From the IMG/VR virus record IMGVR_UViG_3300025853_000180, positions 1-44,126 of that record: a stretch of 44,126 nucleotides of DNA; one strand, 5' to 3'. Position numbers and translations under genes: made by a program. Origin of the DNA: a virus. The notes under the pieces were generated by a model. It did not search any database and was not told the DNA's origin. It saw only the letters and a program-made list of their open reading frames with translations. Positions 1 through 44,126 of this stretch are shown in pieces. Numbering within the stretch: position 1 is the first letter of the stretch; each line of letters begins with the position of its first letter.

Positions 1-1624
1 TGCGCCAACAGTACCAACCGCTCAGTTAAATGCTGATGCTTTAAGAGCAGCAACAGATGCTACTGGAAAAAACTTATTACAAAGTGCTCAAAATGTAGGG
101 ATACCAGGTGATTTAGGTTCAATAAATACGTCAAATATAATAGGACAAGGTGTGCCTTCATCTGGATTTGGTGTTAATTTAGGAAACCAAACTGCTGGTA
201 CTTTAGGATCATCAGCAGGAAATGAATTTTTAAATGTAGGAGCGCCAGGTATCACTAGTACACGTGGTATAGATTTATCTCCTCTATCAACCCTATCATC
301 AACTCCAGTACCACAAGATACAAGTTTTATGGCCGGTGTAGATAGATTAGGTGATGGAAACACTGCAATGGGACTAGGTAAATTAGGTATTACAGGGCTA
401 GGCGTCGCTGGCGGAGCAGGTGCATTTGATCCTGAACCTATTAAATTAAGTGATAGCAGAGATAAATATGACCCTAATGCTAGATTAGACTTAAGTATGG
501 ATACAGGAATTGACGACTATCTAAATCGTGATACAAGCTTAAGATTACTAGCACAAGGCGGACGTGTACAAAAATATGCGGAAGGTGGGACGACCCTAAA
601 TTTAAATACAGGGGAACAAGAACCCTTAAATGATACTCCTATTACTAAACCCTATACAGGTGGTATGCCTTTAAATATGGGTACAAACGCATTTAAGAGA
701 GCTGAATACACTCCTGACCAACTTGCTACACTAGCAGAATATGGGGTAGTCCCTAATTATAGTTTTGGGAAAGGGTCGAGTATAAGAAGAATCCCAGTAA
801 AAGGTATTGTTGATGTAGGTGGTAACTTTGTAGCTCGTCCAGATGGTGATATAACTGATGTTGAGTTTCTAGAACAATTTAAATATATATTAGATGATGG
901 CAAAACCACTGCTGAAAAAAACCAACAAAGTGGTATGGACCCAAATTTAGCTCCAAGTGGACAAGAAGAGGATAGTAAGGGTTTAAATCCCGGAGCAATT
1001 TCAGCATTAGCTTCTGGGTTCGCTCAACAACAAATGAACCCTCCTACTAAACCTCAAACTTTAGGTTTAGAACCTTTAGCTAAAGGCGGTAGAGTAAAAG
1101 GTTATATGGGTGGAGGTATTGCAAATGTAGCTCCTGGTGGACTAGGTAATAATACTCGGCAAGGGGGCGGAGGTGGTGTGCCTGGGGTAGCTCCTGGTGG
1201 TTTAGGTAATGACACTAGAAATATGGGCATGCCTGCTGGACTAGGTAATAGTCTAGGAGTTAAAGTTAGTGGAGGGCCTAAAGCAATAGGTACTGCTTTG
1301 AATTTAATTACAGGAAATCAAGAACCAGTATATGCTCCTCTTGGCTTAGAATCTTTACAAGCTGGTGGTTACCTAGAAACAGGCGGTGAAGTAGGCGATG
1401 GTATGTCTGATGAAATAGAAGCTACAATTGAAGGTGAACAAGAAGCTCGTTTATCAGATGGTGAATTTGTAGTGCCGGCAGATGTAGTTAGCCATTTAGG
1501 TAATGGTTCATCTGATGCAGGGGCTAAGCGTTTATACGAAATGATGGATAAAATTCGTATGGCTCGAACAGGAACTAAAAAACAAGGTAAGGAAATTAAT
1601 CCAGGAAGGTTTATGCCTGCTTAA
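1..1624 (+). CDS. Glycine-rich virion protein, 5'-truncated by the window
   Basis: The frame is open from base 2, so the true start lies upstream; the GTG at 152 is probably internal. About 540 residues are visible. The protein is rich in Gly, Asn and Ala and carries recurring short motifs of the form (A/K)GGRV and GGxxxxGGEV, plus two near-identical NVAPGGLGN/GVAPGGLGN stretches near 1125-1215. The C-terminal part, with acidic GDGMSDEI and LSDGEFVVPADVVSHLGNG motifs, resembles a conserved region of structural proteins in marine podovirus-like phages; its function is not known to me. It is followed by the hydroxylase gene with a TAATG overlap, which implies translational coupling within the late operon. 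The gene after next but one (3904-5505) shares the GGG(I)xxFEEGGEV motif. Confidence 0.7.
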   Translation, partial: APTVPTAQLNADALRAATDATGKNLLQSAQNVGIPGDLGSINTSNIIGQGVPSSGFGVNLGNQTAGTLGSSAGNEFLNVGAPGITSTRGIDLSPLSTLSSTPVPQDTSFMAGVDRLGDGNTAMGLGKLGITGLGVAGGAGAFDPEPIKLSDSRDKYDPNARLDLSMDTGIDDYLNRDTSLRLLAQGGRVQKYAEGGTTLNLNTGEQEPLNDTPITKPYTGGMPLNMGTNAFKRAEYTPDQLATLAEYGVVPNYSFGKGSSIRRIPVKGIVDVGGNFVARPDGDITDVEFLEQFKYILDDGKTTAEKNQQSGMDPNLAPSGQEEDSKGLNPGAISALASGFAQQQMNPPTKPQTLGLEPLAKGGRVKGYMGGGIANVAPGGLGNNTRQGGGGGVPGVAPGGLGNDTRNMGMPAGLGNSLGVKVSGGPKAIGTALNLITGNQEPVYAPLGLESLQAGGYLETGGEVGDGMSDEIEATIEGEQEARLSDGEFVVPADVVSHLGNGSSDAGAKRLYEMMDKIRMARTGTKKQGKEINPGRFMPA

Positions 1625-2334
1625 TGCAAGTTAAAAAATTACTTGGTGAACGAGTGTTTAGAAAAGCGTTTCATAAGTATTCGCTTTTAGGTGATAAAAA
1701 GTTTTTTGATCCCTTTGTGTTTCCAGTAGCTAAAGAGCTCAAGGATAACTTTGAAGAGGTCCAAAAAGAAATAAAGGATATATTGAAAAGCTATGATAAC
1801 TTGGTCGTGTTTCAAGATGTCTCACCAAACCAAGCATATATCCCAAAGGATGATGGCTGGAGAATGTTTTTCTTCAAAGCTATGGGAATTAGGTTCAAAC
1901 GTAATGAAAGGTTTGCACCAAAAATAACAGAAATATTAAGTAAATACAAAGACATACAATCTGCTTATATTTCAGTACTAGGACCAAAAAGTTATTTAAA
2001 CCCTCATAAAGGACCCTGGTCTGGTATATTAAGAATGCATTTAGGTGCAGTGGTTCCGGGTAACAATGAATGTACATTGTTGGTAGAGCAAGAGCCCTAT
2101 CACTGGAAAGAAGGTGAGTTGGTTTTATTTGATGATACCTTTGACCATATGGCTATAAACAATACAGATAAACCTAGAGCCATATTGTTTTTAGATATTA
2201 TGAGACCCCTATCACAACCTTGGAAGTTTTTTAATTGGATGTGTAGATGGATATCATTATTTACACCTTATATAATTAGCGCCTACTTCAAACATAAAAA
2301 GTGGGAAGAAAGGTTCTACAGTAAATGCAAGTAA
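1624..2334 (+). CDS. Aspartyl/asparaginyl beta-hydroxylase-like Fe(II)/2OG dioxygenase
   Basis: A 236-residue protein with the signature of the Asp/Asn beta-hydroxylase (AspH) family. His128 sits in LNPHKGPWSG, His165 in DDTFDHMAINN, and Arg175 (TDKPRAI) is the likely 2-oxoglutarate anchor. The spacing between the histidines and the double-stranded beta-helix strand pattern fit the family, which hydroxylates Asp/Asn side chains using Fe(II), O2 and 2-oxoglutarate. The start overlaps the upstream stop (TAATG) and the stop overlaps the next gene by 10 bp, so it belongs to the late structural operon. A virion protein or host envelope protein could be the target, but that is inference. No signal peptide or clear membrane segment is present; the aromatic C-terminus (residues about 200-225) might associate with membranes. 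Confidence 0.8.
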   Translation: MQVKKLLGERVFRKAFHKYSLLGDKKFFDPFVFPVAKELKDNFEEVQKEIKDILKSYDNLVVFQDVSPNQAYIPKDDGWRMFFFKAMGIRFKRNERFAPKITEILSKYKDIQSAYISVLGPKSYLNPHKGPWSGILRMHLGAVVPGNNECTLLVEQEPYHWKEGELVLFDDTFDHMAINNTDKPRAILFLDIMRPLSQPWKFFNWMCRWISLFTPYIISAYFKHKKWEERFYSKCK

Positions 2335-2747
2335 CATGGATACCTACAGAACATATTGAAGCTGTATGGCCGAGTATTAAAGAGTATATGAAAGGTGCTG
2401 CTGATTTTACATATGGCAGATTTACCGAAGAAGATATAAAACAAGAGCTATTAAGAAAAGGACATCTTCAACAATTATGGATAGCTTTTGAAGATTTTGA
2501 AAACATTTATGGTGCAGTGGTTACAGAAATTTCTCAGTATCCACAAACAAGGGCACTAATAATGCATTTTACAGGTGGTAAACAACTGCCTAAATGGAAA
2601 AAACCTATGCTTGAAGTTTTACAGCAGTTTGCTCGTGACAATGAATGTAATATAATAGAATCATATGGCAGACCAGGTTGGGAAAAGGTGTTTAAAAAAG
2701 ATGGATATGAACAAAAGTTTGTATTTTATGAATTACCAGTGGAGTAA
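2325..2747 (+). CDS. GNAT-fold acyltransferase-like phage protein
   Basis: A 140-residue protein. The pattern of an N-terminal helix pair, a central strand with IYGAVVTEI, and a C-terminal RPGWEKVFKKDGYE segment resembles GNAT N-acetyltransferases, where the last segment forms the final strands. Similar small proteins lie near portal and tail genes in many phages. A classical acetyl-CoA pyrophosphate loop (Q/RxxGxG/A) is not evident, so it may be a structural derivative rather than an active enzyme. It overlaps the upstream hydroxylase gene by 10 bp and is followed after 2 bp by the next gene. Confidence 0.5.
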   Translation: MQVTWIPTEHIEAVWPSIKEYMKGAADFTYGRFTEEDIKQELLRKGHLQQLWIAFEDFENIYGAVVTEISQYPQTRALIMHFTGGKQLPKWKKPMLEVLQQFARDNECNIIESYGRPGWEKVFKKDGYEQKFVFYELPVE

Positions 2748-2749
2748 CT

Positions 2750-3901
2750 ATGTTTAATTTATGGAAATTATTAACCTTTGCAGTTGAATACTGTACCTTT
2801 TGGGGTGGAGGTAAAGGCGGCGGCGGTGGCAGTCAGCAGTCTACGTCATATTCTACTAACTTACCTGAATACGCAAAACCTTTTTATCAAGAACTATTAA
2901 AACAGTCTGGTAAACAAGTATATAAAACCGATAGTAGTGGTAAAGTTATCGGAATGAAAAAATTTGTACCCTATGAAGATGAAAGACTAGCCGAATTTAC
3001 TCCTGAGCAACAGCAAGTCCAACAAGAAGCTTTAGGAATGACCACGCCTGAAGGCTTTCAAACTGCTGCAGGTACTTTAGGTACAGTCGGTAGTCAGGCA
3101 GGGTATGCTGGTGCTACAGGCTTAAATCAAGCTTTTAATTATGACCCAACACAATACACTCCAGGTACAGCGACTACAGGCACTTTTGATACTGGTGCAG
3201 CTCAACAATATATGGACCCTTATACACAAGCTGTTGTTGATGTACAAAAACAAGAAGCATTAAGACAAGCAAATATTCAAAGAGCAGGCGCTTCTATGGG
3301 CGCTATTGGAAGAGGTACTTTTGGTGGTGCTAGACAAGCATTAATGCAAACTGAACAAGATCGTGCAACTCAAGATTTACTAAATAAAATACAAGCTGAA
3401 GGTGGATCAAAAGCTTTCCAACAAGCTCAACAAGCGTTCCAAGCTGATCAAGCAAGGCAGTTGCAAGCGCAACAAACTAATATACAATCGGGATTACAAG
3501 CAGCTGAACTAGGTCAACAAGGAGAACAGTTTCAAGCTGGGATTGGTAAAGATATTGGTTTGGCGGGATTACAAACGGGTCTTGAAACAGGTAAGGCAAC
3601 AGGCGCATTAAGTGCTACAGAGCAGATGGCTAACTTAGAAAGATTAAAAGCACAAGCTGCAACAGCTGGTGAAAAACAAGCATTAGAACAAGAACAACTT
3701 AACTTAGCTTATCAACAGTTCCAAGAAGAACAAAATTATCAACGCAATCTACTCGAATATCAATCAAATATTCTTCGTGGTAATGCGGGAGCTTTAGGTT
3801 CAACTCAAGTACAATATGCTCCAGCTCCAAGCCTTGCATCTCAGATCGGCGGTTTAGGTCTAGCTGGTCTAGGACTATATAACATATTAGGTAAGGGTTA
3901 A
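2750..3901 (+). CDS. Gln/Ala-rich virion protein, putative internal or injection protein
   Basis: 383 residues, started at an ATG 5 nt after a GGAG Shine-Dalgarno. The N-terminus has a short hydrophobic stretch (about residues 1-18) followed by a Gly tract. The middle, about residues 140-340, is a Gln/Ala/Glu-rich predicted coiled coil with many QQAQ-type repeats. The C-terminus ends in a hydrophobic glycine-rich helix (SQIGGLGLAGLGLYNILG). This composition is typical of internal or ejected virion proteins encoded between tail genes and the giant internal protein in podovirus-like phages. I do not recognise a specific family. Confidence 0.55.
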   Translation: MFNLWKLLTFAVEYCTFWGGGKGGGGGSQQSTSYSTNLPEYAKPFYQELLKQSGKQVYKTDSSGKVIGMKKFVPYEDERLAEFTPEQQQVQQEALGMTTPEGFQTAAGTLGTVGSQAGYAGATGLNQAFNYDPTQYTPGTATTGTFDTGAAQQYMDPYTQAVVDVQKQEALRQANIQRAGASMGAIGRGTFGGARQALMQTEQDRATQDLLNKIQAEGGSKAFQQAQQAFQADQARQLQAQQTNIQSGLQAAELGQQGEQFQAGIGKDIGLAGLQTGLETGKATGALSATEQMANLERLKAQAATAGEKQALEQEQLNLAYQQFQEEQNYQRNLLEYQSNILRGNAGALGSTQVQYAPAPSLASQIGGLGLAGLGLYNILGKG

Positions 3902-3903
3902 AT

Positions 3904-5505
3904 ATGAATATTATTCAGATACAAGACAGACTAAAAGGAATGCCTAAAGAGGCTATTATAAATTATGTACAAAACCCAACAGGAGAAGTACCTAGCTTTT
4001 TAGCATTAAGTGAGTTACAACGACGTAAAGATAGTGAAGAAAAGTTTCAAGCAATGCAAGAACAACCTGCGTCTATTGCTGAACAACTTGTAACTGAAAA
4101 TATGCCTATGGGTATTGGTAACATGGTCGCCCAAAATCAACCTGCACCTCCTCAAACAGGTATGGGTGCTCCTCAACCACAACCAGAAATAACTCCAGAA
4201 ATGATGGCTAGCTCAGGTGTTGGTGCTTTACCTGCAGGTAATGTAGGTCAGAACTATGCTGGTGGCGGTATCATAGCTTTTGAAGAAGGCGGTGAAGTAG
4301 ATGAAAAAGAAATTAGAGATAAGGCTATTAAAAAAGGTGAAAACCCAGTATATGAAGATGGATCAGAAGGTTATGTTTTAGGTGGTCTAATGGGAGTAGG
4401 TAGAGCAGGTTTAGGATATCTTAATAGATTACTTGGTAGAACTTTTAGCTCTAAAATGCCAGGTTCTACAGGCACATCGTTAGCAACAACGGGACTAAAA
4501 GGACAGGTGACAAATGATGTAGCGAAATATGGACCTAGTATATTTAGAAAATACCCTAAAACTTCTTTAGCTGGCGCAGGTCTAGGGGCTTATAGTTTAA
4601 TGAATGGTGACTCTGATGATGGTTCAACAACGGAACAAGCTGCAGTAGACCAACCGACAGCACCTGATACAGGCGTAGAGACTACAGATGACAGACTAAG
4701 GTTTAACCCACCAGAGTTTGACACGACTGGTTTAACCTATGATGACCCTAAAGCTTATGGTAAAGAAAGAGCAGCGGCATTTAAAGAATTTATAGGAGAA
4801 GACACAGTTACTCCTAAACTAGAAACTAGATTAGCAGAGTTAGAAAGTAAAGCAGAACGAAGACGTGAAGACGCTCCTTACATGGCTCTTGCAAGGGCAG
4901 GTTTATCTATGGCTGCTGGAGACTCTCCGTTCGCTTTACAAAACATAGCTAAGGGTGGCGTAGAAGGATTGCAATCATATGCTGATGAGTTAAATACTAT
5001 AGATAGTTTAGATCAAAAAATATTTGCACTTGATAGTGAAATACAAAGAGCCAAGCGTGCCGAAGATGTCGCTATTGCTACTAAAGGTTTTGATAGTATG
5101 GAAGCAGCTGAAAACAGAAATTATCAAGTTCAGCTTGAAAAAGAGAGAAGGAAGCTTGAAAATGCTAAAACTCAATTTGCAGCTGATGTTGAACTCAGAG
5201 GTAAAGAGATATCTGCTACTGCTTACGGGTACAATATTAAATCTGAAGCTCAAATATTACAATATGCAAAAGAAATGGGTATAGGTAAGTTATATACCGA
5301 ACGAGAAAATTATGAACGTATGAAAGATGGTCCAGAAAAACAGAAAGCACTGGCAAGGGTTAATGAAAGAATAGGAGTTATGATGCAAGAAGCAAGAGAA
5401 GCCGTTTTAGGTAGATCTGCTCGATCTCCTAGAACTCAAAGTGGACAGCCTGTAAACCCTGGTACAACAGCAGGCGGTCAACCTGTTTATTCAACGGACT
5501 TCTAA
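3904..5505 (+). CDS. Coiled-coil virion protein with glycine-rich N-terminal motif
   Basis: 533 residues. The first third contains Pro/Gln-rich linkers and the motif YAGGGIIAFEEGGEVDE, related to the GGRV/GGEV motifs of the first gene in the window. About residues 150-215 are glycine-rich with a hydrophobic stretch (SLAGAGLGAYSL). About residues 300-500 form a long charged helix region consistent with coiled coil. The C-terminus is Ser/Pro/Gly-rich. The stop codon is directly followed by the ATG of the giant protein. The position before that gene, in the same operon, suggests a virion protein that acts with it. Function is inferred only from context. Confidence 0.55.
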   Translation: MNIIQIQDRLKGMPKEAIINYVQNPTGEVPSFLALSELQRRKDSEEKFQAMQEQPASIAEQLVTENMPMGIGNMVAQNQPAPPQTGMGAPQPQPEITPEMMASSGVGALPAGNVGQNYAGGGIIAFEEGGEVDEKEIRDKAIKKGENPVYEDGSEGYVLGGLMGVGRAGLGYLNRLLGRTFSSKMPGSTGTSLATTGLKGQVTNDVAKYGPSIFRKYPKTSLAGAGLGAYSLMNGDSDDGSTTEQAAVDQPTAPDTGVETTDDRLRFNPPEFDTTGLTYDDPKAYGKERAAAFKEFIGEDTVTPKLETRLAELESKAERRREDAPYMALARAGLSMAAGDSPFALQNIAKGGVEGLQSYADELNTIDSLDQKIFALDSEIQRAKRAEDVAIATKGFDSMEAAENRNYQVQLEKERRKLENAKTQFAADVELRGKEISATAYGYNIKSEAQILQYAKEMGIGKLYTERENYERMKDGPEKQKALARVNERIGVMMQEAREAVLGRSARSPRTQSGQPVNPGTTAGGQPVYSTDF

Positions 5506-8500
5506 ATGCCTTACTCAGTTATTACTAGAGATGGTATACAAATAAATAATATACCAGATAATATATCGCAGGATTCTGACCAACTACGTCAACGCGTAGA
5601 ACAAGCTAGGCAAGACGCTTCAAATCAAGGCTTATTCGGTCAACAATCTGACCAACCCAAAATACTAAAAGAAGGAGAAGGCAGTGACTTTCTTCGTGGT
5701 ATAGGTCAATATAAAGATCAATATGGTGGTATCTTAGGTGGCGCAAAAGTATTAGCAGGTAAAGCTACAGGCAGTGATGACTTAATAAAAAGTGGTCTTG
5801 CTGATATGGATGAGTCTGAACGTAAGATAGGCGCTAGAGGTGTAAAAGAAACAGATGAGTTTACCAAGGCATTAGATAAAGGATTAGTTTCTGTATTGAC
5901 TGAGTTTGTTCCGTTTGTAGCTGGTCAAGGTGTAGGTATGATTGGTGAAGCTTTGGTAACTTCAATTGCAGGTTCTATGATAGGTAGTGCAGTCGCACCA
6001 GGTGCAGGTACAGTTAGCGGAGCATTGACTGGGTTTGTCGGTAAAGAGTTAGTTAAAAAAGGTCTTATAGACAAAGCTAAAGACTTAACAAAAGATGAGC
6101 TTAGAAAAGAAGTAGGCGATATACTACAGTCTGAAGTAGGTAAACAGGCTATCAAAGACATCTACAAAAAAGCTGGTAGTAAAGTAGCTTTAACAGGTAT
6201 GGCAGGTAAGTTTGGTGCTGGTGAAGTTACAGGTAGAGCTGTAGACGAAGCTATCAAAGATATAGAAGACCCTGAATTACAACTTGAAAAAATAAAAGAA
6301 CTAAGCACAAGTAAGTTAGCTGCTTTAAGTACTGCTCATGCATTAGCTGATTACATAGGAATAAAAATTGGTCTTGGTTCATTAGATAAATTAGCGAAAC
6401 CTACACAAAGTCTACTTTTAAATATAGCTAAAAACATAGGTATCACAGGTATAAAAGAAGCTCCAGTCGAAGCAGTACAGACTGCTTTAGAAAGATATGG
6501 TGCTGACTTACCATTAGATGATAGAGCCGCATTAGAAGAATATATTAACGCTGCAGCTGCAGGCTTTGCAATGCCTATTGTTCCTGCTACTATAGGGGGT
6601 ATAAGATCAACAGTTACAACGTCATCTAACGATAGTTCAGACCCTGAAGTAAGCAGCGATCCAAAACCAAAAGGTCCAGAACCAACTCCTCCTGACCAAC
6701 CATCAAGTAGGAAAGGGTGGGAATATGAAAAGGCAGAAGTTAAGCGTCGCGAAGACAATGCCAAAGCAAGAGAAAACGCTGATTTAGCGCAGTCCGACAT
6801 TGATAACATAGACTTAGATAATGCGGATATAGTAATACCGCCTGAACCTGAGTTACAACAGGATGACTTTAAACTACCTTCGATACAAGAGATAGAAAAG
6901 TCAACTAAGGAGAAACAAGATGAATTACTACGAGCAGCTGGACAACCTGAGCAATCTCAGCAAGACGCAGATAGAAGAGGCGTTTCAATACCTGAATCAG
7001 AGCCTACTATATCCGGAGAACAGTTACCCGATACCCAAAGACTTGGAGAAGTTGTCGGAGGACCAATGGATAGCCCTGCAGGTGATGTTAGCCCAGTTAT
7101 TAGAGGAACGGGAGCTTTACTCTCTGCACTAGGACCTGCAAGAGAAGGATTTGAAAGAATCCAAACAGGCACACAAGACGTAGTAATAGGTACTGATAAA
7201 GATGGTAATCCTATTACTCAACAGATGCCTCTATTTACAGATAGACCTATAGATTCTAAGATGGCTTTAGAAGAGCTTGAAAAAGACCCTATACAACAAC
7301 GGTTAGATCTTGGTGAAGTTACTACTCAATCACTTAGGAATGAAAGAGAAACTGGATTATTTAAGCAAAGACTAAAAAGATATTTAGAAGAACAAATAGT
7401 ATTAAACAAAAGCTTAGACTTTTCAAAAGCAGAGCCATACAGTATAACTCCAGACGGTCTAGCAGAATCAGAAGCAATATATAATCACATACTTAAAACA
7501 GAAGGCAGAAGAGCAGCTGATACCTATCTAAAGAACAAAAGAGATTCTAATGAGTTATTTGACCAAACAGTAGTAGATACAGAATCTAATCCTACTGACC
7601 AAGAAAATGCTCTACCTTTATACGCCTCATCTAATCTTACTAGCATATCAGAGTTTGTAACTAATAATAACTTAGATGACTACTATATTAATCATGAAGA
7701 ATCAGTTGGTGGACAGACAATTGCATATACAGTTAGACAAAAATCTACTCTTCCTAATACTGATGTATCAACTGTAACAGACTTTTTACTTAGAGATAAA
7801 GGGCGAAACCTTAACAAAACTTCTAATCCTCTAGCTTTTGGCGAGACAGTAGCTCCTGAATCAGTAGAAGCTGTTTTAAGAAAGAAACTAACTAAAGCAC
7901 AGTTTGATGTGTTAAATAGTGACAAAAAGAATTTTGAAAAAATAGCTAATGAATATACAAAGAAAGCAGCTAATCAAGGTCAAGCATCTACACCTGCTCT
8001 AGAGATAAAGACAAGAGCTAAAAGAGCAGCGAAGTTTGATGCATATGCAAGTAGAATAAAAGATTATCCTGACTTTGTAAACAAACTTAAATCACTAAAA
8101 TTAAGAACTATACCTACATTCTTGAAAACAGGAAGTGTAGAAGGTGTAGATGCTCCTTTCGTAGGAGCAACAAGTATGGATCAAGTTATAAGAAGAGCTA
8201 TAGGAGATTATATCTTTGAGGAAGCAGCAGATTCTCAATCTACTCCATCAACGTTTGGTTCTGGTCAGAACGTAGATAAAAAAGATAAAGCACGTCGTAA
8301 AAAGATTAGAGATGAATTTATTAACTCCGCTATAGTAGCTGATTATATTTCAAGAGATAGTAGATATAACTCAATAGCTGATATAAAAAATGACATTGGT
8401 CAGTATAAGTCTATGTTTAAAAGAGGTGGTGACTATACTGATAAACTTGCTAATCAACAAGACAATAAAGACTTGCTTCAAGAAGCTAGAGACCTAGTAA

Positions 8501-11500
8501 CTGAAATAGATGATTTAGAACAAACCTTGTTAGCCGAAGCAGTAAATCAAGCAAAAGACAAACAAGAACTTAAAAAGATAAAAGACAAACTTAAAAAAAC
8601 TGCAAAAAATAAAATACAAGAAGAAAATATTAAGCTTGACCAAGCAGCTATAAACAAAGCCATAGATGAGATGAGCATAGACTCAGATATAGATTCAGCT
8701 ATAGATATTATAAATGAAATACCAGCGGCAGTTAATCCATTCAACGTAGCTATAAACGAAGCATTTGAAAGCAGAGGTGATGAACAAGATGTAGTAAAAA
8801 CTATTGAGGATGCCTTCTCTGACGGTTCAGAAAATGATGTTCAGTATTTAATAAGAAAGAATGAAAATGATACTGTTGGACTTATAAAAGAATTAGAAAA
8901 TTATATAAGTTCTGTAATAGATTTATTAATGGCTCAATTAGAAGAAGCTAAGGCAAGCGGTGATACACAAGAAGTACAAAGAATTAACAATAACATTGGT
9001 GCATATGGAACTTTAGGGTCTATATTAAATAAACTAAAATCAGTTCCAGGTATGAAGGCGCTATCAACAGTTGTTCTACCAGAAAAAGAATATATTAATA
9101 TATTTAGTAAATTTAGAAGAGTAACCAAAGAAGATAAAAGCAACTCTGCTGGATTCTATACTCCTTCTGGAAAAACATACAATGAGATAGTAAAAATTTT
9201 TGGTAAAGTTGTAAGTGTACCTGTTAAGTATGATGTACCAGGAGCAAAATACGATCAACGAATTGTTTTAAGAAAATCAAACGGTCAGTCTACTTACCGG
9301 ACTCTAAAAGTATTAGTCCATGAACTCACTCATGCGGCTACAGTAGACGGTATGATAAATATCATGACTGACTCAGAGCAGGTGGCGTTAAGTAGAATGC
9401 TTGAATCAGCAAGACGAGAAGCATTTAATAGAGGTGAATACACAACAGATAAAGACGGAAAAATTGAATATGATCTATATGGGCTTTCTGATCCTTTTGA
9501 ATTTATAGCAGAGGCATTTTCAAATCCACGTTTTCAAAAATTCTTAACAGAAATACCTAGTATTGAGTCTCAAGGGTACCGTTTACCAGAAGAATCAAAT
9601 ATATTTAAATCAATGTTTGACACTTTTACTGAATGGGTATCAGAATTATTAGGGTTAGGAAATATAGATAATACTTTATTAAAAGACACTTTTAGAGTAT
9701 CAGAAAGACTATTCAATGCAGGTATGGCTCCTAATGTAAAATTTGAACCAGAAAGGATGGAGGTGTGGAAGAAAAAACAAAGGTTTAGAAACTACACAAA
9801 CAAGTCTAGAAAGCCACTACCTCCAGGTATGCGTGCATTATTAAAAGCAATGTATCCTGAAAACTCAATACACCCTAGTATTAATGAAGATAAAAAGTCT
9901 TCGATGAGCGACGACAATATAAAACTTGTATCAGAAATAGTTCGTATAAAAAGTAAGCAACGCCCTAGAAAAACTTTAGATGAAATTCAAAATGATAATA
10001 TTAAATTATATAAAGAACAAACAAGAAGTTCAGGTAATAGGTTAAAAAATTCATTCTCAAGATTCTTTAAGAACGGCGATGAAGGTTTAACTAATGCTAT
10101 AAGAAATTTTGCAAATAGATCAATTGATATTAAAAAGTTACAAGACAAACTAGAAAGGTCTGGTTTACTGTTAGCTGGTGTAGAAGGGTTTAACAATGTG
10201 TTTGACCAACTAACTAGAGCATTTGGTTTATCTGATTTTTATATGAAACAACTTCAACCTTCTATGGATAACTATTCTAATTCATTAGGAGAATATTTAA
10301 AACTACAAGAACAACGAGGTCTATCAGAAGAAGATGCAAAAGGTATACTAAAAACAATATTTACTGGTTTACACGAAGGCGAACGAAGAGAAGTAAAATA
10401 TCTACTAGATGTACCTCTAAGTAATGAAAAAATAATAAAAAAAGGTAATACTACAACAAGTCCTTCTGAGCTACGGGCGGAGATAATGAATGTTATCACT
10501 ACTAAAGTATGGAAGGATAGCAAACAAAAAATAGCTGATTTAGAAAAATATAAAAATATGCTTAGAAGATTAGCTAATCCCAATACTAGATTTTCAGGTA
10601 AATTATCTATTGATAGTGTAGCAGGGGTAAGTTATTTCTCCAATAAAAAAGGAGGTCCAGCAGATATAACTAATTCTAGGTACAACGTTTCTGAAATGTC
10701 ACATGAAGATGCTAATGCCGAAAGACAAAAGTTTGAAATTTTAAAGAACCGTGATCCTGAACTATATAATGTAATAAATAAATTTAGAGAGTCTATGGAT
10801 GTAATTAATAAAGAGACTTTGAGACTAAACCAAGAAGCAAACTACGCTAGTCCTCAAGCACTTAATATAATTCAATTCTATGGATGGAAGAACTATATAC
10901 CATTTAAAAAAAGCAATAATTGGGATTATGATTCAACTTCTGAAAGCTTTTATAATCCTACAGGTGGTAGGCTATCAAGAGAATTAAAAAAATTAGAAAG
11001 TTCGTTTGAAGGTAATGAAGGAGAAACTTCAGATCCAATAGTTCAGGTAGTGGTAGATGCGTCTAGAGCCGCTGCAAGAGCTGGAAGAATTAATTATACA
11101 CAATCTATCTATAATGCAGTTACTCAAACTGTAGAATATACAGACCCTATAACAGGTAAACAAAAAAGAGGTAAAGCTATAGATGGAAAGGTTTTAAATA
11201 TATATTCTTACGAACAACGATATACAAATGATGAGGGGTTACAAAAAGACATAGAAAAGAAAAATACTGTCTTACATTTCCTAGACGACGGTAGTATTGC
11301 AGTAATAGAAATAAAAGATGAAAAATTAGTAGAAGCAATTAGAGGTTCTTATGCAGATAATCCTCAATTTGTAGCTTTCATGAATAGAATGACAGGATTC
11401 TTAGGTCAATTACATACTAGATTCAATCCTCCTTTTGCAACCTTAAACTTTGTTCGAGATGCTATAACAAACATATTTTATATTAGTGCTGATCTAGGCA

Positions 11501-13230
11501 TAAAAGATATGGGAGGTTACTTACAAAGAATAGCTAAGACTATTACCAATGGTGGGTTTATAAGAGTTGCTAAAGTAATGAACATGTATACCAAAGGTAG
11601 AATAAAAGAACTAGAAGCATATGTAGCGTCAGAAAAAGCAAAAGGACAAACTCTACCAGAAAGTATGTATGAGTATTTACAAAACGGAGGTATGATTTCA
11701 TATTCTCAAGCCTTGTCTATCGAGACTGCATATGAAAGACTTCAAGAAAATTATGCAAGAAGTCAGAAAGGAATAGCTAAAAATAAACAAACCGTAAAAG
11801 ATTTCTTTGATGTATGGATGAGCACTTTTGAACTTACTACCCGTGCAGCTGCATATCAGACTCATAAAGAAAACTATCTAACGCAGAATGCTCCAGGTAG
11901 AACAGGTAAACAAATACCAGCTGACATTGAAAGAGCAGCAATAGAAAGATCAGTAGTATATGCAAAACGACTATCAAACTTTGAAGAAAGAGGTATATAT
12001 GGTGATTTCATGGGTGCGTGGTTTATGTTCTTTAGACCAAGTGCTGTAGGTATTGTAAGAGCCTTTGAATCTATGGATGCTGCATTACAAAGAAAAGATG
12101 TAGCTGAAAGTAACTTACCTGACATAATAAAAGGTAACCCAGAAGCATTAGAAAACTGGAGTAGAAATTTTGATAAGCGAAGAAAAGCTGCGTATGGTAT
12201 GGCGGCTGCTGGTGTAGGTATGGGTTACGCTGTTTGGCATATGGCAGCTATGTTAGGTGACGATGATGATAATAAAACAAGAGAAGATGATCCAGCACGT
12301 TGGACTCGATTTGCTAGATTTGATATAAGCTGGATACCAGGATTTGAAAAGGGTGATGTACTACAATTACCTTGGGGCTTTGGACCTGGAGGCTTTGCAG
12401 CTATAGGAGCACAGCTTGCGGCATATGGTGGCGCAGATAAATATAGTATGTCAGAGATGATAGCTAACATATCTAACATTACTCTTGATTCTTTCATGCC
12501 ACTACCATTCTCAAGAATGTCTCCTATAGAACATCCATTTCAGTGGGCTCTTGATACTGCTATGCCTAGTGTAGCAAAACCTATATTTGAATACACTATG
12601 AATATGAATGCATTTGGTCAAAATATTTATAACCCATTACAAACTAGAAAATATGGTAGTGCATACGGTGGTAGTGATAATGTAGCAGAATTATATAAAG
12701 ACATCTCAATAGGTTTAGCTGAGATGTCAAACGGAGCGATAGATTGGTCTCCTAACGTTATTGCATTCTTTGCTAACAACTATGGTGATGCAGTGGGTAG
12801 AGTAGCTCATGATTTATATGGTTTAGGATTGACTTTAAAAGGTGATAAGCAGTTTGATCCTAAACGAGACACTGTGTTTTTCGATAGTTTTATAAGTAAA
12901 TATTCAAATATAGAACAAAGAGAGTATGCTGATGCAGTTAGAAAAGTGGATGAGTTAAATAGAAAAATAAACTTATTTAAAGAAACTAACCCAATAAAAT
13001 ATTCTGAAATATTATCTCAGTTCCCAGCAGGTCCAATTGTTATTAAGGACTACAACACTTTAAAAGCTGATTTAGATGAGTTAAATGAGCAAGCTAAGAC
13101 TATACGTAAAATGCCTGGATTGACTGCAAAAGAAAGAAAACTTAGACTAGACCCAATAAAAGACCAAATCTTAATGTATAAGAGAACAATAGCTAATATG
13201 GTTGAGCTAGGTCTAGCTTCTGGCGATTAA
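5506..13230 (+). CDS. Giant internal virion/polyvalent protein with HExxH metallopeptidase-like site
   Basis: At 2574 residues this is the largest gene in the window; the ATG follows the upstream TAA without a gap. About residues 125-190 are small, hydrophobic and Gly/Ala-rich, and could cross or line a membrane. Residues about 380-520 are low-complexity and charged. A zinc-protease-type motif HELTH lies at residues 1272-1276, with a candidate third ligand Glu1336 in FIAEAFSN, the gluzincin pattern. The segment around residues 1960-2000 (TRFNPPFATLNFVRDAITN) and the downstream helical region resemble the C-terminal domains of phage large polyvalent proteins (LPD38-like). Such proteins are packaged and ejected into the host, the T7 gp16 and N4 vRNAP-like role. 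No RNA polymerase or lytic transglycosylase motif was recognised. A hydrophobic Gly/Ala segment occurs near residues 2230-2245. Confidence 0.75.
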   Translation: MPYSVITRDGIQINNIPDNISQDSDQLRQRVEQARQDASNQGLFGQQSDQPKILKEGEGSDFLRGIGQYKDQYGGILGGAKVLAGKATGSDDLIKSGLADMDESERKIGARGVKETDEFTKALDKGLVSVLTEFVPFVAGQGVGMIGEALVTSIAGSMIGSAVAPGAGTVSGALTGFVGKELVKKGLIDKAKDLTKDELRKEVGDILQSEVGKQAIKDIYKKAGSKVALTGMAGKFGAGEVTGRAVDEAIKDIEDPELQLEKIKELSTSKLAALSTAHALADYIGIKIGLGSLDKLAKPTQSLLLNIAKNIGITGIKEAPVEAVQTALERYGADLPLDDRAALEEYINAAAAGFAMPIVPATIGGIRSTVTTSSNDSSDPEVSSDPKPKGPEPTPPDQPSSRKGWEYEKAEVKRREDNAKARENADLAQSDIDNIDLDNADIVIPPEPELQQDDFKLPSIQEIEKSTKEKQDELLRAAGQPEQSQQDADRRGVSIPESEPTISGEQLPDTQRLGEVVGGPMDSPAGDVSPVIRGTGALLSALGPAREGFERIQTGTQDVVIGTDKDGNPITQQMPLFTDRPIDSKMALEELEKDPIQQRLDLGEVTTQSLRNERETGLFKQRLKRYLEEQIVLNKSLDFSKAEPYSITPDGLAESEAIYNHILKTEGRRAADTYLKNKRDSNELFDQTVVDTESNPTDQENALPLYASSNLTSISEFVTNNNLDDYYINHEESVGGQTIAYTVRQKSTLPNTDVSTVTDFLLRDKGRNLNKTSNPLAFGETVAPESVEAVLRKKLTKAQFDVLNSDKKNFEKIANEYTKKAANQGQASTPALEIKTRAKRAAKFDAYASRIKDYPDFVNKLKSLKLRTIPTFLKTGSVEGVDAPFVGATSMDQVIRRAIGDYIFEEAADSQSTPSTFGSGQNVDKKDKARRKKIRDEFINSAIVADYISRDSRYNSIADIKNDIGQYKSMFKRGGDYTDKLANQQDNKDLLQEARDLVTEIDDLEQTLLAEAVNQAKDKQELKKIKDKLKKTAKNKIQEENIKLDQAAINKAIDEMSIDSDIDSAIDIINEIPAAVNPFNVAINEAFESRGDEQDVVKTIEDAFSDGSENDVQYLIRKNENDTVGLIKELENYISSVIDLLMAQLEEAKASGDTQEVQRINNNIGAYGTLGSILNKLKSVPGMKALSTVVLPEKEYINIFSKFRRVTKEDKSNSAGFYTPSGKTYNEIVKIFGKVVSVPVKYDVPGAKYDQRIVLRKSNGQSTYRTLKVLVHELTHAATVDGMINIMTDSEQVALSRMLESARREAFNRGEYTTDKDGKIEYDLYGLSDPFEFIAEAFSNPRFQKFLTEIPSIESQGYRLPEESNIFKSMFDTFTEWVSELLGLGNIDNTLLKDTFRVSERLFNAGMAPNVKFEPERMEVWKKKQRFRNYTNKSRKPLPPGMRALLKAMYPENSIHPSINEDKKSSMSDDNIKLVSEIVRIKSKQRPRKTLDEIQNDNIKLYKEQTRSSGNRLKNSFSRFFKNGDEGLTNAIRNFANRSIDIKKLQDKLERSGLLLAGVEGFNNVFDQLTRAFGLSDFYMKQLQPSMDNYSNSLGEYLKLQEQRGLSEEDAKGILKTIFTGLHEGERREVKYLLDVPLSNEKIIKKGNTTTSPSELRAEIMNVITTKVWKDSKQKIADLEKYKNMLRRLANPNTRFSGKLSIDSVAGVSYFSNKKGGPADITNSRYNVSEMSHEDANAERQKFEILKNRDPELYNVINKFRESMDVINKETLRLNQEANYASPQALNIIQFYGWKNYIPFKKSNNWDYDSTSESFYNPTGGRLSRELKKLESSFEGNEGETSDPIVQVVVDASRAAARAGRINYTQSIYNAVTQTVEYTDPITGKQKRGKAIDGKVLNIYSYEQRYTNDEGLQKDIEKKNTVLHFLDDGSIAVIEIKDEKLVEAIRGSYADNPQFVAFMNRMTGFLGQLHTRFNPPFATLNFVRDAITNIFYISADLGIKDMGGYLQRIAKTITNGGFIRVAKVMNMYTKGRIKELEAYVASEKAKGQTLPESMYEYLQNGGMISYSQALSIETAYERLQENYARSQKGIAKNKQTVKDFFDVWMSTFELTTRAAAYQTHKENYLTQNAPGRTGKQIPADIERAAIERSVVYAKRLSNFEERGIYGDFMGAWFMFFRPSAVGIVRAFESMDAALQRKDVAESNLPDIIKGNPEALENWSRNFDKRRKAAYGMAAAGVGMGYAVWHMAAMLGDDDDNKTREDDPARWTRFARFDISWIPGFEKGDVLQLPWGFGPGGFAAIGAQLAAYGGADKYSMSEMIANISNITLDSFMPLPFSRMSPIEHPFQWALDTAMPSVAKPIFEYTMNMNAFGQNIYNPLQTRKYGSAYGGSDNVAELYKDISIGLAEMSNGAIDWSPNVIAFFANNYGDAVGRVAHDLYGLGLTLKGDKQFDPKRDTVFFDSFISKYSNIEQREYADAVRKVDELNRKINLFKETNPIKYSEILSQFPAGPIVIKDYNTLKADLDELNEQAKTIRKMPGLTAKERKLRLDPIKDQILMYKRTIANMVELGLASGD

Positions 13231-13427
13231 CGTACTCTCCAAACTCTAACGCCTAGGTAGTCATCTTTAACAGTTTCATATATCTTGACCTTAATCCCCG
13301 CGCGTTTAGCTCCACTGTCAATTGAATATATCATAGATGATGGCTTCAATGTTGGTATAAAGAAACTATCACCTATGTTCATCCAGTCTAAAGGAAAGTT
13401 CCATTCAGGCTCATTGTTTAGCCTCAT
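13227..13427 (-). CDS. Small conserved phage protein of unknown function (66 aa)
   Basis: A 66-residue basic protein with a hydrophobic-aromatic N-terminal half (EWNFPLDWMNIGDSFFIP) and a C-terminal GVRVWRVR end. The pattern (GDSFF, AxRxGIKVxxx, xRVWRV) recalls small proteins that are common near phage replication genes, often considered nucleic-acid binding without proof. It starts inside the last codons of the primase-helicase gene (17 bp overlap), so it is the last gene of that leftward operon. Its stop overlaps, on the opposite strand, the stop of the giant virion protein gene. The two transcription units therefore collide here with no intervening space. Confidence 0.6.
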   Translation of the reverse strand: MRLNNEPEWNFPLDWMNIGDSFFIPTLKPSSMIYSIDSGAKRAGIKVKIYETVKDDYLGVRVWRVR

Positions 13428-16242
13428 TCTCTTTTATTACCTCTTCTAAAAACTTTGTAGTATCAATCTCGACGCAGGTCACGGCACTGAAACCAGTTGC
13501 TGCTTTCCATCCTGTACCCATACGTCGTTTATGGTCCTTGATGTTATAACCTTTTTCTTTCATCTTAAATATAAAATCATGGATACTTATACCCTCTTCA
13601 CCTAGATATTCTCTAAAGTGCTTTTTCTCTATACATAATAAAGAATTATCAAGTTCTGCTCTGATGACTAACGGAGCACGCGGTTCCATAGGGTATTTAT
13701 CTCCATCTATTGCAAGAATACCAGCTTGGTTTTTATTAATATACTCACCAAGAATACTTTCATAATCAATATCATTGACCTTAACAACGTTGTCTCTAAT
13801 ATTTATAAGCTCACTCATAACAGAACTGTAAATTCTATTCAAATCAAATCTGACTATATTAGCTTCGATAGCAACTTCAGCTCCAGCAAACGTAGCCGCA
13901 ACTGCATTTTCCCAGAATCTATATGTACTATCGTCACCAAAGTCAATCTTAACTTTTCTAATCCACTTGTTTATTTTCTCTGCTATCTGATCTTCTGTAT
14001 ATTTAAATAGGCTTTTTATATACTCAACCCCTGCTAGGCCATGATGCTCATGCAAAGGCTGAAACAAGTCTACACCAAGCGTAGGGTTCTCTATGAAAGG
14101 CTTTGTTTTCTTCATATTAAACTCGATAAGCCTAGCTATCTCGCCGTTTGCGTTCTTCTTAAACGTATTTATCCTGTCATACAAAGCATGGTTAGATGTA
14201 AACACAGCTATCAATGAAGAAGACATTTCATAATCACGTTCAGCATTTACAGACGCCTGCATACGAAGTTTAGCTTTACCTGTTGATATCTTATGTACTA
14301 TATTTGATAAAGTTCTACCCTCTAGATTACCAACCTCATCTAAACCAAAAGTCATATTATGTATGGCTAAGTATCTACCTGTTATAGCATTTTCTGTAGC
14401 TAGACCTGTACCGCCTACACTCATCTTTTGAGGATCACCCCATACACTCAATGCACCGTACAATGCTCCTGTTTTACCTGTACCAGAGTCTGACCCTGTA
14501 AGAGATATAGTTACACCATTTGTAGAAGTCTTACTCATCAAAGGAGACCCAAACGCAGTTAGCATAGTAAACGCGTGTAATTCTAACCCAGGCATGTTAA
14601 GTTTATTTATTGTGTTTTTCCATGTATCAAAGTCACCCTTCTCTACCAGTAAGTTTGATATGCCTTTACATAAAGGCGATGTAGGACTACTTAAAACCTC
14701 ACCTCTATTATTTATTTCTTTATTACCTATAACGAAAGCAGACTTGTCTTCCACCCAGCCCATTTGCATACGCATGATGTCAGCTCTAGTAGAAGCCACA
14801 AGATAATCTCCCCACTTGTAAACATATTCCATAAGATACTTTCCTTGTTGTTGACTAGGACTAAATAAAATCCCCTGACTTGTTATTGTGTCTCTAAATT
14901 TATCTACTGCATACACATGCTTCATAGGCATCAAGAAAGTTCTTTTACCGTCATTAGGTAACATCAGTTGCATTTCAAGACACTCGCCATCTATGGTGCT
15001 ATATATTCTTTTAATAGGTTCTAAGTCATATGGAAAAACTAACAAGGGTTTCTTTCTAGGAAGTGGTTCACCTTCTTCATCAAACTCTTGTGGGTACTCA
15101 AAGTAAATACCTCCATTAACTCCTCTAACAAAAGGATGTATTTCTTTTGGATAACTATCATAAACAACAGGTGTGCTTACGCCAACATACTCTTTAGGCA
15201 GTTGAAAGTTCTCAGCAACAGGTGCTGGTTTAAATTCTTTGCCTAGTTGTAGTGGTGTAGTTATCTTACCTCTGTGTTGGCACCCTTCACAAAACTTAGG
15301 ATTCAAATCTGCAAACGCAGTACATGTAAAAGGTTTGTCTTGTGTTTGATTAGCTTTCTTCTCTGTTGCATCTCTATCGTAGTCAGGGTGATCTTCTGAC
15401 ATAGCATGTATAGCAGTGTCTCTGTCATCGCAGTGTTGAGCGATAGATAGACCAGCATACCATAAAGGTTCTTCTAAGGAGCTAGCATTTTGTAATATAT
15501 TAGCTATCTGAGCACAGCCTTTACCCTGTAGACTCTTCTTAGCAATTGAAGTAAAACTTGACGAAAAGTTATCTAGCTTTAACATCTTACGTTGGTCCTC
15601 AGACATAGGACCTTTTGCTTCTTTTAATATACTCTCTAATGATGGTTGAGTGCTACCCAGAAAATCAAAAATACTTATATTGTAGACTGGTATATTGTCA
15701 CTAAGTATTTTAGTAGGTAGGGGAGGATCTTCTTTATAGTTAAATGTATCAGGACAACGCATAATACGAGCTGAATCTGCCATAACTGCTGTGTCTATAT
15801 GTAAATCTTTTTCTAAACAAAAATCTTTAAACTTCTTAGATAGTTCTACATATTCTTCAGAAGGTATGTCTTCGTCTAAACACCAGTATGCATGTATACC
15901 TCTACCAGAATCTACCTTTACAGGTTGTGGTAAATCTTCATCTACTATAAATTTATCTAAAGCATCTTCTGCTTCTTTTTTATTTTTATAGTCTTTACCA
16001 TCGCCTACATCAACATCAATAAAAATAGACCTAAAATATAGAGAGTTTTTTTGTCTTCTACTGTGTCCATTAAAACTACCAACGGCAAAATACATGTGAG
16101 TGCCATCTTCTAATAGACTACTAACTTTAGTAGAAACTTCGTCAATAGAATCTACAAAATGATGTACCATCCTCCCATCAGCCGCACCTATACAATAGAT
16201 ACCTTTGCTTGGTAATACTTTTTTATAAAATTCGTTTATCAT
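13411..16242 (-). CDS. Bifunctional primase-helicase (AEP-type primase fused to DUF927-like helicase)
   Basis: 943 residues. The N-terminal third looks like an archaeo-eukaryotic-type primase: DVD at residues 76-78 (first metal-binding motif), SGRGIHAYW around 112-120 with His117, and a third acidic region followed by SARIMRCPDTFNYK. A Cys cluster (CTAFADLNPKFCEGC) lies between the domains and may bind zinc. The C-terminal half has a DUF927-like P-loop ATPase: GSDSGTGKT Walker A at about 583-591, an LDEV Walker B, and a VFTSN sensor segment. The fusion would both unwind DNA and make primers. The start follows the HTH gene by 11 nt. A weak promoter-like pair (TTGAGT-N16-TATTAT) is present at the end of the HTH gene. 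Confidence 0.85.
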   Translation of the reverse strand: MINEFYKKVLPSKGIYCIGAADGRMVHHFVDSIDEVSTKVSSLLEDGTHMYFAVGSFNGHSRRQKNSLYFRSIFIDVDVGDGKDYKNKKEAEDALDKFIVDEDLPQPVKVDSGRGIHAYWCLDEDIPSEEYVELSKKFKDFCLEKDLHIDTAVMADSARIMRCPDTFNYKEDPPLPTKILSDNIPVYNISIFDFLGSTQPSLESILKEAKGPMSEDQRKMLKLDNFSSSFTSIAKKSLQGKGCAQIANILQNASSLEEPLWYAGLSIAQHCDDRDTAIHAMSEDHPDYDRDATEKKANQTQDKPFTCTAFADLNPKFCEGCQHRGKITTPLQLGKEFKPAPVAENFQLPKEYVGVSTPVVYDSYPKEIHPFVRGVNGGIYFEYPQEFDEEGEPLPRKKPLLVFPYDLEPIKRIYSTIDGECLEMQLMLPNDGKRTFLMPMKHVYAVDKFRDTITSQGILFSPSQQQGKYLMEYVYKWGDYLVASTRADIMRMQMGWVEDKSAFVIGNKEINNRGEVLSSPTSPLCKGISNLLVEKGDFDTWKNTINKLNMPGLELHAFTMLTAFGSPLMSKTSTNGVTISLTGSDSGTGKTGALYGALSVWGDPQKMSVGGTGLATENAITGRYLAIHNMTFGLDEVGNLEGRTLSNIVHKISTGKAKLRMQASVNAERDYEMSSSLIAVFTSNHALYDRINTFKKNANGEIARLIEFNMKKTKPFIENPTLGVDLFQPLHEHHGLAGVEYIKSLFKYTEDQIAEKINKWIRKVKIDFGDDSTYRFWENAVAATFAGAEVAIEANIVRFDLNRIYSSVMSELINIRDNVVKVNDIDYESILGEYINKNQAGILAIDGDKYPMEPRAPLVIRAELDNSLLCIEKKHFREYLGEEGISIHDFIFKMKEKGYNIKDHKRRMGTGWKAATGFSAVTCVEIDTTKFLEEVIKENEAKQ

Positions 16243-16253
16243 ATTTAGACTTT

Positions 16254-16565
16254 CTATAATATATCAGTTTTAATTGAACTCAAATAACTTTCCGCATTTT
16301 TTAAACCTTGTGCGGGTAAAGCTTCAGAATTTAGATCGTCCTTTATTTTTTTGATAAACTTTTGTATCTTAATACACTTTTCTTCTCGGATGTAACTTCC
16401 TCGAAACCATTTATGAACTGCCATTCTAGATACCCCAAAGAATCTAGCAATACAAGCCGCTGGTAAATGTGCATCAACGCATGCCTTTGCTAACTGTATG
16501 CCGACTCTTTCAGGGTCTGAATTTGACAGTTTAATTAAAAACTTTGCACTGTAAGGTCTAGCCAT
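16254..16565 (-). CDS. Helix-turn-helix DNA-binding protein
   Basis: 103 residues from the ATG at 16565, which overlaps the upstream stop as TAATG; an in-frame ATG six codons earlier is possible but would intrude further into the upstream gene. A helix-turn-helix is visible at about residues 34-58 (PAACIARFFGVSRMAVHKWFRG), the second helix reading VSRMAVHKWF like Cro/XRE-type recognition helices. Flanks are basic (KIQKFIKKIKDD). It could be the phage repressor or activator, or an accessory replication factor given its position directly before the primase-helicase. It is one of the few encoded candidates to bind the palindromes found at 25-34 kb. Confidence 0.75.
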   Translation of the reverse strand: MARPYSAKFLIKLSNSDPERVGIQLAKACVDAHLPAACIARFFGVSRMAVHKWFRGSYIREEKCIKIQKFIKKIKDDLNSEALPAQGLKNAESYLSSIKTDIL

Positions 16566-17425
16566 TAGTCTTTCACTCCCCATTTGTCCATGATATCTGT
16601 AATATCTTTTGCTTTCTCTGCTTTAGCTTGAGCAACTACTTGAGGCTCTTCTACTTCATCAGCTTCCACTGTTGGTTTAGTAGTCTCTTGAGTAGCACTG
16701 CTTGTATCAGATTGATATACAGTCATTTTAATTGCTGACTCAGCCGCTGGACTCTTAGATTGTTTTTGTAATAACTCAACATCTTCAGGTTGCACAGCCG
16801 CAATAGGTGAGAATAGTAGTTTAGGTACAGAAGACTTAGCATCAAACTGCATACGAGTAACAACACGACCAGCACTTACATTGTTATTAGCTAGCATTTG
16901 AATATATGGTCTGAATGGATACTTACCGTTCTGTTCTTTACCAAAAGCAGATGTAGCCGGCAGCACCATCTGTAATACATCACCTGATGGATCATTAGGT
17001 AACACTACAGCTATACGCCAAGACAGTCTGCATGCAGAACCTTGACCGCCCATACCTGAACCTTTTACGCTTTGAGGGCATTCATTACAAGACTTAGCTT
17101 GTGGGTTCTCAACTTCTGAATCAGGATTGTTTGAATCACCTGACCAACATGCTGGTGATACTCTTTCACCTTCTTTGTAAGTAGATGCATAGTAAGTTCT
17201 AGCCGCTGTATGAGCCATCTTAACGATAATTACATCCATATAGTTCTCTTCAACTGTAGCAACTTCTTTACCATTGACTACCTTATGAAAGTTTTTACCT
17301 CTAATAGAGATTCGTTTACTACCACTGCCAGTGTTACCACCAGCAACGGCAAGGGTATCTTCATCTAACCCTGTTTGAACAATAGCTGAATTGTTCTGAA
17401 TAATATTTGCTAATTCATTAGACAT
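16565..17425 (-). CDS. Candidate single-stranded-DNA-binding protein
   Basis: 286 residues. A central region, about 35-215, contains a conserved Cys pattern (CWSGDSNNPD, KSCNECPQS, ACRLSWR) and several beta-strand-like stretches, the layout of phage proteins usually annotated as hypothetical or ssDNA-binding and found next to primases. The C-terminal 50 residues are acidic and low-complexity and end in ITDIMDKWGVKD, comparable with the acidic tails of SSB proteins that recruit partners. Position between replication genes supports the call, but I see no diagnostic OB-fold motif, so the name is tentative. Its stop overlaps the HTH gene start. Confidence 0.45.
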   Translation of the reverse strand: MSNELANIIQNNSAIVQTGLDEDTLAVAGGNTGSGSKRISIRGKNFHKVVNGKEVATVEENYMDVIIVKMAHTAARTYYASTYKEGERVSPACWSGDSNNPDSEVENPQAKSCNECPQSVKGSGMGGQGSACRLSWRIAVVLPNDPSGDVLQMVLPATSAFGKEQNGKYPFRPYIQMLANNNVSAGRVVTRMQFDAKSSVPKLLFSPIAAVQPEDVELLQKQSKSPAAESAIKMTVYQSDTSSATQETTKPTVEADEVEEPQVVAQAKAEKAKDITDIMDKWGVKD

Positions 17426-17434
17426 ACTTTTCTC

Positions 17435-17830
17435 CTAATTTTTACTTGGTTTACGTACTGTTATTTTAAACTCTCGCATACTACTGATACCTGGAGGTAA
17501 CCCTTCGTCTTCCCGATTGCTTAAAAACTCTTTAAAATTTGATTGGTGAATTCTTTGTTGTAAAAGTTCTATGGCATCGTTATCCATAACAAACTTTTTA
17601 AAGTTATCCCAATCACCACACACAAAACTTTCTCTAGTGCTTTTAATAATAGTGCCAACTTCAGTCTTAATACTATCAGCACTTATTTCATTACATGAAT
17701 TGAGTAATACTTGTTCAAGTTCAGCAAGATCATTTGCTAACTCTTTGTCCTTCGCATCATGTTCTCTAGAAAGTCTGTCTCTCTCATCACGAATTGCTAG
17801 ATAAGTTTTGACTACACTATCTAACTTCAC
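17435..17830 (-). CDS. Conserved phage protein of unknown function with N-terminal coiled coil
   Basis: 131 residues from a GTG at 17830, chosen because a strong GGAG Shine-Dalgarno lies 7 nt upstream; the ATG at 17866 would overlap the previous gene by 50 bp. The N-terminal half is a charged predicted coiled coil (RDERDRLSREHDAKDKE). The second half, with ADSIKTEVGTI, STRESF, GDWDNFKKFV and LPPGISS, matches a family I know from many phage replication regions, where it has no assigned biochemical role. The neighbouring SNF2 helicase and candidate SSB suggest a recombination or replication accessory function. Confidence 0.65.
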   Translation of the reverse strand: MKLDSVVKTYLAIRDERDRLSREHDAKDKELANDLAELEQVLLNSCNEISADSIKTEVGTIIKSTRESFVCGDWDNFKKFVMDNDAIELLQQRIHQSNFKEFLSNREDEGLPPGISSMREFKITVRKPSKN

Positions 17831-18035
17831 TATTTTCTCCTTCCATAATTTTAAATCCGTTCTCAACTAACACCTTCTTTTTTTCTGCTGTGTATTCACC
17901 TCTAATAGGTAGATCATGAGCATCGAAAATCCTTGCTTGTAATCTAGCTATAGCAGTAGCATCAGCTATACCTACACGTTTATCAAATGCTTCATCCGAC
18001 TCTTGTTTAATTATATTTTCTATATCTAATTTCAT
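17817..18035 (-). CDS. Small protein of unknown function (72 aa)
   Basis: 72 residues; the ATG overlaps the helicase stop as ATGA. The sequence is mostly helical and charged (KQESDEAFDKRVGIADATAIARLQARIFD). The 3' end carries the Shine-Dalgarno and GTG start of the next gene. I do not recognise a family. The coupled arrangement with the helicase argues that it is translated. Confidence 0.55.
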   Translation of the reverse strand: MKLDIENIIKQESDEAFDKRVGIADATAIARLQARIFDAHDLPIRGEYTAEKKKVLVENGFKIMEGENSEVR

Positions 18036-19597
18036 GTGTTTAACTCCTCACGGTATAAATCAACTAATTTAGTATGCATATCTACCTTACCTCGTAGCAT
18101 CGCATACATCCTCTTTTCAACATCAGAACCTTGTAGGTGAACAACAGTCATCTTGTTCTTTTGTCCTACCCTATCCATCCTAGCAATACACTGAAGATAA
18201 ACTTCAACAGACATAACAGGAGACCAAAACACAACTACATTTGCTCTAGTTAATGTGACTCCATGTGATGCTGATTGTGGTTGTATAATTAGAACTTTAG
18301 GTTCGTCCTGACTTTGAAACCTTTGAATGATGTGTCCCCTGTCAGTAGCAGAGATATCACCATGTATTAATTCATTTGTAATATTATTATCTGATAGATA
18401 CTCAGACACAAACTGTATGGTATGCCTGTATGGTACAAACACTAACACCTTCTCGTTTGTTTCTTGTATTGTTTCTAGTAGTGCAGATAATCTAGGTTTA
18501 ATATCAAATCTAACTTCTTCTTTTGTATCTGTGTATACTGCACCGCCTGATATCTGTAATAATTTATTTAACCCAGCTGCAGCGTTTACTGCTGTCACTT
18601 GTTCTCCACCGGCTTCAATTAACATTTGATTCTTAAGCTGTTTGTAATATTTACTCGCTTGAGGCGTCAACTCAACATCTCTTGTTTGATACATTACGTC
18701 TGGCAGGTCTAGACATTCATCTTTTGCAAATCTAATCGCTGGCTGTAAAGCTTTGTGGACATCGTTCTTCGCTGATGGTCTTGGTAGCCATTTAAACCTA
18801 GCGACTTGATACATTACTTTGTCTCGCCAAGCATTCTTAAACTTTGGAACTCTGTCTGGACTAACTAACCTAGCTAAACCAAAAGCATCTAGTGGTGACT
18901 GAGAAGCTGGTGTACCTGTGAGCATCCATAATCTTGTATGTGTCTGTAATATTTTATTAAGTGTTTTCCATCTACTTGTTGTCGTAGACTTATATGCATT
19001 AGCCTCATCAATTACAATAAGATCAAACTCTTTTTTCTTTATTTCATCTTGTACAATACTTACACCATCATAATTAATAATGTAAAAGTCATAATCTGTT
19101 TGTAATATTTTTTCACGTTTGACTTTTGTACCATGACAAACAACAGAGGTTCTGTGCATACAAGTATTGAATACATCGGCTTGCCATGCGGAATACATAA
19201 TAGATAGAGGGCATATGATAAGAACCTTTTTTATCTTATTTTGTTTCATTAGATAATCAGACGCCCATAGCACAGAAGATGTTTTACCTGTACCAGCTTC
19301 GTTAAAACAAAAAGCTTTTTTATTTATAGATAGAAACTCTGCGGTGGTTTTTTGATGGTCAAATGGTTTATATAACCCCGTCCAGTCATAGTCTCTTATT
19401 ATAGGAGAGGGTAAGTTCTTTTTGAACCTCATGATTTGGTTGAGCCTAGTCATTTCATCTAGACCCCAATATACTGCTACATTTGTAACACCATTTTCTC
19501 TACTTATGACATCACTTTTCTCAATGTCATCTAAAATTATTTGTGCTGATTTGTCTCTTAGTTTAATAGATATGACTTTATTATCTAACAACTCCAT
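18032..19597 (-). CDS. SNF2/DEAD-like superfamily 2 helicase
   Basis: 521 residues with a complete set of SF2/SNF2 motifs: a Q-motif-like KPFDHQKTTAEFL, motif I NEAGTGKT at 99-106, motif II DEAN at 197-200 (instead of DEAH/DEAD), motif III LTGTPAS, and motif VI QCIARMDRVGQ near the C-terminus. At this short length it lacks extra domains, like phage SNF2 translocases that act in replication fork or recombination steps. It is the first gene after the promoter at 19627-19654 and heads the operon that ends with the primase-helicase. The Shine-Dalgarno is AAAGG. Confidence 0.88.
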   Translation of the reverse strand: MELLDNKVISIKLRDKSAQIILDDIEKSDVISRENGVTNVAVYWGLDEMTRLNQIMRFKKNLPSPIIRDYDWTGLYKPFDHQKTTAEFLSINKKAFCFNEAGTGKTSSVLWASDYLMKQNKIKKVLIICPLSIMYSAWQADVFNTCMHRTSVVCHGTKVKREKILQTDYDFYIINYDGVSIVQDEIKKKEFDLIVIDEANAYKSTTTSRWKTLNKILQTHTRLWMLTGTPASQSPLDAFGLARLVSPDRVPKFKNAWRDKVMYQVARFKWLPRPSAKNDVHKALQPAIRFAKDECLDLPDVMYQTRDVELTPQASKYYKQLKNQMLIEAGGEQVTAVNAAAGLNKLLQISGGAVYTDTKEEVRFDIKPRLSALLETIQETNEKVLVFVPYRHTIQFVSEYLSDNNITNELIHGDISATDRGHIIQRFQSQDEPKVLIIQPQSASHGVTLTRANVVVFWSPVMSVEVYLQCIARMDRVGQKNKMTVVHLQGSDVEKRMYAMLRGKVDMHTKLVDLYREELNT

Positions 19598-19626
19598 ATT
19601 ATGTATACCTTTCTTCTAACATTTCT

Positions 19627-19654
19627 AGTATACACCTTAGTTAAACAAAGTCAA
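19627..19654 (-). promoter_or_regulatory. Sigma70-like promoter for the helicase-primase operon
   Basis: On the minus strand TTGACT (19654-19649) and TATACT (19632-19627) are separated by 16 bp in the only gap between the upstream gene and the helicase. The spacer contains GTTTAACTAA, similar to the GTTTACTAA motif found near the other early promoters. Transcription would start near 19620 with a leader of about 25 nt. Confidence 0.65.
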
Positions 19655-19665
19655 CTATGAATTTA

Positions 19666-19986
19666 CTATCTTTTTTTCTTTTTTATTTCTTTGCGACTTG
19701 TCTCTGAAACAAGTTTACCTGATGAGTTACGTTTGAATGAACGGTTTTTAGATTTGGACTGAATAGTCACGCCGTTTTTATTTTTACCACCTTTTGATAA
19801 TGCTCTGCGATGAGCTATATCTTTACCTTCACGCTTGTCTGCTTTACCGTTGCCGTTAGCATCTTTCCCTGTTTTATCTATCTTACGACGAGCACGTTGA
19901 CGTTCCATGCGATTCTCATGTTCGCCACGTTTCTTTTGTTGTTCATATTCTTTTTTATAGGGTCTTTTTTTATTTACGTAGGGCAT
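19666..19986 (-). CDS. Highly basic, degenerate HNH-like protein
   Basis: 106 residues with extreme Lys/Arg content. The segment GKDIAHRRALSKGGKNKNGVTIQSKSKNRSFKR has the layout of small phage HNH endonucleases (D-x-H ... GG ... N ... NRSFKR), but the expected catalytic DH is replaced by AH (DIAH) and the Asn/His ligands are only partly kept. It may be a DNA-binding derivative or a weak nuclease. It overlaps the preceding HNH gene by 17 bp and precedes the helicase promoter. Confidence 0.55.
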   Translation of the reverse strand: MPYVNKKRPYKKEYEQQKKRGEHENRMERQRARRKIDKTGKDANGNGKADKREGKDIAHRRALSKGGKNKNGVTIQSKSKNRSFKRNSSGKLVSETSRKEIKKKKR

Positions 19987-20410
19987 GAAATGCTACCTTT
20001 ATACACCAATTAATATATTCATCAACAGATGTGTCTGCTCTAAAGTTATTTGTTGCTCTACAGACAATCTGAACATTATCATAATTATACTCTTTTCCTG
20101 GATTTATTCTATCTAAACTTGCGTTAGTTGAGATCACCTTACCTCTTACATGATAGCAAGTTAACTCTTGTCCTGACAGTGCACATTTATAATCTTGCTC
20201 TGCTACTTTGCCTATTAGTTGTGCAACAGTTAAAGAGTGATCTTTTTTAGTGGATAATAAATGTTTAAAATATCTTTCCCAGTCATTGTTTTCTCTTTCA
20301 TAACGTTGGTTTACTCTATAAATATTATTACATTCTTTAGAACAATTGAGGTATTTAGGGTGGTTGGTTTTAAACCTCGCATTACATGTAATACATGTTC
20401 TCTTATACAC
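19970..20410 (-). CDS. HNH-type endonuclease with N-terminal zinc finger
   Basis: 146 residues from a GTG at 20410 with a GGAG 6 nt upstream. The N-terminus has a CxxC...C...C cluster (CITCNARFKTNHPKYLNCSKEC) typical of treble-clef zinc fingers. The C-terminal half has CALSGQEL, then SLDRINPGKEYNYDNVQIVC, the conserved core of phage HNH nucleases, with SLDRI corresponding to the beginning of the HNH and YDNVQIVC to its Asn-bearing end. In phages such genes serve as homing or recombination nucleases. The neighbour just upstream is a Cas4/RecB-like nuclease. Confidence 0.75.
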   Translation of the reverse strand: MYKRTCITCNARFKTNHPKYLNCSKECNNIYRVNQRYERENNDWERYFKHLLSTKKDHSLTVAQLIGKVAEQDYKCALSGQELTCYHVRGKVISTNASLDRINPGKEYNYDNVQIVCRATNNFRADTSVDEYINWCIKVAFHALRK

Positions 20411-20412
20411 AA

Positions 20413-21069
20413 CTAACTCCGGTTAAAGTCACAACTTTCTACCGGACACCATTTACATAGTGGTGTTGGGTTTGCTTGCCACTTGTCATTATCATATGAT
20501 GTTTCTAATCTTTTTAGTGGTTGTTCAAACATGGCCCAAGATTTGTCCATGTCTTTTCTAAGATATTCTTCAGTGATAAAACTATTGTGCATAACAAACA
20601 ATAAACCAGCTTTAATCTTTTGAATATCAGGAAAATGTGTAAACAACATTAGAGCCATGAGACGTAACTGTTTAGGATCAGGATACTTATTACTTCCTGT
20701 TTTATAATCAACAATGAAAGCATGAGACCCATCCACTATGACTAAGTCAGCTATACCCCTTACCCATCTGTCAGGATTATCAAATGCACAAGGTTCTTTA
20801 TTATATGTGAGAGCCATTTCATATTCAGGATACTTATCTCCCGGTATTGATATTAACTTATCAACCATGGGTTTAAATCTCTCATAGTTTTTAGGTAGTG
20901 GCTTATTATCTCTTACATAAAACTCTAATGCTTCATGAACAGCTTTACCATATATAATTGCCTCTGTTTCTTTTACCTTGTAGTTTTTTAGTATTCGTAT
21001 TTCGTGGTATTGTTTAGGGCAATTTTGATATTGCTTTAACGAAGAGTAGCTCCATGTAAAATTAGCCAT
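20413..21069 (-). CDS. PD-(D/E)XK exonuclease, Cas4/RecB-like with probable Fe-S cluster
   Basis: 218 residues. The RecB-family nuclease signature is clear: GKAVHE with His45, RGIADLV with Asp108, DYKTG with Asp121 and Lys123, and a downstream Gln in KQLRLMA. Cys17 (NCPKQY) and the C-terminal CKWCPVESC (Cys205, 208, 213) are placed like the four cysteines that hold the 4Fe-4S cluster in Cas4 and AddB. The enzyme probably resects DNA ends during replication or recombination. The start overlaps the upstream small gene (TAATG), and the polymerase gene lies two small genes upstream. Confidence 0.82.
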   Translation of the reverse strand: MANFTWSYSSLKQYQNCPKQYHEIRILKNYKVKETEAIIYGKAVHEALEFYVRDNKPLPKNYERFKPMVDKLISIPGDKYPEYEMALTYNKEPCAFDNPDRWVRGIADLVIVDGSHAFIVDYKTGSNKYPDPKQLRLMALMLFTHFPDIQKIKAGLLFVMHNSFITEEYLRKDMDKSWAMFEQPLKRLETSYDNDKWQANPTPLCKWCPVESCDFNRS

Positions 21070-21209
21070 TATTTTCCTTGTCCTCTGTACCTTTTAAAGC
21101 ACGATTTTTTATTTTTATTCATTGTACTTGTCTTTGGTATACGACCACCTTGCGATGTTCGTTTATGCAAAGACTCATGAGACTTATCGCTACTGACTAT
21201 CTTTGCCAT
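21069..21209 (-). CDS. Small basic protein (46 aa) between polymerase and nuclease genes
   Basis: A 46-residue reading frame that fits exactly between neighbours: its stop overlaps the nuclease start as TAATG. The protein is very basic; the C-terminal KTSTMNKNKKSCFKRYRGQG resembles short conserved phage peptides ending in an (K/R)xFKxYRGQG motif that occur next to polymerase or nuclease genes. Function is unknown; RNA or DNA contact is plausible from charge. Confidence 0.6.
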   Translation of the reverse strand: MAKIVSSDKSHESLHKRTSQGGRIPKTSTMNKNKKSCFKRYRGQGK

Positions 21210-21253
21210 TTTTTCTTTCCATATCTATTAAAATAATTATCATCAAATCTCAT
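21197..21253 (-). CDS. Possible very short coupled ORF (18 aa)
   Basis: An 18-codon frame starts at an ATG that overlaps the previous stop (ATGA), 5 nt after a GGAG, and ends just inside the next small gene. The peptide (MRFDDNYFNRYGKKKWQR) is basic and aromatic. The start context is good, but the length is too short to be sure that it is a functional product rather than a coupling leader. Confidence 0.3.
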   Translation of the reverse strand: MRFDDNYFNRYGKKKWQR

Positions 21254-21351
21254 TTCTTCTCCTTTTTGTTACCAAAAATTCTTTCATAACCTTCGTCAAA
21301 CTTTTTTCTATCCGTTGGTCTTTGTTGACTTCCTTTTCCACCATCTCCCAT
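21250..21351 (-). CDS. Small conserved phage protein (33 aa) coupled to DNA polymerase
   Basis: A 33-residue frame whose ATG overlaps the polymerase stop as TAATG. The sequence starts MGDGGKGSQQRPTDRKKFDE and continues GYERIFG; short proteins with the pattern MGDGGKGS-RP-FxxxWDRIFG occur beside replication genes in marine phages. The role is unknown. The conserved pattern and coupling make it a credible gene despite its size. Confidence 0.6.
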   Translation of the reverse strand: MGDGGKGSQQRPTDRKKFDEGYERIFGNKKEKK

Positions 21352-23216
21352 TAGCAATCTCCATAGTTATCTGCGTATGCTCCTTCACAATCTACAGGCA
21401 AAGTCTTTGCCCATTCAGGAGGTACAGACATAGTATCCATAATAAATTTTAATGCTTTATCTTTTTCTTCTTCTGGTGCAGTACAAACAATCGCATCATG
21501 AACAGTTAGCACAGGCTTATATTTAGTAGCTACCTTAATCATTTGTTCACCTATGACTATTCTAGCTAATGCCTGAACAATATTCTCTACAACTGAGCCA
21601 CCCCATATAGAGACTTCACCATATCTTTTAGAGTATACCCATTTACCTTGTGATTCAGATGTATCCCATCTTAAATTAGGGTACTGAATATATAAACCAT
21701 TCGGTAGTTTTAATCCTTTTCTAGTTACGAGAACACACTTATATTTATCTAAGTAATAGTCATTTCTCTCACCTGAACCTGATATATGATCTAAAGCATC
21801 ATCACAGTCTTTCCATAACTCTATCACTTTATTATTAATTTCGCGATACTTTTTCACTAGACGCTGGCATTCGTCATCATCTAAGTTAGCACCGGGCGGG
21901 GAGGTTTTCAAAGTATGTTGTAACTTTGACCACCCAGTGCCATAACCTAGACCGAGAACACAAGTCTTACCAATAAACCTTTCTTTAGGTGTTTTCTTAG
22001 ATACTTCTTTGTTAAAGACTTTTGATGCGAACACGGAATATACATCTTCACCTTTTCTAAATTGATCTACTACATCTTCCTGATCTGCCAACCATGCCAG
22101 TATCCTAGCTTCAATCTGTGATGAATCCACGTTCATTATCACATGACCATCAGGTGGCAGTATCGCATTCTTTAATGCTTTCTTTTTAGCATCACGGCTT
22201 GGTAAGTTTTGAAAGTTAACTTTGTCTGAACCTGACCATCTACCTGTGTGAGCTCCATAATATTTTAATGGAATAGGTATCAATGAGCGGTTCCTCGCAC
22301 CAATATCTAAGAATCTCTCTATTCTTGATTCCTCAATGGTTGATTTTGTGCCTAGTCTTACACTACATAATTCTTGTATAAATGGATCTTCATGTTCTGT
22401 AAGTGCGATAAAGCCTTCATCATTTTTAGCAAGAGCGTAGGTATCTTTACCCGTTGTCGGACTAACTTTCATAGGAACTTCTACGTCTAAATATTCTAAC
22501 AACTCTGCAAACTGTTTGTTACTTGCTAATTTCTTACGAACTTCTTCTTCTGTTTCACAGTTTAATTTAATCTTTAGCCCAGCCAATAACTTTTGTTTTT
22601 CTTCTACTACTTCATCTAACCTAGTAACTAACAAGCCATCATCAATCTTTAATGTTGGTTGCGTATACATACGGAGTGTTATATCTATCAGTTTTAATTC
22701 TTCTACAGGAAAGGGTTTAGAAAGTTCCTGGAATAGTTTATAAGTAAGATCAACATCGTTTTTACAATATTCACCATACTGATGTAATTCATGTGTTTGA
22801 AAGTCTTCTAGTCTTTTGCCAAGAGCATCCAGAACCTCAGTTCCTTTCTGTCCTATTTTATATCGTTCAGCGAGAGCTTTAAGACTTCCTCCGGCATTGA
22901 CACCGTGTATAGCACGAGCCATACAAAGAGTATCTAAGTATGCGAATGGTTGTAGATCAAATATCCAACTTAATATTGCCCCATCAAACAAAGTATTATG
23001 ACAAAGCAACATTGAGTTATCCCAATCTATTTTATCTAGTTCTTCTTTGAGTTCTTCGTGCGAACCTGTATACCACTTAGTAGAACCTTCATCAATTTTG
23101 ACTGCGTAGCCGATTACCTGAAACTGAGGGTCTCTTATATATTCTTCTGTTGTTAGTTTGGATAGACTAAAACTTTTGTCATAAAACGTCTCGAAGTCGA
23201 GAGTTACTATTTGCAT
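21351..23216 (-). CDS. Family A DNA polymerase with 3'-5' exonuclease domain
   Basis: 621 residues, near the size of T7 polymerase. The N-terminal exonuclease domain shows TLDFETF (DxE), LCHNTLFDG (second motif) and CKNDVDLTY (third motif). The polymerase domain has GRWSGSDKVNFQNLP, motif A VDSSQIEARILAW, motif B RFIGKTCVLGLGYG and motif C VHDAIV. The residue equivalent to E. coli Phe762 is Leu421 (counted from K417xxxL421GxxY425), a variant known from marine phage polymerases and linked with altered speed or nucleotide discrimination. Motif C has Ala where most enzymes have Glu (HDE). It is the replicative enzyme of the phage and is followed by coupled small genes. Confidence 0.92.
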   Translation of the reverse strand: MQIVTLDFETFYDKSFSLSKLTTEEYIRDPQFQVIGYAVKIDEGSTKWYTGSHEELKEELDKIDWDNSMLLCHNTLFDGAILSWIFDLQPFAYLDTLCMARAIHGVNAGGSLKALAERYKIGQKGTEVLDALGKRLEDFQTHELHQYGEYCKNDVDLTYKLFQELSKPFPVEELKLIDITLRMYTQPTLKIDDGLLVTRLDEVVEEKQKLLAGLKIKLNCETEEEVRKKLASNKQFAELLEYLDVEVPMKVSPTTGKDTYALAKNDEGFIALTEHEDPFIQELCSVRLGTKSTIEESRIERFLDIGARNRSLIPIPLKYYGAHTGRWSGSDKVNFQNLPSRDAKKKALKNAILPPDGHVIMNVDSSQIEARILAWLADQEDVVDQFRKGEDVYSVFASKVFNKEVSKKTPKERFIGKTCVLGLGYGTGWSKLQHTLKTSPPGANLDDDECQRLVKKYREINNKVIELWKDCDDALDHISGSGERNDYYLDKYKCVLVTRKGLKLPNGLYIQYPNLRWDTSESQGKWVYSKRYGEVSIWGGSVVENIVQALARIVIGEQMIKVATKYKPVLTVHDAIVCTAPEEEKDKALKFIMDTMSVPPEWAKTLPVDCEGAYADNYGDC

Positions 23217-23455
23217 TAGTGCATTTTCTCTCTGTTTTGTTTATTTTTATTTTGCATGTATTCGCGTACTGTATTAAATACCTTTTCTGTTTTTTCTGCT
23301 CCCCAACTTTGAGGGATTGAAAATTGTACACTATTATCTGTAGTACCTGTTCTAGTTACTATAACTTCTGATTCTAATCCTAATCTTTCCAATGCTTCTT
23401 TAAACGACTCTATAAATTCATCTTTTGTCATTTTTGCTATTTCATCTTTTGTCAT
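23216..23455 (-). CDS. Small protein of unknown function upstream of DNA polymerase (79 aa)
   Basis: 79 residues from the ATG at 23455, preceded by GAGAG; a longer version beginning at 23509 would run inside the upstream zinc-ribbon gene. A 24-bp near-perfect tandem repeat (23417-23464) duplicates the start region, so MTKDE occurs twice, eight codons apart, and either ATG could be used. The rest (SFKEALERLGLESEVIVTR, FSIPQSWG) suggests a small alpha/beta fold. Its stop overlaps the polymerase start as TAATG. Confidence 0.5.
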   Translation of the reverse strand: MTKDEIAKMTKDEFIESFKEALERLGLESEVIVTRTGTTDNSVQFSIPQSWGAEKTEKVFNTVREYMQNKNKQNREKMH

Positions 23456-23588
23456 TTTTGCTCTCTTTCTCTGCTTTGCAATATCCATGTCCTTCAAACG
23501 TAAAGCCACACCACCACTTTTTCTTGTCGTAGTATTTGGCGGGGTTAGAACATTTGTTGCATTTATTTCCCTGAGTTTTTAAGGGCAT
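23442..23588 (-). CDS. Small zinc-ribbon protein (48 aa)
   Basis: A 48-residue frame not explained by its longer neighbours. It contains KCNKCSNPAKYYDKKKWWC and a later GYCK, that is CxxC, C and C ligands for one zinc ion. The frame overlaps the 3' end of the upstream gene by 26 bp and the start of the next by 14 bp, in keeping with the packing here. Several phages carry such a short CxKC-NPAKYYDxKKWWC protein near the polymerase. Function is unknown. Confidence 0.6.
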   Translation of the reverse strand: MPLKTQGNKCNKCSNPAKYYDKKKWWCGFTFEGHGYCKAEKESKNDKR

Positions 23589-23703
23589 AAGCTTCTCGTA
23601 ATGTTCTTGGTGTTAATTGAATTGCATTATGTGGTTGAAAAAATCGATATCCTTGTTTAAGATTCTTTTCCCATATCTTTATTGTCTTTTTGCTGACGTT
23701 CAT
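23563..23703 (-). CDS. Small protein of unknown function (46 aa)
   Basis: 46 residues from an ATG at 23703 with a strong GGAGAG just upstream; an ATG at 23754 in the same frame would overlap the DUF1289 gene by almost 100 bp and lacks this signal. The N-terminal part (VSKKTIKIWEKNL) could be a short helix-turn-helix or helical hairpin. It overlaps the DUF1289 gene by 47 bp. Confidence 0.45.
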   Translation of the reverse strand: MNVSKKTIKIWEKNLKQGYRFFQPHNAIQLTPRTLREAYALKNSGK

Positions 23704-23881
23704 ACTCTCTCCTATCTTTCTTAATCTGTTTAATTCTTTCTCGTCTGCTTTCATTTGTCATGTAAAACCAATTATTTAAATCCTCGTAGGTACGAAAACA
23801 ACTTATACATCTTGGCTCTCCGTTAATTTCTTCATACTTACATATATCTGTACATGGACTAATTATGCCTTTCTTGTTCAT
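23657..23881 (-). CDS. DUF1289-family small Cys protein
   Basis: 74 residues. SPCTDICKYEEINGEPRCISCFRTYEDLNNW followed by M(T/S)xExRRERI matches the DUF1289 pattern (SPCxxxC...CxxCxRTxxEIxxW), a family of small proteins thought to bind metal through four cysteines. The role in bacteria and phages is not established. The basic C-terminus (KKDRREYERQQKDNKD) may contact nucleic acid. It lies in a run of small zinc-binding genes at 23.4-24.0 kb. Confidence 0.7.
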   Translation of the reverse strand: MNKKGIISPCTDICKYEEINGEPRCISCFRTYEDLNNWFYMTNESRRERIKQIKKDRREYERQQKDNKDMGKES

Positions 23882-24044
23882 CTCTACACTCAGTACTACA
23901 CCATCTACGTTTATCTTTTACAGGTTCTCCACACCAAAGGCATTCGCCTGTATCATTTTCTTTTATCTCTGTATTCAATGTCTTCATGGTCAAAGCCATA
24001 GCTTTTTCCATTTGGTCATTAGCTTTATCTATTTCATCAGCCAC
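23859..24044 (-). CDS. DksA/TraR-like small zinc-finger protein
   Basis: 61 residues with an N-terminal helix (DEIDKANDQMEKAMALT) and a C-terminal zinc finger CLWCGEPVKDKRRWCSTEC. The order, an acidic helix followed by CxxCG(E)x...RRWCxxxC, fits short TraR/DksA-like phage proteins, which in plasmids and phages can bind the RNA polymerase secondary channel. The N-terminal acidic tip needed for that role is not clear, so simple zinc-finger protein is the safe name. Confidence 0.6.
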   Translation of the reverse strand: MADEIDKANDQMEKAMALTMKTLNTEIKENDTGECLWCGEPVKDKRRWCSTECRDEQERHN

Positions 24045-24261
24045 TTAAACTTCCTAATTGTTTCATCCAAGTTGTGTTGTTACTTCTTGTTATTTTTTTC
24101 TTTGGGACTTTTACTCCGGCTTCATACATTTCATCTAGTATAGGACCTTTGTATCCAGTCCATTGTGTAATCTTTGATCGTGTCGCGTTTGGGTATTTCT
24201 TTAATACTTCTTCAACTCGTGCTACTTTTTCTTCAAAACTTAATCTTCTATTATCTCTCAT
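24037..24261 (-). CDS. Small helix-turn-helix-like protein (74 aa)
   Basis: 74 residues from the ATG at 24261, which overlaps the upstream stop as ATGA; an earlier ATG at 24270 sits too close to its Shine-Dalgarno. The middle part (VEEVLKKYPNATRSKITQWTGYKGPILDEMYEAG) resembles the winged or HTH-like fold of small phage proteins that begin with repeated helices. The C-terminus is basic. Function is unknown. Confidence 0.5.
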   Translation of the reverse strand: MRDNRRLSFEEKVARVEEVLKKYPNATRSKITQWTGYKGPILDEMYEAGVKVPKKKITRSNNTTWMKQLGSLSG

Positions 24262-24449
24262 AATAAACATTCTCCTACTAGTTCTAATGCTCTGTGATAC
24301 TCCGACTTATACACAGGTTTGTCCAGTTTAATTATTTTGTCGGATGGATGTTTTTCAATATACCATTGATATTCTTTGTTTGTCCACCTATATTTTTTAA
24401 TTATTTTATCTTCAAAGTCTAGTAAAGCATGGGTAAATGTGTTATCCAT
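24258..24449 (-). CDS. Small protein of unknown function (63 aa)
   Basis: 63 residues from an ATG at 24449 with GAGGAA upstream; longer in-frame starts would overlap the preceding acidic protein gene by up to 92 bp. Helical and mixed-charge, with YRWTNKEYQWYIEKHPSDKII. A 43-nt spacer separates it from the upstream gene. That spacer contains GAACTGGTATC (minus strand, 24492-24482), also present twice in the non-coding module at 32.8-32.9 kb. Confidence 0.45.
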   Translation of the reverse strand: MDNTFTHALLDFEDKIIKKYRWTNKEYQWYIEKHPSDKIIKLDKPVYKSEYHRALELVGECLL

Positions 24450-24492
24450 TTGGCTTCCTCGCACATCAATGGTCAAAAAGTGATACCAGTTC

Positions 24493-24753
24493 TCAATCTT
24501 CGCAATTGCCGCCGACACAAAACTTTCCGCTAAGAATCTCATTAGCGATATCATCACTAACCATCTTACGTTCTTCTTCTTCAATCTCGTGTTCTAGGTG
24601 TTCAATAAACGCTTTGTTTTTAATTAATACATTTAGTTCATCAATAATATCTTGTGCTTCTTCTGCATGTTCATCACCGATACTATGTTTATTTAAGACC
24701 TCGACGTGGTTCTCAAGAAGCCTTTTCACTCGCATAAAAATATCATCACTCAT
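24493..24753 (-). CDS. Small acidic helical protein (86 aa)
   Basis: 86 residues, acidic, with a predicted helix or coiled coil throughout (EEAQDIIDELNVLIKNKAFIEHLEHEIEEEERK) and a Cys pair at the C-terminus (FCVGGNCED). Start overlaps the DUF3310 gene by 8 bp. No family recognised. Confidence 0.5.
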   Translation of the reverse strand: MSDDIFMRVKRLLENHVEVLNKHSIGDEHAEEAQDIIDELNVLIKNKAFIEHLEHEIEEEERKMVSDDIANEILSGKFCVGGNCED

Positions 24754-24988
24754 CAGCCTTCTCCTTTAAATAATCTTCAAGTTCTTTTGCATACCATATA
24801 ATCTTACCTACATCATTAATCATATCTTCGTCATGTCCCTTGTATCCTAGACGTGTGATATATTTAATAATTGTGCCACGCAGATATCCTATGTATTCTT
24901 CCATAGTTAATTTAGAACGAATTACCTTGATAGTCTCAATACCTTTTTTGTAATGAGGTGGTTGGTTTACGATATCAACTTCTGACAT
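24746..24988 (-). CDS. DUF3310 protein
   Basis: 80 residues. VNQPPHYKKGIETIKVI, then MEEYIGYLRGTIIKYITRLGYKG and DVGKIIWYAKELEDYL, is the DUF3310 pattern (VNxPxHY...IE...YL.GxxIKYLxRxxxKG...DxxKaxxYxxxL), common in phages and sometimes called nucleotide kinase-like without firm evidence. The gene has a strong AGGAGG, and palindrome copy 1 lies 16 nt upstream of its ATG. That placement is the start of the palindrome-associated gene set. Confidence 0.78.
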   Translation of the reverse strand: MSEVDIVNQPPHYKKGIETIKVIRSKLTMEEYIGYLRGTIIKYITRLGYKGHDEDMINDVGKIIWYAKELEDYLKEKADE

Positions 24989-24998
24989 AAATCCTCCT

Positions 24999-25322
24999 TT
25001 ACTGACCTGACATGATGTCAGGTTTGAAATTGAATGTTTGCTTACCCCTGATGTAAAACTCTAGCATATCTATGTTGGTTTCGTCAATAACTAAAGACTT
25101 ACCCCCTGATACACTGATGTCTCGTAGATGTTTTTGTTGAAGTGCGGTGGGTTTGTTTCCGTTGGCTTTGCATTCTATACCTATAAATATTCCTTGATAA
25201 CAAGCAATTATGTCAGGCACTCCGCTAGAACCATATCCCCCTGTTGATGGCATACAGTAGTAGCAGTCTAATTTATTTAAAATTTTTTTAACTTTTTCTT
25301 TTACTTTTTTCTCTGGTGTCAT
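24999..25322 (-). CDS. VRR-NUC domain nuclease
   Basis: 107 residues from the ATG at 25322 (AGGA 6 nt upstream). TGGYGSSGVPDIIACYQGIFIGIECKANGNKPTALQQKHL is the VRR-NUC fold signature: the PD, then ExK (ECK), then Q (QQKHL) motifs of the PD-(D/E)XK-like family used by phage Holliday-junction or structure-specific nucleases. The last residues (KPDIMSGQ) are encoded by palindrome copy 1, an unusual overlap of a coding end and a regulatory repeat. Confidence 0.8.
   Translation of the reverse strand: MTPEKKVKEKVKKILNKLDCYYCMPSTGGYGSSGVPDIIACYQGIFIGIECKANGNKPTALQQKHLRDISVSGGKSLVIDETNIDMLEFYIRGKQTFNFKPDIMSGQ
25005..25023. repeat. Palindrome copy 1 (centre TGA)
   Basis: ACCTGACATGATGTCAGGT: arms ACCTGACA and TGTCAGGT around TGA. 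It encodes the end of the VRR-NUC protein and lies 16 nt upstream of the DUF3310 start, just before AGGAGG. Read on the minus strand the centre is TCA. Confidence 0.85.
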
Positions 25323-25665
25323 TGTTGTCCTGTAATCCAACTAATTCTAATAAGTTATCAATAGGTAATACAACTGTGTAATTACTATCCGAAACTCTCC
25401 AAGCAGTTTCTTCTTCACCGTTGTCATTAAAGATATAAAAATGATATGGCTCTACATCATCATCAGATATTTTTGTTAGATATAAAGCATTTGCGAATGT
25501 TAATTTTGATTTGATATATGATGGTAGGGTATCCGATGTGAATACCCTTTTGAAGTTTTTTAATAGATATACAATATACTTACCATCATCAGTATGTTGT
25601 ATTGGCACTTGGTAATAAGATACCAAGTTTGGGTGTGGTTCAGGCTCTAAGCCTATATAGTTCAT
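25288..25665 (-). CDS. Protein of unknown function (125 aa)
   Basis: 125 residues with beta-strand-like stretches (YIVYLLKNF, PYHFYIFND, YTVVLPIDNL) and a charged C-terminal tail. The 3' end overlaps the VRR-NUC start. No family recognised. Confidence 0.5.
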   Translation of the reverse strand: MNYIGLEPEPHPNLVSYYQVPIQHTDDGKYIVYLLKNFKRVFTSDTLPSYIKSKLTFANALYLTKISDDDVEPYHFYIFNDNGEEETAWRVSDSNYTVVLPIDNLLELVGLQDNNDTREKSKRKS

Positions 25666-25675
25666 TCATACCTTT

Positions 25676-26749
25676 CTACTCTTCAAGAAATAGTAACTCA
25701 CTTAGTTTGTGGTTGCTATATCCTGTGTCAGATTGTCTTGCAATTACTTGTAAGTCTTCTGAGTATAAACTATCTTGACTGTTTATGTCAATAAAGTATC
25801 CATGATGAACCTCTCTATGTCCATATGTAGTCGCTTCTTTTATCAAGTCATCAACTGTAAGTTTCCACATAGACATTACACCTGACAGTTCTTCGAAAGA
25901 TGGTAGCTTAGTTACATCACCTGTTGATATAATATTTGATAGTATGTCTACCTTTGGCTCAGTGTCAGCATCAAATATCTTCATGGTATATTCATAGAAA
26001 ACATTTGAACCTAACAGATTACCAATCACTTTAATATTTTTGTCAAATATCTTTAGCTTACCTTCAACACCTTCTTGAATGGCTTGTTGATGGTTTTTAA
26101 TTTCTTGTAGTTTTTGAAGTCCTAGGTTAAAAGTATGTTGAGGTAGTTTATCTTGAGTTTTAAGTGCTACTGCAAGTATCTCACCTAAGACATGTCCATT
26201 CATATATACATCATTTAATTTTTTACTTTCTTTTTGTAAGTCTACAATATGATTCACAAGATTCTGCACTCTTGTATTACCCCAACCACCACGATTTTTA
26301 GACTCAGGATAATTAAGCACGTCATTTTTTATATTATCAGGTAAGCCTTTTCTATTTTCAATATTTTTAATTATACTCTTTAAGTGTTTACTTGTTATAG
26401 TGTGCATATTGCCACGTTCTTTGATTCTCTTTGGTGAAGTAAACCCATAGACTGATTCACTTCCGTCAGAGTGATAATATATGTAGTATGTTGGCATATT
26501 ATCTATCCCCATAACCACTGCTCTTTTTTTATTATCAGACTTTACGTTGTAATTTGGACTATCATTACCCCACGACATAGTCATAGGTATGTAATCCATG
26601 ATTTTGTGATTGTGTTTAGCATTCAATGTATAAGCTAGTTCAAACACTTCATCTCGTTTCACCTGTTGTATAATTTCATCACAGTTATCTCTGTCCCCGA
26701 TACACGAATGAAATACTTTTTCGTTTTGTTTAAATAGTTCTGTTGTCAT
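25676..26749 (-). CDS. Protein of unknown function (357 aa)
   Basis: 357 residues from the ATG at 26749, which overlaps the upstream stop (TAATG) and follows AAAGGAA at good spacing; an in-frame ATG at 26770 lies inside the upstream gene. It is mixed alpha/beta and polar, without membrane segments or recognisable catalytic motifs. Notable stretches are MTMSWGNDSPNYNV, ESKNRGGWGNTRVQNLVNHIVDLQ and TTYGHREVHHGYFIDIN. It lies in the palindrome-bearing operon among small genes, so a host-takeover role is possible but unsupported. Confidence 0.55.
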   Translation of the reverse strand: MTTELFKQNEKVFHSCIGDRDNCDEIIQQVKRDEVFELAYTLNAKHNHKIMDYIPMTMSWGNDSPNYNVKSDNKKRAVVMGIDNMPTYYIYYHSDGSESVYGFTSPKRIKERGNMHTITSKHLKSIIKNIENRKGLPDNIKNDVLNYPESKNRGGWGNTRVQNLVNHIVDLQKESKKLNDVYMNGHVLGEILAVALKTQDKLPQHTFNLGLQKLQEIKNHQQAIQEGVEGKLKIFDKNIKVIGNLLGSNVFYEYTMKIFDADTEPKVDILSNIISTGDVTKLPSFEELSGVMSMWKLTVDDLIKEATTYGHREVHHGYFIDINSQDSLYSEDLQVIARQSDTGYSNHKLSELLFLEE

Positions 26750-27000
26750 TACATATTCCTTTCTATACATTCTTGTTCTGTCTTAATATAAACAGTGCTT
26801 GATGGACTAGCCTGTTCATACACCTTATCTCTTTTACACAAATACTCTATCGGTTTATCATATAAAAAACTCATATACATCAGATAACCTTTGTGTCCTG
26901 CCATACCGAAAAAAGCACCCAACGCAAACCAAAACAACAATGTGAAATAGTCTGCGTATTCTCTTTCTATAATTACTTTGTGTCCTCGAACGCTACTCAT
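26749..27000 (-). CDS. Small single-pass membrane protein (83 aa)
   Basis: 83 residues; the start ATG overlaps the upstream stop (TGATG). About residues 17-37 (ADYFTLLFWFALGAFFGMAGH) form one hydrophobic membrane segment, followed by a polar C-terminal region with two cysteines. It could anchor at the host inner membrane. No family recognised. Confidence 0.55.
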   Translation of the reverse strand: MSSVRGHKVIIEREYADYFTLLFWFALGAFFGMAGHKGYLMYMSFLYDKPIEYLCKRDKVYEQASPSSTVYIKTEQECIERNM

Positions 27001-27275
27001 CACTTATTCTCCTCAGTGTTATATTTCCCTAGAAAGTCTAGGGCATCAATTGCCTCGTATGCTAACTCTTTATCAGTCATATGATTCCACCCCTTTCCGT
27101 TATAACCATTTGCCCACATATCAATTAGCACTTCTTTTATGTCGCTCGGACTAGCATTATCTATCCAGTCTTCCTCAAACTCAATAAGAGCCTCAATCAG
27201 TTCTTCTCTGGTAAATCTAGCTAATGTCTCAGCTACAATATAATCTTTATCACAATCCATTAGTGCTTGTGTCAT
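27000..27275 (-). CDS. Small acidic protein of unknown function (91 aa)
   Basis: 91 residues, acidic, mostly helical (TREELIEALIEFEEDWIDNASPSDIKEVLIDMW, ELAYEAIDALDFL). The start overlaps the neighbouring stop by the ATGA form. Acidic helical proteins of this kind in phages often mimic DNA or bind host proteins, which is only a possibility here. Confidence 0.5.
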   Translation of the reverse strand: MTQALMDCDKDYIVAETLARFTREELIEALIEFEEDWIDNASPSDIKEVLIDMWANGYNGKGWNHMTDKELAYEAIDALDFLGKYNTEENK

Positions 27276-27427
27276 GATGGTATCTCCTCTGCTTGAAACT
27301 CAGCATCATGCACTTCCCACGTTGTTTCTTCTTGTGCTTTTAAGATTGCTTGGTCTTCTGTTTGTGCAAACACTGTAATAGGTTTGCAGTATTGTGTTAT
27401 GTTTACTCTATATACTTTATTCTTCAT
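27272..27427 (-). CDS. Small protein of unknown function (51 aa)
   Basis: 51 residues from the ATG at 27427, which has AAAGGAG 9 nt upstream; the earlier ATG at 27460 would overlap the previous gene by 44 bp. The pattern VYRVNITQYCKPITVFAQTEDQAILKAQEE resembles small phage proteins with a beta-strand followed by (A/T)xExAxxKAxE. Unknown role. Confidence 0.5.
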   Translation of the reverse strand: MKNKVYRVNITQYCKPITVFAQTEDQAILKAQEETTWEVHDAEFQAEEIPS

Positions 27428-27692
27428 AAGTAGGTTCTCCTTTTGCGTAGTCGTCATCATCTAATAGTTCATTAGCTGGTATACCATTATGCGGTTGTGG
27501 TTCGTCCCATGAACCTCTTACAAAACCCAATAATACATGAGCGGGAACCCACTTTAGTAATGATTTTAAGCCATCACCATCACCGCAAGATACTTCGTTC
27601 TCTAATATATTTACCACTGTATCAAATAGACTTTCATTATTCATCGGTTTGTAATTACTATAATGATTATCAAATTCTCTTATTTTAGGCAT
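27417..27692 (-). CDS. Protein of unknown function behind palindrome copy 2 (91 aa)
   Basis: 91 residues, acidic at the C-terminus (NELLDDDDYAKGEPTYEE), with a central hydrophobic helix (LLKWVPAHVLLGFVRG). Start is supported by AAGGAG 8 nt upstream. Palindrome copy 2 lies 18 nt upstream of the ATG. No family recognised. Confidence 0.5.
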   Translation of the reverse strand: MPKIREFDNHYSNYKPMNNESLFDTVVNILENEVSCGDGDGLKSLLKWVPAHVLLGFVRGSWDEPQPHNGIPANELLDDDDYAKGEPTYEE

Positions 27693-27707
27693 CTCAATTC
27701 TCCTTTT

Positions 27708-28898
27708 CTAACCTGACACCATGTCAGGTTCAAGTTCTTGTTTGACAACTTTGCAGTTATCAGGAATATACTCTTCTGATTCTGTTGAAACAAACAATGT
27801 CGGTGTAGATATATTCCACTCAGGCTTATTAAAGAAGTGTCCATCGGTGAACACAATGATAGCCTCAGAATTTATCTGATGTTTGTTTATATAATCAGTG
27901 ACACAATTAATCTCAGTACCCCCTCCACCTTTTGGTTTCAGTAGTTTATTAATCATGTCATACTGATGTGGTAGAAACTCTTGCTCACCATGCACCTCAG
28001 TATCCCACCACAAAACTCTGATTTTTTCAGGGACAGTTACCGAGCAGATTGAAACCAGTTCTGACGAGAACGCATTAAGTTCACGCTCACCGATAGATGC
28101 TGACGTATCAACTGCAATAGTCAACTCACCGACTGCCTCATCTTCTACGCTTGGCATGTATATATCATTAGCGACAAGTCGTTTGTTGTACCTTCGCCAT
28201 GTATATTCATCAGTGCCTCGCATGTGTGATGTAATGAATTCTCGCAAGACATCTTTCCAATCTACCTTCGGTGCGAGTAACTTGGTTATCTGTCTCGGAA
28301 CACTACCTCCCATACGTCCTGCTAGTATGCTACCCTCACGCAAGGCTCTATCAATTTGCCCTGATAATTGTTCCTGTTGTTCAGCAGTCATAGGTTGACC
28401 ATTCTCATCTGTTACTTCATCGTCAAAGCCATGCTCGTCCATGCTACTCTCAGGTTGTTGACCATCTTCATCTTTCTTCTGTCGTAAGTCGTTCATCACT
28501 TCTCGGACAGACCAGTCGTGATACTTCTCATCATACAAACCACCCTTAGGTAATTTGAGAAATGTTTTGTCCGCTAGGTTACATATCACATCATTTACAA
28601 CATAATCTGCTGATGCGTTACATAACTGTGGGTCTTCTTTCCACTCTGCTTTGAATCGTTGTATGTGTTTCAATGCAACGTGTAAGTTCTCATGAAGTAT
28701 CAATGCTCGTAATTCCTCATCGGATAACTTCGATATAAACTCTCTACCATACATCTTGTTCATACCATCGGTGTAAGCAGTAGGGCAATCATCAACAACT
28801 TTACTCTCGCCCATCATAATCACACCTGAATACAAAGCAGTCTCAGGATGTTTCATCAAAGCAATATGTGCTTTCTTGAGTCTTGTTTCTTGGTTCAT
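27708..28898 (-). CDS. VWA-domain protein with N-terminal metallopeptidase-like domain (DUF2201-like)
   Basis: 396 residues. The N-terminal half holds HENLH at 69-73, in the pattern of DUF2201-type putative metallopeptidase domains, with downstream NASADYVVND as further conserved residues. The C-terminal half is a von Willebrand factor A domain with MIDAS motif DTSAS at 264-268 and a later GGGGTE and FTDG. In bacteria such proteins pair with MoxR AAA ATPases, as here with the gene just upstream, and act as remodelling or chaperone modules; the phage target is unknown. The last seven codons come from palindrome copy 2, and copy 3 lies 13 nt before the ATG. Confidence 0.82.
   Translation of the reverse strand: MNQETRLKKAHIALMKHPETALYSGVIMMGESKVVDDCPTAYTDGMNKMYGREFISKLSDEELRALILHENLHVALKHIQRFKAEWKEDPQLCNASADYVVNDVICNLADKTFLKLPKGGLYDEKYHDWSVREVMNDLRQKKDEDGQQPESSMDEHGFDDEVTDENGQPMTAEQQEQLSGQIDRALREGSILAGRMGGSVPRQITKLLAPKVDWKDVLREFITSHMRGTDEYTWRRYNKRLVANDIYMPSVEDEAVGELTIAVDTSASIGERELNAFSSELVSICSVTVPEKIRVLWWDTEVHGEQEFLPHQYDMINKLLKPKGGGGTEINCVTDYINKHQINSEAIIVFTDGHFFNKPEWNISTPTLFVSTESEEYIPDNCKVVKQELEPDMVSG
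27711..27729. repeat. Palindrome copy 2 (centre CCA)
   Basis: ACCTGACACCATGTCAGGT. It codes for the end of the VWA protein (EPDMVSG followed by TAG formed at its edge) and lies 18 nt upstream of the next start codon. Confidence 0.85.
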
Positions 28899-28911
28899 AT
28901 TAAATTCTCCT

Positions 28912-28930
28912 ACCTGACATAGTGTCAGGT
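28912..28930. repeat. Palindrome copy 3 (centre TAG)
   Basis: ACCTGACATAGTGTCAGGT, located between the stop of the MoxR gene and the start of the VWA gene; the VWA Shine-Dalgarno AGGAG begins directly next to it on the minus strand, 13 nt from the palindrome to the ATG. Confidence 0.85.
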
Positions 28931-29992
28931 TTAAAATAGTTCGTTGTTGTTCTTAGCCCAATCTTTAACTTCTTCATTACCTCGTGCAAGTCTGATGGTG
29001 CGTTTGTTACGAACCAACATGGTAAAGAATATAGCTTGAATCTCGGCTGACTTCATACGTTTGATATACTTCATAAACTCAGACAAGTCGTCTTGTGTTT
29101 CTAGCTTATCAAGTGCATGGAACATGAGTATCAACTGTGCTGATATTTCTTTGGGTATCTCAACAGTATCAGGCGATTGTAGTATGTCGTCCATGTTAGG
29201 TAATGATTTCTCTAACGATAGGAACGCTGACATGTCGGCTGATGCACTTGCACCCAATGTACCTGTCAATGCTGACATTGTGGCTACCTCTCCTAGTATG
29301 TCTCGGTTTTCCACAATGACTGATGACTTGGCAAGAGAACGTGGTGAGACGAAACTCAACTGTGTTTTCTTAGGGTTGAAGATGTAAGGGTTGTCTGTCT
29401 CATTGTCATCTAAGTAACTCTTAAGACATCGTGGAAACATGTGAACCCATGCTCGTATCAAAGCACTGATGTTATTATTCGTAGCCCATGCTAACCATTC
29501 CTCTGTTGTAGGCTTAGCCATTTGCAAGATACAAACTCGGTTAGATGCGTGAGCCATCATAGTATCACCAACTCCGTCTGACTGATTGTTTGATGTGCCA
29601 AACACGATACTGCCTTTGGGTAGTGGTGTATCACCTATGAATCTCTCTAGCATTAGTCTAGTAAAGATAACCTGTAATAGTTTCGGTGCTTTCATAAACT
29701 CGTCAAGTAGTATGACTTTTGGTTTCGGTGAATCTAGTTTGAACAATGAACCAACGTAGGTTTCAAGTGTTCGTGTTTCATGGTTAGGAATAGTCATAGC
29801 TATGTCTTGCATATCTTTGACAGGGCAATCAACATAGATGTAATCGTATCCATCACCCAAGTCTTCCTCAAGCATACCGAGCAGTGAAGTCTTACCAACC
29901 CCAGGCTCGGACTGAATGATTGGTGTTAAGTCTTTACCGATTGTCGGTATAAGTTTGCGTAGTTCATTAATTGTTACGGTTTGTGTGTGCAT
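28931..29992 (-). CDS. MoxR-like AAA+ ATPase
   Basis: 353 residues from the ATG at 29992, which is preceded by GAGGAG; an in-frame extension upstream would run through palindrome copy 4. Walker A is EPGVGKTS (residues 29-36), Walker B VILLDEF, with a GTSN sensor-1 stretch, all as in MoxR ATPases. Partners are the VWA/metallopeptidase gene downstream and the DUF3150 gene upstream; the three are collinear, each preceded by a palindrome. MoxR-VWA pairs usually remodel or metal-load a client protein. The client here is unknown. Confidence 0.87.
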   Translation of the reverse strand: MHTQTVTINELRKLIPTIGKDLTPIIQSEPGVGKTSLLGMLEEDLGDGYDYIYVDCPVKDMQDIAMTIPNHETRTLETYVGSLFKLDSPKPKVILLDEFMKAPKLLQVIFTRLMLERFIGDTPLPKGSIVFGTSNNQSDGVGDTMMAHASNRVCILQMAKPTTEEWLAWATNNNISALIRAWVHMFPRCLKSYLDDNETDNPYIFNPKKTQLSFVSPRSLAKSSVIVENRDILGEVATMSALTGTLGASASADMSAFLSLEKSLPNMDDILQSPDTVEIPKEISAQLILMFHALDKLETQDDLSEFMKYIKRMKSAEIQAIFFTMLVRNKRTIRLARGNEEVKDWAKNNNELF

Positions 29993-30013
29993 ATCGTTCT
30001 CCTCGTTTATGCA

Positions 30014-30032
30014 ACCTGACACCATGTCAGGC
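30014..30032. repeat. Palindrome copy 4 (centre CCA)
   Basis: ACCTGACACCATGTCAGGC, one mismatch at the last base of the arm. It lies between the DUF3150 stop and the MoxR start, 21 nt from the MoxR ATG. Confidence 0.85.
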
Positions 30033-30950
30033 TTAGAATGAAAATTTAGATAGAATGTCGTCAATGTCTGTCTTCACTCTATCTCGTGTATAGTCGCTCT
30101 CTCGTAGAGCCTCAGTAGAGACACCCTGTAGGACATCATCTAATTGTCTTGCAACTGATACAAGTTTACGACTATGTTCGTTGTCTACATATTTGAAACC
30201 ACTTATCGCTCGGCAAAGGTCTTTCGCTTTCTCGATGGTGCTATCATAGATTTTACGTTTCTTAGTCGTTGTTCTTCCGCTCTTGGTAGTAACCTCGTGC
30301 GTTCCACAACAGTGTGCGATACTCTCCATGACATCTGTGATTCTTTCTGTTTGTTGATGTAATACATTCTTAACTATCTCCTCGCATTGTCTTTGGTAAT
30401 TAATCTTCAGGTCGTCAGCCAAATCCTGTGCAACTTGACATCGAAAGTCTTGTTGTGGCACTTCGGATATGTATAGCCTACAACCAAACTTTGCTTTGAC
30501 TTCTTCGACACTCGGATAGTCTTCTGCGTTATACATATCACCCTGTGCAAAAGCCATGTCTGATTTAATAGTGTCATATCTGTTACAGAAGTCTTCTAAC
30601 AGTTTGTAAAACTCTGTCTGGTGCTTGTCATACTCTTGTTTAAAAGATTCTAAGCTGATAGTAGGTAACAAGTCTTGCGAATTGTTCCATCGGTATGTCT
30701 TAGCTTTCAACCAATTGTAGATTGTCTGTCTGTAATTGATTAGGTCTTTGTGATAGACATTGTTTGCAAGTAGATTCTTAACGAACCGCCCTGCATTACT
30801 GTCTGCGTTTTTAGACTTCGTTACCTCTGATGAGATACCTCTGTCTTGTTTTGTTGCTGACCAAACATTCACATCAACTGAGACTAACACTGCTGATGTA
30901 GCTAGTGATGTTAAATGATTCGGTGCTTTAAGTTCTATATCATTGTGCAT
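30033..30950 (-). CDS. DUF3150-like protein
   Basis: 305 residues. The N-terminus (LTSLATSAVLVSVDVNVWSATKQDRGIS, then AGRFVKNLL) matches DUF3150, a family that in phages and bacteria is typically adjacent to MoxR and VWA genes. The remainder is helical with Cys-rich and basic stretches (CCGTHEVTTKSGRTTTKKRK). It is the first gene of the long leftward operon from the promoter at 31043-31071, with Shine-Dalgarno GGAG; palindrome copy 5 is 22 nt upstream. The function is unknown; it may be the third component of the MoxR/VWA unit. Confidence 0.75.
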   Translation of the reverse strand: MHNDIELKAPNHLTSLATSAVLVSVDVNVWSATKQDRGISSEVTKSKNADSNAGRFVKNLLANNVYHKDLINYRQTIYNWLKAKTYRWNNSQDLLPTISLESFKQEYDKHQTEFYKLLEDFCNRYDTIKSDMAFAQGDMYNAEDYPSVEEVKAKFGCRLYISEVPQQDFRCQVAQDLADDLKINYQRQCEEIVKNVLHQQTERITDVMESIAHCCGTHEVTTKSGRTTTKKRKIYDSTIEKAKDLCRAISGFKYVDNEHSRKLVSVARQLDDVLQGVSTEALRESDYTRDRVKTDIDDILSKFSF

Positions 30951-30972
30951 AATAGTTTCTCCAAAAAAGTGA

Positions 30973-30991
30973 ACCTGACATAGTGTCAGGT
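30973..30991. repeat. Palindrome copy 5 (centre TAG)
   Basis: ACCTGACATAGTGTCAGGT in the 5' leader downstream of promoter 31043-31071 and 22 nt before the DUF3150 start codon. Confidence 0.85.
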
Positions 30992-31042
30992 CCGTAAAAG
31001 AAAAATAGTATCATTTAAGATAATATTTCAGTTTCTATATAT

Positions 31043-31071
31043 AGTATACCACAAGTTTACTAATTTGTCAA
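31043..31071 (-). promoter_or_regulatory. Near-consensus sigma70 promoter for the DUF3150-MoxR-VWA operon
   Basis: On the minus strand TTGACA (31071-31066), a 17-bp spacer containing TTAGTAAAC, and TATACT (31048-31043). This is one base off the ideal hexamer pair at ideal spacing. The leader of about 85 nt carries palindrome copy 5 and the Shine-Dalgarno. About 60 bp around it is nearly repeated at 32002-32062. Confidence 0.75.
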
Positions 31072-31100
31072 GTAATATACAATTAAGTGATACAGTATTT

Positions 31101-31277
31101 TTAATCAAAGTCTCCTTTCTGAGCAAACTGCTCTATCTCTTGTAAAAATAATTGAGCGTCATCATCATACATGCCCAACTCCTTTTCAGTCGTAACATCA
31201 CTTACCCCTGAATCTTTTTTCATTCGTTTCCTATTTTCTAGTATAGTCAACAAATCCTTACTGTTTGTGATACTCAT
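31101..31277 (-). CDS. Small protein of unknown function (58 aa)
   Basis: A 58-residue frame whose ATG overlaps the upstream stop (ATGA). Polar and acidic at the C-terminus (MYDDDAQLFLQEIEQFAQKGDFD). It is the last gene of the short operon from the promoter at 32016-32044. Translation is supported by the coupling; function is not known. Confidence 0.5.
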   Translation of the reverse strand: MSITNSKDLLTILENRKRMKKDSGVSDVTTEKELGMYDDDAQLFLQEIEQFAQKGDFD

Positions 31278-31480
31278 TTAATAAGTCCCCCTTTGTTGTT
31301 GATGCCTTTCAGGTCATCGGTTCTTGTAAACAACATGTAGTTTGACTTGTGCATTGGTGCAACACAATGCTTTATCTTGTTCGCCTCAACCTCACCACAA
31401 TCAAGACAAGTCTTGAAACCTAGCTTGGCTCTATCGCTAGAGAATTCATTACCACATGAATAACATACTGTTTTACTCAT
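31274..31480 (-). CDS. Small zinc-ribbon protein (68 aa)
   Basis: 68 residues from the ATG at 31480 (a TTG two codons earlier is possible; AGAGGGG lies upstream). The zinc ribbon CYSCGNEFSSDRAKLGFKTCLDCGE carries the CxxC ... CxxC ligands, and the C-terminal HKSNYMLFTRTDDLKGINNKGG has the conserved context seen in small phage zinc-ribbon proteins related to DksA-like fingers. It may bind RNA polymerase or nucleic acid; not demonstrated. Confidence 0.6.
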   Translation of the reverse strand: MSKTVCYSCGNEFSSDRAKLGFKTCLDCGEVEANKIKHCVAPMHKSNYMLFTRTDDLKGINNKGGLIK

Positions 31481-31727
31481 ATTCAACCCCCTCTCTTACT
31501 CCGTCCGCTATGATTGATACCATCTCGGATACATCAGCGTGTTCAATATAATGTTCAATCAACTCAATGATTGCGTATCGTTGTGCCGTCAACATCTCAT
31601 CTGCCCCTGTTGACCGCATCAACACCTTGTATGTCATCTTAGCTTTGTCGGCTAGTGTAGGACAGTTAGCCTCAACCTCGTTGACATAATATTGATATGC
31701 TTCATCTTCTATGCTCGGTAGGCTCAT
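31473..31727 (-). CDS. Small acidic protein of unknown function (84 aa)
   Basis: 84 residues, helical and acidic (PSIEDEAYQYYVNEVEANCPTL at the start, EHADVSEMVSIIADGVREG at the end). It lies 2 nt downstream of the membrane-protein gene and overlaps the zinc-ribbon gene. No family recognised. Confidence 0.5.
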   Translation of the reverse strand: MSLPSIEDEAYQYYVNEVEANCPTLADKAKMTYKVLMRSTGADEMLTAQRYAIIELIEHYIEHADVSEMVSIIADGVREGVEYE

Positions 31728-31729
31728 AG

Positions 31730-31921
31730 TTATATCCCTTTCTGAACGAAGTGAATTAGCATGACGATACTAATTAGTAACACCACAACTAAGAACACCA
31801 TGATATAAGATAATAATAAGTCAACCTTTCTTCTACGTTCTTCCATCAGTAGGAAGTCAGGTACTGTGCTACGATACTTTCTTAATCTTTTCTCTAAGTT
31901 TTCTAACTCTTGTTTGTGCAT
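31730..31921 (-). CDS. Small single-pass membrane protein (63 aa)
   Basis: 63 residues. The N-terminal half is basic and helical (ENLEKRLRKYRS, MEERRRKVD); about residues 37-58 (LLSYIMVFLVVVLLISIVMLIHF) form one hydrophobic transmembrane helix. Shine-Dalgarno AGGAGAG precedes the ATG. It heads the operon from the promoter at 32016-32044, with palindrome copy 6 24 nt upstream. The topology is compatible with a membrane anchor or early host-modifying peptide. Confidence 0.6.
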   Translation of the reverse strand: MHKQELENLEKRLRKYRSTVPDFLLMEERRRKVDLLLSYIMVFLVVVLLISIVMLIHFVQKGI

Positions 31922-31945
31922 GATTCTCTCCTAGTTAAAATCATA

Positions 31946-31964
31946 ACCTGACACCATGTCAGGT
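31946..31964. repeat. Palindrome copy 6 (centre CCA)
   Basis: ACCTGACACCATGTCAGGT in the leader downstream of promoter 32016-32044, 24 nt before the start codon at 31921. Confidence 0.85.
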
Positions 31965-32015
31965 CGTAAAAAGTAAATTTAAGAAATTCTGAATAATTTT
32001 TCAGTCTCTATATAT

Positions 32016-32044
32016 AGTATACCATAAGTTTACTAATAAGTCAA
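32016..32044 (-). promoter_or_regulatory. Sigma70-like promoter for the 31.1-31.9 kb operon
   Basis: On the minus strand TTGACT (32044-32039), a 17-bp spacer with TTAGTAAAC, and TATACT (32021-32016). Its surroundings are a near copy of the promoter at 31043-31071. Predicted transcription start near 32009. Confidence 0.72.
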
Positions 32045-32237
32045 GTAATATACAATTTAGTGACACACTAAATATATTAGGGTCTGCGAAATCTCAGGTT
32101 CGTAGTTCATATTTAGGGTACTTTTTCTAGTTTGAGTAGCTTAGAAACACGGTTGTTAGTATGTGTATGATGTAAGATATTATTAGATGACGTGTAGTTT
32201 TATGAGCTGGTGTTGTTTGGTGTGGGTTGTAAAGTTA

Positions 32238-32722
32238 TGTTCCAAATCTTGTTCCACTCAAAGTTTACTAAAGGAACAAAGCTAAAAATGGAACAAGATT
32301 ATGTTTGTTCCAAATCGGTGTTGTATTATTAGTAAAGACTAGGTTAATATAAGATGGTGTTAGAATTCGTAAGTGCTTGATTTATAAGGTTGTTCCAATG
32401 TTCTGCGTGTTCTAAGTTTACTAAAGGAACAAGATTGAGGGTTTTGCAAAGAGCTAAGTTATTGTTTTTATTATATATTATATTATATAGTTATTAGTTA
32501 GTTAGTGTTTTGTTCCAATGTTCCAGTGGTTTTGTAGGACGACGTGGGTTTTTGCACTTGCATATCAAGACGAACGATGTCTAAAAAGTTTACAAACTAG
32601 CATATCATGTCAAAAATAAGTGGAACATTGGAACAAAGTAGCTTAACCTCTTGATTTACAAAGTAAAATCATGTTCCAAACTTCGTTTACAAAGTGGAAC
32701 AAAGTCAAATCGAGTGGAACAA
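32238..32722. repeat. Dense TGTTCC/GGAACA repeat cluster, putative replication origin
   Basis: Fourteen TTCC(A)-type sites are visible, seven as GTTCC (starting near 32239, 32251, 32308, 32392, 32512, 32520, 32673) and seven as GGAAC (near 32273, 32290, 32426, 32622, 32630, 32696, 32716). Three times GTTC(C/T) and GGAAC face each other around GTTTACTAA or GTTTACAAA (32251-32277, 32408-32430, 32673-32700). TTTGTTCCAATGTTCCA (32509-32525) has an exact inverted partner at 32621-32637. An AT-only-like tract lies at 32461-32500. Iteron-like sites beside an AT-rich tract suggest an origin; experimental support is absent. Confidence 0.6.
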
Positions 32723-32744
32723 GCTATAAACTTAGTCGCAGCCG

Positions 32745-32763
32745 ACCTGACATAGTGTCAGGT
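32745..32763. repeat. Palindrome copy 7 (centre TAG)
   Basis: ACCTGACATAGTGTCAGGT at the left edge of the first copy of the duplicated non-coding module; no gene start lies downstream on either strand. Confidence 0.85.
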
Positions 32764-32871
32764 TTGATATAATTAGGCGACACTCTCGCTCTCGCGGCAG
32801 GAACTGGTATCGAAATCACAAGGCAGCCAAATATAAATTGTGTCAGCTAAGATAATCATAGAAGAAACCAA

Positions 32872-32890
32872 ACCTGACACCGCGTCAGGC
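32872..32890. repeat. Palindrome copy 8 (centre CCG, degenerate)
   Basis: ACCTGACACCGCGTCAGGC: the right arm carries two differences from the consensus arm, the most divergent copy. It opens the second module unit. Confidence 0.8.
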
Positions 32891-32954
32891 TCTCACTCTC
32901 GCGTGGCTCTCGCGTGGAGAACTGGTATCTAAGTTTGGGTAGCAAACTCAAGGC

Positions 32955-32990
32955 AAAAAAATACCCTGACCACGTTGCATGGTCAGGGTA
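32955..32990 (-). terminator. Intrinsic terminator of the 244-aa gene
   Basis: Perfect 11-bp stem TACCCTGACCA / TGGTCAGGGTA (32990-32980 with 32972-32962) with a 7-nt loop, followed on the minus strand by a run of T (opposite A at 32955-32961). It lies 23 nt beyond the stop codon at 33014. The stem core CCTGACC...GGTCAGG resembles the palindrome family. Confidence 0.88.
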
Positions 32991-33013
32991 AGTGATGTTA
33001 CTATGATGCTATG

Positions 33014-33748
33014 TTACTTGAGAGGTAACGGATAGGCATCTAGCCAAGCTACTAGTCGTTTATTTTGACCGGCATCTAGCTCTAGGTTTTGCATAGCCTT
33101 GCGGTAAGCGATGGTCTTCTTAGTAGCCTTCTCAAGTTCAGAAGGCTCATCAACCAAGATACCAAACTCTTTACCAAACTCTCTTGCAATTTTAGTCATC
33201 TGCCTACTGTATGCAGTATCAACAGCGTTGGCAAACTTCTCTTTATGCGGTTGGCAGATTTCTTTCCATGATGGACCGCGTGAGTCCATCGGGTTTTTAT
33301 TCACACCAGCCTTGTTAGGCACTAGAGCAAGAGCCTTGTAATCTTGCTTATAGAGAAAAGCCATGTCAAAAGTTTCCCATTTATCTTGCTCTAATGAGAA
33401 GCCTTCCTTACTAGCCTTAACTTCAATCATGTCTTTGGTATAGTAAGTATTGCCATGCAAGTATAAAGTGATACGCCAATCTTTATACTCTTTGCTCTCT
33501 AGGCATCCTTCCATATTACCTTCTTTGATTTCTGCCTTAAGTTCTGGCAGGTTATCGCAAGTAGATTTTGCTAACTCTTTCCAATCTGCGAGTTCCTTAG
33601 CAGATTTGGTTTTACTCTTAGGGGTTAAGCCCATAAGAATTTTAGCTTGGTCGACCATCGCATTGTTACTTGCATCGTTAGCGATAACTTCATTTTTAGC
33701 ATTTTGTTTAACTGTTGCTAAAACAGCTTTCGATAGGATATTTTCCAT
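33014..33748 (-). CDS. Protein of unknown function, separate transcription unit (244 aa)
   Basis: 244 residues, mostly helical at the N-terminus (residues 1-90, Lys/Asn/Ala-rich), then a beta-rich middle (YKDWRITLYLHGNTYYTKDMIEV) and a basic C-terminal part (RQMTKIAREFGKEFG, LEKATKKTIAYRKAMQNL). It has its own promoter (33846-33874) overlapped by palindrome copy 9, a leader with a second inverted repeat, a good Shine-Dalgarno AAGGAG, and its own intrinsic terminator. Such solitary regulation next to a putative origin suggests a regulator, initiator or dominant early protein, but no domain is recognised. Confidence 0.6.
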   Translation of the reverse strand: MENILSKAVLATVKQNAKNEVIANDASNNAMVDQAKILMGLTPKSKTKSAKELADWKELAKSTCDNLPELKAEIKEGNMEGCLESKEYKDWRITLYLHGNTYYTKDMIEVKASKEGFSLEQDKWETFDMAFLYKQDYKALALVPNKAGVNKNPMDSRGPSWKEICQPHKEKFANAVDTAYSRQMTKIAREFGKEFGILVDEPSELEKATKKTIAYRKAMQNLELDAGQNKRLVAWLDAYPLPLK

Positions 33749-33779
33749 CGTTATAACTCCTTATAAAATATGCCATCCA

Positions 33780-33800
33780 TGATTAACCCTGTGTTAATCA
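33780..33800. promoter_or_regulatory. Inverted repeat in the leader of the 244-aa gene
   Basis: TGATTAAC-CCTGT-GTTAATCA: perfect 8-bp arms around 5 bp. It lies about 31 nt upstream of the start codon and downstream of the predicted transcription start, so it could be an operator or an RNA hairpin controlling translation. Confidence 0.5.
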
Positions 33801-33845
33801 ATCGCAACATGGTGTAATTATGTCTTAAATGAAAGAAAATATCCA

Positions 33846-33874
33846 AGTATAGTAAACTTTATTTTACTAACCTG
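33846..33874 (-). promoter_or_regulatory. Promoter of the 244-aa gene with palindrome over -35
   Basis: A good -10 (TATACT, 33851-33846) follows GTTTAC. At 17 bp upstream the -35 position reads CAGGTT, a poor hexamer that is part of palindrome copy 9. This arrangement suggests a promoter that needs, or is blocked by, the factor that binds the palindrome. Confidence 0.5.
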
Positions 33875-33888
33875 ACATAGTGTCAGGT
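33870..33888. repeat. Palindrome copy 9 (centre TAG)
   Basis: ACCTGACATAGTGTCAGGT, extended by one base on each side (A and T). It overlaps the -35 position of the promoter for the 244-aa gene, the only copy with such placement. Confidence 0.85.
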
Positions 33889-34107
33889 TTTGATTGACAT
33901 ATATTAAAACCCTACCCCTACCCTACCCCCCAAAATAAACGTGGGACTCCAAGCGTGCGTTACGCACTAAGCTTTACACGAATAATCAGAAAAAAATTGA
34001 ATACCAAACACCCCTACCCCCTTAGTTTACTAATACCCCCCGTCAATGGTACCTGCGAATGATTCCTATTTCTGCAAAACATTTCACCGGCGGGTACAAT
34101 GTCGGTT
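33889..34107. other. Gene-free stretch between divergent units
   Basis: Together with the leader of the 244-aa gene this makes a gap of more than 300 bp. It contains the C-rich tract, a GTGCGT-T-ACGCAC hairpin (33955-33967), further C-runs at 34011-34041 flanking a GTTTACTAA (34025-34033), and no good ORF. Confidence 0.6.
33910..33931. other. C-rich tract, G-quadruplex candidate on the minus strand
   Basis: The plus strand has C-runs of 3, 4, 3 and 6 separated each time by TA. The minus strand therefore carries four G-runs of at least three with 2-nt loops, a textbook quadruplex pattern, in an otherwise AT-rich sequence. Three more C-runs (4, 5 and 6) occur at 34011-34041. Confidence 0.65.
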
Positions 34108-34185
34108 ATGAACTTAGACGAAATTTTTCATTACGGAATACTTATAATATTTTTAGGGATGTTTGCTTGGTCATTTATTGCCTGA
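34108..34185 (+). CDS. Possible short membrane peptide (25 aa)
   Basis: A 25-codon frame encoding one hydrophobic segment (YGILIIFLGMFAWSFIA). There is no clear Shine-Dalgarno and the predicted promoter for the next gene lies within it, so expression is doubtful. Confidence 0.2.
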   Translation: MNLDEIFHYGILIIFLGMFAWSFIA

Positions 34186-34191
34186 TATAAT
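34163..34191 (+). promoter_or_regulatory. Sigma70-like promoter for the 2OG oxygenase gene, possibly leaderless
   Basis: TTGCTT (34163-34168), 17 bp, TATAAT (34186-34191). The start codon is only 6 nt after the -10 hexamer, so transcription would begin at or next to the ATG. Confidence 0.55.
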
Positions 34192-34197
34192 CTACGG

Positions 34198-34749
34198 ATG
34201 ACCCCTATAAAAGTAGAAGCACCCCTAAACGAGTACGAATACAGCCATTTAGCTATACAGATGTTGGCTGATGATAGTATATTTCCTTGGTATTACCATG
34301 CATCAACCGCTTATCGTGACAATGAGGGAGCTGAATCCCTGTATCAGTTCGTACACGTAGCCTATAAAGATGGTAATATGAACACCAACCATTATTATTT
34401 TAGTATTGTGATGCGAATTATAGAAAAAGCAGAGCAATTATTAGGTAAACAACTAGAAATCTACCGAGCTAAATTTAATTTACTTCCAAGACAACCTCAT
34501 AACGAAGATGATTTAGAAAAAGCAATACATACAGATATAGACGAAGAAGGGTATATGTCAATTATTTATTATATAGAAGATTCAGATGGGGACACAGTTA
34601 TATATAATAAACATCAAGAAGAAAAATATAGGTTCACTCCAAAAGAAAACACAGGTATTATATTTAAAAGTAATACTTGGCACCGTGCAACACCGCCAAC
34701 AAAAAATAAAGCTAGACGAGTTATAAATATAATTGCTAAAGTTCTTTAG
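34198..34749 (+). CDS. 2OG-Fe(II) oxygenase, prolyl-hydroxylase-like
   Basis: 183 residues. The HxD motif is HTD (His111, Asp113), the distal His is His162 in NTWHRATPP, and Arg173/Arg174 in KARRVINI would anchor 2-oxoglutarate. The order matches the double-stranded beta-helix oxygenases similar to P4H that are frequent in marine phages and have unknown substrates. It stands alone on the plus strand, with a promoter whose -10 is 6 nt before the ATG and no clear Shine-Dalgarno, and it ends 14 bp inside the oppositely oriented SprT-like gene. Confidence 0.82.
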   Translation: MTPIKVEAPLNEYEYSHLAIQMLADDSIFPWYYHASTAYRDNEGAESLYQFVHVAYKDGNMNTNHYYFSIVMRIIEKAEQLLGKQLEIYRAKFNLLPRQPHNEDDLEKAIHTDIDEEGYMSIIYYIEDSDGDTVIYNKHQEEKYRFTPKENTGIIFKSNTWHRATPPTKNKARRVINIIAKVL

Positions 34750-35080
34750 GGTCGAACCCGTAAACGGAGGCTATATGTCTGATGATGGATTTGAAACGTT
34801 TGTTCTCATGGTCATGGTATTCTTGTTCTTTTACTTTGTAACAGTATAGATGTGCCATTTCATGTAAGAGTGTTTTGCAGATAGTATCAAAGTGAGCATT
34901 CTTAGCACTACTAATATAAATAGTATTTTCTTCGGGAGCAAACTCTCCCATAATATCTTTGCGTCGAGTAACTTTAAGTTTAATTTGATGAGCATGGGGC
35001 ATGTCGAGTTTATCAAATGGTTCCATGCGACAGAAAGTCTTGTAAAGAAGTTTAAGGTTTTCGTTAGTGAGTAAACTCAT
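34736..35080 (-). CDS. SprT-like zinc metallopeptidase-like protein
   Basis: 114 residues with LLHEMAHLYC (His73, Glu74, His77) and a later YHDHENKRF supplying a candidate third ligand, the SprT/WLM-type arrangement. Members of the family act on DNA-bound proteins or are structural. The start overlaps the upstream gene as ATGA, and the 3' end converges with the oxygenase gene with a 14-bp overlap. Confidence 0.75.
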   Translation of the reverse strand: MSLLTNENLKLLYKTFCRMEPFDKLDMPHAHQIKLKVTRRKDIMGEFAPEENTIYISSAKNAHFDTICKTLLHEMAHLYCYKVKEQEYHDHENKRFKSIIRHIASVYGFDPKEL

Positions 35081-35292
35081 TCCTCAGAAGGCGTATCTAC
35101 TGGCTTAGCCTTTACTGCAAAATCCATCTCATAAATATATTCATTTTCTGCAAGTTTATATTCTAGCATTTGACGAGCAGCACCAGCTTCATCATGATAC
35201 ATATCTAATGCTAACTCTTCGTTTTCTGCTTCAACTTCAACAACAGCATTTTTAAAATAATTTCTTCTTACGTGTAATTTAAATAATGGCAT
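35077..35292 (-). CDS. Small protein of unknown function (71 aa)
   Basis: 71 residues: a beta-strand-like start (FKLHVRRNYFKNAVVEVEAEN), a helix and a polar tail. A GGAG lies 12 nt upstream. The pattern of strand-EAENEELA-helix is common in small phage proteins of unknown role. It is coupled to the SprT-like gene. Confidence 0.5.
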   Translation of the reverse strand: MPLFKLHVRRNYFKNAVVEVEAENEELALDMYHDEAGAARQMLEYKLAENEYIYEMDFAVKAKPVDTPSEE

Positions 35293-35362
35293 TTTTCCAC
35301 AAAGCTCCTATAGTGTATAAATTAATGGGACCAATCTCTATGTCTTTCCATTCTATAGACAT
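35279..35362 (-). CDS. Possible short ORF (27 aa)
   Basis: A 27-codon frame (MSIEWKDIEIGPINLYTIGA at the start) fills the gap between its two neighbours and overlaps each by about 10-14 bp, as real genes do here. The start has no strong Shine-Dalgarno. Listed with low confidence. Confidence 0.3.
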   Translation of the reverse strand: MSIEWKDIEIGPINLYTIGALWKNAII

Positions 35363-35553
35363 GTTTTTGGGTGTACTGGAGTAAAACCTTCTGGAAGATA
35401 AATGTAGTCTTGATGAATGCAAGCTGTTGACCATTGTTTAAATTCTCCTTGTACACATTCTTGAAAATATTGATGAGCATGGGCACAGGAATCGAAGTTA
35501 CCTATGTACTGTCGATCGTTATCTAAATACAAATATAAAACCCACTCAAACAT
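35353..35553 (-). CDS. Small protein of unknown function (66 aa), possible leaderless mRNA
   Basis: 66 residues from the ATG at 35553; longer in-frame starts would lie upstream of the predicted promoter and across the TerS start. Aromatic and Cys-containing (YLYLDNDRQYIGNFDSCAHAHQYFQ). The -10 hexamer TATAAT ends 6 nt before this ATG, and no Shine-Dalgarno is present. Confidence 0.5.
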   Translation of the reverse strand: MFEWVLYLYLDNDRQYIGNFDSCAHAHQYFQECVQGEFKQWSTACIHQDYIYLPEGFTPVHPKTCL

Positions 35554-35559
35554 TTTAAC

Positions 35560-35565
35560 ATTATA
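35560..35565 (-). promoter_or_regulatory. TATAAT -10 element of the 66-aa gene
   Basis: On the minus strand TATAAT is followed by 6 nt and then ATG. The -35 is weak (TTGTAA at 19 bp). The distance equals that before the oxygenase gene at 34198. Confidence 0.4.
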
Positions 35566-35584
35566 CCCTTTTTTATTTATTATG

Positions 35585-35612
35585 TTACAATTCAATTTAT
35601 TAGCTGCATAAT
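35585..35612 (+). promoter_or_regulatory. Possible promoter for the packaging and head genes
   Basis: TTACAA (35585-35590), 16 bp, CATAAT (35607-35612), 22 nt before the TerS start. Both hexamers are imperfect. It is divergent from, and lies close to, the -10 of the 66-aa gene. Confidence 0.35.
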
Positions 35613-35634
35613 GTAAGGGTGTAATCAGCGACAC

Positions 35635-36204
35635 ATGGAAGATACAAATCAAACTATCGTAGTACCTCATATAGAAGATAATATTCCTATACCTAAAAAC
35701 GCTCGCGAGGCGTTACCTGAACTATCGCCTGATGAAGAATTAAAGATAAGAGCTAATACTATTAAGTTAATATCAGATATTAGGGGAGAAGTAATAGAAC
35801 CTACTGAAGATGAAATGGAAGATGCTACTAAAGCAGCTGAAAAAATGATGTCCAACCCTGAGTTTCGCCCTGAATACGGTAATTACCCGAACGAAACAAT
35901 AGCTTACCTAGCCGGATTAGTGTCGCAAACTAGTCATATGGTAGCTAAAGACCTAGCTGATATTAAGTTATCCGTGTTGAATGGACTACTACAAGAAGCA
36001 TCCTTAGCTAAATCATCAAGAGATAGGATATCTGCGTGGGCAAAGATAGGAGATATTGATGGAGTCGATGCATTTAAGAAGAAAACTGAAGTTACACACA
36101 TTACTAAGTCAGGTAAAGAGTTAGAAGAAGAGCTGAAAAAGACCATTGAAGAATTAAAAGGTAAGGTAATTGATGGCGAAATATTAGAGGATGATGATGA
36201 TTAG
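35635..36204 (+). CDS. terS: Putative small terminase subunit
   Basis: 189 residues, acidic, with helical segments at about 90-145 and a coiled, charged C-terminal region ending in EILEDDDD. Direct location before, and overlap with, the large terminase gene is the main argument for the call. The length fits phage TerS proteins, and the C-terminal helix could contact TerL. An N-terminal DNA-binding HTH is not obvious. No strong Shine-Dalgarno precedes the ATG. Confidence 0.65.
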   Translation: MEDTNQTIVVPHIEDNIPIPKNAREALPELSPDEELKIRANTIKLISDIRGEVIEPTEDEMEDATKAAEKMMSNPEFRPEYGNYPNETIAYLAGLVSQTSHMVAKDLADIKLSVLNGLLQEASLAKSSRDRISAWAKIGDIDGVDAFKKKTEVTHITKSGKELEEELKKTIEELKGKVIDGEILEDDDD

Positions 36205-37723
36205 TCAAAAAGACCTCTCATTACTAGAAAAAGCTCTACCAACGATGTCTGAAACAGAACGACAACGTAACCTTAAACTACTTACAGACTATAAAAAAGA
36301 ATTAACTAAAGATAGAGGCGCAAAAAAGTTTTTAGATTTTATTAAACACGTGTATCCTAACTATATTATAGGAGACCATCATAGGCGACTGGCGCAATTA
36401 TTTGAAGATATTGCAAATGGCAAAAAGAAAAGGATTATTGTCAATATTGCACCGAGACACGGTAAGAGTGAGCTTATCTCCTACCTGGCTCCAGCGTGGT
36501 TCTTGGGTAAGCATCCGGCTAAAAAGGTTATTATGGCATCTCACACTGCTGACCTTGCGGTTAACTTTGGTCGCCGAGTCCGTAACCTCGTGGGTAGTGA
36601 CGCATACAAAGACGTGTTTCCAAATATTGAGCTCCAAGCAGACTCTAAATCGGCTTCGCGATGGGGTACTAATTTTAATGGTGAGTATTTTGCCATTGGT
36701 GTGGGCGGCGCTCTTGCTGGACGAGGGGCTGACCTCTTTATCATCGATGACCCTCACTCAGAACAAGATGCAAAACTCGGAAAACCAGATGTATTCCTCC
36801 CCGCTTGGGAATGGTTTCAATCAGGTCCCTTACAACGGCTTATGCCCGGAGGAGCCATTATCGTCGTTATGACTCGATGGTCTAAATTAGACCTGACAGG
36901 GCAGATTGTAAACCAGATGATTAAGAATGATGAGGTTGATGACTGGGAAGTAGTTGAATTTCCAGCAATATTAGAAGATAAAAATGGTGAAGAAGTACCA
37001 TTATGGCCAGAGTTCTGGTCATTACAAGAATTACAGTCTAGACGTGCAGCGTTAGACATTAGATATTGGAATGCTCAGTACTTACAAAACCCAGTATCTG
37101 AAGAAGGAGCGTTAATTAAGCGAGAATGGTGGCAAATATGGGAAAAAGATGATCCACCATCGTGTGATTTCATAATAATGACGTTAGATGCGGCTCAAGA
37201 AGCAAATAATAGAGCAGATTACAACGCATTAACCACTTGGGGTGTATTTTTTAACGAAGAAACTGATAATTATAATATAATATTATTGAATGCAATAAAG
37301 CAACGTCTAGAATTCCCAGAGTTAAAGCAACTTTGCATAGATGAATATAGAGATTGGGAACCTGACTCCTTTGTTGTTGAGAAAAAATCTAACGGGGCTG
37401 CACTTTACCAAGAGTTCAGAAGGATGGGTATACCCGTTGGAGAATTTACACCAGGAAAAGGTCAGGACAAGATTAGTCGAGTCAATGCTATATCTGATTT
37501 ATTTAGTTCAGGTATTGTCTGGGCTCCAGATAGAAGATGGGCGCATGAAGTTATTGAAGAGTGTAATGACTTCCCATCAGGTGCAAATGATGACTTGGTC
37601 GATGCAACCACATTAGCACTTATGCGGTTTAGACAAGGTGGGTTTATTAGATTACCTAGTGATGAAGAAGATGATATCCCTGGGTTTCGAGGCTATAATC
37701 AAAAAAGATTATATGCTTTATAA
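36197..37723 (+). CDS. terL: Large terminase subunit, ATPase and nuclease
   Basis: About 508 residues (numbering here counts from the ATG at 36191, two codons earlier; 36197 has the best spacing from GAGG). Walker A is APRHGKS (residues 87-93), Walker B LFIIDD (182-187), with coupling region downstream. The nuclease half shows IMTLDAAQ with its Asp, the FVVEKKSNG segment, and NDDLVDATTLAL with the final acidic cluster, the RNase H-like layout. The protein pumps DNA into the procapsid and cuts it. The stop overlaps a short ORF. Confidence 0.95.
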   Translation: MISQKDLSLLEKALPTMSETERQRNLKLLTDYKKELTKDRGAKKFLDFIKHVYPNYIIGDHHRRLAQLFEDIANGKKKRIIVNIAPRHGKSELISYLAPAWFLGKHPAKKVIMASHTADLAVNFGRRVRNLVGSDAYKDVFPNIELQADSKSASRWGTNFNGEYFAIGVGGALAGRGADLFIIDDPHSEQDAKLGKPDVFLPAWEWFQSGPLQRLMPGGAIIVVMTRWSKLDLTGQIVNQMIKNDEVDDWEVVEFPAILEDKNGEEVPLWPEFWSLQELQSRRAALDIRYWNAQYLQNPVSEEGALIKREWWQIWEKDDPPSCDFIIMTLDAAQEANNRADYNALTTWGVFFNEETDNYNIILLNAIKQRLEFPELKQLCIDEYRDWEPDSFVVEKKSNGAALYQEFRRMGIPVGEFTPGKGQDKISRVNAISDLFSSGIVWAPDRRWAHEVIEECNDFPSGANDDLVDATTLALMRFRQGGFIRLPSDEEDDIPGFRGYNQKRLYAL

Positions 37724-37850
37724 GATATTAAATACAACTTGGAAGTTAACGTGGTGGACATGGAGAGTCATTAACTATGTTCATTTATTCTTATTAATAA
37801 TGTTGAATCTATTAGAGATACAAATTAGGAAGCTAATTAAAAATGGATGA
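37713..37850 (+). CDS. Small hydrophobic protein (45 aa) between TerL and the next gene
   Basis: A 45-residue frame that overlaps the end of terL by 11 bp and the next gene by 8 bp. It has Trp-rich N-terminal residues (TTWKLTWWTWRV) and a hydrophobic helix (YVHLFLLIMLNLLEI), so a membrane peptide is likely. The position could fit a holin-like or lysis gene, but without further evidence that is only a guess. Confidence 0.4.
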   Translation: MLYKILNTTWKLTWWTWRVINYVHLFLLIMLNLLEIQIRKLIKNG

Positions 37851-38466
37851 AAATTTATTAGGTGGATTTGTAACAGAACGTGGTTCTGAATATGCACACT
37901 ACGGAGATGCTACGACTATAAGAAACAGAAGTGGTGCTATGCATAAAGATAAAACTACCGGAATACAACCTAGGTCTGGTAAAACAATTTTTATGGATAA
38001 AGAAACTACTAATACTTTAGGCGGATATTTCCAAAACCCAGATATGGCTACAAAATTAGAACCAGAGATTATTGATGGTAAAGCTACAGGCAGAGCAAAT
38101 TTAGTATTAATTCAAGACTATGGCCCTAAAAAAGCAGGGACAGTATTACAATCTGTTAATTATTCTACTAAGCCATCAGTAGGACAATACCCAGTAGAAA
38201 TATATAATAGTGCTAGTAATATAGGTGATACAGGGAAAGGAATACATTTTGGAACTAAAATTACTAAGTTAATGAAAAAAGTTCCATGGGTAGGGGCGGG
38301 ACTTGCAGCAGCAACAGCTTCTAATGCTAATGAACTAAAAGAAAATTTAACAGAAGCTGCATCTCCGATTCCGTTTGGAGAATTAGGTAATGCAGAAATG
38401 TATGATGCAGAAACATTAAGTAGGCTAGTAAACAAACCTGTTCAAGGCGGGTCAAAAGATATATAA
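37843..38466 (+). CDS. Protein of unknown function, head-module (207 aa)
   Basis: 207 residues, polar, Gly/Asn/Thr-rich, with a short hydrophobic segment at about 146-158 (VPWVGAGLAAATAS). It follows the packaging gene and precedes the portal gene, so a virion role is likely. A family was not recognised. Confidence 0.5.
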   Translation: MDENLLGGFVTERGSEYAHYGDATTIRNRSGAMHKDKTTGIQPRSGKTIFMDKETTNTLGGYFQNPDMATKLEPEIIDGKATGRANLVLIQDYGPKKAGTVLQSVNYSTKPSVGQYPVEIYNSASNIGDTGKGIHFGTKITKLMKKVPWVGAGLAAATASNANELKENLTEAASPIPFGELGNAEMYDAETLSRLVNKPVQGGSKDI

Positions 38467-38478
38467 CAAGGAATAATT

Positions 38479-40947
38479 ATGGCAGTGAATGACATAGACA
38501 AAGGTGTAGCACAAGCTCCTAAAGGCTTAGACGACATGATGAAAGAAATGGCTAATATGGAGCCAGATGTCGAAATTGAAATTGAAGACCCAGAAGAAGT
38601 CAGTATCAAGATGGGCGGACTCGAGCTTGAGTTTAGCAAAGATGAAATGGAAGATGATGAGTTTAATAAGAACTTAGCTGAAGAAATAGAAGATGATGAT
38701 TTAGCAAAATTAGCAGATGAGTTATTAGAAGACTACGAAGGTGATTTAACTGCTAGACGTGATTGGTTAGATACATACGTTGAGGGTTTAGATTTATTAG
38801 GACTTAAATTAGAAGATAGAAGTGAACCATGGGAAGGTGCGTGTAATGTTTATCACCCACTCATGACAGAAACCCTAGTTAAGTTTCAAGCTGAAACAAT
38901 GACCGAAACGTTTCCAGCTGCTGGACCAGTTAAAACACAAGTAATAGGAAAACTAACTAGAGAAAAAGAAGAAGCTGCTGACCGAGTAAAAGAAGATATG
39001 AACTATCAGCTAACTGAAAAGATGGCTGAGTACAGACCTGAACATGAAAGAATGTTATGGGGTTTAGGTTTAGCAGGTAACGCATTTAAAAAAGTTTATT
39101 ATGACCCATCACTAGAGCGTCAAGTCTCTATGTATATTCCTGCTGAAGATTTAGTTGTGCCTTATGGTGCTTCAGATTTAGAATCAGCAGAAAGAGTCAC
39201 ACACGTTATGCGTAAAACAGGAAACGAATTACGCAAACTTCAAGTCGCAGGTTTCTACCGTGATATTGACTTAGGTGAACCATCACATAACTTAGAAGAA
39301 GTTGAGAAAAAAATTGCAGAGAAGATGGGATTCAACGCAACAACAGACAACCGCTTCAAAGTATTAGAGATGCATGTTGATCTAGACTTAGAAGGCTATG
39401 AAGACGAAGACGACGGCAAACCTACAGGTATAGCGCTACCTTATGTTGTAACAATCGAAAGATCAACACAAAAGATTTTATCTATTCGACGTAACTGGAA
39501 CCCAGATGATAAAACTAAACAAAAACGCCAACACTTTGTGCATTATGGGTATGTACCTGGTTTTGGTTTTTATTGTTTTGGTTTAATTCATTTAATTGGA
39601 GCTTTTGCAAAATCTGGAACCATGATTTTACGTCAGCTAGTTGACGCAGGTACATTATCAAATCTACCAGGTGGATTTAAATCACGTGGTCTGAGGATTA
39701 AGGGGGACGATACTCCTATTTCGCCCGCTGAGTTTAGAGATGTTGATGTACCAAGTGGCACCATCAGAGACAACATTATGCCTCTACCTTACAAGGAGCC
39801 AAGTCAAGTTTTAAATCAGCTCATGAACCAGATCATCGAAGAGGGAAGGAGGTTTGCTTCTGCAGCTGATTTAAAAGTTTCTGATATGTCAGCAAACGCA
39901 CCAGTTGGTACAACTCTAGCTATCTTAGAGAGAACATTAAAAGTAATGAGTGCAGTTCAAAGCCGTATTCATTATGCAATGAAACAAGAATTTAAGTTAC
40001 TTAAAGGTATTATAAGAGACTACACTGATGATGAATATTCCTATGAACCAAGTGAAGGTGATCGGCGAGCTAAAAAATCAGACTATGATAAAGTAACAGT
40101 CATTCCTGTATCTGATCCTAATGCAGCAACAATGTCACAGAAGGTTGTTCAGTATCAAGCGGTTATGCAGTTAGCACAAGCTAACCCAGACATCTATGAC
40201 ATGGTTGAGCTCAACCGTCAAATGTTAGATATTCTTGGAGTGAAGAATGCAGAGAAACTAATACCTAACAAAGAAGATATTAAACCTGCAGATCCTATCT
40301 CTGAAAATATGAATATAATTAATTTAAAACCTGTAAAAGCTTTCTTATACCAAGACCATCAAGCTCACATTGATGCACACTTAGCCTTTGCAGATGATCC
40401 TAAAATTAAACAACTTGTTGGACAAAGTCCAAAAGCAGGTGAGGTTCAAGCAGCACTCGACGCTCACGTTGCAGAACATTTAGCATTCTTATATAGACAA
40501 CAAATTGAAGAACAACTAGGCGTACCATTACCTAAACCAAATGAAGTTCTTCCTGAAGATGCAGAACTTGAAGTATCACGATTAGTATCGCGTGCAGCAC
40601 AACAATTACTGGGTAAAAACCAACAAGAAATGGCACAGCAACAAGCTGCAGAACAAGCACAAGATCCATTAACACAAATACAACAACGTGAATTAGCAAT
40701 CAAAGAACAAGAAGCTCAAGCAAAAGCTCAGAAGATGATGGCTGATGTTCAACTTGAAAAAGAAAAACTTGAGCTAGAAAAAATGAGGATTGATTCACAA
40801 GAAAGAATTGCAGGAGCTAAACTCGGAGCCGAAGCAGTAATGGAGGAGAAAAAAATTCAATCGGAAGAGCTGAAAGCTGGCACTAAGATTGGAGTTGATG
40901 TAATTCAACAAAATAAACAAATCGAGGCAAATAAACGAAAGGAATAA
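38479..40947 (+). CDS. Portal protein
   Basis: 822 residues, in the size class of podovirus-type portals. After an acidic N-terminus (to about residue 80), the core begins with DWLDTYVEGLDLLGL and SEPWEGACNVYHPLMTETLVKFQAETMTETFPA, a conserved pattern of portals in marine podovirus-like phages. The region around residues 360-500 contains FCFGLIHLIGAFAKS and helical segments of the stem and wing. The C-terminal 140 residues are a Gln/Glu/Lys-rich coiled coil. It lies between terminase and scaffold genes as expected for the head module. Confidence 0.9.
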   Translation: MAVNDIDKGVAQAPKGLDDMMKEMANMEPDVEIEIEDPEEVSIKMGGLELEFSKDEMEDDEFNKNLAEEIEDDDLAKLADELLEDYEGDLTARRDWLDTYVEGLDLLGLKLEDRSEPWEGACNVYHPLMTETLVKFQAETMTETFPAAGPVKTQVIGKLTREKEEAADRVKEDMNYQLTEKMAEYRPEHERMLWGLGLAGNAFKKVYYDPSLERQVSMYIPAEDLVVPYGASDLESAERVTHVMRKTGNELRKLQVAGFYRDIDLGEPSHNLEEVEKKIAEKMGFNATTDNRFKVLEMHVDLDLEGYEDEDDGKPTGIALPYVVTIERSTQKILSIRRNWNPDDKTKQKRQHFVHYGYVPGFGFYCFGLIHLIGAFAKSGTMILRQLVDAGTLSNLPGGFKSRGLRIKGDDTPISPAEFRDVDVPSGTIRDNIMPLPYKEPSQVLNQLMNQIIEEGRRFASAADLKVSDMSANAPVGTTLAILERTLKVMSAVQSRIHYAMKQEFKLLKGIIRDYTDDEYSYEPSEGDRRAKKSDYDKVTVIPVSDPNAATMSQKVVQYQAVMQLAQANPDIYDMVELNRQMLDILGVKNAEKLIPNKEDIKPADPISENMNIINLKPVKAFLYQDHQAHIDAHLAFADDPKIKQLVGQSPKAGEVQAALDAHVAEHLAFLYRQQIEEQLGVPLPKPNEVLPEDAELEVSRLVSRAAQQLLGKNQQEMAQQQAAEQAQDPLTQIQQRELAIKEQEAQAKAQKMMADVQLEKEKLELEKMRIDSQERIAGAKLGAEAVMEEKKIQSEELKAGTKIGVDVIQQNKQIEANKRKE

Positions 40948-40950
40948 ACT

Positions 40951-41145
40951 ATGACGATCGATGAGATCAAAGTCATTGCAGAAAAAATATCCGCAGAACG
41001 CGCAGTGTTTGTTGAAGACTTAGCAATGGGTCGAGCAGAAGAACACGCACAATATATGCATGCATGTGGAATTGTTAGAGGGTTTGATATAGTTCAAGGA
41101 CTACTTTCTGATTTAGCAAGAATACAGGAGGACGATGATGACTGA
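40951..41145 (+). CDS. Small conserved phage protein of unknown function (64 aa)
   Basis: 64 residues, helical (EKISAERAVFVEDLAMGRAEEHAQYMHACGIVRGFD), with an acidic end. Proteins of this form sit between portal and scaffold genes in related phages. Stop overlaps the next start region. Confidence 0.6.
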   Translation: MTIDEIKVIAEKISAERAVFVEDLAMGRAEEHAQYMHACGIVRGFDIVQGLLSDLARIQEDDDD

Positions 41146-41557
41146 AATCATAACTCCTAACAAAACAATTGTAGACTTCAAAGGCAAAGCAGTAAAAGCC
41201 GAAGAAGAAAAACAAGAACAAAAACCAACTCAATTACCTGAAGTCAAAGGGTATCGCGTTTTATGTGCAGTACCTTCTGTAGATGAAAAGTATGAGAGTG
41301 GATTGATTAAGGCAGATAAAACAAAACATATTGAAGAACATTCAACTGTGGTTTTATTTGTTATCAAATTAGGAGATATGGCTTATCAAGATAAAGACAG
41401 ATTTCCTACAGGACCCTGGTGTAAAGAAGGCGACTTCGTAATCACTAGAGCATATTCTGGTACTCGTATCAAAATTCATGGTAAAGAGTTCCGCATTATT
41501 AACGACGATACCGTAGAAGCAGTGGTCGATGACCCACGTGGATACGAACGCGCATAA
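41138..41557 (+). CDS. GroES-like co-chaperonin fold protein
   Basis: 139 residues from the ATG at 41138, which has GGAGG at 6 nt; an ATG one codon earlier is closer. After a charged 40-residue N-terminal extension, the segment from VKGYRVLCAVPSVDEKYESGLIKADKT to GDFVITRAYSGTRIKIHGKEFRIINDDTVEAVV resembles the Cpn10/GroES beta-barrel: the mobile-loop position falls at SVDEKYESGLI and the roof region is replaced by an insertion. Phage GroES-like proteins (T4 gp31 type) help fold the capsid protein with host GroEL. Its place just before scaffold and capsid genes supports that role. Confidence 0.75.
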   Translation: MTEIITPNKTIVDFKGKAVKAEEEKQEQKPTQLPEVKGYRVLCAVPSVDEKYESGLIKADKTKHIEEHSTVVLFVIKLGDMAYQDKDRFPTGPWCKEGDFVITRAYSGTRIKIHGKEFRIINDDTVEAVVDDPRGYERA

Positions 41558-41568
41558 GGAGAAGAAGT

Positions 41569-42609
41569 ATGGCGAAAATCATAAATGAAGTTCCTGAAGA
41601 ACTCAAGGATGAAGAGACGACGGAAGTTGAATTAGAATCCAAAGAGGATAAAGAGGATTATAAAGAGGCAGTAGAAGCTAAAAAAGAGGAATCTAAAAAA
41701 GCTAAAGCTGAACCTGAATTTGAAATTGAAGAGGAAGATGATACTCCTCCAGAAGACAGGGGACGTGACCCACTACCAGATAAAGTAAAACAAGAATTAG
41801 AAGAAGATAATCTAGAAGAATATTCATCACGAGTCAAGGAAAGAATGGCTCAGTTGAAAAAAGCTTGGCATGATGAACGACGTGCAAAAGAAGCAGAAGC
41901 TCGTGAACGTGAAGAAGCAATTAAATATGCACAGCATATTATAGATGAAAACAGAAAACTCAAAACTACATTAAGCGCGGGTGAAGAAGATTATCTTAAA
42001 ACTCTAAAAGAGAAATATGAAACTGTCATTGCAATTGCTCAACGAGATTATCGAGAAGCTTATGAAGCCGGAGATAGTCAAAAAATTATTGAAGCTCAAA
42101 CTAAATTAGGGGAAGCACAATATAAACTTCAACAAACATTAGGAATGAGACCTCAATTTAGTAAAGAGGCTTTACAAGAGTATGAAAATAGTGTAAATTC
42201 ACAGCAAGCAAGTTTATTACAACCCAAAGTTACTAAACCCGATGATAAAGCTATTGCTTGGCAAGACAAAAACCCGTGGTTTGGTAAAGACCAAGAGATG
42301 ACATCTCTGGCTTTAGGGTTGCATGAAAAATTAGTCAGTAGTGGAGTTGATCCAACATCTGACCAATATTACCGTCGTATTGATGATACGATGCAGAAAC
42401 GTTTCCCAGAATATTTTGGGACTGATTCGTTGGAAGAGGAAAAACCTGCCCAACGCAAACCTTCTAATGTAGTTGCTCCGGCTACGCGAAGTACCGCGCC
42501 TAAAAAAGTACGGCTGACTAAAACTCAGCTAGCGTTAGCTAAGAAATTTAAGTTAACACCGGAACAGTATGCAAAAGAACTTTTAAAAACGGAGAACGCA
42601 AATGGATAA
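41569..42609 (+). CDS. Putative scaffolding protein
   Basis: 346 residues, highly charged. The N-terminal 80 residues are acidic, about residues 80-160 are predicted helices with many Arg/Glu (KERMAQLKKAWHDERRAKEAEAREREEA), and the C-terminus (APKKVRLTKTQLALAKKF) is basic, the usual region by which scaffolds bind capsid protein. Shine-Dalgarno AAGGAG. Position between portal and capsid genes agrees with a scaffold. Confidence 0.7.
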   Translation: MAKIINEVPEELKDEETTEVELESKEDKEDYKEAVEAKKEESKKAKAEPEFEIEEEDDTPPEDRGRDPLPDKVKQELEEDNLEEYSSRVKERMAQLKKAWHDERRAKEAEAREREEAIKYAQHIIDENRKLKTTLSAGEEDYLKTLKEKYETVIAIAQRDYREAYEAGDSQKIIEAQTKLGEAQYKLQQTLGMRPQFSKEALQEYENSVNSQQASLLQPKVTKPDDKAIAWQDKNPWFGKDQEMTSLALGLHEKLVSSGVDPTSDQYYRRIDDTMQKRFPEYFGTDSLEEEKPAQRKPSNVVAPATRSTAPKKVRLTKTQLALAKKFKLTPEQYAKELLKTENANG

Positions 42610-43048
42610 ACGTCAAGATAGAGATTTAGAAGTAAGAGAAACAACCGACCAAAGAAGTAAACAGTGGGCACCCCCATCATTACTTCCTGAATTTAAAAAG
42701 AAACCTGGTTGGGCGTACAGATGGATTAGAATTACTTTAGCTAACGAGGCGGATAACCGTAATGCTTCTTCAAAAATGCGTGAAGGCTGGGAACCTGTGA
42801 AACATTCAGAGCACCCAGAAATAAATTTACCGGTAAGCTCCAATGGCAACTTTAAAGATGCTGTAGAAGTTGGTGGCTTACTACTTTGTAAAATGCCGCA
42901 AGAAATGGTAGATCAGAGAAATGAGTATTATAGGAAAAAAGCAGAAGGTCAGGCAGAAGCAGTTGATAATAGCTTCTTAAAAGAAAATGACCCACGTATG
43001 CCTCTATTCTCCGATAAAAAGTCTACTAAATCTTTCGGCAAAGGTTAA
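42602..43048 (+). CDS. Conserved head-module protein of unknown function (148 aa)
   Basis: 148 residues, mixed. A WAPPSLLPEF motif and GWAYRWIRI, followed by a region near residues 75-105 with LPVSSNGNFKDAVEVGGLLLCKMPQEM, identify it as a member of a protein type that sits between scaffold and capsid genes in related phages. The biochemical role is unknown; it overlaps the scaffold gene by 8 bp. Confidence 0.55.
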   Translation: MDKRQDRDLEVRETTDQRSKQWAPPSLLPEFKKKPGWAYRWIRITLANEADNRNASSKMREGWEPVKHSEHPEINLPVSSNGNFKDAVEVGGLLLCKMPQEMVDQRNEYYRKKAEGQAEAVDNSFLKENDPRMPLFSDKKSTKSFGKG

Positions 43049-43069
43049 AATCTTTAAGGAGATGATATT

Positions 43070-43669
43070 ATGGCAACAACAGCCGCACCTTACGGTCTAA
43101 AGGCCGTTAATTTAGTAGGTGGTCAACCATATGCTGGTTCGACTCGCTTATTAAAAATTGCGTCTGGTTATAATAGTAACATTTTCAACGGAAGCGTCGT
43201 ATCAATCGTAGCTGCAGGTACAGTAGAAATTGTATCTGAAGTTGGTTCAAACGCTGATGCATTCCCAGCTGGTACAGTTGGCGTGTTCGTTGGATGTTCT
43301 TATACAGACCCAGGCACTAAACAAAAATTATTCAAGCAATATTGGCCAGCTGGTACAGTGGCTTCTGACGCTGTTGCTTATGTTATTGATGATCCAGATG
43401 TTGTATTTCAAATTCAAGCTGACGATACATTAGCTCAGACTGCATTAGGTATCAACATTCCTGTAGTTAACCCTACAGCTGGTGACACAGTAACAGGTAA
43501 TTCTACAATGGCAGCGGATGCTTCAGCTATCGCAGTAACAAATACTTTAGCATTCAAAATTATTGACTTTGTAGACTCAACAACATCATCTGTTGGTGAT
43601 ACATATACAGACATATTGGTTAAATTTAACCCATTGTCTCATGCGTACACTAACGGTACTGGTATTTAA
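43070..43669 (+). CDS. Probable capsid decoration or head protein
   Basis: 199 residues, compact and mainly beta (AAGTVEIVSEVGSNADAF, GTVASDAVAYVIDDPDVVFQI). It begins MATTAAPYGLKAVNLVGG and lies directly before the major capsid gene. Short beta-rich proteins here usually decorate the capsid. Shine-Dalgarno AAGGAG. Confidence 0.6.
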   Translation: MATTAAPYGLKAVNLVGGQPYAGSTRLLKIASGYNSNIFNGSVVSIVAAGTVEIVSEVGSNADAFPAGTVGVFVGCSYTDPGTKQKLFKQYWPAGTVASDAVAYVIDDPDVVFQIQADDTLAQTALGINIPVVNPTAGDTVTGNSTMAADASAIAVTNTLAFKIIDFVDSTTSSVGDTYTDILVKFNPLSHAYTNGTGI

Positions 43670-43681
43670 GGAGAATAAACC

Positions 43682-44126
43682 ATGGCAATTTCAAGAGCTC
43701 AGTTATTAAAAGAGTTGCTTCCTGGCCTTAATGCTTTATTCGGAATGGAATATCAGCGTTATGGTGAAGAGCACAAAGAAATCTACGAAACAGAATCATC
43801 AGAAAGAAGTTTCGAAGAAGAAACAAAATTATCAGGCTTCGCAGCTGCCCCTAACAAGGCTGAAGGTGCTGCAATTGCGTATGACAACGCACAAGAAGCT
43901 TGGACAGCAAGATATAACCACGAAACAATCGCTTTAGGCTTCTCATTAACTGAAGAAGCAGTAGAAGATAATTTATATGACACATTATCTGCTCGTTACA
44001 CTAAAGCATTAGCTCGTGCTATGTCTTACACAAAACAAGTTAAAGCTGCTAACGTTTTAAACAACGGCTTTGACGGTACTAACTACCCAGGTGGTGACAA
44101 CAAAGCATTATTTGCTACAGATCACC
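43682..44126 (+). CDS. Major capsid protein, partial at the window end
   Basis: 148 codons are visible, starting MAISRAQLLKELLPGLNALFG; the frame continues past the last base. The N-terminal stretch up to the ATD near the end, with EYQRYGEEHKEIYETESSERSFEEE and AIAYDNAQEAWTARY, resembles Mu gpT-type HK97-fold major head proteins. Good Shine-Dalgarno (GGAG 8 nt upstream). The location after decoration, scaffold and GroES-like genes completes the head module; the remaining part and the tail genes are outside the window. Confidence 0.82.
   Translation, partial: MAISRAQLLKELLPGLNALFGMEYQRYGEEHKEIYETESSERSFEEETKLSGFAAAPNKAEGAAIAYDNAQEAWTARYNHETIALGFSLTEEAVEDNLYDTLSARYTKALARAMSYTKQVKAANVLNNGFDGTNYPGGDNKALFATDH

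Follow-up and report, generated by a model that had tools for sequence, protein, structure and literature searches.

Palindromes repeated across the early operon of an uncultured phage are probably DNA operators whose sequence type follows the operon's first gene

The window, a 44,126-nt stretch of DNA from an uncultured, probably marine phage, contains a short palindrome in nine copies, and six of these are located just 5′ of gene starts. Our sequence comparisons suggest, with a probability of about 0.62, that these dyads are double-stranded DNA operators distributed across one early operon, that they are read by the product of the first gene of this operon, here called Reg, and that they act as roadblocks. 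Many relatives carrying the same cassette of MoxR, VWA and DUF3150 genes possess a palindrome family of their own at the matching places. The palindrome sequence differs from lineage to lineage, and the sequence type of the dyads follows Reg.

A search of the window for ACCTGACA-N3-TGTCAGGT, allowing up to three mismatches, yielded 10 matches, compared with 0.13 expected from dinucleotide shuffles, and nine of the 10 are genuine dyads (Table 1). All six palindromes listed in the preliminary description of this DNA are real, with exact distances to the start codons, and the three cassette genes are each headed by a dyad, as had been claimed (copies 4, 3 and 5 for MoxR, VWA and DUF3150, respectively). 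The total of six was too low, as copies 7 to 9 had been missed. Copy 9 occupies the expected −35 position, immediately 5′ of a TATACT −10-like element, and the promoters ahead of copies 5 and 6 are duplicated and close to the sigma70 consensus.

Table 1. Dyad copies, promoters and genes in the window (positions are those of the window).
Feature	Position	Strand	Remarks
Dyad copy 1	25005..25023		ACCTGACA TGA TGTCAGGT; 16 nt before DUF3310 gene; within 3′ end of ORF 24999-25340
Dyad copy 2	27711..27729		18 nt before ORF 27417-27692; within 3′ end of VWA/DUF2201 gene (27708-28898)
Dyad copy 3	28912..28930		13 nt before VWA/DUF2201 gene; adjoins MoxR stop codon
Dyad copy 4	30014..30032		One terminal change; 21 nt before MoxR ATPase gene; adjoins stop codon of DUF3150-like gene
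Dyad copy 5	30973..30991		22 nt before DUF3150-like gene; 51 nt 3′ of −10 box of promoter 31071-31043
Dyad copy 6	31946..31964		24 nt before ORF 31730-31921; 51 nt 3′ of −10 box of promoter 32044-32016
Dyad copy 7	32745..32763		Perfect; noncoding leader region
Dyad copy 8	32872..32890		Two changes; noncoding, downstream of Reg gene
Dyad copy 9	33870..33888		Perfect; ~122 nt before Reg start, at Reg promoter
Sigma70-type promoter TTGACA-17-TATACT	31043..31071	-	Upstream of dyad copy 5
Sigma70-type promoter TTGACT-17-TATACT	32016..32044	-	Upstream of dyad copy 6; within 78-nt duplicated promoter module
Reg, 244-aa protein, proposed trans-acting factor	33014..33748	-	First gene of early operon; fast-diverging
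MoxR-type AAA+ ATPase	28931..29992	-	phrog_1297
DUF2201 metallopeptidase/VWA protein	27708..28898	-	
DUF3150-like protein	30033..30950	-	
DUF3310 protein	24746..24988	-	Last dyad-headed gene
Small YdaS-like HTH protein	16254..16583	-	Candidate dyad specificity factor, rejected

Among the relatives, about 18 dyad sequence types were found in all, each 16–20 bp long, with arms of 6–9 bp and spacers mostly of 2–4 bp, and repeated 3–12 times. An exact dyad with 7-bp arms occurred at least three times in 31 of 78 loci (Markov shuffles, 0). In whole-genome scans, the dyads were restricted to the early operon, with a wrong-spacer control giving 0–0.3. Across relatives, 86 dyads precede a start by 6–49 nt (median 21), and 20 dyads are located inside long ORFs. 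In several types, sigma70-type promoters are located about 40–77 nt upstream of dyads, and the first dyad adjoins, or lies just 5′ of, the −35 box of the Reg promoter. Dyad positions are orthologous across types, for example in the VWA gene, and the dyad sequence changes in a coordinated fashion at all sites of a genome; between the relatives G018 and G019, the dyads are swapped within otherwise near-identical VWA-gene sequence. The proposal that the palindrome is a shared regulatory site is well supported.

The automatic search also returned loci without a dyad family, five of which show a weaker dyad by eye before DUF3150. The pelagiphages HTVC027P and HTVC023P, as well as 023Pt_psg01 and DSL-LC04, are akin to the window phage via their terminase, and the 50 kb examined contained no repeated dyad family. 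A blastn search of the region at the DNA level against isolated phages gave no match, and bacterial genomes scanned for DUF3150-like and MoxR genes contained no relative.

The window Reg has matches in four of the four long relatives with the same dyad and in none of the 23 others. Reg similarity was detected in 30/30 same-dyad pairs versus 52/321 different-dyad pairs, a contrast partly confounded by overall relatedness; one trio of genomes (G018, G019 and G022) provides the only clean control. Within this trio, G018 and G022 share a dyad and their Reg proteins are 76% identical, whereas G018 and G019 have different dyads and no detectable Reg similarity, with flanking genes mostly 85–99% identical (about 90% elsewhere). 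Reg is not alone in this, as the giant ORF and a few further genes of the trio likewise diverge or do not permit a comparison. It also counts against Reg-read operators that, for the ACCTGACA dyad type, Reg identity falls to about 27–34% with the dyad unchanged. About a dozen of the natural dyad types have an identified Reg protein.

Two HTH proteins had been suggested as binders of the palindrome. The small YdaS-like HTH protein, conserved in 17/17 long relatives, is excluded as the specificity factor because it is 98–100% identical in G018/G022 and G019, whose dyads differ. The second candidate is Reg, which does track the dyad type but has no recognisable HTH. Members of the Reg family are basic proteins of 190–260 aa, with a pI of about 9 in most cases, and the AlphaFold2 model of the window Reg has a pLDDT of 81. 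Reg had no match in Pfam, PHROG or PDB sequences, structure searches of PDB and BFVD with two Reg models gave no match, and no similarity to any repressor was found in the libraries searched. The lack of a known DNA-binding domain and of a fold match counts against Reg-read operators. No lysogeny gene or integrase was seen among the proteins scanned on this incomplete contig, so that any classical immunity would be hypothetical.

The preliminary description had preferred an RNA role, in which a phage protein, possibly Reg, would bind a transcript hairpin by the Shine-Dalgarno, or the hairpin would alter ribosome access. Most copies are indeed in transcribed leaders adjoining the Shine-Dalgarno, and the hairpin is predicted to fold in all six leaders; in these six folds, the Shine-Dalgarno lies outside the stem and is not covered by it. 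The three arm deviations in the window are all G·U in the transcript, so that the imperfect copies retain pairing, but this pattern is not repeated in relatives: core deviations across all types comprise 35 A·C, 14 G·U and 54 others. Covariation of the arms across relatives had been named as a check, and no compensated double change was found in the dyad cores of any type. For the 32 distinct sites of the window dyad type, pairing was 88.7%, compared with a shuffled mean of 90.1%, and 486 of 500 shuffles were at least as high. Replacement of arms between relatives is equally expected of a dimer-bound DNA dyad and thus does not discriminate RNA from DNA. The arms are fixed (about 1.6 bits), whereas the spacers, corresponding to the loops of an RNA hairpin, vary freely and are the least conserved part (0.1–1.2 bits). 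The dyad-to-start distance also varies widely, as given above. The absence of covariation, the free spacers, the lack of a preference for G·U, and the copies within coding sequence and against −35 boxes argue for a double-stranded DNA site and make an RNA switch unlikely. The earlier reading is therefore partly supported, in that the regulatory site is retained and the RNA preference is not.

The dyads could alternatively be operators for an activator or a promoter-organising protein, or sites of DNA architecture or replication control, and not roadblocks. The dyad at or just 5′ of the −35 box of the Reg promoter has an activator-like position, and the repeat-rich noncoding region between Reg and the operon could be an origin. 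However, the gene-preceding dyads sit downstream of promoters, others lie within ORFs, and in some cases the Shine-Dalgarno follows the dyad at a distance of one base, so that a transcription start site would not fit between them; we regard this alternative as quite improbable.

It is very improbable that the dyads are DNA-hairpin promoters for an N4-like virion RNA polymerase. As in the N4 early promoters (PMC3715699), short stems with a 3-nt spacer or loop are found before early genes, the annotated homologues of the cassette MoxR are mainly in N4-like phages, and a giant virion ORF is present. Nevertheless, the stems are longer and the sites far more numerous than the three of N4, dyads are positioned in coding sequence, and host-type sigma70 promoters precede them. 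By profile, the giant ORF resembles an ejection protein (8vb2), with no match to an RNA polymerase, and no N4-type virion RNA polymerase was found by sequence search of the incomplete contig. Mobile palindromes of the REP/RAYT kind, spread by a Reg-encoded transposase, would account for one gene tied to one palindrome type and changing together with it, but are scarcely credible given that dyads of different types occupy orthologous positions, the VWA gene being one example, and that Reg shows no transposase family or fold.

If the dyads are operators read by Reg, each 16–20 bp site would be bound by a dimer as double-stranded DNA, with Reg itself as the putative binding protein. Bound Reg would mainly roadblock host RNA polymerase at each gene, in the manner of stoperators and at sites 35–70 nt 3′ of promoters and ahead of gene starts, which may lead to early-gene shut-off or dosage control, and the dyad at the Reg promoter would provide autoregulation. 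Dyad specificity may turn over because a phage would gain by escaping the Reg of a co-infecting or resident relative, as in heteroimmunity. More tentatively, Reg could belong to a novel class of proteins that bind specific DNA sequences and have an undescribed fold. Its specificity would have been replaced repeatedly in this phage group, with every site of the early operon switching together and in place, those in coding sequence included; naturally orthogonal regulator-operator pairs would then form a heteroimmunity-like barrier between close relatives.

Among known systems, the nearest are the stoperators of Cluster A and the extended start-associated sequences (ESAS) of Cluster K mycobacteriophages. 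Cluster A phages such as L5 and Bxb1 contain 20–30 stoperators per genome, mostly not associated with promoters; the stoperator consensus varies from one phage group to another and has diverged along with the repressor, which is encoded in the same genome (PMC6550527). The window phage group likewise has many sites, mostly off promoters, near gene boundaries and in one transcription direction. Its dyad type co-diverges with Reg, a putative regulator that may or may not act as a repressor. Stoperators are 13 bp long, lack symmetry and keep a single orientation, whereas the sites described here are symmetric dyads, number about 6–12 per genome within one early operon, and are accompanied by a protein without similarity to the repressors searched. 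In Cluster K, the ESAS are described in the accounts available to us as inverted repeats immediately ahead of gene starts that are conserved within each gene family and have a consensus varying by subcluster (PMC3203893), and their function is still termed unclear (PMC11373665, PMC12699233). Inverted repeats 5′ of starts with a consensus differing between subgroups are found here too. According to the same accounts, ESAS have imperfect 17-bp arms with 4–13 bp spacers, as opposed to the 6–9 bp arms here, and are linked to a 13-bp SAS, which is lacking here (GGGATAGGAGCCC, 0 matches with up to two mismatches); they name no cognate protein for ESAS, whereas Reg is proposed here.

Our findings, if correct, would extend the stoperator- and ESAS-like systems to a third phage group, unrelated to the other two. 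They would also link inverted repeats at gene starts with a named gene of the same genome, a link not reported in the available descriptions of Cluster K. The dyad and Reg types form a data set on the concerted recoding of a regulon with many sites. They may also be a source of orthogonal regulators, with a modelled Reg fold that has no counterpart in PDB or BFVD.

Each of the six palindromes of the preliminary description lies at the position and distance from its gene start reported there, as confirmed by a sequence check. A search of the window allowing up to three mismatches yielded 10 matches against 0.13 expected, nine of them genuine dyads. Three had been overlooked (32745, 32872 and 33870), the last being located at the promoter of the Reg gene (33014-33748), the first gene of the early operon. 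Copies 1 and 2 lie within the ends of the preceding ORFs, copies 3 and 4 adjoin the stop codon of the preceding gene, and copies 5 and 6 each follow a near-consensus sigma70 promoter by 51 nt. A 78-nt promoter module is duplicated (31020-31097 and 31993-32070, 90% identity, 973 bp apart), and both of its copies carry the dyad at equal spacing.

Other elements were noted in this region. The noncoding stretch 32200-32720, with many GTTCCA/TGGAAC and TAGTAAACTT repeats, is a putative iteron-bearing replication origin. On the minus strand, the leader region repeats a conserved element, GATACCAGTT, at about 32812 and 32930; the element is also present upstream of Reg in loci L036, L044, L059, L085, L097, L103 and L065, and is preceded by a terminator-like GC stem in several relatives. 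Directly after the Reg gene, a strong terminator-like hairpin with a T-run (32962-32990) sets this gene apart from the remaining operon.

Relatives were gathered through the MoxR gene of the MoxR/VWA/DUF3150 cassette, giving 80 viral contigs. The window's dyad, ACCTGACA-N3-TGTCAGGT, is present in few of them, and most others have their own family, different in sequence and alike in build: ACCCTAGAA-N2, CGTGGGA-N2, TTCCGTGA-N2, CGTGTCA-N2, TGTCGAAA-N2, TGTCGTAA-N2, AGTCTACA-N3, CCTGTCA-N3, TTCGACA-N2, TTGTAGTGA-N2, TCGTCGT-N6, AAACGGG-N4, GTCGTCA-N2 and some weaker types, those with 5-6 bp arms (TTCACG, AAGCGT, TAGCGT) being less certain. An exact 7-bp-arm dyad occurs at least three times in 31 of 78 loci, against 0 in Markov shuffles. 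Genome-wide scans of the window and nine relatives found sites only in the early region that surrounds the cassette. With one mismatch allowed, 160 sites were counted: 86 precede a start by 6-49 nt (median 21), 20 fall within long ORFs and 54 are elsewhere, upstream noncoding sequence included. Several different sequence types have a site within the VWA gene, about 440-500 nt from its start, so that the encoded linker peptide varies with the dyad type.

Dyads of different types at the matching place inside the VWA gene of relatives
Locus	Position
L079	11530
L082	11684
L075	11512
L078	4979
L091	5408

Annotated isolate homologues of the MoxR ATPase (28931-29992) are mainly from N4-like phages (22-25% identity); despite this, the terminase has its closest counterparts in pelagiphages HTVC027P/HTVC023P and in DSL-LC04. 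A 2574-aa protein (5506-13230) with an LPD38 domain and an HExxH invariant in relatives gave a profile match to ejection protein gp48 (8vb2), and the phage also has genes for an aspartyl/asparaginyl beta-hydroxylase and a 2OG-Fe(II) oxygenase (1624-2334 and 34198-34749).

Two HTH candidates had been proposed as the binder, of which one tracks the dyad. The YdaS-like protein (16254-16583), kept in 17 of 17 long relatives, keeps 98-100% identity even where two phages differ in their dyads and is therefore not the specificity factor. The other, Reg, in which no HTH is recognisable, has matches in 4/4 relatives with the window's dyad and in 0/23 others. Across 28 loci, Reg forms one fast-diverging family of 190-260 aa, with similarity at E<1e-5 in 30/30 same-dyad pairs versus 52/321 different-dyad pairs; median normalised scores for same- versus different-dyad pairs are 0.85 versus 0.04 for Reg and 0.98 versus 0.74 for MoxR. 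Since same-dyad phages are closer kin, the informative case is a trio representing a single switching event, in which G018 and G022 carry TTGTAGTGA and G019 carries TCGTCGT. G018 is equally close to both over most genes; its Reg shares 76% identity with G022 Reg but finds no match in G019. The dyads are exchanged at matching places, one within otherwise near-identical VWA coding sequence, and as the half-sites differ by two bases, about four positions per site changed in concert. In this trio the giant ORF is a possible alternative: it too has diverged between G019 and G022, and the G018 contig does not cover it. A 245-aa gene of the same operon has diverged, but also lacks a match in the same-dyad relative and so does not track the dyad.

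Reg is a basic protein in most members (pI about 9) and less basic in some of the ACCTGACA group, and no match was found among Pfam, PHROG or PDB sequences. AlphaFold2 models of two divergent members were confident (pLDDT 81 and 80), and both run in comparable order from a helix through a beta hairpin, a short helix and a strand to a long helix; Foldseek returned nothing for either against PDB, or for the window's Reg against BFVD.

The dyads are unlikely to be hairpin promoters of the kind known from phage N4 (PMC3715699), since a virion RNA polymerase was not found in this incomplete viral contig. An RNA role, as a hairpin beside the ribosome-binding site, was preferred in the preliminary description for four of the six copies, with compensatory arm changes across relatives named as support. 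Between types, arms replaced in a complementary manner would be seen for a hairpin as well as for a dimer-bound DNA dyad and cannot decide between them; within-type variation can. Pairing was scored over 32 distinct sites of the ACCTGACA type: 88.7% of cells pair, the mean after shuffling is 90.1%, and the real value was equalled or exceeded in 486 of 500 shuffles. Core deviations over all types comprise 35 A.C, 14 G.U and 54 others, with no compensated double changes in the cores (three in a looser count with terminal positions). Information content is about 1.6 bits at each arm position and 0.1-1.2 bits in the spacers, arm conservation being partly a product of search design, and in six predicted leader folds the Shine-Dalgarno remains outside the stem. 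At the Reg promoter the dyad occupies the -35 position in the window, touches the -35 box or sits slightly upstream of it in the TTCGACA and ACCCTAGAA types, and is near it in the CGTGGGA type. Together, these sequence comparisons favour a DNA site rather than an RNA element.

Measured from the -10 box, leader dyads begin about 40-77 nt downstream (roughly +35 to +70). This is too distant for promoter occlusion and suits a roadblock, which Reg bound there would form. A roadblock would also be the simplest reading for dyads inside ORFs and before internal genes, and the position of the dyad at Reg's own promoter would suit autoregulation. Such a system would work like the Cluster A stoperators, described in PMC6550527 as 13-bp asymmetric sites that diverge together with the repressor. 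It looks like the Cluster K ESAS, which are described as inverted repeats at gene starts with a consensus varying by subcluster (PMC3203893) and a role still unclear (PMC11373665, PMC12699233). Because it lacks some defining features of each, we place it apart, as a member of neither. We infer that Reg binds the dyads and acts as a roadblock, and that their turnover may have an immunity-like cause.
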